NCBI GenBank assembly: GCA_016795505.1
Contig: JAEUHH010000116.1
Coordinates: 1 to 42,631 of the forward strand
Reading direction: 5' to 3'
Length of the DNA stretch: 42,631 bases
Source: Verrucomicrobiales bacterium
Lineage (GTDB): Bacteria > Verrucomicrobiota > Verrucomicrobiia > Verrucomicrobiales > DEV007
Of the stretch, positions 1 to 42,631 are shown one piece after another. A model generated the notes under the pieces. It was given only the letters and a program-made list of their open reading frames with translations, did no database searches and had not been told where the DNA came from. The position numbers and the translations under genes are program-made. Each line of letters starts with the position of its first letter. Position 1 is the first letter of the stretch.

Positions 1-76
1 CCGTCGATGCCACCGATTGGCACCATTCTGTTTTTACAATGGCAATACTTTCACGGCCATTATTCGGGATGTCGTG

Positions 77-211
77 ATGAAGCTCGATCTTTCCCCGGAC
101 GAAGCCCACATCATCCGCAGTCTCGCCGGCCACATCGTCGCTGGTGTCGCGACCGACGAGGAGGAGCGCGCCTTCCGGAAATTCTGCGAAGGATTGGGTC
201 ATGCGGATTAA
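77..211 (+). CDS. Small hypothetical protein (44 aa)
   Basis: I do not recognise this short protein. It starts MKLDLSPDEAHIIRSLAG and continues with a charged stretch rich in Glu and Arg (DEEERAFRKF), so it is probably a small, mostly helical cytosolic protein. The ATG at 77 was chosen over an in-frame ATG at 17 because the earlier 20 residues look like translated upstream DNA; no strong Shine-Dalgarno is visible for either. It ends three bases inside the stop region of the convergent gene at 208. The window edge is close, so a longer upstream context is missing. It may not be expressed. Confidence 0.45.
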   Translation: MKLDLSPDEAHIIRSLAGHIVAGVATDEEERAFRKFCEGLGHAD

Positions 212-2931
212 CGACGGACGTGGGTGAACGGATAACTCTTCGCGATCTCGACAACGACCCGGCTGAACTTCCAACCATCGGCCTCGGCGGCCTGCTGGAT
301 GCGGGCGACCTCGGGCATGTCTTGAATACCGAGTTTCCGGGTGATCGCGTAGCTGAGGAAATGCTCGATGAAGCCGCGGGTGAACTCGTGCGGGTTCTCG
401 GCGAGGATGGCCTTGAATCCGGCAGGACCGTCAAAGGCCCGGCCCGACCACTCTCCTTTCGCATCCGCGTCGGGAGTCCATTGACCGACGGGATCGAATC
501 GCTCGAGGGCGAAGCCGGGGGGATCGAGGCGAATGTGGCAGGATTGGCAGGCCGCTTGGTTGCGGTGCAGCTCGAACTTCTGCCGGATGCTCATCTGTTG
601 CGCGGCTTCCTTCGTGTCATTCTCGATCGCAAAGGCGACCTTGGGTTCGGTGGGCGGGCGGTTGAAGAGCGTCTCGAGGATCCACGCGCCGCGCTTCACC
701 GGACTGGTGCGGAAGGGGAGCGAAGTCACGATCAGGGGTGCGGACATCGTCGCGAATCCTCCGCGGTTCGCGTCGTCCAGCGCCACCCGCCGCCAGATCG
801 CGGCCCGGTCGTTTTTGACCCGGAGTTCGCGATTGGTGCCGGCCGGCGCGTCGGTGATGTCTTCCGATCCGGCGAGCGGAATCCCATAGAGCCGCGAAAG
901 CTGGCTGTTGAGCCAGGTGTAGTCGGCGGCGAGGAAATCGAGGATGGGGCGGTCCTCGATCTGGACCGTCTCGAACAACAACAGCGCCTCGGCGAGGGCC
1001 GACCCGTGGAGGGTGCCCTTGTTCTGCGGGCCATAGTAGAAGCTCTTGAAAAGCTCCGGGTCGGGCTTGGCGCTCTGGAGCTGATCGAGCCGCAGCCATT
1101 GCACGGCGAAGGACTCGCTCAACTCGCGCGAGCGCGGGTCCTTGAGCATCCGGCGCGTCTGGGACTCGAGCACCGCGGGGTCATGGAGCCGGCCCTCGCG
1201 GGCGAGAGCGAGGAGTTCCTCATCCGGCGTCGAAGCCCAAAGGAACAGGGCGAGGCGGGTGGCCAGTTCGCGGTCCTCGAGCGGAGTGACCGGAGCATCG
1301 CCGGGGGTGCCGTTGGCCTCCACGTAGAGGAAGGCCGGCGAGGCGAGCACCGCGGCGACGGCTTGGCGCATCGCATCCGCCTCGGAGGCTCCATCAGCCC
1401 GCGCTCTGTCAAAGAGCGTGCGGAACGTCGCCTGCTCATCGTCCGAAAGCGGACGGCGAAAGGCACGTTCGGCGAAGGCGTTGAGGCGATCGTGGGGCGT
1501 AGCAGGAGAAGAAAGTAGTTTGGGCTTTAGCCCAAGCTCTGGCCGGGGAAGATTTGGGCTGAAGCCCAAGCTACTTTGGATCACCGCCAAATCATCGAGC
1601 AGCACATAGTCGCCGGAAAACCCACTGCCATCGACGACCAGCTTCTTCACCGCTTCACCCGGCGGCGCGCTGAAGGAAACAAAGGTCGTGCCCGCCTCGC
1701 CCTCGGCCATGTCCCGCGAGATCGTTTGCTCCGTGGCGTCGGTGAAGACCGCGGTCAGCTTCACGGTGCCACCCTGTCCCTTTCGTCCCACGAGGCAAAA
1801 GCCGAGATGCTCGACCCCTTCCTCGGCATCGTCGCTCTCGATGTCGAAGGTCAGCTCAAAAACCTTCGCGCCTTTTTCTTTGTTTGTCAGGATCGCCGGA
1901 GCGGAGGTCGCCTTCGCGGTGGCGAAGGCGGCGAGCCAAACGTCGGCATTCGGATTGATCGTCAGGCTGCGGTTGCCAAAGGCCGCCCGGATCAGTCCGC
2001 CCTTGCCGGCGATGGTCTGGTTCGCCACGGATTTGGGCACATCGAAAACCCCGCCGAGTCCCTGCGCATGAGCCTCGGCGAGGCGGCGGCGGAAATCGGT
2101 GAGCGGAATCGCATTGCCTTTGGCTTCCTTTATCGACTCAAGATCTGGAGCAAACGAAGAAAGTAGCTTGGGCTTCAGCCCAAGTTCCCCATCCTCCGCC
2201 ATTGGGCTGAAGCCCAAGCTACTTTCCTCCAGGCCCAGCAATTCCGCGAAGACCCGGCTGCGCCTCGGCAACTCTGGCGCGTTCACGATCGTCAGTGCGG
2301 CGGCGAGATAATTCTCCAGCAAGAGTGGCGAGAAGTCCTGGGTATCGCCACGGTTCCGGTAGCCGTGCTCGGCGCGGTGGTCGCCCGGCAAACCGAGCTG
2401 CGGACAGAGCACCGGATACTTGGCTCCATACTCGCGCATCTCGACCCGGATCTCGGCGGGCATCACGCCGGTGGCGGGCTGGAAGTAGCTTTTGTCCCTC
2501 AGCGGGAGCCGCTCTGGAAAGGCGAAGACATCCATCTCCAGCCCAAGCAGGTCGCGGATGGCATTGTTGTATTCGAGCCGTGTCAGACGCCGCAAGGATG
2601 GCTTTCCCGGATCGACGGCGTTCAGCTCCGGATCCGGCCGGGCCGCAATGTCGAGGATCCACGCGAGGAGCGCCTCGCGTTCCGCTGCCGAAGGCTGGTG
2701 CGCCTCCTTCGGCGGAGGCATCTGGTGCGATTCGACTTTCTCGTAAACCGCCCGCCACACCTCACGGTCCCGCATCACCGCCGCTTCGTCGGTGAAGGAC
2801 GAGAGATCGAGCCCGCCTTTTTTCGCCAGATCGTCGTGGCACTCGAGGCAGTACGAATCGAGAAACGCCGGGAAATCCGCCGCCCCGCAGGAAAGCGTGA
2901 GAAACAGGAATGCCGGCAACCAGAGTTTCAT
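208..2931 (-). CDS. Secreted di-heme DUF1587/DUF1595/DUF1592/DUF1588/DUF1585 protein
   Basis: A 907-residue exported protein of the planctomycete-type cytochrome class. The start at 2931 (MKLWLPAFLFLTLSCGAADF) gives a clear signal peptide with a possible lipobox-like Cys; an in-frame ATG 39 bases upstream would mask it. Order of parts: N-terminal c-type heme site CLECH (PSCyt domain), DUF1587 (RRLTRLEYNNAIRDLLGL), a beta-rich middle part, DUF1595 (ERAFRRPLSDDEQATF), DUF1592 (ELATRLALFLWASTPDEEL to ADYTWLNSQLSRLYGI), DUF1588 (RGGFATMSAPL, TSPVKRGAWILETLF), and DUF1585 with a second heme motif CQSCH followed by LDPPGFALERFD. Such proteins are abundant in Verrucomicrobia and Planctomycetes and are thought to act in the periplasm, but their reaction is not established. 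The frame runs unbroken through two REP-like elements (1512-1577 and 2160-2225) that add 22 residues each around residues 236-257 and 452-473. Confidence 0.9.
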   Translation of the reverse strand: MKLWLPAFLFLTLSCGAADFPAFLDSYCLECHDDLAKKGGLDLSSFTDEAAVMRDREVWRAVYEKVESHQMPPPKEAHQPSAAEREALLAWILDIAARPDPELNAVDPGKPSLRRLTRLEYNNAIRDLLGLEMDVFAFPERLPLRDKSYFQPATGVMPAEIRVEMREYGAKYPVLCPQLGLPGDHRAEHGYRNRGDTQDFSPLLLENYLAAALTIVNAPELPRRSRVFAELLGLEESSLGFSPMAEDGELGLKPKLLSSFAPDLESIKEAKGNAIPLTDFRRRLAEAHAQGLGGVFDVPKSVANQTIAGKGGLIRAAFGNRSLTINPNADVWLAAFATAKATSAPAILTNKEKGAKVFELTFDIESDDAEEGVEHLGFCLVGRKGQGGTVKLTAVFTDATEQTISRDMAEGEAGTTFVSFSAPPGEAVKKLVVDGSGFSGDYVLLDDLAVIQSSLGFSPNLPRPELGLKPKLLSSPATPHDRLNAFAERAFRRPLSDDEQATFRTLFDRARADGASEADAMRQAVAAVLASPAFLYVEANGTPGDAPVTPLEDRELATRLALFLWASTPDEELLALAREGRLHDPAVLESQTRRMLKDPRSRELSESFAVQWLRLDQLQSAKPDPELFKSFYYGPQNKGTLHGSALAEALLLFETVQIEDRPILDFLAADYTWLNSQLSRLYGIPLAGSEDITDAPAGTNRELRVKNDRAAIWRRVALDDANRGGFATMSAPLIVTSLPFRTSPVKRGAWILETLFNRPPTEPKVAFAIENDTKEAAQQMSIRQKFELHRNQAACQSCHIRLDPPGFALERFDPVGQWTPDADAKGEWSGRAFDGPAGFKAILAENPHEFTRGFIEHFLSYAITRKLGIQDMPEVARIQQAAEADGWKFSRVVVEIAKSYPFTHVRR
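1512..1577. repeat. REP-like palindromic element, copy 1 (66 bp, intragenic)
   Basis: A 66-bp inverted repeat. The left arm AAAGTAG then TTTGGGCTTTAGCCCAAG, and the right arm TTGGGCTGAAGCCCAAG then CTACTTT, are near-perfect reverse complements around a spacer of about 18 bp; each arm is itself a small palindrome (TTGGGCT-2nt-AGCCCAA). It lies inside the DUF1592-type gene, just before the DUF1595 domain, and is read in frame as SSLGFSP...LGLKPKLLSS. Two small mismatches between arms suggest it is the older or more decayed of the two copies. The form is that of a REP doublet of the type mobilised by RAYT transposases; no RAYT gene is in this window. Confidence 0.85.
2160..2225. repeat. REP-like palindromic element, copy 2 (66 bp, intragenic)
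   Basis: Same length and design as the copy at 1512-1577, with 24-nt arms (AAAGTAGCTTGGGCTTCAGC plus CCAA, and its exact reverse complement) around an 18-bp spacer that differs from the other copy. It sits in the same gene and is translated in the same reading frame, giving SSLGFSP...LGLKPKLLSS again. Arms conserved and spacer divergent is what is expected of an element kept or spread through its palindromic ends. Confidence 0.88.
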
Positions 2932-3056
2932 CGTCAGCAGGCAACGGCTGGCAGGGGTCGATCCTGACAAGCAACCGAACTGACGATTCTTTGCCCTTCG
3001 CCGATGGCCGACGGGTCATAATTGAACAAACCGCGCCCGGCGGAGACTCAAGCAGA

Positions 3057-6000
3057 ATGTCAGCCCCTCTCCAGGAACCGAAAACGAAATGGTGGCACGC
3101 CGAAGGCGACCGTCTGGTCTGCGACCTCTGCCCCCGCGAGTGCCGCCTCGGCGAGGGACAGCGCGGCTTCTGCTTCGTGCGCCAGAATGTGGACGGGCGG
3201 ATGGTGCTGACGACCTACGGACGCAGCACGGGCTTTTGCATCGATCCGATCGAGAAAAAGCCCCTCAATCACTTCCTGCCGGGCACGCCGGTGCTGTCCT
3301 TCGGCACGGCGGGCTGCAATCTGGGCTGCAAATTCTGCCAGAACTGGGACATCTCGAAGTCGCGGGAGATCGAGATTCTCAGCCAACAGGCCAGTCCGGA
3401 GGCGATTGTCCAAACGGCGAAGAGCCACGGCTGCCGCAGCATCGCCTTTACCTACAACGACCCGGTGATCTGGGCTGAGTATGCCATCGAGACGGCGAAG
3501 ATCGCCCGGGCCGAGGGCATCAAGACCGTGGCGGTGACGGCTGGCTACATCACGCCAGCGGCGCGGGGGGAATTCTTCGAGTGGATGGACGCGGCCAATG
3601 TGGACCTGAAGGCGTTCACCGACGAGTTCTACCGGAAACAGACCTTTTCCCGCATCGATCCGGTGCTCGACACCCTGCGCTGGCTGAAGCACGAGACCGG
3701 GGTGTGGTTCGAGATCACGAACCTGATCATTCCGGGGGAAAACGACTCGCCCGACGAGACAGCGCGGCTTTGCGACTGGGTGCTGGAGGAACTGGGACCG
3801 GATGTGCCGCTGCATTTCACTGCCTTTCATCCGGATTTCAAGCTGCGCGACCGGGGCCACACCCCCCACGACACGCTGATCCAGGCGCGGTCGCTGGCGC
3901 GGGAGCGCGGGCTGCGCCACGTCTACGTCGGCAATGTGCTGGACGGCGAGCGGCAGAGCACCTACTGCCCTGGCTGTGAACGGGTGGTGATTGAGCGCGA
4001 CCACTACGAGCTGGGTGCCTACCACATCCGCGAAGGTGCCTGCACCCATTGCGGCACGACGATCCCCGGCGTCTTCGAGAACGAGCCGGGCCATTGGGGC
4101 CGGAAACGGGTGCCCCTGAGCATCCGGGAGCCGGAAAGGCCGGCTTCCATAGCCAGTCCGACGCAGCCGGAGTCGGTCATCGATGCCGACGCCCGGGCCT
4201 TCCTGCTCGATCACGCGCGCCATCTCGTCACCGCCGCGGTGCGGGGCGAAAGCCCGACGGAGAGCCTCCCCGAGCCGGTGGCATCGTTTCCCTGCCACGG
4301 TCTTTTTGTCAGCCTGAAGCGCGGGCACCAACTGCGGGGCTGCATCGGGCATTTCCAACCCGACCAAGCCCGACCCATCTCCGCCCTGCTCGCCCAGGCG
4401 GCGGCGAGCGTGGCGACGCGGGATGTCCGCTTTCCTCCGATCCAGCTGGACGAGCTTCCCTATCTGAGCATCGAGGTCACGCCGATGCACGGCTTTCGCG
4501 ACCTCGATGAAACCGGCGCCGCCCGCGCTGGCGTGATCGAGATCGGTCGCCACGGGGTGATCCTCTCGCAGGGTGACCGGCGCGGCCTGCTCCTGCCTCA
4601 GGTGGCGGTCGAGCACGGCTATGACGCGGCGGCATTCCTCCGCCAAGTGTCGCTGAAGGCCGGCCTGCCGCCCGACGCCTGGCTCGCGCCGGACAGCCGG
4701 CTCACCGTTTTTGAAGGCGAGCCCTTTTCGGCAGAGCCGCCGCGGCCCGAGATCGATGGATCGACCCTGTCGCGGGAGGATTTCCGCGCCGCCGCCGCCC
4801 TGGCCGTGGCGAGCCTGTCCGGAGCGACGGGTGAGATGCGGGCGCCGGCCATCCTCACCCGGACGGTGGAGCATCCGCTCGGGGTGATCATCGAGACAGG
4901 TGGACGCCGCGCCTTTGCCCTCCGCGCCGGGGCGAGTCTGGCGCAGCTCATTCTGGATGCCTGCCAGTCGTTGCGCTCCGCCCCGAACCAGCCCGATGAC
5001 GCCGCGTCCGAGGCCCGGCTGCATCTGCTGAGTCTGCCCATCTCGTTGCGTCCGGCGCATCATCCGCAGCGGCATGCCCATGTGCTCCGGGGCGCCATCG
5101 TGGCGCGCGCGGGGGACCGCTTTGCCATCGCCCTGCCCACGAGCGATACGACGGCGGATCCGATTGCCGAGGCCTTGCGCTCGGTCGGCATCAGCCTGGA
5201 CCAGTGGGCGGACAGCGGCGCCGAGGTCGTGGCTTTCCAGAGACACAGCGTGAGGTTTTCCCTGCATTCGGAATCGTCCGGTGACCCGGGCGGCATTCGC
5301 CCCGCCGCAGTGGCGGGCCGGTTTTATCCCGGGACGGCCGACGAGATGGCCCGGGCATTGGACAGCCATTTTGAGAAGGCCCGCGCCGCCTATTCCGGCG
5401 CCCCGCAGCCAGCCCGCGCCGTCCTGTTGCCGCATGCCGGCTGGATCTACTGCGGCGATCTCATCGCCGGTGCCCTGGCCCGCGTCGCGGTGCCGGAACT
5501 GGTCGTGGTGATCGGTCCGAAACACACCCCGCACGGAGCCAACTGGTCGGTTAGCTCATCCGACGCCTGGGAGATTCCCGGCGCGACCATTCCGGTGGCG
5601 CGGGAATGGGCCGATTTCCTCGCCGCCCGCTGCCCGCGCCTGATCCGCGAAACGGCGGCTCACCGGGCCGAGCACGGATGCGAGGTGTTGCTGCCATTCC
5701 TGCACCGGTGCCAGCCCCGCCTGCGCATTGTGCCCATTGCGATTGGGGAGGCCGGCTACGACGATCTGGCGTCGCTCGCCGGGGCGCTCGCCGACCTGCG
5801 CGCTGAATGGGGCGATCGCGTGCTGCTGGTGATTTCCAGCGACCTGAATCACTTCGCCGACGAAGCCGAAAATCGCCGGCGCGATGCCCTCGCTCTTGAG
5901 AGGTTCGCCGCCGCTGACCCGCGCGGCCTCTACGATCGCTGCCGGGCCGAGGACATCAGCATGTGCGGCCTCCGACCCGCCGTGGCCGTGTTGCGGGCGT

Positions 6001-6110
6001 TGGAGACCGAGCGCCGGGCCGCGGTCGAGATCACTGGTTACGACACCAGCGCCCGGATTTCCGGCGATACCAGCCGTGTGGTCGGCTACGCCGGCGCGGT
6101 ACTGGCTTGA
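3057..6110 (+). CDS. AmmeMemoRadiSam triple fusion: radical SAM enzyme - AMMECR1 - MEMO
   Basis: A 1017-residue protein that joins the three families that normally sit as separate neighbouring genes (AmmeMemoRadiSam system R, A and B). Residues 1-345 form the radical SAM enzyme: an N-terminal Cys cluster (C22, C25, C29, C39), the [4Fe-4S]-binding CNLGCKFC (C87, C91, C94) and a C-terminal CxxC pair (YCPGC, CTHCG). Residues about 375-580 are AMMECR1, with the hallmark LRGCIG at 426-431. About 580-745 is an unassigned segment. About 750-1017 is MEMO, with LPHAGW (H793), GPKHT (H823), EHGCEVLLPFL, SSDLNHF and SMCGLRP (C970), matching the His-His-Cys metal site of human MEMO1. The start at 3057 follows the stop-free region upstream and gives the usual N-terminus of the radical SAM part; it faces the DUF1592 gene across about 125 bp. 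The reaction and substrate of the bacterial system remain unknown. The last 25 bases overlap the end of the convergent MFS gene. Confidence 0.93.
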   Translation: MSAPLQEPKTKWWHAEGDRLVCDLCPRECRLGEGQRGFCFVRQNVDGRMVLTTYGRSTGFCIDPIEKKPLNHFLPGTPVLSFGTAGCNLGCKFCQNWDISKSREIEILSQQASPEAIVQTAKSHGCRSIAFTYNDPVIWAEYAIETAKIARAEGIKTVAVTAGYITPAARGEFFEWMDAANVDLKAFTDEFYRKQTFSRIDPVLDTLRWLKHETGVWFEITNLIIPGENDSPDETARLCDWVLEELGPDVPLHFTAFHPDFKLRDRGHTPHDTLIQARSLARERGLRHVYVGNVLDGERQSTYCPGCERVVIERDHYELGAYHIREGACTHCGTTIPGVFENEPGHWGRKRVPLSIREPERPASIASPTQPESVIDADARAFLLDHARHLVTAAVRGESPTESLPEPVASFPCHGLFVSLKRGHQLRGCIGHFQPDQARPISALLAQAAASVATRDVRFPPIQLDELPYLSIEVTPMHGFRDLDETGAARAGVIEIGRHGVILSQGDRRGLLLPQVAVEHGYDAAAFLRQVSLKAGLPPDAWLAPDSRLTVFEGEPFSAEPPRPEIDGSTLSREDFRAAAALAVASLSGATGEMRAPAILTRTVEHPLGVIIETGGRRAFALRAGASLAQLILDACQSLRSAPNQPDDAASEARLHLLSLPISLRPAHHPQRHAHVLRGAIVARAGDRFAIALPTSDTTADPIAEALRSVGISLDQWADSGAEVVAFQRHSVRFSLHSESSGDPGGIRPAAVAGRFYPGTADEMARALDSHFEKARAAYSGAPQPARAVLLPHAGWIYCGDLIAGALARVAVPELVVVIGPKHTPHGANWSVSSSDAWEIPGATIPVAREWADFLAARCPRLIRETAAHRAEHGCEVLLPFLHRCQPRLRIVPIAIGEAGYDDLASLAGALADLRAEWGDRVLLVISSDLNHFADEAENRRRDALALERFAAADPRGLYDRCRAEDISMCGLRPAVAVLRALETERRAAVEITGYDTSARISGDTSRVVGYAGAVLA

Positions 6111-7390
6111 TGCGTCTCCGCCGCGAAGACCGGCCGCTCCGGATCGACGAAGAGCCAGGCCACCGTGCCGATGGCGAACAAGCCGCCGAGGAGAAACAGC
6201 GGGAAATTCCAGTCATTGAACCACAGCACCGATTTCGCCACCACGATGGGGCTGATGATAGCGCCGATCTGGCCCGCGGTGTTCATCGTCGCCCCGACCA
6301 CGGCCGCGTGCTCGCGGCCGATGTCCAGCACCGTGCCCCAGGCCGGCGCCGTGGTCAGCATGCAGGAGGCGGCCGTCAGGGCGATGAACAGCGCCGCCAC
6401 CCGGGGCTCGCCCGATGAGGCGGCGATGACGATGAACACCCCGGCGCCGCCGTAGCCCAGCATGGCGGGTATCCGTCGCCCTGCCCGCAGGCCCCACCGC
6501 GCCGAGAGGCGGTCCGAGAGCCAGCCACCGAGGAATTGCGTGCCCACGCTGAGGAACAACGGCAGCGCCGACAGCAGGCCCAGTTCCCCCTTGTCGAAGT
6601 GGTGCTGCTCGCGCAGGTAGGTCGGCAGCCAGGTGATGCAGAAATAGAAGGTCACGCTGTTCGGCACATACATCGCGCAGAGGGCCAGGAGGTTGCGCTG
6701 TCCCAGCAGGCGTCGCCAGTAGGGCCAGCCGCGCAGCAGCGGCGCCTCCACGTGCCGGCCGGCCAGGATCAGCCCGCGCTCCTCGTCATTCACCGCCGGA
6801 TGCTCCGCCGGCTCGTCGCGGAACCAGACGTAAAACACCGCCGCCCAGACGAAGCCGATCAGCCCGAAGACCACGAAGATCGCCCGCCAGGGCACCTGCC
6901 ACTCCGACAGCAGCCAGCCCACCAGCAGCGGCGTCGCCGCACCCGCCGCATAGGCGCCGGAGAAAAAGATGCCCTTGATCGTGCCGCGCTCCCGCACCGG
7001 GATCCACCGGGAAAAAACCCGCGCCACGCAGGGCCAGGCCCCCGCCTCGCCCATGCCGAAAAGGAACCGCGTTACCACCATGCTGGCATAGCTGAACGCC
7101 CCCGCCGTCGCCATGGTGAAGACCGACCACCACAGCACGATCCGCGTCAGCACCGATCGCGCGCCCCGCCGATCGGCCCACCAGGCAGTGGGAATCTCGA
7201 AAATCGCATAGGCCAGCGCGAAGGCGCTGAAGACATGGCTCATCTGGTCGAGCGAAAGGTCCAGATCGGCCTGGATGAGGTGCGCCATCGCCCCGATGCA
7301 GGCCCGGTCGAGATAGGTGACCATCGCCAGCGTCACCATGAAGGCGACGACGACATGGCGGATGCGGGAGGGAGGCTGGCCGGGAGACAT
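6086..7390 (-). CDS. MFS transporter, anion:cation symporter type
   Basis: A 434-residue inner-membrane carrier with about 12 hydrophobic segments. The N-terminal half has the family signature after helix 2 (PTAWWADRRGARSVL, the D-R-x-G-R-R-type loop) and, in helices 4-5, RFLFGMGEAGAWPCVARVFSRWIP, which is typical of the ACS family (glucarate, galactonate, tartrate and other organic anion:H+ symporters). The substrate cannot be read from sequence. It is transcribed away from the secreted cytochrome c gene at 7505, sharing a 114-bp divergent intergenic region. Its 3' end runs 25 bases into the end of the convergent AmmeMemoRadiSam fusion gene, so the last codons of both proteins are encoded by the same base pairs. 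Confidence 0.88.
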   Translation of the reverse strand: MSPGQPPSRIRHVVVAFMVTLAMVTYLDRACIGAMAHLIQADLDLSLDQMSHVFSAFALAYAIFEIPTAWWADRRGARSVLTRIVLWWSVFTMATAGAFSYASMVVTRFLFGMGEAGAWPCVARVFSRWIPVRERGTIKGIFFSGAYAAGAATPLLVGWLLSEWQVPWRAIFVVFGLIGFVWAAVFYVWFRDEPAEHPAVNDEERGLILAGRHVEAPLLRGWPYWRRLLGQRNLLALCAMYVPNSVTFYFCITWLPTYLREQHHFDKGELGLLSALPLFLSVGTQFLGGWLSDRLSARWGLRAGRRIPAMLGYGGAGVFIVIAASSGEPRVAALFIALTAASCMLTTAPAWGTVLDIGREHAAVVGATMNTAGQIGAIISPIVVAKSVLWFNDWNFPLFLLGGLFAIGTVAWLFVDPERPVFAAETHQASTAPA

Positions 7391-7504
7391 CGGGCGGGAG
7401 GATAGCGGCGGGGCAGTCGGCTTGGCAATCGCGGGGACAAAATCCGCGCACTTTCCCGTGGAATTCGCAAAACCTCCGGCCCGGCCATGACCTATTGTGG
7501 GTCA

Positions 7505-8308
7505 ATGCGTCTCGCTCTCGCCAGCCTCGTTGCCCTCCTCCACCTGTCGGCATTGCCCGCCCGTGCGGATGAGCCGGCCCGGATGGATTTCGGCCGGTTC
7601 ATGCAGGGAAAGTTCCTCTACGAGCGCCACTGCATCGTTTGCCACGGTCCCCGGGGACGCGGCGATGGGGAGCTGGCTCCGACCCTGATTCCCCGGCCGC
7701 GATCCTTTCGCGAGGGCATGTTCAAGTTCCGCACCACCCCCTTCGGCAGCCTGCCGGCGGACGAGGATTTGCGATATACCATCAGTCACGGCCTGTCCGG
7801 CACTGCCATGGGCATGTTCGGCCACCTTGGCGACGAAGGCGTCACGTCCCTGATGGTTTACGTGAAATCCTTCTCGCGTCGCTGGCGGGACGCGGAGAAC
7901 CACGCCAAGCCGCTGACCTTTCCCGCCCCGCCGGCTTGGATGGGCGATGAAAAGGCGCTCGCCCCACGGGTGGCGGCCGGGAAAAGCCTGTTCGCCGTGC
8001 ATTGTCTCGCCTGCCACGGACCCGAAGCCGATGGCAGGGGCCCGGGCATCGCCGCCCTGAAGGATCTCTGGGGACAGCCCGCCCGGCCCTCCGACCTGCG
8101 GCAACCGCACCTGCGCGGCGGCGACCGGCCCGAGGATCTCTATCGCACCCTCACGACCGGCTTGAACGGCACGCCCATGGTGAGCTTCGACGCCATCCTG
8201 ACACCGGAGCAGCGCTGGGAAATCATCGCCTGGCTGCAAACTCTGAAGCTGCCCGCCGGCCCCACGCTCGGCAGCGCCCCGCCGCGGCCCATGACCATCG
8301 CGGAGTGA
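7505..8308 (+). CDS. Secreted di-heme cytochrome c
   Basis: A 267-residue exported electron carrier with a signal peptide (MRLALASLVALLHLSALPARA) and two class I cytochrome c domains. Heme motifs are CIVCHG (residues 43-48) and CLACHG (167-172), each followed by a GRGDG or GRGPG loop; likely Met ligands are in the TAMGMFGHL and TPMVSF stretches. The ATG at 7505 was chosen because it places the signal peptide at the N-terminus; an ATG 18 bases upstream is possible. It probably carries electrons in the periplasm, perhaps between the bc-type complex at 12571-15046 and a terminal oxidase, although that link is inference. A hairpin repeat (8318-8346) follows the stop codon. Confidence 0.88.
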   Translation: MRLALASLVALLHLSALPARADEPARMDFGRFMQGKFLYERHCIVCHGPRGRGDGELAPTLIPRPRSFREGMFKFRTTPFGSLPADEDLRYTISHGLSGTAMGMFGHLGDEGVTSLMVYVKSFSRRWRDAENHAKPLTFPAPPAWMGDEKALAPRVAAGKSLFAVHCLACHGPEADGRGPGIAALKDLWGQPARPSDLRQPHLRGGDRPEDLYRTLTTGLNGTPMVSFDAILTPEQRWEIIAWLQTLKLPAGPTLGSAPPRPMTIAE

Positions 8309-8315
8309 TCCGATG

Positions 8316-8360
8316 AAACAGGGTCTGATCGCCGATGAGACCCTGTACGATCGGAAATCG
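8316..8360. repeat. 22-bp-period repeat pair, inverted-core version forming a hairpin
   Basis: Two units spaced exactly 22 bp: AAACAGGGTCTGATCGCCGATG, then AGACCCTGT followed by ACGATCGGAAATC. In the second unit the core ACAGGGT is replaced by its reverse complement ACCCTGT, so the two cores pair as a 9-bp stem (8318-8326 with 8338-8346) around an 11-nt loop. The hairpin sits between the ends of two convergent genes and could end transcription from both sides, though there is no T-tract. Related pairs occur at 24512-24560 and 42424-42467. Confidence 0.65.
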
Positions 8361-8365
8361 GCTCC

Positions 8366-8704
8366 TCAGTAGGTGCCGTCGCGCTCGATGAAATACTCCT
8401 CGCCCCCGAGGATCTCGGCATCGGGGAAGGCACCGGCTTCGCGGATGCGCTCGAGGCGGCGGCGGCTGCCGCGCTCAAATCTCGGGTGGTCCAGGGTACG
8501 GCTCAGGTAGTCCGCCGCGACCGGCAGGGCCGCGAGCACCCCGAGGGAAACCAGACTGGAGGCGAGGCTGACCCGGTTGGAGGTCTTCATCCGGCCGCCG
8601 AGGAGCAACCCGACACCACAACCCACGGCCGCCGGCGCGATGGCCAGAGCGGCACCCAACAGAGAGGGACTCAGGGAACGGCGGTGATCGGGGTGCATTG
8701 TCAT
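8366..8704 (-). CDS. Small membrane protein, unknown
   Basis: A 112-residue protein that I do not recognise. It has two hydrophobic segments (LLGAALAIAPAAVGCGVGLL and SSLVSLGVLAALPVAADYL) joined by a short basic loop, followed by a charged C-terminal tail with Arg-rich RRRLERIREAG and an acidic end. A two-helix hairpin with both ends on the same side of the membrane is likely. Starts at 8704 and 8698 (MTM...) are both possible. The upstream region (8705-8760) is strikingly AT-rich for this genome and probably holds its promoter. Its 3' end faces the cytochrome c gene across the hairpin repeat at 8316. Confidence 0.6.
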   Translation of the reverse strand: MTMHPDHRRSLSPSLLGAALAIAPAAVGCGVGLLLGGRMKTSNRVSLASSLVSLGVLAALPVAADYLSRTLDHPRFERGSRRRLERIREAGAFPDAEILGGEEYFIERDGTY

Positions 8705-8860
8705 TTTTAAAATTTACCATAATTTCTTTTACGGAAAATTAATTTTTGTAAGAATTTTGTCGCACTCAAGCTCTGGCGGGGGTTTCTTTTCGGCTGTCTG
8801 TGGAGGTGTCCGAGCCTCCATGCCTGATCTGCGATGCGATTCTTACTCCCCGACTGACTC
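8705..8860. promoter_or_regulatory. AT-rich divergent intergenic region with a small hairpin
   Basis: About 156 bp between two divergent genes. Positions 8703-8760 are almost only A and T (TTTAAAATTTACCATAATT and similar), an abrupt contrast with the GC-rich surroundings, so promoters for one or both genes are likely here, but no clean -35/-10 pair can be fixed by eye. Nearer the guanylyltransferase start, TGGAGG (8801-8806) and CCTCCA (8815-8820) form a 6-bp stem with an 8-nt loop. Confidence 0.4.
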
Positions 8861-9937
8861 ATGTCCGACCCAGCCGTTTATGGATTGATACTGGCCGGTG
8901 GCAGCGGCACCCGCTTCTGGCCGCTGAGCCGCGACGACCGGCCCAAGCAATTGCTGCGACTTTTCGACGACGAGACCCTGCTGGAAAAGGCGGCCCGTCG
9001 CTTGGAGGCGCTGATTCCCCGAGAAAACCTGATCGTGCTGACCAATGCGGCGCAGGAGGCGTCGGTGCGGGCCATCCTGCCGGATTTGCCGGCGGTAAAC
9101 GTGATCAGCGAGCCCGAGCGCCGCGACACGGCGCCGGCGCTGGCTTTGGGGATCGCGGCGGTGGCGCGTCGCTCGCCCGAGGCGGTGATGGTGGTGATCC
9201 CGGCTGACCAGTTGATCCGGGACGAGGCTGGCTTTGTCCGCATCATCGAGGCCGCGGTCGAGGCGGCGCGGGCGTCGGACGCTCTGGTGACGCTGGGGAT
9301 CAAGCCCACCTGGGGCTGTCCGAGCTACGGCTATATCGAGCGCGGACCGCGGGCGTCGATCTCGGGCTATCGCCATGAGATCCCGGTGCACGAGGTGTTG
9401 CGGTTCCGTGAAAAGCCGGATGCCGACCTGGCGGAGCAGTATTTCGAAAGCGGCGCCTACTCGTGGAATGCCGGCATTTTCATCTGGACCGTGCCCGCCG
9501 TGATCCGGGAGCTGACCCGGCACTGCCCGGAGCTGGCCGATTTTGTCTCCGAACTGCGGCATTCCCGCGATTTTGCCGCCACCCTGGCCAAGCAATTCCC
9601 GGCCCTGACCCGCATCTCGATCGACTACGCGCTGATGGAAAAGGCCGCCCGCGTGCTGAACATCGAGGCGGACATCGGCTGGGACGACGTGGGCGGGTGG
9701 ATCTCGATCGGGAAGTATCTCGAACAGGCGACGGGTGACAATGCGGTGCGCGGTCCGGTGACGCTGCTCGACTGCTACAACAACGTGGTATTCGGTGCCT
9801 CGGGCCGCCGGGTGGCTCTGTTGGGCGTCCACGACCTGATCGTGGTGGAGACGGCCGACGCCATCCTCATCGCAGACAAGGACGAGGCCGACCGGGTGAA
9901 GAAACTGGTCGACCAGATGCCGCCCGATCTGCGTTGA
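8861..9937 (+). CDS. manC: Mannose-1-phosphate guanylyltransferase
   Basis: A 358-residue cytosolic nucleotidyltransferase that makes GDP-mannose from mannose-1-phosphate and GTP, the donor for exopolysaccharide, glycan and LPS sugars. The N-terminus carries the nucleotide-binding signature LAGGSGTRFWPLSR followed by RPKQLL; further on are VIPADQLI, the WNAGIFIW segment and the GWDDVGGW motif typical of the GTP-mannose enzymes. At 358 residues it has only the transferase part and lacks the C-terminal cupin isomerase domain of bifunctional AlgA/ManC proteins. No SD is obvious before the ATG. It is followed after 19 bp by ruvX, probably in one transcript. Confidence 0.9.
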   Translation: MSDPAVYGLILAGGSGTRFWPLSRDDRPKQLLRLFDDETLLEKAARRLEALIPRENLIVLTNAAQEASVRAILPDLPAVNVISEPERRDTAPALALGIAAVARRSPEAVMVVIPADQLIRDEAGFVRIIEAAVEAARASDALVTLGIKPTWGCPSYGYIERGPRASISGYRHEIPVHEVLRFREKPDADLAEQYFESGAYSWNAGIFIWTVPAVIRELTRHCPELADFVSELRHSRDFAATLAKQFPALTRISIDYALMEKAARVLNIEADIGWDDVGGWISIGKYLEQATGDNAVRGPVTLLDCYNNVVFGASGRRVALLGVHDLIVVETADAILIADKDEADRVKKLVDQMPPDLR

Positions 9938-9956
9938 CCGAACCGACGAAGAGCCG

Positions 9957-10442
9957 ATGCAGGGGAAAGCCAGCCGGGTGATGGCGGTCGACTACGGCGA
10001 GGCCCGCATGGGTCTGGCGCTGAGCGACGAGTTGGGCCTGCTCGCCCACCCGCTGGAGACGGTGCCCGGGGCCGACAAGGCGCGGGCGGCGGCGCGGATC
10101 GCGGCGCTGGTCGCGGAAAAGGGCGTGACGACGCTGCTGATGGGCCTGCCGCTGCGGATGGATGGCACGGAGGGCTCGGCGGTGGAGAAAGTGCGGCATT
10201 TCCTCGGCCGGCTGCGGCCGCTGCTGCCGGAGTCGGTCGAGATCGTGGAGATCGACGAGCGTCTCTCGACCGTGGCGGCCATGGCCAAGCTCCACGAGGC
10301 GGGGCGGACGGTGAAAAACAGCCGCGCCCACATCGACCAGGCGGCGGCGATGGAGATCCTGCAGGAGTATCTGGACGCGCGTCCGGGCGCCATGCTCCTG
10401 CCCGACGATGAGGATGAGGCGTGGTGGGAGAACCAGCCCTGA
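9957..10442 (+). CDS. ruvX: Putative pre-16S rRNA nuclease / Holliday junction resolvase-like RuvX (YqgF)
   Basis: A 161-residue YqgF-family protein with an RNase H-like fold. The expected acidic active-site segments are present: VMAVDYGEARMGLALSD near the N-terminus (Asp), LMGLPLRMDGTEG, EIDERLSTVAA (Asp/Glu) and the C-terminal HIDQAAAMEILQEYL (Asp). Family members process the 5' end of 16S rRNA and have been proposed to act on Holliday junctions. A purine-rich GACGAAGAG lies just before the ATG and serves as a plausible ribosome-binding site. It follows manC by 19 bp. The C-terminal tail is acidic (LPDDEDEAWW). Confidence 0.9.
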   Translation: MQGKASRVMAVDYGEARMGLALSDELGLLAHPLETVPGADKARAAARIAALVAEKGVTTLLMGLPLRMDGTEGSAVEKVRHFLGRLRPLLPESVEIVEIDERLSTVAAMAKLHEAGRTVKNSRAHIDQAAAMEILQEYLDARPGAMLLPDDEDEAWWENQP

Positions 10443-10602
10443 TCCCGTCCGCACCTGTTTGCGCGGGTATTTCTCGTTAGCGGATCGGGCCAAAGCTGTT
10501 ACAGGTGTGCACCGGTCGAATGCGGGCTCCGGCTCTCTGAATGTGGTGCCCGCGGTCTTTTTGTGATGGCGGCCGGTTCCTTTCCCTTTTCCGTCGAGAC
10601 AG
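10443..10602 (+). other. Intergenic region before the AraC-type gene
   Basis: 160 bp separating ruvX from the regulator. It is GC-rich, with no gene, no convincing hairpin plus T-run and no clear promoter that I can see; the T-rich stretch just before 10603 offers no strong SD. Confidence 0.3.
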
Positions 10603-11529
10603 ATGGCTTTGTTTCTGAAAAAGAACGCGATCCGCGAGAACCGGATCGAGAATGTGGGTCGCTGGCCGATCCGGATGACGGATTTTTTCCTGGTCGACGA
10701 CTATGAGTTCCCGCCGAGTCGCTTCCTGGAGGTGTTCTATGTGCGGTCGGGGAATTTTCTTCACGAGACCGAAAGCGGCACCCAGGCGGTGCGGACGGGC
10801 ACGGCCATCGTGCATCATCCGTCGAGCCGCCACGTGGTGAAGCAGCCGGATCAGGTGAAGCTGACGCGGGTGCGGCTGTTGCCGGAGTGGTTCGCGGCGG
10901 ATTTCGGCTCCATCATGGGCTCGCCGGACGCGCTGAGCCTGTTTTTTGCGCCGATTTGGTTTCAATTGCCGCAGGAGAGCCGGGTGCAGGTCTTCACGAC
11001 GCGGAATTCGCAACAGCCGCTGCTGCTGAACCTGTTCGAGTTGCTCCACCAGTGCCTGCGCACCGGGCGGCACGCCGAACCGGTGAGCCGGGTGGCTCTG
11101 CTGGAGATCCTGATCCTGCTCGGCGACGAGTACCACGCCTACTGGCGGGGCGGCAACCGGCTGGCGCTCCCCGGTGAGCTGCTGAAGGCGATGGAACTCA
11201 TCGAGCGGTCGATCGCCTCGGGGGGCCGCCTGCCGCTGAAGCAATTGCAGACCGACACCGGCCTCACGCAGGAGGAGATCAACCAACTGTTCCGCAAGCA
11301 ACTCGGTCTGCCGCTGATGGAATACACCCTGAATCGCCGGGTGCATCACGGGGCGCTCCGTCTGCTCGGAACGGGCGATCCCACCGAGACGATCTCGGCT
11401 TTGTACGGTTTTTCCGATCCGTCGCAGTTCGAAAAAGCCTTTGAGGGAGCCTTCGGCTTTCTCCCCGAGACTTATCGGATGAAGTTCTCCGTCGCCCAGG
11501 GAAATGCAGAAGCCGAAGTCCCCGCCTGA
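10603..11529 (+). CDS. AraC-family transcriptional regulator
   Basis: A 308-residue DNA-binding regulator. Residues about 20-150 look like a cupin-type sensor domain (VFYVRSGNFLHETESGTQAV, then AIVHHPSSRHVVK), and residues about 205-300 hold two helix-turn-helix motifs: LPLKQLQTDTGLTQEEINQL and the conserved second one ISALYGFSDPSQFEKAFEGA followed by FGFLPETYR, the AraC signature. A short sugar or other ligand probably binds the N-terminal domain, but nothing in the sequence names it. It stands alone between ruvX and a convergent His-rich secreted protein; its target could be itself or genes elsewhere. A T-rich and GATCGGAAGT-containing stretch follows its stop. Confidence 0.88.
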   Translation: MALFLKKNAIRENRIENVGRWPIRMTDFFLVDDYEFPPSRFLEVFYVRSGNFLHETESGTQAVRTGTAIVHHPSSRHVVKQPDQVKLTRVRLLPEWFAADFGSIMGSPDALSLFFAPIWFQLPQESRVQVFTTRNSQQPLLLNLFELLHQCLRTGRHAEPVSRVALLEILILLGDEYHAYWRGGNRLALPGELLKAMELIERSIASGGRLPLKQLQTDTGLTQEEINQLFRKQLGLPLMEYTLNRRVHHGALRLLGTGDPTETISALYGFSDPSQFEKAFEGAFGFLPETYRMKFSVAQGNAEAEVPA

Positions 11530-11586
11530 TGATGCGGCGGAGACTCGGCTTTGCAGCGGGGGAGTTTTGGGATCGGAAGTCGACGC

Positions 11587-12213
11587 TCAGTGGCGGCAGC
11601 CGGGGCGATGGCGGTTGTCATTGAGGCCCTGCGAGATGGCCTGGAGGATCAGGCCGACGGCCTGCTCTTCGATCGACGGCTGGCGCACCACTTCGACGAC
11701 CCGCACCGGCTCCTGGACCACGATCACCTCGCGGTCGGTATGATGGTGATGCCGGTGATGCTGGGTGTAGGACTCCCAGACCGCATCGAAGCCGCGCCCG
11801 AAGCGGCAGGCCGCCTCGTGGGCTTCGGCAAAACGCTCGCGGGTGGGGTCCGAGATGCGCACTTCGCGGATCTCCGTGGTCACGCACGAAAACGCGCGCC
11901 GGGTGTCGGACCAGAGCAGCTCGATGTCCTCCAGGTCGCCGCCGCGCCGCACGGTGCAGGCGAGCTTCTCTGCCAGTTGGGAAAAGTCGGTCAAGGCCAG
12001 GAGGAGTTCGCGGTCGCATCCCCGGGCCGGGTAGGCATGGGAGTGGCGCAGGTCGCGGTCGAAGGAAGCCAGCAGGGCGGCGGCATCCTCCGAGAGGGTG
12101 TTCGACAGGCAGCGCAGGTCGGGCGCGTCGTCAGGATGTCCGGCAATCGCTTTGCCGGCCGGAACCGTCCACAGGGAGACGGCCAATACAGAGGCGTAAA
12201 CGTAGGCTTTCAT
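11587..12213 (-). CDS. Secreted His-rich, Cys-containing protein of unknown function
   Basis: A 208-residue exported protein with a signal peptide (MKAYVYASVLAVSLWTVPAGKAIAG). I do not recognise a family. The mature part is helical and charged, with several Cys residues spread along it (near residues 35, 65, 86, 110, 136 and 206), which in the periplasm could form disulfides. A short cluster HHRHHHH around residues 151-157 is followed by TDREVIVVQEPVRVVEVV, a low-complexity Val/Arg linker, and a C-terminus with GCRH. The His cluster suggests metal binding, which is inference. It is convergent with the AraC-type gene and divergent from the Rieske gene. Confidence 0.72.
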   Translation of the reverse strand: MKAYVYASVLAVSLWTVPAGKAIAGHPDDAPDLRCLSNTLSEDAAALLASFDRDLRHSHAYPARGCDRELLLALTDFSQLAEKLACTVRRGGDLEDIELLWSDTRRAFSCVTTEIREVRISDPTRERFAEAHEAACRFGRGFDAVWESYTQHHRHHHHTDREVIVVQEPVRVVEVVRQPSIEEQAVGLILQAISQGLNDNRHRPGCRH

Positions 12214-12570
12214 CGTGGGAGGGGAGGGGAGTGGAAATCGAGGCGACTGGCCTCACGGGAGAGACGGGCGCGGAAGTGCGCTTATGCAGGGCGACGTGAT
12301 GGCGGTCACGTTGACCTTTCCCTGGTAAATTGGGTGAATAGAGCCCCTCAGCCTTCGACCCCCTCGTACAACGCGGTGAGAGGCCGGGCGGCGTCGATTT
12401 CCGGCACGAAAATGATCGCGTTGCGCCCCGGGAAGACGGCCAAAAGTGGATCGGAAAACGTAGGCTGTCGTCGTGAGATGGGGAGGTCTTTCGGCCCTGT
12501 CGGTTCGGGGACCCTTGACGGATGGTTTACGGTGCCGGTCCCCAAAACCTTCACGCAATCACGCCACGAC
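12214..12570. promoter_or_regulatory. 357-bp divergent region upstream of the Rieske/cytochrome b genes
   Basis: No gene is supported here. On the plus strand TTGACC (12311-12316) and TGAATA (12335-12340), 18 bp apart, form a weak sigma70-like promoter. Closer to the Rieske start, GGGGACC (12507-12513) and GGTCCCC (12537-12543) can pair as a 7-bp stem around a 23-nt loop, leaving the ATG 27 bases further on, so it may be an mRNA leader structure. A GTGGATCGGAAAAC stretch near 12446 resembles part of the 22-bp repeat seen elsewhere. Confidence 0.35.
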
Positions 12571-13161
12571 ATGACGATGAACGCTGACGAAAAATCCGAA
12601 TCCGCCACCGACCCGCAGACAGGAGCGGGTGCCCGACGGGATTTCCTGCTCAAAGCCGGCTCCGTCTGTGCTGGCTGCGCCCTGGCCGGGGTGCCGGTGG
12701 CAGCCGGGCTGCGGGTGGTGACGCATCCCGTGACGGGTGGTGGCGCGGCGGCGGTCGGCGGCGAGGCGCCGTTTTTGCCGGTGACGACGCTGGACTCGCT
12801 GCCGGAGGACGGTTCGCCGGCGAAATTCATGATCCGGGCCGACAAATCCGACGCCTGGAGCCGGTTCCCCAATCAGGTCATCGGCGCGGCCTTTCTCCGC
12901 CGGGTCGGCGAGCGGGGCGTGCAGGCGTTCAACGTGGTCTGCCCCCATCTGGGTTGCGCGGTCGAATTCCGCGAGCCGAACCGCGACTACTTCTGCCCCT
13001 GCCACAACAGCGCCTTCGAGCTGGAATCGGGCACCCAGGAGGCCAACAGCCCCAGTGCGCGCGGGTTGGATTCGCTGGAAACGCAGGTCGACGACTCGGG
13101 CAATGTCCTGGTCCAGTTCCAGAATTTCGTGATGGGCATCAAGGAGAAGCGCCCCGTCTGA
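12571..13161 (+). CDS. Rieske [2Fe-2S] protein of a bc-type quinol oxidase complex
   Basis: A 196-residue membrane-anchored iron-sulfur subunit that passes electrons from quinol to a c-type heme. It has a Tat-like twin-arginine start (residues 22-26, RRDFL) followed by a hydrophobic anchor (GSVCAGCALAGVPVAAGL), as expected because Rieske proteins fold before export. The cluster motifs are CPHLGC (124-129) and CPCHNS (142-147): C124, H126, C142 and H145 would bind the cluster and C129 and C144 form the disulfide. The start at 12571 (MTMNADEK) was chosen because sequence upstream does not look like protein; 12577 is an alternative. It is followed after 55 bp by the cytochrome b gene, with which it forms the complex. 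Confidence 0.93.
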   Translation: MTMNADEKSESATDPQTGAGARRDFLLKAGSVCAGCALAGVPVAAGLRVVTHPVTGGGAAAVGGEAPFLPVTTLDSLPEDGSPAKFMIRADKSDAWSRFPNQVIGAAFLRRVGERGVQAFNVVCPHLGCAVEFREPNRDYFCPCHNSAFELESGTQEANSPSARGLDSLETQVDDSGNVLVQFQNFVMGIKEKRPV

Positions 13162-13216
13162 ATTCCGCCGATTTGTTCACACTTCCGTCGTCACCCGCCT
13201 CCCGCCCTCCGCTGCC

Positions 13217-15046
13217 GTGAAATTCCTGTTCGACTGGCTCGACCATCGCACCGGCTACCGCCGTCTCCTCGCCGAAGCCCTCAACGAGCCCGTCCCGGGC
13301 GGTGCCCGGTGGCGCTATGTGTGGGGCAGCACGCTGACCTTCGCGATTTTCGTCCAGTTCGTCACCGGCATCGTGCTGTGGTCGGCCTACAGCCCGAGTT
13401 CCCAGACAGCCTGGGAAAGCGTCTATTACATCGAGGAGGAAATGACCGGTGGCACCTGGCTGCGGGGCATCCACCACTACATGGCGCAGGTGATGACGGT
13501 GCTGCTGGTGCTGCACCTGATGCAGGTCGTCATCGATGGCGCCTACAAGGCCCCGCGGGAGCTGAATTTCCTGTTCGGCATGGGATTGCTCGGCCTGATC
13601 ATGGCACTGTCGCTCACCGGCTACCTGCTGCCCTGGGATCAAAAAGGCTACTGGGCGACGAAGGTGGCCACCAACCTGATCGGGGTGATCCCGGTGGTCG
13701 GGGAATCGCTCCAGCGCATCGTCGTGGGCGGGGCGGACTACGGCCACCACACGCTGACGCGGTTTTTTGCCCTCCATGCTGGTGTGCTCCCGGCACTGAC
13801 GGTGCTCCTCATCGTGGGACACGTCTATTTGTTCCGTCGGCACGGCCTCACCGCCAAACAACCGCTGAAAAAGCCCGAAGGCGGGCGCTTCTGGCCTGAC
13901 CAGATCTGGTGCGATGCCGTGGCCTGCCTCGCGGTGCTCGCATCGGTGCTGGTGCTGGTCGCCTGGCACGGCGGGGCGCCCCTGACGGCTCCGGCGGATG
14001 CCGCGGAGCGCTATCCGGCGCGGCCGGACTGGTATTTCATGTTCCTGTTCGAGTTCCTGAAATGGTTCCCGGGCGAGACGCTGATCTGGGGAGGGGTCAT
14101 CATCCCCTCGCTGGTCTTTCTGGGCCTCTGTGCCATGCCGGCGATCGCCAGTCGGCCCTGGGGCCACCGGGCCAACCTGTTTTTCCTCGCCACTCTGCTG
14201 GTCGGCTTTGCCGGTCTGACGGTGCTGGCCTACTGGAAGGACGCCCGCGACCCCGAGTTCCAGTTCGCCGTCGAGCAGGCCAACCGGGCCTCCGAGCGCG
14301 TCCGGGAGCTGGCCCATGCCCCCGCCGGCATCGCCCCGGTTGGCGCCGCAGAGCTGCTGCGCGACGATCCCTACATGCAGGGGCCGCGGTTGTTCGCCTC
14401 GAAGTGCGCCTCGTGCCACACCTACGACGGTCACGACGGACTCGGCCGGCCGCAGAAGGAGCCCTCGGCTCCCGACTTGAAGGGCATCGGCACCCGCGAA
14501 TGGCTGGCCGGTCTGCTCGATCCCGCCCAGATTGAGACGCCGAAGTACTTCTTCGGCACCAAGTTCGTCGAGCCCAACGAACAGGGCAAAAAGAGCCGCA
14601 TGGTCGAATTCGTCCACGATCTGTCGAATCTCAGCCCCGAGGGACGCGAGCAGCTCGACAAGATCATCGCGGTCGTGTCGGCCGAGGCTCATCTCACCAG
14701 TCAGGCACGGATCGATGCCCTGCTCGACGAGGATGACCGCGCCGAGGGGATCGACCTGTTTTTCTCCGGCATCGACGGCGTGTCGCAGGCCTGCGGCGAT
14801 TGCCACGGCTTCGATGGGGAGGAAAGCCAGGCCGCCCGCACGCCCGACCTGACCGGCTGGTCCTCGCGGCAATGGCTCATCGACTTCACCAAGAATCCGG
14901 AGCACGAGCGTTTTTACGGCAGTGGAAACGACCGCATGCCGGCCTTCGAGGAGGAAAGCCTGTTCACGGATCGCGAGATCGAGCTGGTCGTCGACTGGCT
15001 GCGCGAGGAATGGGTGCGCTACGAGCCGCCTGTCGAGGAAAAGTGA
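13217..15046 (+). CDS. Cytochrome b fused to a two-heme cytochrome c domain
   Basis: A 609-residue inner-membrane protein. Residues 1 to about 355 are a full-length cytochrome b including the subunit IV part: heme-ligand helices RGIHHYMAQVMTVLLVLH and FALHAGVLPALTVLLIVGH, the latter with 14 residues between its His ligands as in b6-type proteins, and RPDWYF in place of the PEWY quinol-site motif. After a hydrophobic helix, residues about 380-609 form a periplasmic tail with two heme c motifs, CASCH (397-401) and CGDCH (526-530). With the Rieske subunit this gives a two-gene complex that carries its own cytochrome c. Such b-c fusions are known in some Gram-positives and in Planctomycetes/Verrucomicrobia. 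The convergent trpC gene ends 18 bp after its stop. Confidence 0.93.
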   Translation: MKFLFDWLDHRTGYRRLLAEALNEPVPGGARWRYVWGSTLTFAIFVQFVTGIVLWSAYSPSSQTAWESVYYIEEEMTGGTWLRGIHHYMAQVMTVLLVLHLMQVVIDGAYKAPRELNFLFGMGLLGLIMALSLTGYLLPWDQKGYWATKVATNLIGVIPVVGESLQRIVVGGADYGHHTLTRFFALHAGVLPALTVLLIVGHVYLFRRHGLTAKQPLKKPEGGRFWPDQIWCDAVACLAVLASVLVLVAWHGGAPLTAPADAAERYPARPDWYFMFLFEFLKWFPGETLIWGGVIIPSLVFLGLCAMPAIASRPWGHRANLFFLATLLVGFAGLTVLAYWKDARDPEFQFAVEQANRASERVRELAHAPAGIAPVGAAELLRDDPYMQGPRLFASKCASCHTYDGHDGLGRPQKEPSAPDLKGIGTREWLAGLLDPAQIETPKYFFGTKFVEPNEQGKKSRMVEFVHDLSNLSPEGREQLDKIIAVVSAEAHLTSQARIDALLDEDDRAEGIDLFFSGIDGVSQACGDCHGFDGEESQAARTPDLTGWSSRQWLIDFTKNPEHERFYGSGNDRMPAFEEESLFTDREIELVVDWLREEWVRYEPPVEEK

Positions 15047-15064
15047 GCCGATCGCCGCGGCCCG

Positions 15065-15889
15065 TCAGGCCAGGCCCTTGTATTCCGCGATCCGGGCGGC
15101 TTTGTCCGGCGCCCGCATCAGCGCTTCGCCGACGAGGATGGCATCCGCGCCCCAGTCGTGGACCAGCCGGGCGTCGCGCCCGGAGACGATGCCGCTTTCA
15201 CTGACGAGGATCTGGTCCGGACCGACTTCCTCGCTGAGCGATTCCGTCGTCTCCAGCGACACCTGGAAGGTCTTCAGATTGCGGTTGTTGATCCCGATGA
15301 TGCGGGCCGGCGTGTCGAGGGCGCGCTCCATCTCCTCGCGGTCGTGGACTTCGACCAGCACGTCGAGCGGATAGCGGTGTGCCACATCGAGCAGGTGCAA
15401 CAGGTCATCCTGAGGCAGGGCGGCCACGATGAGCAGGATGGCGTCGGCACCGGCCACCACCGCTTCGTGGATCTGCACTTCGTGGATCATGAAGTCTTTC
15501 CGCAGCAGCGGGATGCCCACCGCCTCGCGGATTTGGGAAAGGAAGCTCAGGTGGCCTTGGAAATACTTTTCATCCGTCAGCACCGAGATGGCATCGGCGC
15601 CGGCCGCCTCATAGTCGCGGGCGATGGCCACCGGGTCGAAATCGGCCGCGATGATGCCCGCCGAGGGCGAGCCCTTCTTCACTTCGGCGATCACCGCCAG
15701 CGGATTGGTCCCGTAGCCGATCCCGTCCGTTTCGTCACGCTGGGCGCCGCCGAGGGCGTTGAAAAACGAGCGGAAGTCGTCGCGGGCGAGGGCCGCCGCC
15801 TCCAGCTTGTCGGCACGGGGCAGCAGTCGCTCCACCTCGGTGCGTTTGTGGGCGATGATTTCGTCGAGAATGTTGGAGCCGGTGGCCAT
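15065..15889 (-). CDS. trpC: Indole-3-glycerol phosphate synthase
   Basis: A 274-residue cytosolic TIM-barrel enzyme that closes the indole ring in tryptophan synthesis (CdRP to indole-3-glycerol phosphate). Typical segments in order: ILDEIIAHKRTEVERL, VIAEVKKGSPSAGII (catalytic Lys and phosphate site), LRKDFMIHEVQIHEA, IIGINNRNLKTFQV and ILVSESGIVSGRDA. It is a single-domain protein, not fused to TrpF. No other trp genes are in the window, so the pathway is dispersed here. Its start faces the tRNA-Gly gene about 140 bp away. Confidence 0.95.
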   Translation of the reverse strand: MATGSNILDEIIAHKRTEVERLLPRADKLEAAALARDDFRSFFNALGGAQRDETDGIGYGTNPLAVIAEVKKGSPSAGIIAADFDPVAIARDYEAAGADAISVLTDEKYFQGHLSFLSQIREAVGIPLLRKDFMIHEVQIHEAVVAGADAILLIVAALPQDDLLHLLDVAHRYPLDVLVEVHDREEMERALDTPARIIGINNRNLKTFQVSLETTESLSEEVGPDQILVSESGIVSGRDARLVHDWGADAILVGEALMRAPDKAARIAEYKGLA

Positions 15890-15967
15890 GGAACGGTCGG
15901 GAAACGGTCGGTCGTGACCCTATCCCCCCGGTCAGTCTCGGCAATGGCGAAATTTTTAAAATCGCGC

Positions 15968-15996
15968 TTGAAAATCCCCCGACTCCGGCCAAAATA
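15968..15996 (+). promoter_or_regulatory. Probable promoter of tRNA-Gly
   Basis: TTGAAA at 15968-15973 and AAAATA at 15991-15996 are separated by 17 bp, a good sigma70-type spacing, and lie about 35 bp before the tRNA. The -10 matches the consensus only partly. Confidence 0.35.
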
Positions 15997-16030
15997 ACGG
16001 CCCGTCTCGCAACCGCGGGACAGACAATGA

Positions 16031-16105
16031 GCGGGTGTAGCTCAGGGGTAGAGCGCAACCTTGCCAAGGTTGATGTCGTGAGTTCGAATCTCATCACCCG
16101 CTCCA
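16031..16105 (+). tRNA. tRNA-Gly (anticodon GCC)
   Basis: A complete cloverleaf: acceptor stem GCGGGTG/CACCCGC, D-arm GCTC-AGGGGTA-GAGC, anticodon arm CAACC-TTGCCAA-GGTTG with anticodon GCC, a 5-nt variable region, T-arm GTGAG-TTCGAAT-CTCAT, discriminator T and an encoded CCA (16103-16105). It reads GGC and GGU glycine codons. It is transcribed toward prmA. Confidence 0.97.
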
Positions 16106-16112
16106 TTTTTTT
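16106..16112 (+). terminator. T-run after tRNA-Gly
   Basis: Seven T residues directly after the encoded CCA. With the tRNA acceptor/T-arm structure just before it, this may be enough to release RNA polymerase; no separate hairpin is seen. Confidence 0.35.
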
Positions 16113-16175
16113 GTACTGAAATCGACGGCGACCCCGGCCGTTCATATCCAAACCAGTATCGCGTTTTTCCGGTCG

Positions 16176-17051
16176 ATGGATGCCAGCCCGCTGTTCCGCT
16201 GGTCAAAATGGGTGCCGGAAGCCCAGTTGGATACCTGGGAGGAAACCCTCACCCTCGAGGGCATTCCCTACACGGCGGAAAAGGCCGTAGCCCGCGAACG
16301 CTGGCAGATCAGCGTCTATGAGGCCGATCGCACCGCGTTGGAAGCCCTGCGGGAGCGCTTTGGTGGCGGCGTGGTGCGGGTGCGGCCCGAGGATTGGCAG
16401 CCCGCCGCTGGTGGCGATGAGGTGCGCCTGAAAATCCGCGACCGATTCGTCGTCGTCGAGGAAATGGAGCCCGCCGACCTCCAGCGCATCGCGGCAGAGC
16501 ACCCCGGCCGGGAGATTCTGTCCTTTCCTCCCCAGATGGCTTTCGGCACCGGGAGCCACCAGACCACGGCCACCTGCCTGCGACAACTCGTCGATGAGAG
16601 CACCCGGCTGCAACCGGGCGAGTGGGACTTTCTCGATCTCGGCAGCGGCAGCGGCATCCTCGCCGTGGCCGCCCGCAAGCTCGGTGCCCGCGAGGTGGTG
16701 GCGGTGGAAAACGATCCGCTGGCCCTCGAAGTCGCCCGGGAGAATGCCCGCCGTCATGGCGAGGCCGAAGCCATCGAATACGTCGAAGGCGACGCGATTG
16801 CCTGGTGCGAGACCGCCGCGCGGTCCGGCCGCCGATTCCGCGTCGTCGCGGCGAATCTGTTCGCCGACCTTCTGGTCACGCTGATGCCCCGCCTGCCCGG
16901 TGTGATGAGCCCCGACGGTATTCTCATCGTTTCCGGCTTCCTCACCTCCCAGGCCCGGTCGGTGAATGAAGCCGCCAAGGCTGCCGGGATCGATCTGACC
17001 CTGTTCCTTCGGAGAGGCAAGTGGGTCACATCGGTGGGCAGACCGGGTTGA
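16176..17051 (+). CDS. prmA: Ribosomal protein L11 methyltransferase
   Basis: A 291-residue SAM-dependent methyltransferase. The family-specific N-terminal alpha/beta domain (about 1-115) is followed by MAFGTGSHQTTATCLRQL, the PrmA hallmark, then the SAM-binding LDLGSGSGILAVAARKLGA, the acidic VAVENDPLALEVAREN and the motif IV NLFADLLVTLMPRL. It trimethylates ribosomal protein L11. ATG at 16176 (MDASPLFRWSKW) fits family length. It is the first gene after the tRNA, and is followed by a 200-bp gap containing a GGCCGGG/CCCGGCC hairpin (17160-17179) and then the PIN/TRAM gene. Confidence 0.92.
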   Translation: MDASPLFRWSKWVPEAQLDTWEETLTLEGIPYTAEKAVARERWQISVYEADRTALEALRERFGGGVVRVRPEDWQPAAGGDEVRLKIRDRFVVVEEMEPADLQRIAAEHPGREILSFPPQMAFGTGSHQTTATCLRQLVDESTRLQPGEWDFLDLGSGSGILAVAARKLGAREVVAVENDPLALEVARENARRHGEAEAIEYVEGDAIAWCETAARSGRRFRVVAANLFADLLVTLMPRLPGVMSPDGILIVSGFLTSQARSVNEAAKAAGIDLTLFLRRGKWVTSVGRPG

Positions 17052-17159
17052 ATCGGAAACCTCCCCTCCCGCCTCGCCCGGACCGCGGACGGGCAGCCTC
17101 AGACCCGGTGGCGCGGCCGGCATTTCTCGCGTAGAGTCGCCTATTTCGATTCCCAGTCA

Positions 17160-17179
17160 GGCCGGGCTGTCTCCCGGCC
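17160..17179 (+). other. Hairpin in the prmA-PIN intergenic region
   Basis: GGCCGGG (17160-17166) and CCCGGCC (17173-17179) form a perfect 7-bp GC stem with a 6-nt loop. No T-tract follows, so an intrinsic terminator is uncertain; an mRNA structure or attenuating hairpin is equally possible. Confidence 0.35.
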
Positions 17180-17253
17180 GGATCTCCGGTAGGCGCGGGC
17201 GTCGCACCGGGATCTTTCCTGCATGCCATCGCCCGCCCATCATCCTCCCACCC

Positions 17254-18294
17254 ATGAAATTCGGTTCCACTCCCGCCAATGTGGCGCGCACCGCCTTTGT
17301 ACTGATTGCCACCCTGCTCGGCCTCTCCCTCGCCCTCGGGCAGGGACGGGACCACGGCTGGGTGGGCGCCCTGATCGGCCTCGCCTTCGGTCTGGTCGTG
17401 GTGCTGCTCGACCTCGGGCTGCGGAACTTCAGCATCCGCGGCTTTTCCACCGGCACCTTCGGCCTGTTGATCGGCTTGCTCTGCGCCTGGCTGGTCACCA
17501 GCATTGGCATTTTCGATGCCGGCTGGGTGCAGCAATACCCGCTGGCTGCCGACATTTTTCGGCTCGGCACCTATCTGGCGCTGGGCTTCATCGGGATGAT
17601 GCTGGCGTTGCGCAGCCACCGGGAGGAATTTTCGCTGGTTATTCCCTATGTGCGCTTCCGGCAGGAATCGGTGCAGGATCAGCCCCTGCTCGCGGATGCC
17701 AATGCCATCATCGACGGTCGGATGCCGCGGCTCTTCGCCACTGGTTTCGTCAGTGGATCGCTCATCGTGCCGCGCTTCGTGCTCGATGAGATCCAGATGA
17801 TGGCCGATGGCCGCGACGAGATCGGGCGCTCCCGCGGCCGGCGCGGACTGGACTGTCTGGCCCAACTCCGCAAGGCCCCGCAGATCGAGATGAGCATCCA
17901 CGAGGATGCTCCAAACCGTGGTGACGGCCATGCCGACGGCAGGCTCATCGCCCTCGCCCGTCTCCTGGGGGCCCGCCTGCTGACCAATGATCCGAACCTC
18001 GCCAAAGTCGCCCGACTCCAGGGTGTCACCGTGCTCCATCTGGGTGAACTGACGCAGGCCATGCGGCCCAGCGTGGCGCCCGGCGACGAACTGGACCTGA
18101 ACCTGGTGCGCGAGGGCAAGGACAGTCATCAGGCGGTCGGCTACCTGCCCGACGGCACCATGATCGTGGTCAATCAGGCCGTCGAAAAAATCGGCACCAC
18201 CCAGAGCGTGATCGTGGCCGGAGCGGTGCAGACCAGCGCCGGCCGCCTGATTTTCGCGGAATTGAAGGAAACCTGCGATCCCCGCCGCGGATAG
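17254..18294 (+). CDS. PIN/TRAM domain protein (YacL-like), membrane-anchored RNase candidate
   Basis: A 346-residue protein with four N-terminal membrane segments (about residues 8-125), then a PIN nuclease domain (about 140-265) and a C-terminal TRAM RNA-binding domain (about 275-340, HQAVGYLPDGTMIVVNQAV). The PIN acidic residues are in VIDGR-type IIDGRMPRL (Asp), SRGRRGLDCL, GDGHADGRLIALAR (Asp) and LLTNDPNLAKVA (Asp), so the site looks intact. YacL-type proteins of this build are known in Firmicutes and cyanobacteria and are presumed RNases at the membrane. Upstream the start is MKFGSTPANVARTAF, with a convincing membrane helix. It ends 28 bp before the convergent PUR-family gene. Confidence 0.88.
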   Translation: MKFGSTPANVARTAFVLIATLLGLSLALGQGRDHGWVGALIGLAFGLVVVLLDLGLRNFSIRGFSTGTFGLLIGLLCAWLVTSIGIFDAGWVQQYPLAADIFRLGTYLALGFIGMMLALRSHREEFSLVIPYVRFRQESVQDQPLLADANAIIDGRMPRLFATGFVSGSLIVPRFVLDEIQMMADGRDEIGRSRGRRGLDCLAQLRKAPQIEMSIHEDAPNRGDGHADGRLIALARLLGARLLTNDPNLAKVARLQGVTVLHLGELTQAMRPSVAPGDELDLNLVREGKDSHQAVGYLPDGTMIVVNQAVEKIGTTQSVIVAGAVQTSAGRLIFAELKETCDPRRG

Positions 18295-18322
18295 GCGGTT
18301 TGTGGCGCGGTTTTTCCGCCGC

Positions 18323-18601
18323 TCAATCGTCCCCACGCCGGTCAGCCTCCGCATCCGCGTCGGCGATGGCCTGCAGGGCGGCGATGAAATCGTCCAGCAC
18401 TTCGATCGGCAACATGATGGTGTCGCGGCGACCGCGGACATCCTCCGTGATCTTCACAAAACGGCCCCGATCATTTTCCTTGAGATCCAGGAAAAAGATT
18501 TTCCGGTCCGCAAAGACCTTTTCGGTGTGGATGGGGTAATCCGACCCCCGCCGTTCCCGGTCCTCTTCGTATCCGATCATGAATCGTTGGGTTGGCTGCA
18601 A
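18323..18601 (-). CDS. PUR family (DUF3276) nucleic-acid-binding protein
   Basis: A 92-residue protein matching the bacterial PUR-repeat family: DYPIHTEKVFADRKIFFLDL followed by KENDRGRFVKITEDVRGRRD and TIMLPIEVLDDFIAAL. These small proteins fold like the eukaryotic Pur-alpha repeat and bind single-stranded nucleic acid; they are common in Bacteroidetes, Spirochaetes and Verrucomicrobia, and their cellular role is not settled. The start at 18601 (MQPTQRFM) is used; the internal Met at residue 8 is possible. It stands convergent to the PIN/TRAM gene and divergent from none. Confidence 0.85.
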   Translation of the reverse strand: MQPTQRFMIGYEEDRERRGSDYPIHTEKVFADRKIFFLDLKENDRGRFVKITEDVRGRRDTIMLPIEVLDDFIAALQAIADADAEADRRGDD

Positions 18602-18710
18602 AAAACAGGCCCGACTCGCATTGGCGAATGCCCGGCCCAGTGATTTCTAGGTAACGCTCCGCCCCTGCCACTGGCAAGCACGGCACGATAGCGTCTTTGC
18701 GCCCGCGGAC

Positions 18711-19496
18711 TCAGCCGCGCGGCTCGACCGGGCGCCCGGCGATGAAGTCGGCCAGTTCGCAGGGCAGGGAACACTCCCAGCGATGGTCCGACCACTCGAG
18801 ATGAGCCGCGTGCAGTGCCTGGCGATGGAGGATCAGTCGGTCGGCCAGCGTCTCGGTCCAGCCGTGGTCGATGAAATCGAGGTAGCAACCCTCGTCCGGC
18901 CCGTAGAGCTTGTCGCCCACGATGGGGTGGCCCGCATGATGCAGGTGGGCGCGGATCTGGTGCATGCGTCCGGTGCGCGGGCGGCATTCCAACAGGGCAC
19001 AGGGCACCGACTCGCCGCCGTGGAGCCGCTCGAAGCGCCGCAGGACGGAAAACTCCGTCCGGCAGGCCCGGCCCGACGGATGCACCATCTGCCGCACCCA
19101 CACGGGCGAGGGCTCGACCTCGCCCTTGCGAATGAGCGGCGCGTCCACCGTGAAGTCATCGTCTGCCGGCCAGCCCCACACGATCGCCTGATAGCGTTTC
19201 TCGAACTCGCCGCGTTCCATCGCCTTGCCGAAGGTGCGCGCCGCCCCCCGGTGTTTGGCCACCAGCACCAAGCCGCTCGTCTCCCGGTCCAGGCGGGTGA
19301 TAATGGAAAGTTGCCCGCCATTGGCCAGTTCATAGGCCAGCAGCACGCGCAGGCCGTCCCAGAGCGTGGGAGGATTGCCGGGATTGCTCGGATGCACCAT
19401 CAGGTGGGCCGGTTTGTCCACGACGATGTGGTCCGGGCTTTCCGCGACGACAGTGAATTCAGGAGTGTAAAGGCGCAGGTCGATGCCTGCGAGCAT
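18711..19496 (-). CDS. RluA-family rRNA/tRNA pseudouridine synthase
   Basis: A 261-residue cytosolic enzyme that isomerises uridine to pseudouridine in structural RNA. The catalytic motif is IITRLDRETSGLVLVAK, whose Asp is the nucleophile (RLDxxTSG), and the C-terminal RTGRMHQIRAHLHHAGHPIV and GDKLYG complete the family signature. There is no N-terminal S4 domain; the protein starts with MLAGIDLRLYTPEF and goes directly to VVDKPAHLMVHPS. The exact target site cannot be told from sequence. It is divergent from the Usp-MgtE fusion gene across 147 bp, which probably holds promoters for both. Confidence 0.9.
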   Translation of the reverse strand: MLAGIDLRLYTPEFTVVAESPDHIVVDKPAHLMVHPSNPGNPPTLWDGLRVLLAYELANGGQLSIITRLDRETSGLVLVAKHRGAARTFGKAMERGEFEKRYQAIVWGWPADDDFTVDAPLIRKGEVEPSPVWVRQMVHPSGRACRTEFSVLRRFERLHGGESVPCALLECRPRTGRMHQIRAHLHHAGHPIVGDKLYGPDEGCYLDFIDHGWTETLADRLILHRQALHAAHLEWSDHRWECSLPCELADFIAGRPVEPRG

Positions 19497-19643
19497 AGCC
19501 CATAGGTCCGGCCCTGTCGTCGTCTAGCGCCGCGGTGCCAGAGCCGCCTGTTTTGAGGCCATTTTGGTCGCAAACCGTTGATTTCCGGGGAAAAACCCGC
19601 TTTCACGGTTGCGGCCCGGTGTTCATCCCGCAAGATCTAGGCC

Positions 19644-21632
19644 ATGACGACGACGACCGAGATGCCGCCCATCCCGACTCCACCGGTCCTTCCCGTCGAA
19701 GTCAGTGTCGAGCACCTGCTGGTCGCGGTCGACTTTCAGCGAGAAACGAAACGGGTGCTTCAGGCCGCCTTGCAACTGGCCGGAACCTTCGGGGCGCGGC
19801 TCACTCTGCTGCACGTGCTGGAGCCCGTCACCGACGATCCCGACATCGTCCTGCACTGGGGCGACTTTCCCAAAGAACGCCATGACCGTGCCCTGCGACG
19901 TCTCGAAAAGCTGACCGCGGAGACCCTCGGGGATCGACCGGCATCGCTCCAACTGGTGGAGGGCCGCGCCTACGAGGCGATCATCCGGGCCGCCGGTGAT
20001 TTGAATGCCGGGCTGCTGGTGATAGGCCGCCACAGTGAGGGGAGCCGCCTGCTCCACGACTGGCTGGGCGGCACCGCCGAGAAAGTGGCGCGACACGCCC
20101 CCTGTCCGGTCTATCTGGTGGGTGGCGAGTGGGACGAGCCGTCCACGCTGCCGCAGCGGCTCCTGCTGGGCACCGATTACACCGCGGAGTCGCTGCATGC
20201 CTTTCCCTGGGCTCTGACGCTGGCCCGCCGATTCGACGCCCCGGTGATCCTGGCGCACGTGGCCGAGCCACTGGGCCTGCCGGGGACGCTGGAGTATGAG
20301 CGCTTCGCCGAACAGATCGACGCCCTGCGGGCGGGGTGGTCCGACCAACTCGATGCCTTCCGCCAGGAACATCTGCCCGTGGACCTGCCCGTGGAGACCC
20401 GCATCGTGGAGGGCACGCCCGACCGGGCGCTGAGCCGGCTGGCGCGGCGGGAGCAGGCCGATCTCATCGTGATGGCGTCGCGCGGTCGCTCCGGGTGGCC
20501 ATCCTGGCTGGGTGGCACTGCAGAAGCCCTGCTCCGCGAAGCCCCGGGATCCGTCCTTCTCATTCCCCCGGGGCCCGGGTCCGAGCCGGCCGGCGAGGCG
20601 CCCGGAGATGCGGAATCGACTGCGGTGTCCCGTGGCAAGCCGGTCACCGCCACCCGCGCCGGCATCGACCTGTCGGCCCCGGTCTCCAGCCTGATGCGGC
20701 TGGATTTTCCCGCCATCGCCCACCAGGCCAGCATCGGGGAAGCGCTGAGCCAAATCCGGCAGTCCGGCGTGGGCGAGCGCCTCATCTATTTCTACGTGAT
20801 CGACTCCGAAGGCCGGCTCAAGGGAGTCCTCCCCACCCGGCGACTGCTCACCGCGCCCCTCGGCGATCCAGTCGGCTCCCACATGATCGTCAATGTCACC
20901 GTGTTGCGGCCCAATGAGACACTGCTGCATGCCTCCGACGTGTTCTCGCGGAACAAATTCCTCGCCCTGCCCGTGATCGACGACACCGGCGTGCTGGTCG
21001 GCGTGGTCGATGTGGGGCTGATGTCTGACCGCATCTTCGACCTCGCCGAGCGTGAACAGATTGAGGACATCTTCGAGACCATCGGCTTCAATGTTTCGCA
21101 GGTCCGCGATGCGTCGCCCCTGCGTGCCTTCCGCTTCCGGTTTCCCTGGTTGTTGGCCACCATCGCCAGCGGCACCCTGTGCGCGATGCTCGCCGGGGCC
21201 TTCGAGTTGACGCTGGCCAAAAGCATCGTGCTCGCGTTCTTCCTGACGCTCATCCTGGGACTCGGTGAGAGCGTCAGCATCCAGTCGATGACCGTCGCCA
21301 TCCAGGCCCTGCGGGGCATCACGCCGACCCTGCGGTGGTACTTCGGTGCGCTGCGGCGCGAGGTCTTCACCGCCTTTCTGCTGGGCGCCGGATGCGGCAC
21401 CATCGTGGCGGCGATCGTCTGGCTCTGGCAGGGCGAGCCACTCGTGGCGGTCAGCATCGGCGGTAGCATCGTGCTGGCGCTGGTGACCGCGTGCGTCAAC
21501 GGTCTCAGTATCCCCGCTCTGCTGCATGCCCTGAAACTGGACCCGAAGATCGCCGCCGGACCCGTCACCCTCGCCCTCACCGACATTTTCACGCTGCTCT
21601 TCTATTTTGGGATGGCATGGTGGCTGTTGTAG
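19644..21632 (+). CDS. Usp-Usp-CBS-MgtE fusion (divalent cation channel with stress domains)
   Basis: A 662-residue protein with an unusual order. Residues about 22-160 and 170-310 are two universal stress protein domains; the second has an ATP-type loop, ASRGRSGWPSWLGGTAE, and the first IGRHSEGSRLLHDWLGGTAE. Residues about 345-470 look like two CBS repeats (FYVIDSEGRLKGVLPTRRLL and LALPVIDDTGVLVGVVDVGL), and about 495-662 are the five-helix MgtE channel with DPKIAAGPVTLALTDI near the end, the conserved MgtE segment. The normal MgtE N domain is absent, its place taken by the Usp pair. MgtE channels carry Mg2+ (and sometimes Co2+) and are gated by Mg2+ on the N and CBS domains, so gating here may be coupled to nucleotide or stress state. 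The usual GGNAGxQ-like helix-2 segment is altered (LGESVSIQS). It begins the ion-transport block and is followed by the P-type ATPase. Confidence 0.9.
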   Translation: MTTTTEMPPIPTPPVLPVEVSVEHLLVAVDFQRETKRVLQAALQLAGTFGARLTLLHVLEPVTDDPDIVLHWGDFPKERHDRALRRLEKLTAETLGDRPASLQLVEGRAYEAIIRAAGDLNAGLLVIGRHSEGSRLLHDWLGGTAEKVARHAPCPVYLVGGEWDEPSTLPQRLLLGTDYTAESLHAFPWALTLARRFDAPVILAHVAEPLGLPGTLEYERFAEQIDALRAGWSDQLDAFRQEHLPVDLPVETRIVEGTPDRALSRLARREQADLIVMASRGRSGWPSWLGGTAEALLREAPGSVLLIPPGPGSEPAGEAPGDAESTAVSRGKPVTATRAGIDLSAPVSSLMRLDFPAIAHQASIGEALSQIRQSGVGERLIYFYVIDSEGRLKGVLPTRRLLTAPLGDPVGSHMIVNVTVLRPNETLLHASDVFSRNKFLALPVIDDTGVLVGVVDVGLMSDRIFDLAEREQIEDIFETIGFNVSQVRDASPLRAFRFRFPWLLATIASGTLCAMLAGAFELTLAKSIVLAFFLTLILGLGESVSIQSMTVAIQALRGITPTLRWYFGALRREVFTAFLLGAGCGTIVAAIVWLWQGEPLVAVSIGGSIVLALVTACVNGLSIPALLHALKLDPKIAAGPVTLALTDIFTLLFYFGMAWWLL

Positions 21633-21743
21633 CCCTCCGATGGGCGTTTGTTGTCTGTCGCTGGTCGTATCCTGTCGCAAAGCGCGGGAGCGGGGTTGCG
21701 GTGTCACCGCCGGCCTGTCACGCTGAGGGCGCCTCCCGCCTCC

Positions 21744-24491
21744 ATGAAAACCACCGACCCGTCAGACTCCGCCGAAGCCGCCGCCCGCTGGCATCATCTT
21801 GAAACCGCCGAAGTCACCCGCCTGCTCGGTTCCGATCCCGCCCGCGGATTGGATGAGGCGGAAGCCGCCACGAGGCTGCGCCACTACGGACCCAATGTCG
21901 TCACCGGTCGACGCGGCACGCCGGCGTGGCGGCGATTCCTGCTCCAGTTCCACCAGCCCCTCGTCTATATCCTGCTCGCGGCATCCGGCGTCACCGCCTT
22001 TCTCCATGAGTGGGTGGACAGCGGCGTCATTTTCGGCGTCGTCTTCATCAATGCCATCATCGGCTATCTCCAGGAAAGCAAGGCCGAGCGCGCCATCGAC
22101 GCCCTGAGCCGGCTCGTGCTCACCGAGGCCACTGTCAGACGCGGCGGGCGCAAGCGGCGCATCCCCTCGGCCGAACTCGTGCCCGGCGACGTGGTGCTCC
22201 TGCAATCCGGCGACCGCGTGCCCGCCGATCTCCGGCTCTTCGACGTGCGCAACCTTCACTGCGACGAGTCGGCCCTCACCGGCGAATCGTTGCCTGTCGC
22301 CAAGCACACCGATCCGCTCGACCACGACATCGCCCTCGCGGATCGCAAAAACCAGGCCTACGCCGGCACCCTCGTCACCGCCGGACAGGCCGAGGGCCTC
22401 GTCTGGGCCACCGGGGACAAGACGGAGACCGGCCGCATCGCCTGGCTCATCTCCGAAGCCGTCGAGATCTCCACGCCTCTTACCCGCAAGATCGCCCAGT
22501 TCAGCCGGCTCCTGCTCTGGGTCATCGTCGGGCTCGCCGCGCTGACCTTTGCCGTCGGCGTCGGTCGCGGTGAACCGGCCGTCGACATGTTCATGGCCGC
22601 CGTCGCCCTCGCCGTCGGCGCCATCCCAGAGGGCCTGCCCGCCGCGGTGACGATCGTGCTCGCCATCGGTGTCAGCCGCATGGCCAAAAGGCGGGCCATC
22701 ATCCGCAAGCTGCCCGCCGTCGAGACGCTCGGGAGCACCACCGTGATCTGCTCCGATAAAACCGGCACCCTGACCGAGAACCAGATGACCGTGCAGGAAA
22801 TCCGCGCCGGCGGCCGGATCTATACGGTCACCGGCGGCGGCTATGACCCGAAAGGAGCGATTCTCGAAGAGGGAGCCAAAGACCCTGTCGATCCCGACCG
22901 GCATCCCGCGCTGGTGGAGTGCCTTCGCGCCGGTGTCCTGTGCAACGACTCCCAACTCGTCATCGAGGAAGGCCGCCACGCCGTCCAGGGCGACCCCACC
23001 GAGGCTGCCCTGCTCGTGGCCGGTGCCAAAGCCGGCCTCATCCACGCCGAGACCCAGGACGCCGCCCCGCGGATCGACATGATCCCTTTCGAGTCCGACC
23101 ACATGTTCCGCGCCACCCTGCACGGCGGCACCGGCAGCGACCGCGTCATCTACAAGGTCGGAGCCGTGGAGCGACTGCTCGACCGGTGCGACGATGCCCT
23201 CGGGGCGGATGGCCTGCCGACCATGCTTGACCGCGATGCCATCCGCGCCGACGTCGAGGCGATGGCCTCGCGCGGCCTGCGTGTGCTCGCCTTTGCCCGC
23301 CGCCATCCCGGTCCCGGCCAGGACCGGCTCGGGCACGAGCACGTCCGCGCAGGGCTGACCTTTTTGGGATTGCAGGGCATGATCGATCCGCCCCGCGCCG
23401 AGGCCGTCGCTGCCGTCGCCAGTTGCCGGCGCGCTGGTATTGCGGTGAAAATGATCACCGGCGACCACGCCGTCACCGCCCGGGTCATCGCCGGCCGCAT
23501 CGGGCTCGCCGACGAGACCGACTTGCGGGCCATCACCGGACTGGAACTCGAAAAAGTCGCCGATGCCGACCTGCCCGACGTGGCCGAAGCCACCGGAGTC
23601 TTCGCCCGCGTCGCCCCCGAGCAAAAGCTGCGACTCGTCCGCGCTCTGCAATCGCGCGGCCATGTCGTCGCCATGACCGGAGACGGCGTCAATGACGCAC
23701 CCGCGTTGAAACAGGCCGACATCGGGGTCGCCATGGGCATCTCCGGCACCGACGTCGCCAAGGGCGCTGCCTCCATGGTCCTCACCGACGACAACTTCGC
23801 CAGCATCGAAGCCGCCGTCGAGGAGGGGCGCGGTGTGTTCGACAACCTGCGGAAATTCATCGTCTGGACCCTGCCCACCAACCTGGGTGAAGGCGGCATC
23901 ATCCTCGTGGCCATCCTCCTCGGTCTCACCCTGCCGGTCGTGCCCGTCCAGTTGCTCTGGGTCAACATGACCACCGCCATCTTCCTCGGGCTGATGCTCG
24001 TCTTCGAGCCCAAGGAATCCGGCCTCATGGACCGGCCGCCCCGCGATCCCCGGCTGCCCCTGCTGACCTTCCAGCTCATCATGCGCACGGGCCTCGTGTC
24101 GCTCATCATCATCGGAGGCTCCTTCTGGCTTTTCCATCACGAACTCAGCCGCCACGGGGAGACCACTGCCGAGGCCCGCACCGCCGTGGTCAACACCATC
24201 GTCATGGTCGAGACCGCCTATCTGTTCAGTTGCCGTTCGCTCAACCGGTCGCTTTTCTCCATCGGCCTGTTCACCAATCGGCTGGCCATCCTCGGGGCGC
24301 TGGGGATGATCACGGCGCAGCTGGCTTTCACCTATGCACCGGTGATGAACCGCCTGTTCCACTCCACGCCGCTCGAAGCCTCCGCCTGGGCGCGCATCAC
24401 GGCGGTGGCGGTCCTTTCCTTCTTCGCCGTGGAACTGGAAAAGTGGATCCGCTTCGGCGGCGGCCGCGGCAGCGACCGGCCTCCCGAGTGA
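21744..24491 (+). CDS. P-type cation-transporting ATPase (type II, Ca2+-ATPase-like)
   Basis: A 915-residue ATP-driven ion pump. It has the N-terminal cation-ATPase domain (GLDEAEAATRLRHYGPN), the actuator region with DESALTGESLPV, the PEGLPAAVT segment of helix 4, the phosphorylated Asp in CSDKTGTLTENQMT (D338), and the hinge MTGDGVNDAPALKQADIGVA. The C-terminal half has six more membrane helices, with VNMTTAIFLGLMLVFEPKE in helix 6, as in the CtpF/PacL-like group, so Ca2+ or a related divalent ion is the likely substrate, though Na+ or K+ cannot be ruled out. The ATG at 21744 was chosen as the first Met before the ATPase domain; an earlier in-frame Met would add 32 unlikely residues. It lies in a same-strand block with MgtE, Usp and Mrp genes. 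Confidence 0.92.
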   Translation: MKTTDPSDSAEAAARWHHLETAEVTRLLGSDPARGLDEAEAATRLRHYGPNVVTGRRGTPAWRRFLLQFHQPLVYILLAASGVTAFLHEWVDSGVIFGVVFINAIIGYLQESKAERAIDALSRLVLTEATVRRGGRKRRIPSAELVPGDVVLLQSGDRVPADLRLFDVRNLHCDESALTGESLPVAKHTDPLDHDIALADRKNQAYAGTLVTAGQAEGLVWATGDKTETGRIAWLISEAVEISTPLTRKIAQFSRLLLWVIVGLAALTFAVGVGRGEPAVDMFMAAVALAVGAIPEGLPAAVTIVLAIGVSRMAKRRAIIRKLPAVETLGSTTVICSDKTGTLTENQMTVQEIRAGGRIYTVTGGGYDPKGAILEEGAKDPVDPDRHPALVECLRAGVLCNDSQLVIEEGRHAVQGDPTEAALLVAGAKAGLIHAETQDAAPRIDMIPFESDHMFRATLHGGTGSDRVIYKVGAVERLLDRCDDALGADGLPTMLDRDAIRADVEAMASRGLRVLAFARRHPGPGQDRLGHEHVRAGLTFLGLQGMIDPPRAEAVAAVASCRRAGIAVKMITGDHAVTARVIAGRIGLADETDLRAITGLELEKVADADLPDVAEATGVFARVAPEQKLRLVRALQSRGHVVAMTGDGVNDAPALKQADIGVAMGISGTDVAKGAASMVLTDDNFASIEAAVEEGRGVFDNLRKFIVWTLPTNLGEGGIILVAILLGLTLPVVPVQLLWVNMTTAIFLGLMLVFEPKESGLMDRPPRDPRLPLLTFQLIMRTGLVSLIIIGGSFWLFHHELSRHGETTAEARTAVVNTIVMVETAYLFSCRSLNRSLFSIGLFTNRLAILGALGMITAQLAFTYAPVMNRLFHSTPLEASAWARITAVAVLSFFAVELEKWIRFGGGRGSDRPPE

Positions 24492-24511
24492 TCCGGGCAT
24501 CGTTTCTGAAC

Positions 24512-24560
24512 AAACAGGGTATGATCTCCGATCAAACAGGGTTCGATTGCGAAGCTCAAA
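24512..24560. repeat. 22-bp-period direct repeat pair
   Basis: AAACAGGGTATGATCTCCGATC (24512-24533) is followed at once by AAACAGGGTTCGATTGCGAA (from 24534), a direct repeat at exactly 22 bp. It fills part of the 126-bp gap between the P-type ATPase and the Usp gene. The same 22-bp spacing and AAACAGGGT core recur at 42424-42467 and, with an inverted second core, at 8316-8360. Confidence 0.65.
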
Positions 24561-24617
24561 TCGGTGAATGTTTCTAGGTGACTTCCCGTCAAAGCGGAGG
24601 CTGAACGCCAGAGTGTC

Positions 24618-25538
24618 ATGAATCGCTTTAAAAAAATCCTCTTCGTGCACGCCGACGCAAAAGCGTCCGGAGATGCCCTGCGCGAGTCGATGCGCCTCGC
24701 CGTGGCCAATGGAGCGGATCTTGCCGCGCTGAGCGTCTCCAAACCGCTTCCCGGATCGGGTTCTCTGCGCGAGGCCCTGATCAATTACCGGCGTCAGGAG
24801 ATCGACCAAGTCCGGCGGTCGTTGCCTGAGGCCCGGGATCTGTCGGTGTCTTTCGAGCACGTCGAGGGTGTACCCTATGTGGAGATCGTCAAAACCGTAA
24901 TCCGCGACAACCGGGATCTGGTGGTCAAAGCGGCCGAAAAGTCGTTGCGAGGCCATCGGCGCGGCTTTTCCTCCGGGGATCTCCAGTTGCTGCGGCAGTG
25001 TCCCTGTGCCGTATGGATGTTCAAATCGACCAAGCCGTCGTCGGTGGGGCGGCGGGTCATGGCCGCCATCGACCCTCGCGATGATGGCAGTGACGATACC
25101 CTGACCCGACGAGTTCTGGAGATCGGCACAAGCCTCGCAAATATGGCGGGGACCGAATCATGCCTCCATGTGGTGCATTGCTGGGAGCTTCCTTTTGAGA
25201 CCATGCTCCGCCACCACCCGTTTCTCAAGCGAAGCAGCGATGAGATGTCCCGGTTGTCGGAGAAAGTGGAGGATTCCCATCGCGCCACGGTGGCGGCCGC
25301 TCTGGCATCAGTCGAAGGTTGCAATGCGGCAGAGACCCTCATCGAGAAAGGCGATCCGGCTACGGCGATACCCCGCCTGGCTCGCGAGCGTGCCGCGGAT
25401 GTGGTCGTGATGGGCACTTTGGGACGATCCGGCATTCCAGGACATTTCATTGGGAATACGGCAGAGACGATTCTCTCCGAGGTGCCTTGCTCTGTTCTTG
25501 CGATCAAGCCCCCCGGCTTTCGCAGTGCTCTCGGTTGA
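24618..25538 (+). CDS. Two-domain universal stress protein (UspE-like)
   Basis: A 306-residue cytosolic protein made of two Usp domains: about 1-140 (MNRFKKILFVHADAKASG to CPCAVWMFK) and about 145-300 (RRVMAAIDPRDDGS to CSVLAIK). The C-terminal one keeps the nucleotide-binding pattern GTLGRSGIPGHFIGNTAE, with Asn where Ser or Thr is usual; the N-terminal one has lost it, with KAAEKSLRGHRRGFSSGDLQ at that place. Tandem Usp proteins such as UspE act in stress survival and redox responses. It lies between the P-type ATPase and the Mrp operon, in keeping with a stress role for the cluster; the 22-bp repeat precedes it. Confidence 0.88.
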   Translation: MNRFKKILFVHADAKASGDALRESMRLAVANGADLAALSVSKPLPGSGSLREALINYRRQEIDQVRRSLPEARDLSVSFEHVEGVPYVEIVKTVIRDNRDLVVKAAEKSLRGHRRGFSSGDLQLLRQCPCAVWMFKSTKPSSVGRRVMAAIDPRDDGSDDTLTRRVLEIGTSLANMAGTESCLHVVHCWELPFETMLRHHPFLKRSSDEMSRLSEKVEDSHRATVAAALASVEGCNAAETLIEKGDPATAIPRLARERAADVVVMGTLGRSGIPGHFIGNTAETILSEVPCSVLAIKPPGFRSALG

Positions 25539-25653
25539 TCCCGTGACTTCTCAACCATCCCTTTTCGGAGCAGACATGGCGAAATCTGGTTGGGGGCTGA
25601 TCTGAGACGCAGGAGTCGCTAGTTTCTCTGGAAATTTCAGGAGGGTTAGCCCA
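25539..25653 (+). promoter_or_regulatory. Upstream region of the Mrp operon
   Basis: 115 bp that should hold the operon promoter and the ribosome-binding site of the leader ORF. The Shine-Dalgarno AGGAGGG lies at 25639-25645, 8 nt before the leader ATG. No clear -35/-10 pair is visible. Confidence 0.35.
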
Positions 25654-25692
25654 ATGCGGGACAACCTGACTGCCGACCGACTGATACGATGA
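25654..25692 (+). CDS. Leader ORF (12 aa) translationally coupled to mrpA
   Basis: A short open frame [12 protein letters not shown] with the best Shine-Dalgarno in the area (AGGAGGG, 8 nt before its ATG). Its TGA (25690-25692) overlaps the mrpA ATG (25689-25691) as ATGA, the same arrangement used between the following mrp genes. mrpA has no SD of its own, so ribosomes probably reach it by terminating on this leader and restarting. The peptide itself has no recognisable function. Confidence 0.6.
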
Positions 25693-28484
25693 TTCACGAT
25701 TCGATCCATCCGGCCTGCCTGATTGGGGCTGCCTTTTTGATGGGAATCCTGGCTCCATTGATTAGCAGGGCGGTTAGTGGATGGGTGGGCGCGGTGGTTT
25801 GGGGAGCCTTCCCGGCCATCGCGTTCGGATATTTTCTGGCTGGCATCCCGGCCGAGCCGGGATCGGTTTGGCGGGATACACTGCCTTGGCTGTCGTCGTT
25901 CGGGATGGACTGGGACGTTTGGCTGTCTCCGCTGGGACGCATTCTGGCGCTGATGGTGACGGGTCTGGGGTTGGCGATCGCCCTCTACGGTGGCGGCTAC
26001 TTCAAGGATCGCGGGGAGAGAGGCCGTTTTTTTGCGTTCTTTTTTGTTTTCATGGGGGCAATGCTTGGTCTTGCGGTCACGGAGAACCTGTTGGTGCTGT
26101 TTGTGTTTTGGGAGTTGACCAGCGTGGCAAGCTTCCTCCTGATCGCGCATCATCATGGGCTGGATGAGTCGCGTCTGTCGGCCCGCGATGCGCTGATGGT
26201 GACGGGCACCGGTGGCTTGGCTTTGCTGGCGGGCATCCTGTTGCTGGGTGAGGCCGGAGGGAGCTTCCAGATTGGAGAATTGGCCGAGATGAGTGCCTCA
26301 ATTGGGGCTCATCCGCTGTATCCGGCGATTTTCTGCTGCATTTTCGCGGGAGCGATGACTAAGTCAGCGCAGGTGCCTTCGCATTTCTGGCTGCCGGGAG
26401 CGATGACCGCGCCGGCACCTGTCAGTGCTTATTTGCATTCGGCGACCATGGTAAAGGCCGGGGTCTTCCTGCTCGCCATCCTACACCCCGTGCTGGGAGG
26501 CACGGCCGAGTGGCGTTTCACGCTGTTGGTTTTCGGCGCCGCGACCATGACTTGGGGCGCCCTGGTTGCAATGGCCCAGACTGATTTGAAGCGCCTGCTG
26601 GCGTTCACGACGCTGAGTACGCTGGGCACCTTGACGATGCTGTTGGGCCTAGAGCAGACGCTGGCGGCCAAGGCGGTGGCGGTGTTGCTATTGGTGCACG
26701 CGCTCTACAAGGGAGCCCTGTTTTTGGTGGCCGGAGCCCTGGAGAAAGCCACCGGCACGCGCGACGTGAGACGTCTGGGCGGGCTGATGCGCACCATGCC
26801 TGGTCTGGGGGCGGCGGCCGTGCTTGCGGCCGCTTCGATGTCCGGGTTGCCTCCCTTCATCGGTTTCATCGCGAAGGAACTGGTCTTTGCGTTGAAATGG
26901 GAAACGCCCGTTGTCGGCTGGCTGTTGCTCGCCTGCGGCGTAGTGGCGGGCGCAGCCAATATCGTGGTGGCGCTGAAGGTGGGAGTGACGCCGTTCCTGG
27001 GGGGCGGTGAAGATTTGGCACGGGTGGAGAAGCTTCCGGGTTGGAGGCTTTGGTTGGGGCCGTCCGTGTTGGGAGCCATGAGCTTGCTGCTGGGCCTGTT
27101 CCCGGACCGGCTGCTGGGAGGGTTGGTGTCTGGTGCGGTGTCCCAGTTCCGGGCTGAGGAACCGACGATCAAGCTGGCTCTGTGGCATGGCATCAACCCG
27201 CCGCTGTTGATCAGTGTGTTCACCTTCATGGCGGGTTTGGGTGTCTATCTAGCCCGGAGGCGGATCCGGTCGACCGGACGTCATCTGTCGGAGCGCGTCG
27301 GTGGTTGGACCGCGCAGCAAGTTTTCCGGGCGGCTTTTCAACGGTTCCTGAACTTTGCGGGCCTCCTCACCACGTCTGCACGAAACGGAGGACTGGGCGG
27401 TATCGTGACGATCATGCTCACCGTGGCGGCGGCCGGAATGGTTTGGGCGCTTTGGCGGAGCGGGATCGAGGGGCTTTCGAAGGGAGTGTCACCGATCCGG
27501 TTGGATGCCTTGGTGGCGGTCGGCGTGACTGCGGTGGCGGCGTGGGGCGCGACTGTGGCGCGGGATAGAATGATGGCGATATTAAGCCTTGGCTGCGCCG
27601 GCTTCGGATTGGCGGCCATTTTCGCGGTTTTTGGCGCTCCGGATCTGGCCATCACCCAGATCGTGGTGGAAACGCTAACGCTGGCGTTTTTCGCGCTGGC
27701 CATCTATGGATTGCCCGCGATGATGGGAAGAAATGCCGCGGCCTGTTTGCCGGGTATGGTAGGAAAGAACATCCTGGCAGTCGGCATAGGCGTTCTCTTT
27801 TGCCTGCTAACTCTGCAGGCGCAGAGACCGGACCTTGTTGAGCCGGTCGGTCGGGAAATCGGGCGTTTGAGCTTGCCCGAGGGACACGGTCGAAATGTGG
27901 TGAACGTGATCCTGGTCGATTTTAGGGCCCTCGATACGTTGGGAGAGGTCGCGGTCCTCGCGATCGCAGCCCTGGGCGTGTCGGCCTTGCTGGGATCGGG
28001 CCGTTTGCGGAAGGAAGGCCCCGGGCAACGCCCCGTCCGCTCGGCGGTGTTGATCGCATCGGCTCGGTACACCGCGCCAGCGATGGTGGTCTTTTCCTTT
28101 TTCCTGCTACTGCGGGGGCACAATGAGCCGGGTGGGGGCTTCATTGGTGGCCTCGTTTTTGCGTCGGCTGCCATGCTGGGCCATCTGGCGCGCTTCGATG
28201 GTCGGCCTTCACTGCTGAGGCTCAAACCTGCGGCAGCCATCCTCTGCGGTCTGGCCTTGTCAGCTGTGTCCGGCCTGCCGGGGCTGACTATGGGGAGTGG
28301 CTATCTCAAAGCAGTCTGGGGTCCTGAGCTGTTTGTCCCTCTCGTCGGCGCGGTGAAGATCGGTACGCCGCTCTTGTTTGATATCGGCGTGTACTTGGTG
28401 GTTGCGGGCACCGTGCTCATGCTGTTTGAGGCGATGGTGTGCGCCGGGTCGCATCGTGGACGAAAGGAGGGATTGTGGACCTGA
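25689..28484 (+). CDS. mrpA: Mrp Na+/H+ antiporter subunit A fused with subunit B
   Basis: A 931-residue, many-helix membrane protein. The first two thirds are MrpA, related to Nuo[21 protein letters not shown] (the WE of the helix-5 proton site), [19 protein letters not shown] with a conserved Lys, and [13 protein letters not shown]. The C-terminal ~130 residues are MrpB, with [15 protein letters not shown], so A and B are one protein as in many Gram-negative six-gene operons. With the next five gene products it forms one hetero-oligomeric complex that exchanges Na+ for H+. Third codon positions are visibly less C-rich than in the genes before and after. Expression probably depends on the coupled leader ORF just upstream. 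Confidence 0.95.
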
Positions 28485-28813
28485 TTCTCCCCATTCTGGT
28501 GGGATTGCTGGCCGCTTTGGGCGCCGCATCGATGCAGAGCGGCGACCTGTTCCGGCTGCTGATCGGTCTCGTATTGCTTGGGCAGGCTGCGAATCTGCTG
28601 GTGTTTACAGCGGCGGGCCTTGGCGACGGTACGCCTCCGGTGGTGCAGATTGGGGAACGTTTGCCGGGGGACGGAAGCGGCGATCCACTGGCGCAGGCAT
28701 TGGTACTCACGGCGATTGTGATCGGCTTTGGGGTGTTGGCCTTTTGCCTGGCGTTGTTGAGCCTCGGCAGGGTGGGGGAAGACATGTCGAACAGGAAGGG
28801 AGGCCGTGAATGA
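28475..28813 (+). CDS. mrpC: Mrp Na+/H+ antiporter subunit C
   Basis: A 112-residue NuoK-like subunit with three membrane helices. The GTG at 28475 was chosen because AAAGGAGG lies 4 nt before it and the protein then begins with the expected hydrophobic [16 protein letters not shown]; a longer frame from 28439 would add 12 polar residues. Helices: [37 protein letters not shown] (the family segment) and [20 protein letters not shown] ([14 protein letters not shown] is the MrpC signature). It starts 10 bases inside mrpA and ends inside the mrpD start (ATGA). Confidence 0.93.
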
Positions 28814-30309
28814 CCGCGGAACTGCTGCTTTCCATGCCGGTCGTTTTACCGCTCGCCTCTGGCTTGGTTTTGCTGATGGGTCGGGACTGTCCCGTGTGGC
28901 AGCGATTCGGATTGGTCGTGGCAACGGCTCTCCATGCTGTCGCGGCGTTGGCCCTGACTCAACGGGTGATCGGTGACGGTGAGGTATTGGAGATGGCGCT
29001 GGGCGGCTGGAAGGCGCCGGTGGGAATCGCTTTTCGTGCCGATATCCTGTCCGCGATGATGGTGCTGGTCTCGTCTATGGTAGCTCTGGCAGGGGCTGTC
29101 TATGCGACAGCCGAGATCGGCAGGACGGTGTGGCGCCGACGCTATGCCTTCTTTTATTTGTTGCTTCTGGCTGGGATCTCTGGCGCGTTTCTCACCGGGG
29201 ATCTTTTCAATCTTTTTGTATGGTTCGAGACCATGTTGATGGCATCGTTCGCGTTGATGGCGCTCGGGCGACGGCGGCGGACGCGTTCGGAAACGATCGT
29301 TTACATCGCGGTAAATGCCCTGTCGTCTTTTTTCTTTCTGGCTGGGCTCGGCCTTTTTTACGGCGCGTTGGGCAGTCTGAACCTGACGCACATCGCCGAT
29401 CAATTGGCGATGACCGGCGAGCCGGCCGACTGGACCGAATTGTATGGCGGCGCCGTCCTGCTGCTGTTGGCCTTTGGTACTAAAGCCGGCGCATTTCCCT
29501 TGTTTTTTTGGCTTCCGGACTCCTATCCGCAGACGGGCATTGCCACATCGGCGGTCTTTGGGGGACTACTCACGAAAGTGGGAGTTTACTCGCTTTACCG
29601 GGTTTTTGGAGGCACTCTGGGCTTTCTCTCTGCGGATTGGGGACCGCTTTTCCTGGGGGTCGGCGCTGCTACGATGATCGTCGGCGTGCTCGGAGCTGCG
29701 AGCCGGGCGCACCTCCGGGAGATCCTTTCTTGGCACATCATTAGCCAGATCGGATACCTGATCCTGGGGCTGGGAATCTTCACCGCGGGTTCGATCGGAG
29801 CGGGTATTTTCTACACCGTGCATCACATCGTGGTTAAGGCGAATCTGTTTTTCGCATCCGGGTTGATCGCACGTGCGGGAGGCTCAGAAAAGCTGGCAGC
29901 GATCGGAGGGTTGCTGCGCACTCATCCCATACTGGCATTTCTTTTCGCCATTCCCGCCCTGTCGCTCGCCGGTATTCCGCCCCTCTCCGGCTTTTTTGCC
30001 AAGTGGCTGCTCGTGAGAGAGGCCTTTCGGGCAGAGGAGTGGATTTGGGCCGGATCCGCCCTCGCGGTCGGGGCATTGACTCTGTTCTCCATGGCAAAGA
30101 TCTGGTCCGAGGCCTTTTGGAAGGACAGTCCGCGGCGCTTTTTCAAAAGCAGAGCGCTCCCCCTGGTACAGGTGGCCACGGTGTTCACGCTCGGTCTGGC
30201 CACTGTCACGATCGGACTCGCTTCGGAATACCTGTTTCACCTCTCCACTCTCGCTGCCGGGCAAGTCGTTGGCCGCGATCCCACCGTCAATTTGCCGACC
30301 ACCCCATGA
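28810..30309 (+). CDS. mrpD: Mrp Na+/H+ antiporter subunit D
   Basis: A 499-residue NuoN-like subunit with about 14 membrane helices. Key segments are LFNLFVWFETMLMASFALMAL (Glu of the proton path, FWFE-type), TKAGAFPLFFWLPDSYPQTG, with a conserved Lys in the TKAG motif, TSAVFGGLLTKVGVYSLYRV and HIVVKANLFFASGLI. With MrpA it provides the antiporter-like channels of the complex. Start and stop overlap both neighbours by 4 bases (ATGA), so translation is coupled. Codon use is less C-rich than in flanking genes. Confidence 0.95.
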   Translation: MTAELLLSMPVVLPLASGLVLLMGRDCPVWQRFGLVVATALHAVAALALTQRVIGDGEVLEMALGGWKAPVGIAFRADILSAMMVLVSSMVALAGAVYATAEIGRTVWRRRYAFFYLLLLAGISGAFLTGDLFNLFVWFETMLMASFALMALGRRRRTRSETIVYIAVNALSSFFFLAGLGLFYGALGSLNLTHIADQLAMTGEPADWTELYGGAVLLLLAFGTKAGAFPLFFWLPDSYPQTGIATSAVFGGLLTKVGVYSLYRVFGGTLGFLSADWGPLFLGVGAATMIVGVLGAASRAHLREILSWHIISQIGYLILGLGIFTAGSIGAGIFYTVHHIVVKANLFFASGLIARAGGSEKLAAIGGLLRTHPILAFLFAIPALSLAGIPPLSGFFAKWLLVREAFRAEEWIWAGSALAVGALTLFSMAKIWSEAFWKDSPRRFFKSRALPLVQVATVFTLGLATVTIGLASEYLFHLSTLAAGQVVGRDPTVNLPTTP

Positions 30310-30617
30310 AACTGATTCGCCTGCTTGCCTCTTATACCTGGGATTTTGTCCGGGCCAATGCCGTCATCGCCCGCCAGGTATTGTCGCCCCGCCTCGAAGT
30401 GAGGCCGGAAACCGTCGTCATTCCGACCGAGGCGCGTGAGCCCTATGAGGTGCTGGCCCTGTCGAACCTCATCACCTTCACGCCCGGTACCCTGGTGCTG
30501 GACTTCGAGCCGGGAAAGTATATCACGGTCCACGTTTTGAATGATGCGGCGGGGGCGGAAGCAACCATCAAAGAGCGTCTTGAGCAGCCTCTGCTCGCGG
30601 TCCTACGGAAGCCATGA
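30306..30617 (+). CDS. mrpE: Mrp Na+/H+ antiporter subunit E, short form
   Basis: A 103-residue protein starting MKLIRLLASYTWDFVRANAV directly at the ATGA overlap with mrpD. It keeps the MrpE-typical segments IARQVLSPRLEVRPETVVIP and NLITFTPGTLVLDFEPG, plus a short C-terminal ERLEQPLLAVLRK. Usual MrpE proteins are about 150-160 residues and have two extra N-terminal helices, which are missing here; short versions exist in other bacteria. No upstream in-frame candidate restores them. The stop overlaps mrpF by 4 bases. Confidence 0.9.
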   Translation: MKLIRLLASYTWDFVRANAVIARQVLSPRLEVRPETVVIPTEAREPYEVLALSNLITFTPGTLVLDFEPGKYITVHVLNDAAGAEATIKERLEQPLLAVLRKP

Positions 30618-30913
30618 TTGCCATCGCTCACTCGGTTTTCATCGTTCTGGTCGCGGGAGCGATCGGTTGCGCGTTGTGGCGCCTGTGGAAGGGGCCGACG
30701 ACCGCGGACCGGATCAACGCCGCCGATGTGATCGCCCTTTGCTGCGTGGGACTGGCCGTGGGGCATGGCTGGCTGCACGGAGATCCGCTCTGGCTCGATA
30801 TCGCCATGGTGGCTGGGTTGATTCTTTTTGTTGGCACCGTGGCCGTCGCCCTGCTCATCGACCCGCGGCATCTCAGATACGGAAGCCCACCCGGAGACGA
30901 ACCCCATGAATGA
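30614..30913 (+). CDS. mrpF: Mrp Na+/H+ antiporter subunit F
   Basis: A 99-residue subunit with three membrane helices and the family loop RLWKGPTTADRINAADVIAL, whose Asp is conserved, followed by WLDIAMVAGLILFVGTVAVA. MrpF is part of the small-subunit module and has been linked to cholate or other solute efflux in some bacteria. The start overlaps mrpE by 4 bases, the end overlaps mrpG by 8. Confidence 0.94.
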   Translation: MIAIAHSVFIVLVAGAIGCALWRLWKGPTTADRINAADVIALCCVGLAVGHGWLHGDPLWLDIAMVAGLILFVGTVAVALLIDPRHLRYGSPPGDEPHE

Positions 30914-31208
30914 TTTCTTTTCAGCCCTGCTCTTGTGCGGTGCCGGCTTCTTCGCCTTTGTGGCCGGGGTGGGACTCGTGCGTTTTCGTGACTTGCCGTG
31001 TCGGATGCATGCCGCAACCAAAACGGCTGGAGCGGCGTTCGCCCTGGTTCTCGCCTCCATGATCTTGAGGGTTCCTGACTGGGGCACCCTCTTGAAGGCG
31101 TTCGTCGCTCTCGGGTTCGCCTTTCTCACCCTGCCCGTCGCCGCCCACCTCTTGGGCAGAGGCGGAGCTGGCGACAATCAAGCCGATGCCTCGGGCGAGG
31201 ACTCGTAG
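30906..31208 (+). CDS. mrpG: Mrp Na+/H+ antiporter subunit G
   Basis: A 100-residue subunit with three helices and the diagnostic GLVRFRDLPCRMHAATKTA (VRxxDxxxRxHAxTK). The ATG at 30906 lies in the 8-base overlap with mrpF. The C-terminus is hydrophilic and acidic (ADASGEDS). It closes the operon; no terminator hairpin is clear before ldhA, which starts 98 bp later. Confidence 0.93.
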   Translation: MNDFFSALLLCGAGFFAFVAGVGLVRFRDLPCRMHAATKTAGAAFALVLASMILRVPDWGTLLKAFVALGFAFLTLPVAAHLLGRGGAGDNQADASGEDS

Positions 31209-31306
31209 TGGTCGGCTGGCTCCTGGCGGCATTGCCACCGCAGGACGTTGCGGCGCTACTACCCTGGCCCTACTCTTTTCAGAAGACCCATTCGACACTG
31301 CCAAAG

Positions 31307-32308
31307 ATGATGACCGCCTCCTTCTACGACACCAAACCCTACGACCGCGAACACCTGCTGGCGGCTCCCGGAGCCGACCGGGTGGCGTGGCGCTTCCATG
31401 AGTTCCGGTTGAATGCCGAGACCGCGGCCACGGCGGCGGGTGCCGATTCCGTCTGTGCCTTCGTCAACGACGCGCTCGACCGCCCCTGCCTCGAAGTCCT
31501 CGCCGCCCATGGCGTGCGCCATGTCGCGCTGCGGTGCGCCGGTTTCAACAACGTCGATCTGGCTGCTGCCGACGCGTGCGGCATCGCGATCACCCGCGTG
31601 CCCGCCTACTCCCCGCATGCCGTGGCCGAGCACACCGTGGCGTTGCTGCTCACTCTGAACCGCCGCATCCACCGGGCGCACAACCGGGTGCGGGAATTCA
31701 ACTTCTCCCTCGCGGGCTTGGTCGGCTTCGACCTGCATGGCAAGACCGTCGGCATCGTCGGCACCGGCAAGATCGGCCGGTGCGCGGCCGCGATCTTCCG
31801 CGGCTTCGGCTGCCGGGTCGTGGCCCACGATCCCTATCCGGACGACATCTGGGCGGCGGAATGTGGCATCGCCTACCTGCCGCTCCCGGATCTGCTGGAA
31901 GCCGCCGATGTGGTTTCACTGCACCTGCCCCTGACGCCGGAAAGCCACCACCTGCTCGACACCGCCACGCTCAATCGGATGAAGCCCGGGGCCTACCTGA
32001 TCAACACGAGCCGGGGCAAGCTCATCGACACCGGCGCCCTGCTCGACTGCCTCAAGTCGGGTCGCCTCGGCGGAGTCTGTCTCGACGTTTACGAGGAGGA
32101 GGAGGGCATTTTTTTCGAGGATCACTCGGACCGCGGTCTCGACGACGATGATCTCGCCCGGCTGCTTGGATTTCCCAATGTGCTGGTCACGTCGCACCAG
32201 GCTTTCCTCACCCGCGAGGCCCTGGGGGAGATCGCCCGCGTCACGGTGGGCAACATCCTCGCCGCCGCCCGGCGGGATTGGCTGCCGGGCACGCTGTTGA
32301 CGACCTGA
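31307..32308 (+). CDS. ldhA: D-lactate dehydrogenase (D-2-hydroxyacid dehydrogenase)
   Basis: A 333-residue NAD-dependent enzyme that reduces pyruvate to D-lactate. It begins MMTASFYDTKPYDREHL, the usual LdhA N-terminus, which is why the ATG at 31307 was preferred over the in-frame GTG at 31208 inside mrpG. Cofactor site VGIVGTGKIGRCAAAIFRGF; catalytic Arg in NTSRGKLIDTGAL, Glu in LDVYEEEEGIFFED, His in TSHQAFLT. It lies downstream of the Mrp operon on the same strand, so a shared response to acid or fermentative stress is possible, but that is inference. Confidence 0.92.
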   Translation: MMTASFYDTKPYDREHLLAAPGADRVAWRFHEFRLNAETAATAAGADSVCAFVNDALDRPCLEVLAAHGVRHVALRCAGFNNVDLAAADACGIAITRVPAYSPHAVAEHTVALLLTLNRRIHRAHNRVREFNFSLAGLVGFDLHGKTVGIVGTGKIGRCAAAIFRGFGCRVVAHDPYPDDIWAAECGIAYLPLPDLLEAADVVSLHLPLTPESHHLLDTATLNRMKPGAYLINTSRGKLIDTGALLDCLKSGRLGGVCLDVYEEEEGIFFEDHSDRGLDDDDLARLLGFPNVLVTSHQAFLTREALGEIARVTVGNILAAARRDWLPGTLLTT

Positions 32309-32313
32309 ATCGT

Positions 32314-32883
32314 CTAGGGCCGGCTCTGGGCGGGCGTTCGGCAATGGCGGAAAATCGCGATCGCGGCGATCAGGGAGACCGCAGTGAGGCCTGCCTGCAT
32401 GGATCGCTCGGCGACGAAGCCCTGCGGTTGCAGTTGGGACTCGACTGCGGAGCCGGCGATGGCGAGGAGCAGCAGGTCCGACCACAGCAGCTTGAACCGC
32501 AACATTTTCCCCGCCGGCCACATGCCATGGATGAGCAAGCCGGCAAACGCGGCCAGGAGGACGAGCATCGCCGCCACCCAGCCGAGGGGAATGTCGCCGA
32601 TTTTCACCACCCAGTCGTTGGAGTAGCCCGCGATCGCGAGGATGAGTGCCTCTCCGACGCGCCCGGCGGCCACGACGCGGCGCGATACCGGGGCGCCTGG
32701 CAACAACGCGGCGCGTTCGGCCCGTCGATGGGCCACCAGAGCGATCGCGGCTCCCAACCAGATGGCCATGGCAGCAGGCCGGGACTCGGCCGCGCTGGCG
32801 AAATAGAGGCAGACGGAGCAGACCAGCGCGGAACCGAAAATCGCCGCCAGAGAGACGCGGATGGCAGGAATGGAGGGAGACAT
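32314..32883 (-). CDS. Membrane protein of unknown function
   Basis: A 189-residue protein with about five hydrophobic segments (IRVSLAAIFGSALVCSVCLY, MAIWLGAAIALVAHR, VGEALILAIAGYS, GWVAAMLVLLAAFAGLLIHG, LLWSDLLLLAIAGSAVES). I do not recognise it. The stretch RRVVAAGRVGEALILAIAGYS faintly recalls the region after the catalytic motif of CDP-alcohol phosphatidyltransferases, but the DGxxARxxxxxxxxGxxxDxxxD motif is absent. It is the last gene of a minus-strand run and is 54 bp after the preceding gene. Its end lies 5 bp from the convergent ldhA stop. Confidence 0.65.
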   Translation of the reverse strand: MSPSIPAIRVSLAAIFGSALVCSVCLYFASAAESRPAAMAIWLGAAIALVAHRRAERAALLPGAPVSRRVVAAGRVGEALILAIAGYSNDWVVKIGDIPLGWVAAMLVLLAAFAGLLIHGMWPAGKMLRFKLLWSDLLLLAIAGSAVESQLQPQGFVAERSMQAGLTAVSLIAAIAIFRHCRTPAQSRP

Positions 32884-32937
32884 GGCCTCAATGTGCCGCG
32901 GAACGGCGCGGGAGCAATTCGCTCGGCCGAGGCGCGA

Positions 32938-33579
32938 TCACACCAGAGACAAGCGGGGCTGCCGGTCCGGCGCGCACTCGACGCCGACCGGTCGGAGAAA
33001 GGTCTCCACGGACAGCCGGTAGGTGTCCCGGCCATCGGCCTGCACAGCAAAGACCCGTTCAGGCGACACTGCCTGCCGGAGACCCCGCACCGCGCCGACA
33101 AACTCGATCCGCGAGTCGAATTCGCGCTGCCCCAGGGGGTCCCAGCAGTCGTTGACATAGACCGGCACGGTCTCGCTGAAAATGTCGATGCGCACGATGG
33201 CAAACAGGGCACTCAGACCGGTCTCCAGGGCACAACCGAGCCGTGGATCGAGCCGGAATGACCGATCCGCATCCTCCCGCAGTGCGGCGGGCGGATCGAG
33301 GTCCGCGTGGAGTCGTTGCAACTCGTAGTTATCCGGCGCGACGGCTTCCGGTCTCAGGTAAATCGGAAAGGGATCGCCTGTCCCTCCCCGGCCGGGGTGG
33401 GCGGTGAGGAGCAGGCCGCGGGCACTGATGCGGGTCTGCGGCGTCTCGCTTTCCAGCCGCAGCAGCCCGTCGACCAGTTGGCAGGTCAGACTTTTCCCGA
33501 GCACCGCCCGCAGCACGGACAGGGTGTCCTCGTCGAGTCGGCCGAGATCGGCGGGTAATTCGCAGGCGTCGGAATCCAT
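32938..33579 (-). CDS. Hypothetical protein (213 aa)
   Basis: I do not recognise this protein. It begins MDSDACELPADLGRLDED, has no membrane segment, and contains a hydrophobic core pattern such as FAIVRIDIFSETVPVYVNDCW and RVFAVQADGRDTYRLSVETF, suggesting a beta-rich soluble fold. The start at 33579 was used because the longer open frame to 33852 would only overlap the CBM-like gene in another frame. It lies 61 bp after that gene on the same strand and is probably co-transcribed with it. Confidence 0.6.
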   Translation of the reverse strand: MDSDACELPADLGRLDEDTLSVLRAVLGKSLTCQLVDGLLRLESETPQTRISARGLLLTAHPGRGGTGDPFPIYLRPEAVAPDNYELQRLHADLDPPAALREDADRSFRLDPRLGCALETGLSALFAIVRIDIFSETVPVYVNDCWDPLGQREFDSRIEFVGAVRGLRQAVSPERVFAVQADGRDTYRLSVETFLRPVGVECAPDRQPRLSLV

Positions 33580-33640
33580 CGCCCAACTGACCGCGATCCC
33601 GAGGCAAAGACAAGCCCGGCGTCCTTCGCGGGCCGGGTGA

Positions 33641-34213
33641 TCATCGGTCCCGGGACGGCCCCAGTTCCACGAGTTCCAATTCGTCGAACCAGGCGACTCC
33701 CGCGGCCATGCTGGAATTGTGTCCCAGCCGTGGACCGATCTTGATCTCCTGCAAGGGGCCTGTCTCGAACTCCAGCTCGACCTTCTTCCACCGTTGATCG
33801 CCCGTGATGGACTCCGTTTTCTCGAACCCGCCGAACAGCGAGAGGGTCGCACCCGTGCCCTTCACCTGCACGTCTTTCGTCATGATGTAGCCGGTCAGGC
33901 GGTAGCGGGTCTTCGGCTTCACGGGGACGGTCTGGGTGAGAAAGCTGTCATCGCCACCGGCTGGATTCTCGATGCGGATGCTGGAGCGTCCTTCGCGATG
34001 CACCTCATTGTCGACCGACACCTGGCCCTTTTTGTTCCAGGAGGAAAAATCCCAACCCTGTTGTCCTTCCTCGAACGAGGCATTCTTCAGGATGTTGGGA
34101 CGGCCCTGCTGGGCGGTCAGGATGCCGGCTGCCAGAACCGGCAGCGACAGGGAGAGGATGACGGAGCGAAAGCCGGAGGACTTCGTGCGGACGGCGCGTC
34201 GGGCGGTTTTCAT
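33641..34213 (-). CDS. Secreted carbohydrate-binding-like protein (CBM_4_9 type)
   Basis: A 190-residue exported protein. A basic N-terminus and hydrophobic segment (GFRSVILSLSLPVLAAGIL) form the signal, and the mature part is a beta-sandwich module: ILKNASFEEGQQGWDFSSW is the typical entry of CBM4/9-like domains, followed by SIRIENPAGGDDSFLTQTV, YRLTGYIMTKDV and GVAWFDELELVEL at the end. Such modules bind glycans, here probably on the cell surface or in the periplasm; no catalytic domain is attached. The ATG at 34213 has AAGG 5 nt upstream; an in-frame ATG at 34231 is also possible. It lies 58 bp after the DUF1501 gene. Confidence 0.75.
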   Translation of the reverse strand: MKTARRAVRTKSSGFRSVILSLSLPVLAAGILTAQQGRPNILKNASFEEGQQGWDFSSWNKKGQVSVDNEVHREGRSSIRIENPAGGDDSFLTQTVPVKPKTRYRLTGYIMTKDVQVKGTGATLSLFGGFEKTESITGDQRWKKVELEFETGPLQEIKIGPRLGHNSSMAAGVAWFDELELVELGPSRDR

Positions 34214-34271
34214 AACCACCTTTTTACCCATAGGTGACGGACGAGTCAACCGCGGATTCCGGGCGGACCCG

Positions 34272-35675
34272 TCACGCCACAATCTCCTTCGCCACCTCGC
34301 CATAGACATCGGTGAGGCGGAAGTCGCGACCGGCGTAGCGGTAGGTCAGCCGGGTGTGATCGAGCCCGAGCAGGTGCAGGATGGTGGCGTGAAGGTCGTG
34401 GGTGCCGATCTTTCCTGCGACCGCGGTGCCGCCCAGTTCGTCGGTGGCGCCGTGGCGGAGACCGCCTTTCACGCCGCCGCCGGCCATCCACATGGAGTAG
34501 CCGCGATTGTTGTGCCGCCGGCCGTCGCCGCCGTTGGCCTGATCCTGGGGACTCCGCCCGAACTCGCCACCCCAGAGGACAAGAGTGTCCCGCAGCAGGT
34601 CGCGGTCCTTGAGATCCTGGAGCAGCGCGGCGATGGGACGGTCGATGCCGGCGCAGTTCCGGGTCAGAGCCGATTTCAGATTGTTATGCTGGTCCCAGCC
34701 GCCCTTGCTGACCTGGATGAAGCGCACGCCGGACTCGGCGAGACGCCGCGCCATCAGGCACTGGGTGCCGAACTCCCGCGTCTCCTCGTTGTCCAGTCCG
34801 TAGCGCTCGCGGGTGGCGGGCTCTTCGGCCTCGAGGTCCAGCACGGCGGGCACCGAGGTCTGCATCCGGTAGGCCAGCTCGAAGGACTGGATCACCCCGT
34901 CGAGTTCGGGATTGCCGGGATGTTTCCCGAGCAGGTCGCGGTTCATTTCCTGGATCAGGTCGATCTGGGCACGCTGGCGACCTTCCGCGAGGTGGCGATT
35001 CCGGATGTCGGGGATGCCGCCCTCGCCCAGATCGACGCGGGTGCCCTGGTAGGAGGCCGGCAGGAAGGACGATCCATAGTTTTGGGCTCCGCCGCCTCCG
35101 ACCGGGTTGATGGTGATGAATCCGGGCAGGTCCTGATTGGCCGAGCCGAGTCCGTAGGTGATCCACGAGCCCATCGAGGGCCGCACGAAATTGATGCTGC
35201 CGGTGTGGAGGGCGATGGTCGCCTGCGGATGAGCCGCGTTCGAGGTGTGCATCCCGTTCAGCAGGCAGAGGTCGTCGGCATGGCGGCTCAGCTCGGGAAA
35301 CAGCTCGCTGATGGGTAGCCCGCTCTCGCCCTGCGGGGCAAAGGCGAACTGTGGCGCGAGCAGCTTGCCTCCCCGGCCGCCGGCGGCATCTCCGGAGGCG
35401 GTTTTTCCTCCGTTGGCCATCAGGTCGGGCTTCCAGTCGAAGGTATCGAGATGACTCGGCCCGCCCTGCATGAACAGAAAGATGACCCGCTTCGCTTTGG
35501 CCGGAAAATGGGGCGCTTTTGGCTGGAGCGGCGATTGATAGGCACCGCCTCCGGTCGCGGCGCGAGCGGTCCCGGCATTCAGCGCGGCAAAAGCCAGCCA
35601 GCCGAAGCCGGCGGCGGTGTGTTGCAGCATTCCGCGGCGGGTGAGGGGAGTGTAGGTGTCGCGACAGGTCTTCAT
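34272..35675 (-). CDS. DUF1501 protein (sulfatase-like), Tat-exported
   Basis: A 467-residue protein of the DUF1501 family, which shares the alkaline phosphatase/sulfatase fold. The N-terminus TPLTRRGMLQHTAAGFGWLA has a twin-arginine pattern, typical of this family. Further segments: VIFLFMQGGPSHLDTFDWKP (metal-site Asp/His), GSWITYGLGSANQDLPGFI, RRLAESGVRFIQVSKGGWD and DTLVLWGGEFGRSP, followed by HNNRGYSMWMAGGGVKGG and GTHDLHATILHLLGLDH. ATG at 35675 was chosen because it begins just after the stop of the upstream gene; an earlier Met would overlap it. DUF1501 and DUF1549/1553 genes are nearly always paired in Planctomycetes and Verrucomicrobia, and their joint role is still not shown. Confidence 0.92.
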   Translation of the reverse strand: MKTCRDTYTPLTRRGMLQHTAAGFGWLAFAALNAGTARAATGGGAYQSPLQPKAPHFPAKAKRVIFLFMQGGPSHLDTFDWKPDLMANGGKTASGDAAGGRGGKLLAPQFAFAPQGESGLPISELFPELSRHADDLCLLNGMHTSNAAHPQATIALHTGSINFVRPSMGSWITYGLGSANQDLPGFITINPVGGGGAQNYGSSFLPASYQGTRVDLGEGGIPDIRNRHLAEGRQRAQIDLIQEMNRDLLGKHPGNPELDGVIQSFELAYRMQTSVPAVLDLEAEEPATRERYGLDNEETREFGTQCLMARRLAESGVRFIQVSKGGWDQHNNLKSALTRNCAGIDRPIAALLQDLKDRDLLRDTLVLWGGEFGRSPQDQANGGDGRRHNNRGYSMWMAGGGVKGGLRHGATDELGGTAVAGKIGTHDLHATILHLLGLDHTRLTYRYAGRDFRLTDVYGEVAKEIVA

Positions 35676-35703
35676 GGCTGGGTGGGGGAAAGGGGAAACG
35701 GCT

Positions 35704-38208
35704 TCACGGGACATAGCGGAACTCCGCCGCCGAGTAGAGCGCCTGAACGAGCGCTGTCCATCCAGTTTCCCGATCCGGCTCGGCTCCGAGAAAGGCGAGG
35801 GCGCGCTCCGTCTCGGCCTCGGTCGGGTAGCGGCACAGGGTGTAGGCGTAGGCATGGCGGACGCGGGCGGTCTCGTCGGGCAGCTCCTGTTCCAGGATGC
35901 GTTCGGCCGCCCGGCGCGACACGTCGACGACGAAGGGATTGTTCAGGAGGAACAGGGCCTGCGGCGCCACCGTGGTCACGTCGCGCTGCCCGTTGACCTG
36001 GTCCGGCTCGGCGAAGTCGAACACGGTGAACATGCCCGGCAGCCGTGAGCGGAAGACGGGGAGGTAAACACTGCGCTCCGGCCGGGCGATGGGATCGCCG
36101 GCTTTGGCCCCGCCGCGCTTGCCCGGATTGGTCTTGGCGAGATCTCCGCCCACCGACGCGTCAAAGGGTGCCCCGTCGGGACGACCCGGCGCCAGCATGC
36201 CGCCCGCGGCGAGGAGGGAGTCGCGAATGGCCTCGGCTTCGAGCCGGCGCAGGTTTGCCCGCCAGTAGAGCCGGTTGCCCTCGTCGGCGGCGACATGGGA
36301 GGCTGGCTGGTCGGAGCCGAGCCGGTAGGTGCGGCTGAGCACGATGGTGCGGATCATCGCCTTCATCGACCAGCCGCCATCGACGAAGCGGCCCGCGAGG
36401 TGGTCGAGCAGTTCCGGATGGGTCGGCGCCGCGCCCGAGGCGCCGAAATTGTCCACCGTCTCAACGAGCCCGCGCCCCATCAGGTGCGCCCAGATTCGGT
36501 TCACCATCACCCGGGCGGTCAGGGGATGCTCCGGCGCCGTCAGCCATGCGGCCAGTTCGCGGCGGCCACTGCCTGCTTCGGGCAGCGTGACCGGGGTGGC
36601 GGGCTTGAGAATGGTGGGAAAGCCGCGCGGGACGAGGTCGCCCTTGATGTCCGGCTCCCCGCGCACCCGGAGGGCGAGGTCGGTCGCAGCTCCATCGGAC
36701 AGGGCCATGGCGTAGGCGGCGTTGGGATCGACCGGCCCGTCGCCGGCACCCTTCTTCTTTTTCTTCTTCCCCGCGTCGGAGCCGGGACCGACGTCGGGGC
36801 CGCCGAGCTCGGCCAGCGTTTTCCGAATGTCCGCCACCTCACGTCGGAGTTCCGCCCGGCGGTCTTTCGAGAGATTCTTCTTTTTGCCTTCAGCGACGAG
36901 CTGCCGCATCCGGTCGGTGAGACGGGAAATCTCCGCCGCCTGGCCCGCGGCCGGTGTCTTCGGAGCGTCGCCGCCAGCGTCCAGCCGGGCCAGCAGGCCG
37001 ACCTGATGATAGTCCTTGTTCCCACCCTGCCGATTTTGCTGTCCGCTCAGGGTCTGGGTGCTCGCAAAGACGCCGGCCAGCGCGTAGTAGTCGGTCTGGG
37101 CAATGGGATCGAACTTGTGGTCATGACAGCGCGCGCAGCCCAGCGTCAGGCCCATCGTCGCCCGGCCCAGCGTGTCCATCTGGTCGTCGATGCGGTCGAG
37201 GGTGAACTGCTCATTGTCCCGCTCGTTCAGATCCATCGAGCCCAGCGCGAGAAAGCCGCTCGCGACGAGATTTTCGGCCCGGTCCTTCGCGTCCCGCGCC
37301 TCCAGCAGGTCGCCGGCCACCTGCTCGGCGAGGAATTCGTCGTAGGGCTTGTCGGCATTGAAGGCGTCGATCACGTAGTTTCGGTAGCGCCACGCGTAGG
37401 GAAAGGGCACGTTCCGCGTCTTGCCGACCGAGTCCGCATAGCGGGCCACATCGAGCCAGTGGCGGCCCCAGCGTTCCCCGAAAGCCGGGGATTTCAGCAG
37501 CCGGTCGACCACTTTGGCCAGGGCCGCGTCGTCCGGATCCGGATCGCGGACGAAGGCGCCCACTTCGTCCACCGTCGGGGGCAGGCCGGTCAGGTCCAGC
37601 GTCACGCGGCGGATCAGGGCAAAGCGGTCCGCATCCGCCACCGGCTGGAGCCCGGCGGCTTCGATCCCGGCGAGGATGAAGCGGTCCAGATCGTCGCGCA
37701 CCCATTCGGCGGCCTTCACTGCCGGCGGTTCGGGCCGGGCGACGGGCAGGAAGGCCCAGTGGCTTCGTCCCTTTTCCCAATCAATGCCCGCCGCCTTCGC
37801 CACCGCCGGACCGGTCCGCGGATCGGGCGCTCCCATCGCGATCCAGTCCTCCAGCACGGCGATTTCAGCCTCGGACAGTTGATACTTGGGCGGCATCTGG
37901 AGATCGGGATTGCCGTAGCGCACCGTCTCCATCAGCAGACTCTCGGCCGGTTTGCCCGGCTCGATGGCTTCGCCCGAGTCGCCTCCGGCCATCCAGCCGG
38001 CTTTCGAATCGATCAACAGCCCGCCCTTCACCTTTTCCGCCTCGGTGGAGTGACACTCGTAGCAGTGCTTCACCAGCAGCGGCCGGACCTTGGCTTCGAA
38101 GAAGGCGAGTTGGTCAGACGTCGGCTCGCTGGCGTTGAGCGTCGGGGCGAGACCCGCCGACAGCAGCAACAACAGGAGACCGGGGATCGAATGGCGGGAC
38201 GAATTCAT
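35704..38208 (-). CDS. DUF1549/DUF1553 protein with planctomycete cytochrome C domain
   Basis: An 834-residue exported protein. The start at 38208 gives a signal peptide (IPGLLLLLLSAGLAPTLNAS); a longer open frame upstream overlaps the M48 gene and has no coding look. Domains: PSCyt with heme motif CYECH (49-53) and LQMPPKYQLSEAEIAVLEDW; DUF1549 (DRFILAGIEAAGLQPVADAD, RRVTLDLTGLPPT, RHWLDVARYADSVGKTR) with a second heme-type site CARCHDHKFDPI; a coiled linker with a run of six Lys and a helical stretch (RQLVAEGKKKNLSKDRRAEL); and DUF1553 (HPLTARVMVNRIWAHLMGRG, RLEAEAIRDSLLAAGG, PQALFLLNNPFV). It is paired with the DUF1501 gene 28 bp downstream. Confidence 0.92.
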   Translation of the reverse strand: MNSSRHSIPGLLLLLLSAGLAPTLNASEPTSDQLAFFEAKVRPLLVKHCYECHSTEAEKVKGGLLIDSKAGWMAGGDSGEAIEPGKPAESLLMETVRYGNPDLQMPPKYQLSEAEIAVLEDWIAMGAPDPRTGPAVAKAAGIDWEKGRSHWAFLPVARPEPPAVKAAEWVRDDLDRFILAGIEAAGLQPVADADRFALIRRVTLDLTGLPPTVDEVGAFVRDPDPDDAALAKVVDRLLKSPAFGERWGRHWLDVARYADSVGKTRNVPFPYAWRYRNYVIDAFNADKPYDEFLAEQVAGDLLEARDAKDRAENLVASGFLALGSMDLNERDNEQFTLDRIDDQMDTLGRATMGLTLGCARCHDHKFDPIAQTDYYALAGVFASTQTLSGQQNRQGGNKDYHQVGLLARLDAGGDAPKTPAAGQAAEISRLTDRMRQLVAEGKKKNLSKDRRAELRREVADIRKTLAELGGPDVGPGSDAGKKKKKKGAGDGPVDPNAAYAMALSDGAATDLALRVRGEPDIKGDLVPRGFPTILKPATPVTLPEAGSGRRELAAWLTAPEHPLTARVMVNRIWAHLMGRGLVETVDNFGASGAAPTHPELLDHLAGRFVDGGWSMKAMIRTIVLSRTYRLGSDQPASHVAADEGNRLYWRANLRRLEAEAIRDSLLAAGGMLAPGRPDGAPFDASVGGDLAKTNPGKRGGAKAGDPIARPERSVYLPVFRSRLPGMFTVFDFAEPDQVNGQRDVTTVAPQALFLLNNPFVVDVSRRAAERILEQELPDETARVRHAYAYTLCRYPTEAETERALAFLGAEPDRETGWTALVQALYSAAEFRYVP

Positions 38209-38382
38209 GACAGAGTGGACCGGGAGCCGGGGACGGATAACTCCGGGCGATGAAACCCGCCGCGTCGGAAACGGTTGCGCGCTCCCTTTCCCCTCCAATC
38301 CCTGCCGGCGACACGGCCGCTTGGGAGGAAACCTTTTGGGATGACAAATCCCATCGGAATCGGGTATTCTCACGGCTGCCAA

Positions 38383-40332
38383 ATGACTCGGGAAAAATTC
38401 GACCAATTGATCGAGCGGCTCCAGCAGGAGTCCGCCGCCGACCCGCCAGGATTCGCGGCGAAAGTTGTCGCCATCGCCCTCGGCGGCTTTGCCTATCTCA
38501 TTCTGGTGCTCGCTCTGGCGCTGTCCCTGACCATTGGCACCGTTGTCCTCATGATTACGGCGCCCAATGCTGGCATCATCAAGCTGGGCATCGTGCTGCT
38601 CATCCTGTTTGGCGGATTGAGTTGGGCCATTGTCCGCTCTCTCTTCGTCCGGCTCGAGGCTCCCGAGGGGATCGTCCTGAGGCCCGCCGATGCCCCCGCC
38701 CTGTTTCAGTTGATCGACAAGCTTCGCGATCAACTGCGTTGCTCCCGCTTTCACATCGTTCTGCTCAGCGGCGACTACAACGCTTCCGTCACCCAGATTC
38801 CCCGGCTCGGCATTTTCGGCTGGCAAAAGAACTATCTCACCCTTGGCCTGCCCCTCATGCAGAGCCTGCGGCCGGATGAGTTCGAGGCTGTGCTGGCCCA
38901 CGAGTTCGCCCACCTTTCCGGCAACCACGGCCGCCTCGGCACCTGGATCTACCGCCTGCGCCGCTCGTGGGAGGGCGTCTTTGAGAATCTCGCCAACCAG
39001 CAGTCTGGAGGTACCTGGATGCTGTCAAAATTCGTCAGTTGGTATTGGCCACGCTTCAATGCTCACGCCTTTGTCCTGAGCCGGGCGCAGGAGTATCAGG
39101 CCGACGCCCTCGCCGCCTCCCTGGCTGGGCCCTCCGCCATTGCTGGTTCCCTGATGCGGATCTCCATCTACGGGCGCCACCTCGACGAGGCCTTCTGGGA
39201 GCCGGTCGTCGCAGAGGCCTCCCGCGAGGCTGCGCCGCCCCGCGACATCTACGCCCGGATGCCCCGCCTTCTTGGCAGCGGACCGGATCCGGCCAAACTC
39301 TCCGAATGGATGCGGCAGAGCTACCTGATGGATACCACCAATTTCGACACCCATCCCTGCCTCCGAGACCGCCTCCGCGCGATCGGCCAGCTCCCCGAGG
39401 GTGTTGCCGAGGGGCGCTACCCGGCTGAGCTGCCCCCGATCGGGGATCGTACCGCTGCCGATGTCTTGCTCGGTGCCCGGCAGGATGACCTGACTGCCAC
39501 CCTGAGCCAGCGTTGGGCCGATGCGGTGGCGGAAGGATGGGCGGAAAAACACCGTGCCGCCTGTGTTGCCCGCGAGGAACTCGCGAAGCTGGACGCCCAA
39601 CCCGAACCCGAGGAGGAGGCCTCTGACGATGCCGATGCCGTTGGCGAACGCGTATCCCGCCTCTGGGCGCGGGCGAATGCGATCCGCGAAACCGACGGCG
39701 ACACTGCCGCGCTGCCGTTGGTCACCGAAGTGCTCCGGCTTCGGCCCGCCGATCCGCTGGCCAACTTCGTCATCGGCTGCCACCTGCTCCAAAAGGAAGA
39801 CGCCACCGGCATCGAGCGCCTCGAGATCCCCGCCCGCGATCCCGAACTGGCCCGCCACGCCCTGATCGCCCTCGCCGAATACTACCACCGGCATGGCCTG
39901 CGTGAAAAGCGGCGCGAGATCGAAGACCGCCTCGAGGCGTTGGATGAGATCGAGCACCAGTTTCACGTCGAGCGCTCCGACGCCAAGAAGACCGACACTT
40001 TTCTACCCCACGGTCTGCCCGAGTCCGCCATCGGAAGGCTGAGGACGATTTTCTCCGCTGAGCCCGCCATTGCCGACGCCGTTATCGCCCGCAAAGAGAC
40101 CATCACTCATCCCGAAAAACTCATGTATGTCATCGGCATCACCGTCCAGGTGCCCTGGTGGCAGCTTCGCACTGACGGCGCCAATCAAAAACTCATCAAT
40201 CGCCTTGTCGAAGCCATCGAACTGGAGGGCCACTTTCTCATCTTCGTGCGCCACCGCGAACTGAAGCCCCTCGGCAAGGCCATCGCCAAAGTGCCCGACT
40301 CCCTGATATACGAGCGCACGGGCAGCCCGTGA
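38383..40332 (+). CDS. M48-family membrane metallopeptidase with C-terminal helical region
   Basis: A 649-residue protein. After a short helical head (MTREKFDQLIERLQQES) come two membrane helices (VVAIALGGFAYLILVLALAL and IIKLGIVLLILFGGLSWAIV), then the zinc peptidase domain with the HExxH motif in VLAHEFAHLSGNHG and the downstream RAQEYQADALAASLAG (third ligand Glu). The remaining half has a catalytic-domain tail, a Glu/Asp-rich linker (PEPEEEASDDADA) and a TPR-like region. HtpX/Oma1-type relatives degrade misfolded membrane proteins. The start at 38383 follows the usual N-terminus; one at 38341 with a GGAGG 14 nt upstream is an alternative. It is divergent from the DUF1549/1553 gene. Confidence 0.85.
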   Translation: MTREKFDQLIERLQQESAADPPGFAAKVVAIALGGFAYLILVLALALSLTIGTVVLMITAPNAGIIKLGIVLLILFGGLSWAIVRSLFVRLEAPEGIVLRPADAPALFQLIDKLRDQLRCSRFHIVLLSGDYNASVTQIPRLGIFGWQKNYLTLGLPLMQSLRPDEFEAVLAHEFAHLSGNHGRLGTWIYRLRRSWEGVFENLANQQSGGTWMLSKFVSWYWPRFNAHAFVLSRAQEYQADALAASLAGPSAIAGSLMRISIYGRHLDEAFWEPVVAEASREAAPPRDIYARMPRLLGSGPDPAKLSEWMRQSYLMDTTNFDTHPCLRDRLRAIGQLPEGVAEGRYPAELPPIGDRTAADVLLGARQDDLTATLSQRWADAVAEGWAEKHRAACVAREELAKLDAQPEPEEEASDDADAVGERVSRLWARANAIRETDGDTAALPLVTEVLRLRPADPLANFVIGCHLLQKEDATGIERLEIPARDPELARHALIALAEYYHRHGLREKRREIEDRLEALDEIEHQFHVERSDAKKTDTFLPHGLPESAIGRLRTIFSAEPAIADAVIARKETITHPEKLMYVIGITVQVPWWQLRTDGANQKLINRLVEAIELEGHFLIFVRHRELKPLGKAIAKVPDSLIYERTGSP

Positions 40333-40371
40333 CTTTCGCGCCCCAAGATTGATTCGGGCAATGCCTGCCGG

Positions 40372-41376
40372 TCAGCCGGCCGGGTCATTTGCCGCCCAGC
40401 CCCGCCGCGACTCGCGGTCGTGTCGGCGATGCGCCCGCAGGCGCTCCTCGATGCGGCGTTTCATGGCCGCTTTCGACGAGTCCGCCGGCCGACCGGCCGC
40501 CATCCGGACCGTCGTGGCCACGATCAGGCGGATCAGGGCCTTCACATCGGCCAGCGACACATACTCCACGTCGATGCCGCCGTCCGGGGCACAGTTGTGG
40601 TAGTTGCCCAGAATCACCGACATCGCCGCCGAGCGGATGCCGTAGAGCTGCATCGCCGTCGCCTCGCAGCTCCCGCCATCCAACAGCGCCCGCTGCACCG
40701 GTACCTTTTCCGCCGCCGCCGCATCCAGCAGTTCGGCCGTCACGGCATCGTCAAAGACACTCATCCGGTCGCCCACCCGCACCACCGGCCCCTGGCCCAT
40801 CGCTGCCCCGCCGCGTGGCGCGCTCGTTTCGAGCGAAACAAAGCGCACCCCCTCCGGCAGCGGCCAGGACTTCGCCAGATGCACCGCGCCGACGAAGCCC
40901 ACCTCCTCCGCCCGCGTGAACAGGCCGTACACCGTCGCCTCCGCGCCGAGGCGCTCCAGCTCCATCAGCAGGGCCACGATCTCCACGCAGCCGATCAGGT
41001 CGTCGCAGGCCCGCGACCGGACCAGACCGTCCTTCAGTTCAAAGGCCGGCAGGTCCCACATCCCGAAGTCGCCGAACCACCGCACCCCGCAGCGGTCCAG
41101 CCGCTCCGCCGGCACCCCGCCCAGGAATTCCGCCGCACCGCCTCGCGTCCTCACCCAGCCGGGATGATCCAGGTGTGCGCCGAACGCCAGATGCGGCCGT
41201 TTCCGGCCCCGTCGATAGCAGGCGATCAGATTGCCGAAGGCGTCCGCCGTCACCGTGACATGCGGCAGTGGCGCGAGCAGCGCGCGGATCGTCGCCGCCA
41301 TGTGGTATTCGTGAAACGGCGCCGTGGGCGTCTCCAGCACCTGCCGGAGCAGACGGACGAGCGTGGCGTGGGTCAT
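40372..41376 (-). CDS. M42-family peptidase (glutamyl/leucyl aminopeptidase type)
   Basis: A 334-residue cytosolic metallo-aminopeptidase of the tetrahedral M42 (TET/FrvX) family. Metal and catalytic residues are visible: FGAHLDHPGW (His and Asp), RACDDLIGCV (bridging Asp), FTRAEEVGFVGA (catalytic Glu and ligand Glu), SLETSAPRGG, and GNYHNCAPDGGI (last His). The start at 41376 was chosen (MTHATLVRLLRQVLETPTAP); a longer open frame upstream is antisense to the acyltransferase. The C-terminal tail is rich in Arg and His (RRIEERLRAHRRHDRESRR). Peptide substrate not predictable. Confidence 0.88.
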   Translation of the reverse strand: MTHATLVRLLRQVLETPTAPFHEYHMAATIRALLAPLPHVTVTADAFGNLIACYRRGRKRPHLAFGAHLDHPGWVRTRGGAAEFLGGVPAERLDRCGVRWFGDFGMWDLPAFELKDGLVRSRACDDLIGCVEIVALLMELERLGAEATVYGLFTRAEEVGFVGAVHLAKSWPLPEGVRFVSLETSAPRGGAAMGQGPVVRVGDRMSVFDDAVTAELLDAAAAEKVPVQRALLDGGSCEATAMQLYGIRSAAMSVILGNYHNCAPDGGIDVEYVSLADVKALIRLIVATTVRMAAGRPADSSKAAMKRRIEERLRAHRRHDRESRRGWAANDPAG

Positions 41377-41445
41377 GGCGGAGCGTCGGGGGGATCGGGG
41401 TTGGACGTACGGCGGACAATGCCCCACTATTTCCCCGCTTTTGCC

Positions 41446-42429
41446 ATGGGGAAACTCCTGAAATCGCTTCGTTACCGCCTCGAGTGGGCCGGGCTCGCCG
41501 TCCTGGCCGCGCTCATCCCCCTGCTGCCGCGGCGTGCCGCCCATGGGCTGGGCCGGGCGCTCGGCACCATCGGGTATCTTTGCGACTTTCGCGGCCGCCG
41601 CACCGCCCTGGAAAACCTGCGCAGCGTCTACGGCGACACCCGCGACGAGCGTCAGCTCCGCCGCACCGCCCGTGAGGCCTTCCAGCACTTCGCCCACACC
41701 CTCATCGACCAGTTCTGGAGCCGGCGCCTCACCGCGGATAACTACCTCGACTACTGTGACATCGAGATGGACGATCCCGACGCCATCGAGCGCGCCCGCG
41801 GGACCGGTGCCATCTGGGTCACCCCGCATTACTCGAATTTCGAGTGGATCGCCCTCATCATGGGCTTCCGCGGCTACCGCTTCACCATCATCGCGCAGGA
41901 TTTCAAGAATCCCCTGCTCACTGGGATCTTTCGCCGCAACCGCGAGGTCAGCGGTCATCAGGTCATCCCCCAGCAGCGCGCCCTCATCCGCCTGCTCAAG
42001 AACCTCGCCTCCGGCGGACACGCCGCCTTCCTCACCGACCTCACCATCCGGCCGGGTCGGGCCGCCACCATCATCCGGTGTCTCGGTCACGAAACCTGCG
42101 TCACCGCCCTCCACGCCGAGCTGTTGCGCCGCACCCGCCTGCCGGTCATCCCCGGTATCTGCATCCCCCTGCCCGGTGGTCGCTACCGGATGCGCGGGCT
42201 CAAGCCGCTCGACATCACTCCCGACATGACCGACCGCCAGATCGCCCAGGCCTGTTGGGATGCCTTCGAGCCCTTCATCCGCGAGCATCCGGCCCCCTGG
42301 TTGTGGATGTACAAACACTGGCGCTATCTCCCGGCCGATCCCGACCGGGCCTATCCGCCGTATGCGACCCGATCGCCGAAATACGACCGCCTCGCCCGCG
42401 ATCTCGGGCCCGGCTTCCCGATGGAATAG
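41446..42429 (+). CDS. Lipid A-type lauroyl/palmitoyl acyltransferase (LpxL/HtrB-like)
   Basis: A 327-residue inner-membrane acyltransferase that would add a secondary acyl chain to lipid A or a similar lipid. After an N-terminal hydrophobic anchor (LEWAGLAVLAALIPLLP) comes the HX4E active site in TPHYSNFEW, then RREVSG-like RNREVSGHQVIPQQ, the FLTDLTIRP segment and LPVIPGICIPLPGGRYRM, and the C-terminal PAPWLWMYKHWRY, all typical of the LpxL family. Starts at 41446 and 41419 (MPHYFPAFAM) are both plausible. It diverges from the M42 peptidase gene by about 70 bp. Its stop codon is part of the first unit of the 22-bp repeat. Confidence 0.88.
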   Translation: MGKLLKSLRYRLEWAGLAVLAALIPLLPRRAAHGLGRALGTIGYLCDFRGRRTALENLRSVYGDTRDERQLRRTAREAFQHFAHTLIDQFWSRRLTADNYLDYCDIEMDDPDAIERARGTGAIWVTPHYSNFEWIALIMGFRGYRFTIIAQDFKNPLLTGIFRRNREVSGHQVIPQQRALIRLLKNLASGGHAAFLTDLTIRPGRAATIIRCLGHETCVTALHAELLRRTRLPVIPGICIPLPGGRYRMRGLKPLDITPDMTDRQIAQACWDAFEPFIREHPAPWLWMYKHWRYLPADPDRAYPPYATRSPKYDRLARDLGPGFPME

Positions 42430-42467
42430 GGTTCGATCGGAGATCAAACAGGGTTGGATCGGAAGTG
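42424..42467. repeat. 22-bp-period direct repeat pair at the end of the acyltransferase gene
   Basis: GAATAGGGTTCGATCGGAGATC (42424-42445) is followed by AAACAGGGTTGGATCGGAAGTG (42446-42467), again with a period of exactly 22 bp. The first unit contains the TAG stop codon of the acyltransferase, so it is partly coding. GATCGGAAGT at its end also occurs once alone near 11570, after the AraC-type gene. Confidence 0.65.
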
Positions 42468-42582
42468 CCGTGGTTTTTCCGCGGTGGGCTCTGGGAATCC
42501 GGTCCGCTGGATTGCCGATCCTTCCCCGGGCCATGCGCGTCTGCCTCCCCTGAGCCGTCCACATGGCACCATTTCCAACCTG

Positions 42583-42598
42583 CTGGTTTCCAAACCAG
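42583..42598 (+). promoter_or_regulatory. Palindrome before the last gene start
   Basis: CTGGTTTCCAAACCAG, a perfect 7-bp palindrome around CC. Its last bases overlap the AGAGGA ribosome-binding sequence that precedes the ATG at 42609, so it could be a DNA operator or an RNA hairpin affecting translation. Confidence 0.35.
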
Positions 42599-42608
42599 AG
42601 GAACACGA

Positions 42609-42631
42609 ATGAATGGAATGAAACGAATGGT
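42609..42631 (+). CDS. Start of a gene cut by the window edge
   Basis: ATG at 42609, 6 nt after AGAGGA, with the frame MNGMKRM open to the last base. Only seven codons are visible, so the product is unknown. Confidence 0.4.

Follow-up and report, generated by a model that had tools for sequence, protein, structure and literature searches.

A tandem universal stress protein module fused to an MgtE-type channel without the N domain, in a subfamily with a divergent pore

The window, a 42,631-nucleotide stretch of DNA from a Verrucomicrobiales bacterium (contig JAEUHH010000116.1), encodes a 662-amino-acid protein in which two universal stress protein (Usp) domains are joined to a CBS pair and an MgtE-type membrane domain. 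MgtE is a well-studied channel that is closed by its own ion, and the molecular role of Usp domains is often unclear. The fusion is real and rare, and its added interest lies in its host, a pore-divergent, sensor-less subfamily that we name ESV after its pore motif. The protein may be a divalent-cation channel or transporter that has been freed of Mg2+ feedback and whose opening follows the nucleotide or energy state; this reading is put forward tentatively, at somewhat less than an even chance. If it is true, Usp domains would gain a concrete job in channel control, and the fusion hints at which signal may have taken over the channel. A natural subfamily without the sensor, and with Glu at a position where Ala kills the function of Thermus thermophilus MgtE (TtMgtE), also offers a test of gating and selection in the MgtE fold. 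Fusions of Usp domains with transporters are already in print, as a passage of PMC8509486 describes, and the MgtE variant of that architecture is new. No paper on a Usp-MgtE protein or on the ESV subfamily was found among the matches listed in a literature search that had subscription journals mostly outside its reach, and term searches of the review PMC9276622 turned up neither universal stress nor Gly328 nor an N domain of MgtE.

The features of the gene and its surroundings are as follows.

19644..21632, + strand: Usp-Usp-CBS-CBS-MgtE fusion gene, 662 aa (open reading frame; Pfam; same architecture in loci L031-L033)
19710..20123, + strand: Usp domain 1, residues 23-160 (PF00582 at 23-159; tandem Usp fold)
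20025..20075, + strand: degenerate nucleotide-loop region of Usp1, G128-T144, G-x2-S-x10-G-G-T (G128-RH-S131-10x-G142-G143-T144)
20151..20570, + strand: Usp domain 2, residues 170-309 (second PF00582 stretch; tandem Usp fold)
20475..20519, + strand: degenerate nucleotide-loop region of Usp2, A278-T292, A-x2-G-x8-G-G-T (A278-SR-G281-8x-G290-G291-T292)
20571..20669, + strand: fast-evolving linker, residues 310-342 (window identity 23-27% versus L031/L033; low pLDDT)
20670..21023, + strand: CBS pair, about residues 343-460 (Pfam; CBS fold; alignment to TtMgtE)
21036..21080, + strand: putative plug-helix equivalent, helix 465-479 (TtMgtE alignment; low-confidence model)
21111..21629, + strand: MgtE membrane domain, residues 490-662 (PF01769 at 535-656; MgtE fold)
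21258..21287, + strand: pore motif GLGESVSIQS, residues 539-548 (E542 at TtMgtE Gly328)
21540..21584, + strand: DPKIAAGPVTLALTD, residues 633-647 (D633 = D418, K635 = A420, G639 = N424, L643 = A428, D647 = D432 of TtMgtE)
21648..24491, + strand: P-type ATPase, the next gene (nearest to Ca2+ types, PMR1/SERCA, below cut-offs; true start may be internal)
24618..25538, + strand: separate tandem Usp protein, UspE-like, 306 aa (Pfam/NCBIfam scans)
31208..32308, + strand: D-2-hydroxyacid dehydrogenase (homologues 73-75% identical near the fusion in L020, L021 and L022)

The fusion gene runs from an ATG at 19644 to a stop codon that ends at 21632, in a single 662-aa frame, which is exactly where an earlier note on this DNA had placed it; no longer start is available because the open frame (663 codons) has one codon ahead of the ATG. 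That note had also proposed that two Usp domains precede the CBS and channel parts and that the usual N domain is missing, and the domain search that it had named as a check was run and bears out both points. Pfam found Usp (172 bits, two PF00582 stretches), the CBS pair (PF00571, 53 bits, two stretches ahead of the membrane domain) and MgtE (PF01769, 71.2 bits against a cut-off of 27.6, residues 535-656) in that order, and did not find MgtE_N (PF03448) in the fusion protein. The TIGR00400 mgtE equivalog cut-off was missed (168.9 versus 232.75 bits). In a sequence search of solved structures, TtMgtE matched residues 348-661 (E 1.1e-33), and Usp proteins matched parts of residues 23-313. Elsewhere in this genome MgtE_N matches in only two places: contig C111, which carries an MgtE with that domain (63 bits), and contig C116, where a third and divergent MgtE scores 25 bits, below the cut-off.

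A structure model was made with AlphaFold2 from 30 sequences (mean pLDDT 76.5, pTM 0.49). It predicts a tandem Usp fold for residues 19-313 (Z 24.8 to YdaA), a CBS fold for residues 343-464 (Z 16.6 to 2yvy) and an MgtE membrane fold for residues 526-662 (Z 17.6 to 4u9l). Because the pTM is low and pLDDT falls below 50 in the Usp1 loop 131-142, the Usp2 loop 281-291, the linker 314-341 and residues 462-481, the model leaves the packing of the domains against one another unfixed.

A separate Usp gene or a frame error as the source of the apparent fusion was ruled out. There is no stop between the Usp and channel parts, which form one gene as the note had taken them to, and the survey of the architecture that it called for found the same fusion in three other assemblies, with 65-69% identity to the window protein. 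Between the window and L031, identity is 57% in Usp1 (dN 0.35, dS 1.33), 63% in Usp2 (dN 0.28, dS 1.15), 23% in the linker, 77% in the CBS pair and 84% in the membrane domain, and each of the five segments has a dN far lower than its dS. Both Usp domains of the fusion are thus under purifying selection, as judged from this sequence comparison.

The three other full-length fusions came from a survey of 189 sampled genomes of the order (E 1e-30, best 6 candidates per genome scored), in which 12 genomes matched. All three, 66-69% identical to the window protein in this survey, belong to another family (f4, genus g21), and among the best 6 candidates per genome no match was seen in the three genomes listed for the genus to which the window belongs. 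A contig scan with the peptides AFRFRFPW and ESVSIQSM returned 151 stretches and 119 relatives, from which 80 loci were kept; three of these are fused (L031-L033, labelled Verrucomicrobiaceae and Prosthecobacter, and taken as the same three fusions as G105, G102 and G082 of the order survey), and 77 are short CBS-MgtE proteins of 325-445 aa without Usp. A quick tree places the four fusions together in a single clade (support 100). When the subfamily alignment was searched at strict limits (E 1e-60 and 1e-70), members were found in 10 genomes of each of two sets, 387 genomes from Verrucomicrobiota and 297 from the phylum of G531. The open frames there measure 327-435 aa (the window and a run-on frame in G199 aside), which leaves no room for a Usp pair in addition to the core. 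The 839-aa frame of G199 was considered as a second fusion type and rejected, since by eye it is a run-on of non-protein-like letters before an ordinary short protein. Carriage by phages found no support, as viral contigs gave no relative with search patterns taken from the Usp part only.

The short relatives also bear on how the architecture arose. Neither Usp nor MgtE_N was found by Pfam in 10 of the 11 short-relative frames of at least 360 aa (the eleventh, L061, was left out), and the remaining 66 frames measure 325-352 aa. With no MgtE_N in the 10 long frames scanned and no Usp in 77 of the 80 kept relatives, the economical reading, which leans on a quick tree, is that loss of the N domain preceded the gain of the Usp pair, which took place in a single clade. 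The idea in the note that the Usp pair replaced the N domain is not supported, because the wider subfamily lacks MgtE_N anyway.

The departure of the pore segment from the usual motif, also proposed earlier, was confirmed: GLGESVSIQS places Glu542 at TtMgtE Gly328. The positions equivalent to known TtMgtE sites were located in 81 ESV rows, made up of 77 short proteins, the three other fusions and the window protein, with labels that include Verrucomicrobiota, Lentisphaerota, Planctomycetota, Acidobacteriota, Thermodesulfobacteriota, Myxococcota, Ignavibacteriota, Bacteroidota, Omnitrophota and Pseudomonadota. The control was 24 distinct ordinary MgtE proteins of the phylum, drawn from 30 loci after dropping two ESV members, one truncated protein without the pore (L168) and three that repeat a neighbour's frame. 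At Gly328, Glu stands in 81/81 ESV rows and 0/24 ordinary ones, all 24 of which have Gly. Lys at Ala420 (79/81), Leu at Ala428 (81/81) and Ser at Asn329 (80/81) are likewise found in 0/24 ordinary proteins, and the Asp226 position carries Lys or Arg in 81/81 ESV rows compared to Arg in 1 of 28 control rows, the truncated L168. Glu at Tt328 is partly built into the set, as the retrieval peptide ESVSIQSM includes it; the 29 of 80 loci without this peptide, retrieved via the other one, have Glu there in 29/29 cases, and the hallmarks at Tt226, Tt420 and Tt428 played no part in retrieval. No row of either set departs from Asp432, Asp418, Gln333, Glu359 or Arg285; Asp432 (window D647) is the pore residue of the Mg1 site.

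In the sections of PMC8104411 available, Gly328 of TtMgtE is called strictly conserved, G328A abolishes complementation, and the cytoplasmic gate consists of N332 and N424. ESV rows have mostly Ile or Met at Tt332 and Gly at Tt424. Given Glu, Ile/Met and Gly at these three positions, the ESV pore either works differently or has compensating changes, with Lys635 as a possible partner for Glu542. Gly at Tt424 was tried as a hallmark of the subfamily and found not distinctive.

TtMgtE shares with the fusion the CBS pair, plug helix, membrane domain, Asp432 and Asp418 (structures 2yvx, 2zy9 and 5x9h; 28-30% identity over about residues 343-662). It differs in that the fusion has two Usp domains upstream and no MgtE_N, and in that Gly328, Asn424, Ala428, Gly435 and Asp226 are Glu, Gly, Leu, Thr and Lys in the fusion. 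According to a portion of PMC5882242, the N-domain residues D91 (with D247), D95 and E59 of TtMgtE take part in Mg4, Mg6 and Mg7, respectively; Mg5 (D226/D250) links the CBS domain with the plug helix; and closure needs all the Mg sites, with Mg4, Mg5 and Mg7 acting via the N domain. Since the fusion protein lacks MgtE_N, and with it D91, D95 and E59, Mg4, Mg6 and Mg7 cannot form. Without an N domain, and with reversed charge at D226, feedback of the TtMgtE type cannot work as described in ESV proteins. The window protein retains the plug-helix residues D466, E474 and D475 (Tt D250, E258 and D259), and 71 of 81 ESV rows have Asp or Glu at the Asp466 position. Lys438, at Tt D226, may face Asp466 and form with it a fixed salt bridge in place of the Mg5 bridge. 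Some Mg2+ sensing may remain, since the Mg2/Mg3 residues E258 and D259 are unchanged here and many ESV rows are acidic at these positions.

ATP is bound in the CBS pair of TtMgtE (Y170, R187, D188, N203, V207 and F227) and modulates the channel, as reported in the available part of PMC5529423, so the contrast drawn in the note, gating by nucleotide rather than only by Mg2+, is not a sharp one. Y382, R399, R400, K438 and F439 of the fusion correspond to Y170, R187, D188, D226 and F227. In the window, Y, R and F are kept, D188 is Arg and N203 is Ile; across ESV, Y170 and R187 are kept in 81/81 rows and F227 is Phe or Tyr in 74/81. Arg at the D188 position (75/81 ESV rows) was dropped as a hallmark because ordinary MgtE proteins of the phylum vary there too; D188A of TtMgtE behaved like the wild type in a protease test.

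The Usp domains have a nucleotide-site pattern of their own. The Usp ATP signature is G-2x-G-9x-G-(S/T), and by alignment it is intact in neither Usp domain of the window protein. The ATP-type loop that had been ascribed to at least the second domain is not a clean signature, and the first domain is no better. In the three orthologues, the domain 1 loop is G-x2-G-x10-G-S and is spaced as in the first domain of TTHA0350, whose structure was solved with ATP. The nucleotide contact positions D30/V58, D178/V206 and T144/T292 are invariant in 4/4 fusions, and the degenerate second site of the tandem Usp protein TTHA0350 still binds ATP, as stated in part of PMC3673472. These observations make nucleotide binding by the Usp pair plausible, and nucleotide gating of the fusion protein would be plausible likewise.

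Other systems share parts of this arrangement. The tandem Usp proteins UspE/YdaA, Rv2623 and TTHA0350 have the same fold (Z 24.8 to 21.7) and the nucleotide-site Asp, Val and Thr; they are stand-alone proteins, whereas the window pair is fused to a membrane domain and has degenerate glycine loops in both domains. Fusions of Usp pairs to chloride channels, Na+/H+ antiporters and amino acid permeases, described in a passage of PMC8509486, likewise place two Usp domains and a membrane transport domain in one chain, but they use other transport folds, and neither MgtE nor a CBS pair is named in that passage. The Usp-like domain of cation-chloride cotransporters (KCC/NKCC/NCC) is also a cytosolic regulatory part (Z about 15, residues 17-312), although the transporter fold is another one, the domain is C-terminal and identity is 10-15%; in KCC1 it binds ATP/ADP, according to a portion of PMC8280820. 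In KdpD, c-di-AMP acts on the Usp domain, as given in part of PMC4686210. The short ESV proteins, 46-66% identical across roughly residues 343-662, have the pore motif or a near version of it and no Usp in the chain.

Downstream of the fusion, on the same strand, lie genes for a P-type ATPase of the Ca2+ kind, a tandem Usp protein and an Mrp-type antiporter. ATPase homologues of 72-73% identity adjoin the fusion in L020 and L021; in L022, the start of a 66% identical ATPase lies about 8.7 kb from the fusion, at the end of the stretch, and separate Usp genes are also present. Among unfused ESV genes, an adjacent Usp gene was seen in L078 (117 bp upstream), L090 (72 bp upstream) and L088 (44 bp downstream). 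Among gene-finder genes, which cover 74 of 77 short loci (three were lost by the gene finder), Usp accounted for 2/138 adjacent genes versus 1/486 other genes (Fisher p 0.12); with L088 added by hand, the count is 3/138 (p 0.036). Together with Nitratidesulfovibrio vulgaris, a separate Usp gene beside an unfused ESV gene occurs in four organisms, and most ESV loci examined have no nearby Usp. In quick trees, the second made without an outgroup, L088 shares one group with N. vulgaris and Desulfobacteraceae, L090 lies in a group of Acidobacteriota, and L078 stands apart. The link between Usp and ESV genes is suggestive, and its enrichment is weak.

In the preferred reading, an MgtE-fold divalent-cation channel or transporter, whose subfamily lacks the Mg2+-sensing MgtE_N, would have had a tandem, UspE-type stress module joined upstream of its CBS pair. 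Pore shutting of the TtMgtE type by cytosolic Mg2+ would have been lost, and a Lys438-Asp466 salt bridge may take the place of the ion at Mg5. Together, the CBS pair and the Usp module would read an adenine nucleotide (ATP versus ADP/AMP, possibly c-di-AMP), the signal would run from the CBS pair through the plug helix to the pore, and ion flow would track energy state or stress. This reading is supported by the single fusion clade, the absence of MgtE_N, the Lys or Arg at Tt226, the tandem Usp fold, the invariant contacts and the purifying selection, by the separate Usp genes beside unfused ESV genes and, by analogy, by the Usp-transporter fusions, KCC1 (ATP/ADP) and KdpD (c-di-AMP). Against it stand the two degenerate ATP signatures with their poorly predicted loops, a domain arrangement that the model does not predict, the changed CBS contacts D188 and N203 (though D188 varies in ordinary MgtE), and the weak Usp adjacency among unfused loci; the loss of complementation by TtMgtE G328A also counts against it. 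The Usp pair could instead be a scaffold or dimerisation module without sensing, which would keep the channel dimer together or bring in partners, in a channel that is unregulated or regulated by the CBS pair alone, which we consider somewhat unlikely. The same degenerate signatures would fit a scaffold, as would the lack of a fused Usp pair in 77 of 80 kept relatives and the low conservation of Usp1 and the linker; the invariant adenine-side Asp/Val and GxT threonine in all four fusions, the ATP at the degenerate site of TTHA0350 and the purifying selection on the Usp domains argue against it.

Two further explanations concern the ion and the signal. With Glu542, Asp647 and Lys635, ESV proteins may not be Mg2+ channels, and another ion, direction or coupling (Ca2+, Mn2+, Co2+/Ni2+, or exchange) would be served by the fusion under stress. 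The ESV-specific Glu, Lys and Leu at Tt328, Tt420 and Tt428, the effect of Ala at Gly328 (in the sections of PMC8104411 noted above), the TIGR00400 score below the cut-off, and a Ca2+-kind P-type ATPase in 4/4 fusion neighbourhoods (adjacent in the window, L020 and L021) all point in this direction. However, D432, D418, Q333, E359 and R285 are invariant across the ESV and ordinary rows alike, and the ATPase link is seen around fusions only. We regard this explanation as distinctly unlikely. It is very improbable, in our judgement, that the signal is c-di-AMP bound to the CBS or Usp domains and not ATP/ADP, with cation flux tied to osmotic or potassium control. The genome encodes a diadenylate cyclase domain, the KdpD Usp domain binds c-di-AMP (part of PMC4686210), and DarB and OpuCA with bound c-di-AMP are among the many structures that the CBS fold matches; CBS folds go with many ligands, though, and the Mrp-type antiporter downstream is the only monovalent-cation system among the window genes scanned. 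A broader proposal, which we consider unlikely, is that ESV would be a separate functional class of MgtE-fold transporter in which a Glu/Lys/Asp pore and a fixed salt-bridge lock have taken over from the Mg2+ feedback sensor and the essential pore glycine, and would be run by stress nucleotides through Usp acting in trans (a neighbour gene, in some bacteria) or in cis (the fusion).

Low-oxygen responses of other bacteria join Usp, CBS and P-type ATPase genes, the ATPases there being copper types (passages of PMC11841059 and PMC3759415). FNR-type oxygen boxes gave no signal in the window, with 7 sites against 6.6 expected. Across 88 ESV loci, no subfamily-wide conserved neighbourhood was seen, the largest clusters covering 8-9 loci; by eye, these look like sensor kinases, ABC ATPases and arginine-biosynthesis genes. 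A protein search of 72,556 plasmid records gave seven matches, none covering 80% of the query. Three are from N. vulgaris megaplasmids and match residues 349-662 only; the protein WP_011176584.1 is of the short ESV type and annotated 'magnesium transporter'. In the two N. vulgaris records examined, a separate universal stress protein gene lies 37 bp downstream of the ESV gene, and one Usp stretch of its product passes Pfam. This MgtE-Usp gene pair in a culturable organism makes the link testable outside the uncultured Verrucomicrobiota. In both records, nitrogenase-type genes precede the ESV gene.

A decayed copy of the Usp-Usp-CBS-CBS-MgtE fusion gene was found in G041, a genome of genus g21.

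G041, contig C48, 33674-33937: remnant of the fusion C-terminus (loci L019, L026)

This remnant is 76% identical to the fusion C-terminus, contains an internal stop and is adjoined by a P-type ATPase (72% identical). Because the G041 copy has decayed, loss of the fusion within genus g21 is suggested.

The genome containing the window also encodes a third MgtE, which is a further divergent form of the family: its 419-aa frame has the pore SGNTGSQ, and its MgtE_N match falls under the cut-off.

Contig C116, 8203-9333: third MgtE gene (locus L030)

Two settings of the ESV subfamily, named after its pore motif, involve separate neighboring genes.

L127, 6731-9164: ESV gene, ABC ATPase and membrane protein
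L179, 5968-7921 (NZ_CP116248.1, 67767-69720): ESV-type MgtE gene and separate universal stress protein gene, Nitratidesulfovibrio vulgaris megaplasmid

In L127, as read by eye, a CbiQ-like membrane protein precedes a CbiO-like ABC ATPase located 66 bp ahead of the ESV gene, and these resemblances could hint at a different metal. On the megaplasmid, the universal stress protein gene directly follows the MgtE gene, as it does in L180 (NC_017311.1), with nitrogenase-type genes close to the pair in both stretches; N. vulgaris offers a host open to culture for the unfused pair.

Further frames of the window stand out beside the fusion gene.

32278-33261, 33936-35318 and 36295-38253 (+): three long frames downstream of the fusion, for which neither Pfam nor NCBIfam gave a hit under the thresholds applied
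2910-6110 (+): 1066-aa frame for a single protein that combines domains of the Radical SAM, AMMECR1 and Memo families
11551-15046 (+): 536-aa Rieske-match protein, then a 609-aa frame

Radical SAM, AMMECR1 and Memo are commonly individual genes belonging to one system. The Rieske match is C-terminal (25 bits against a cut-off of 20.3), and the 609-aa frame was judged by eye to be cytochrome b-like, with two cytochrome c heme motifs in its C-terminal half; the two together look like an uncommon bc-complex layout.
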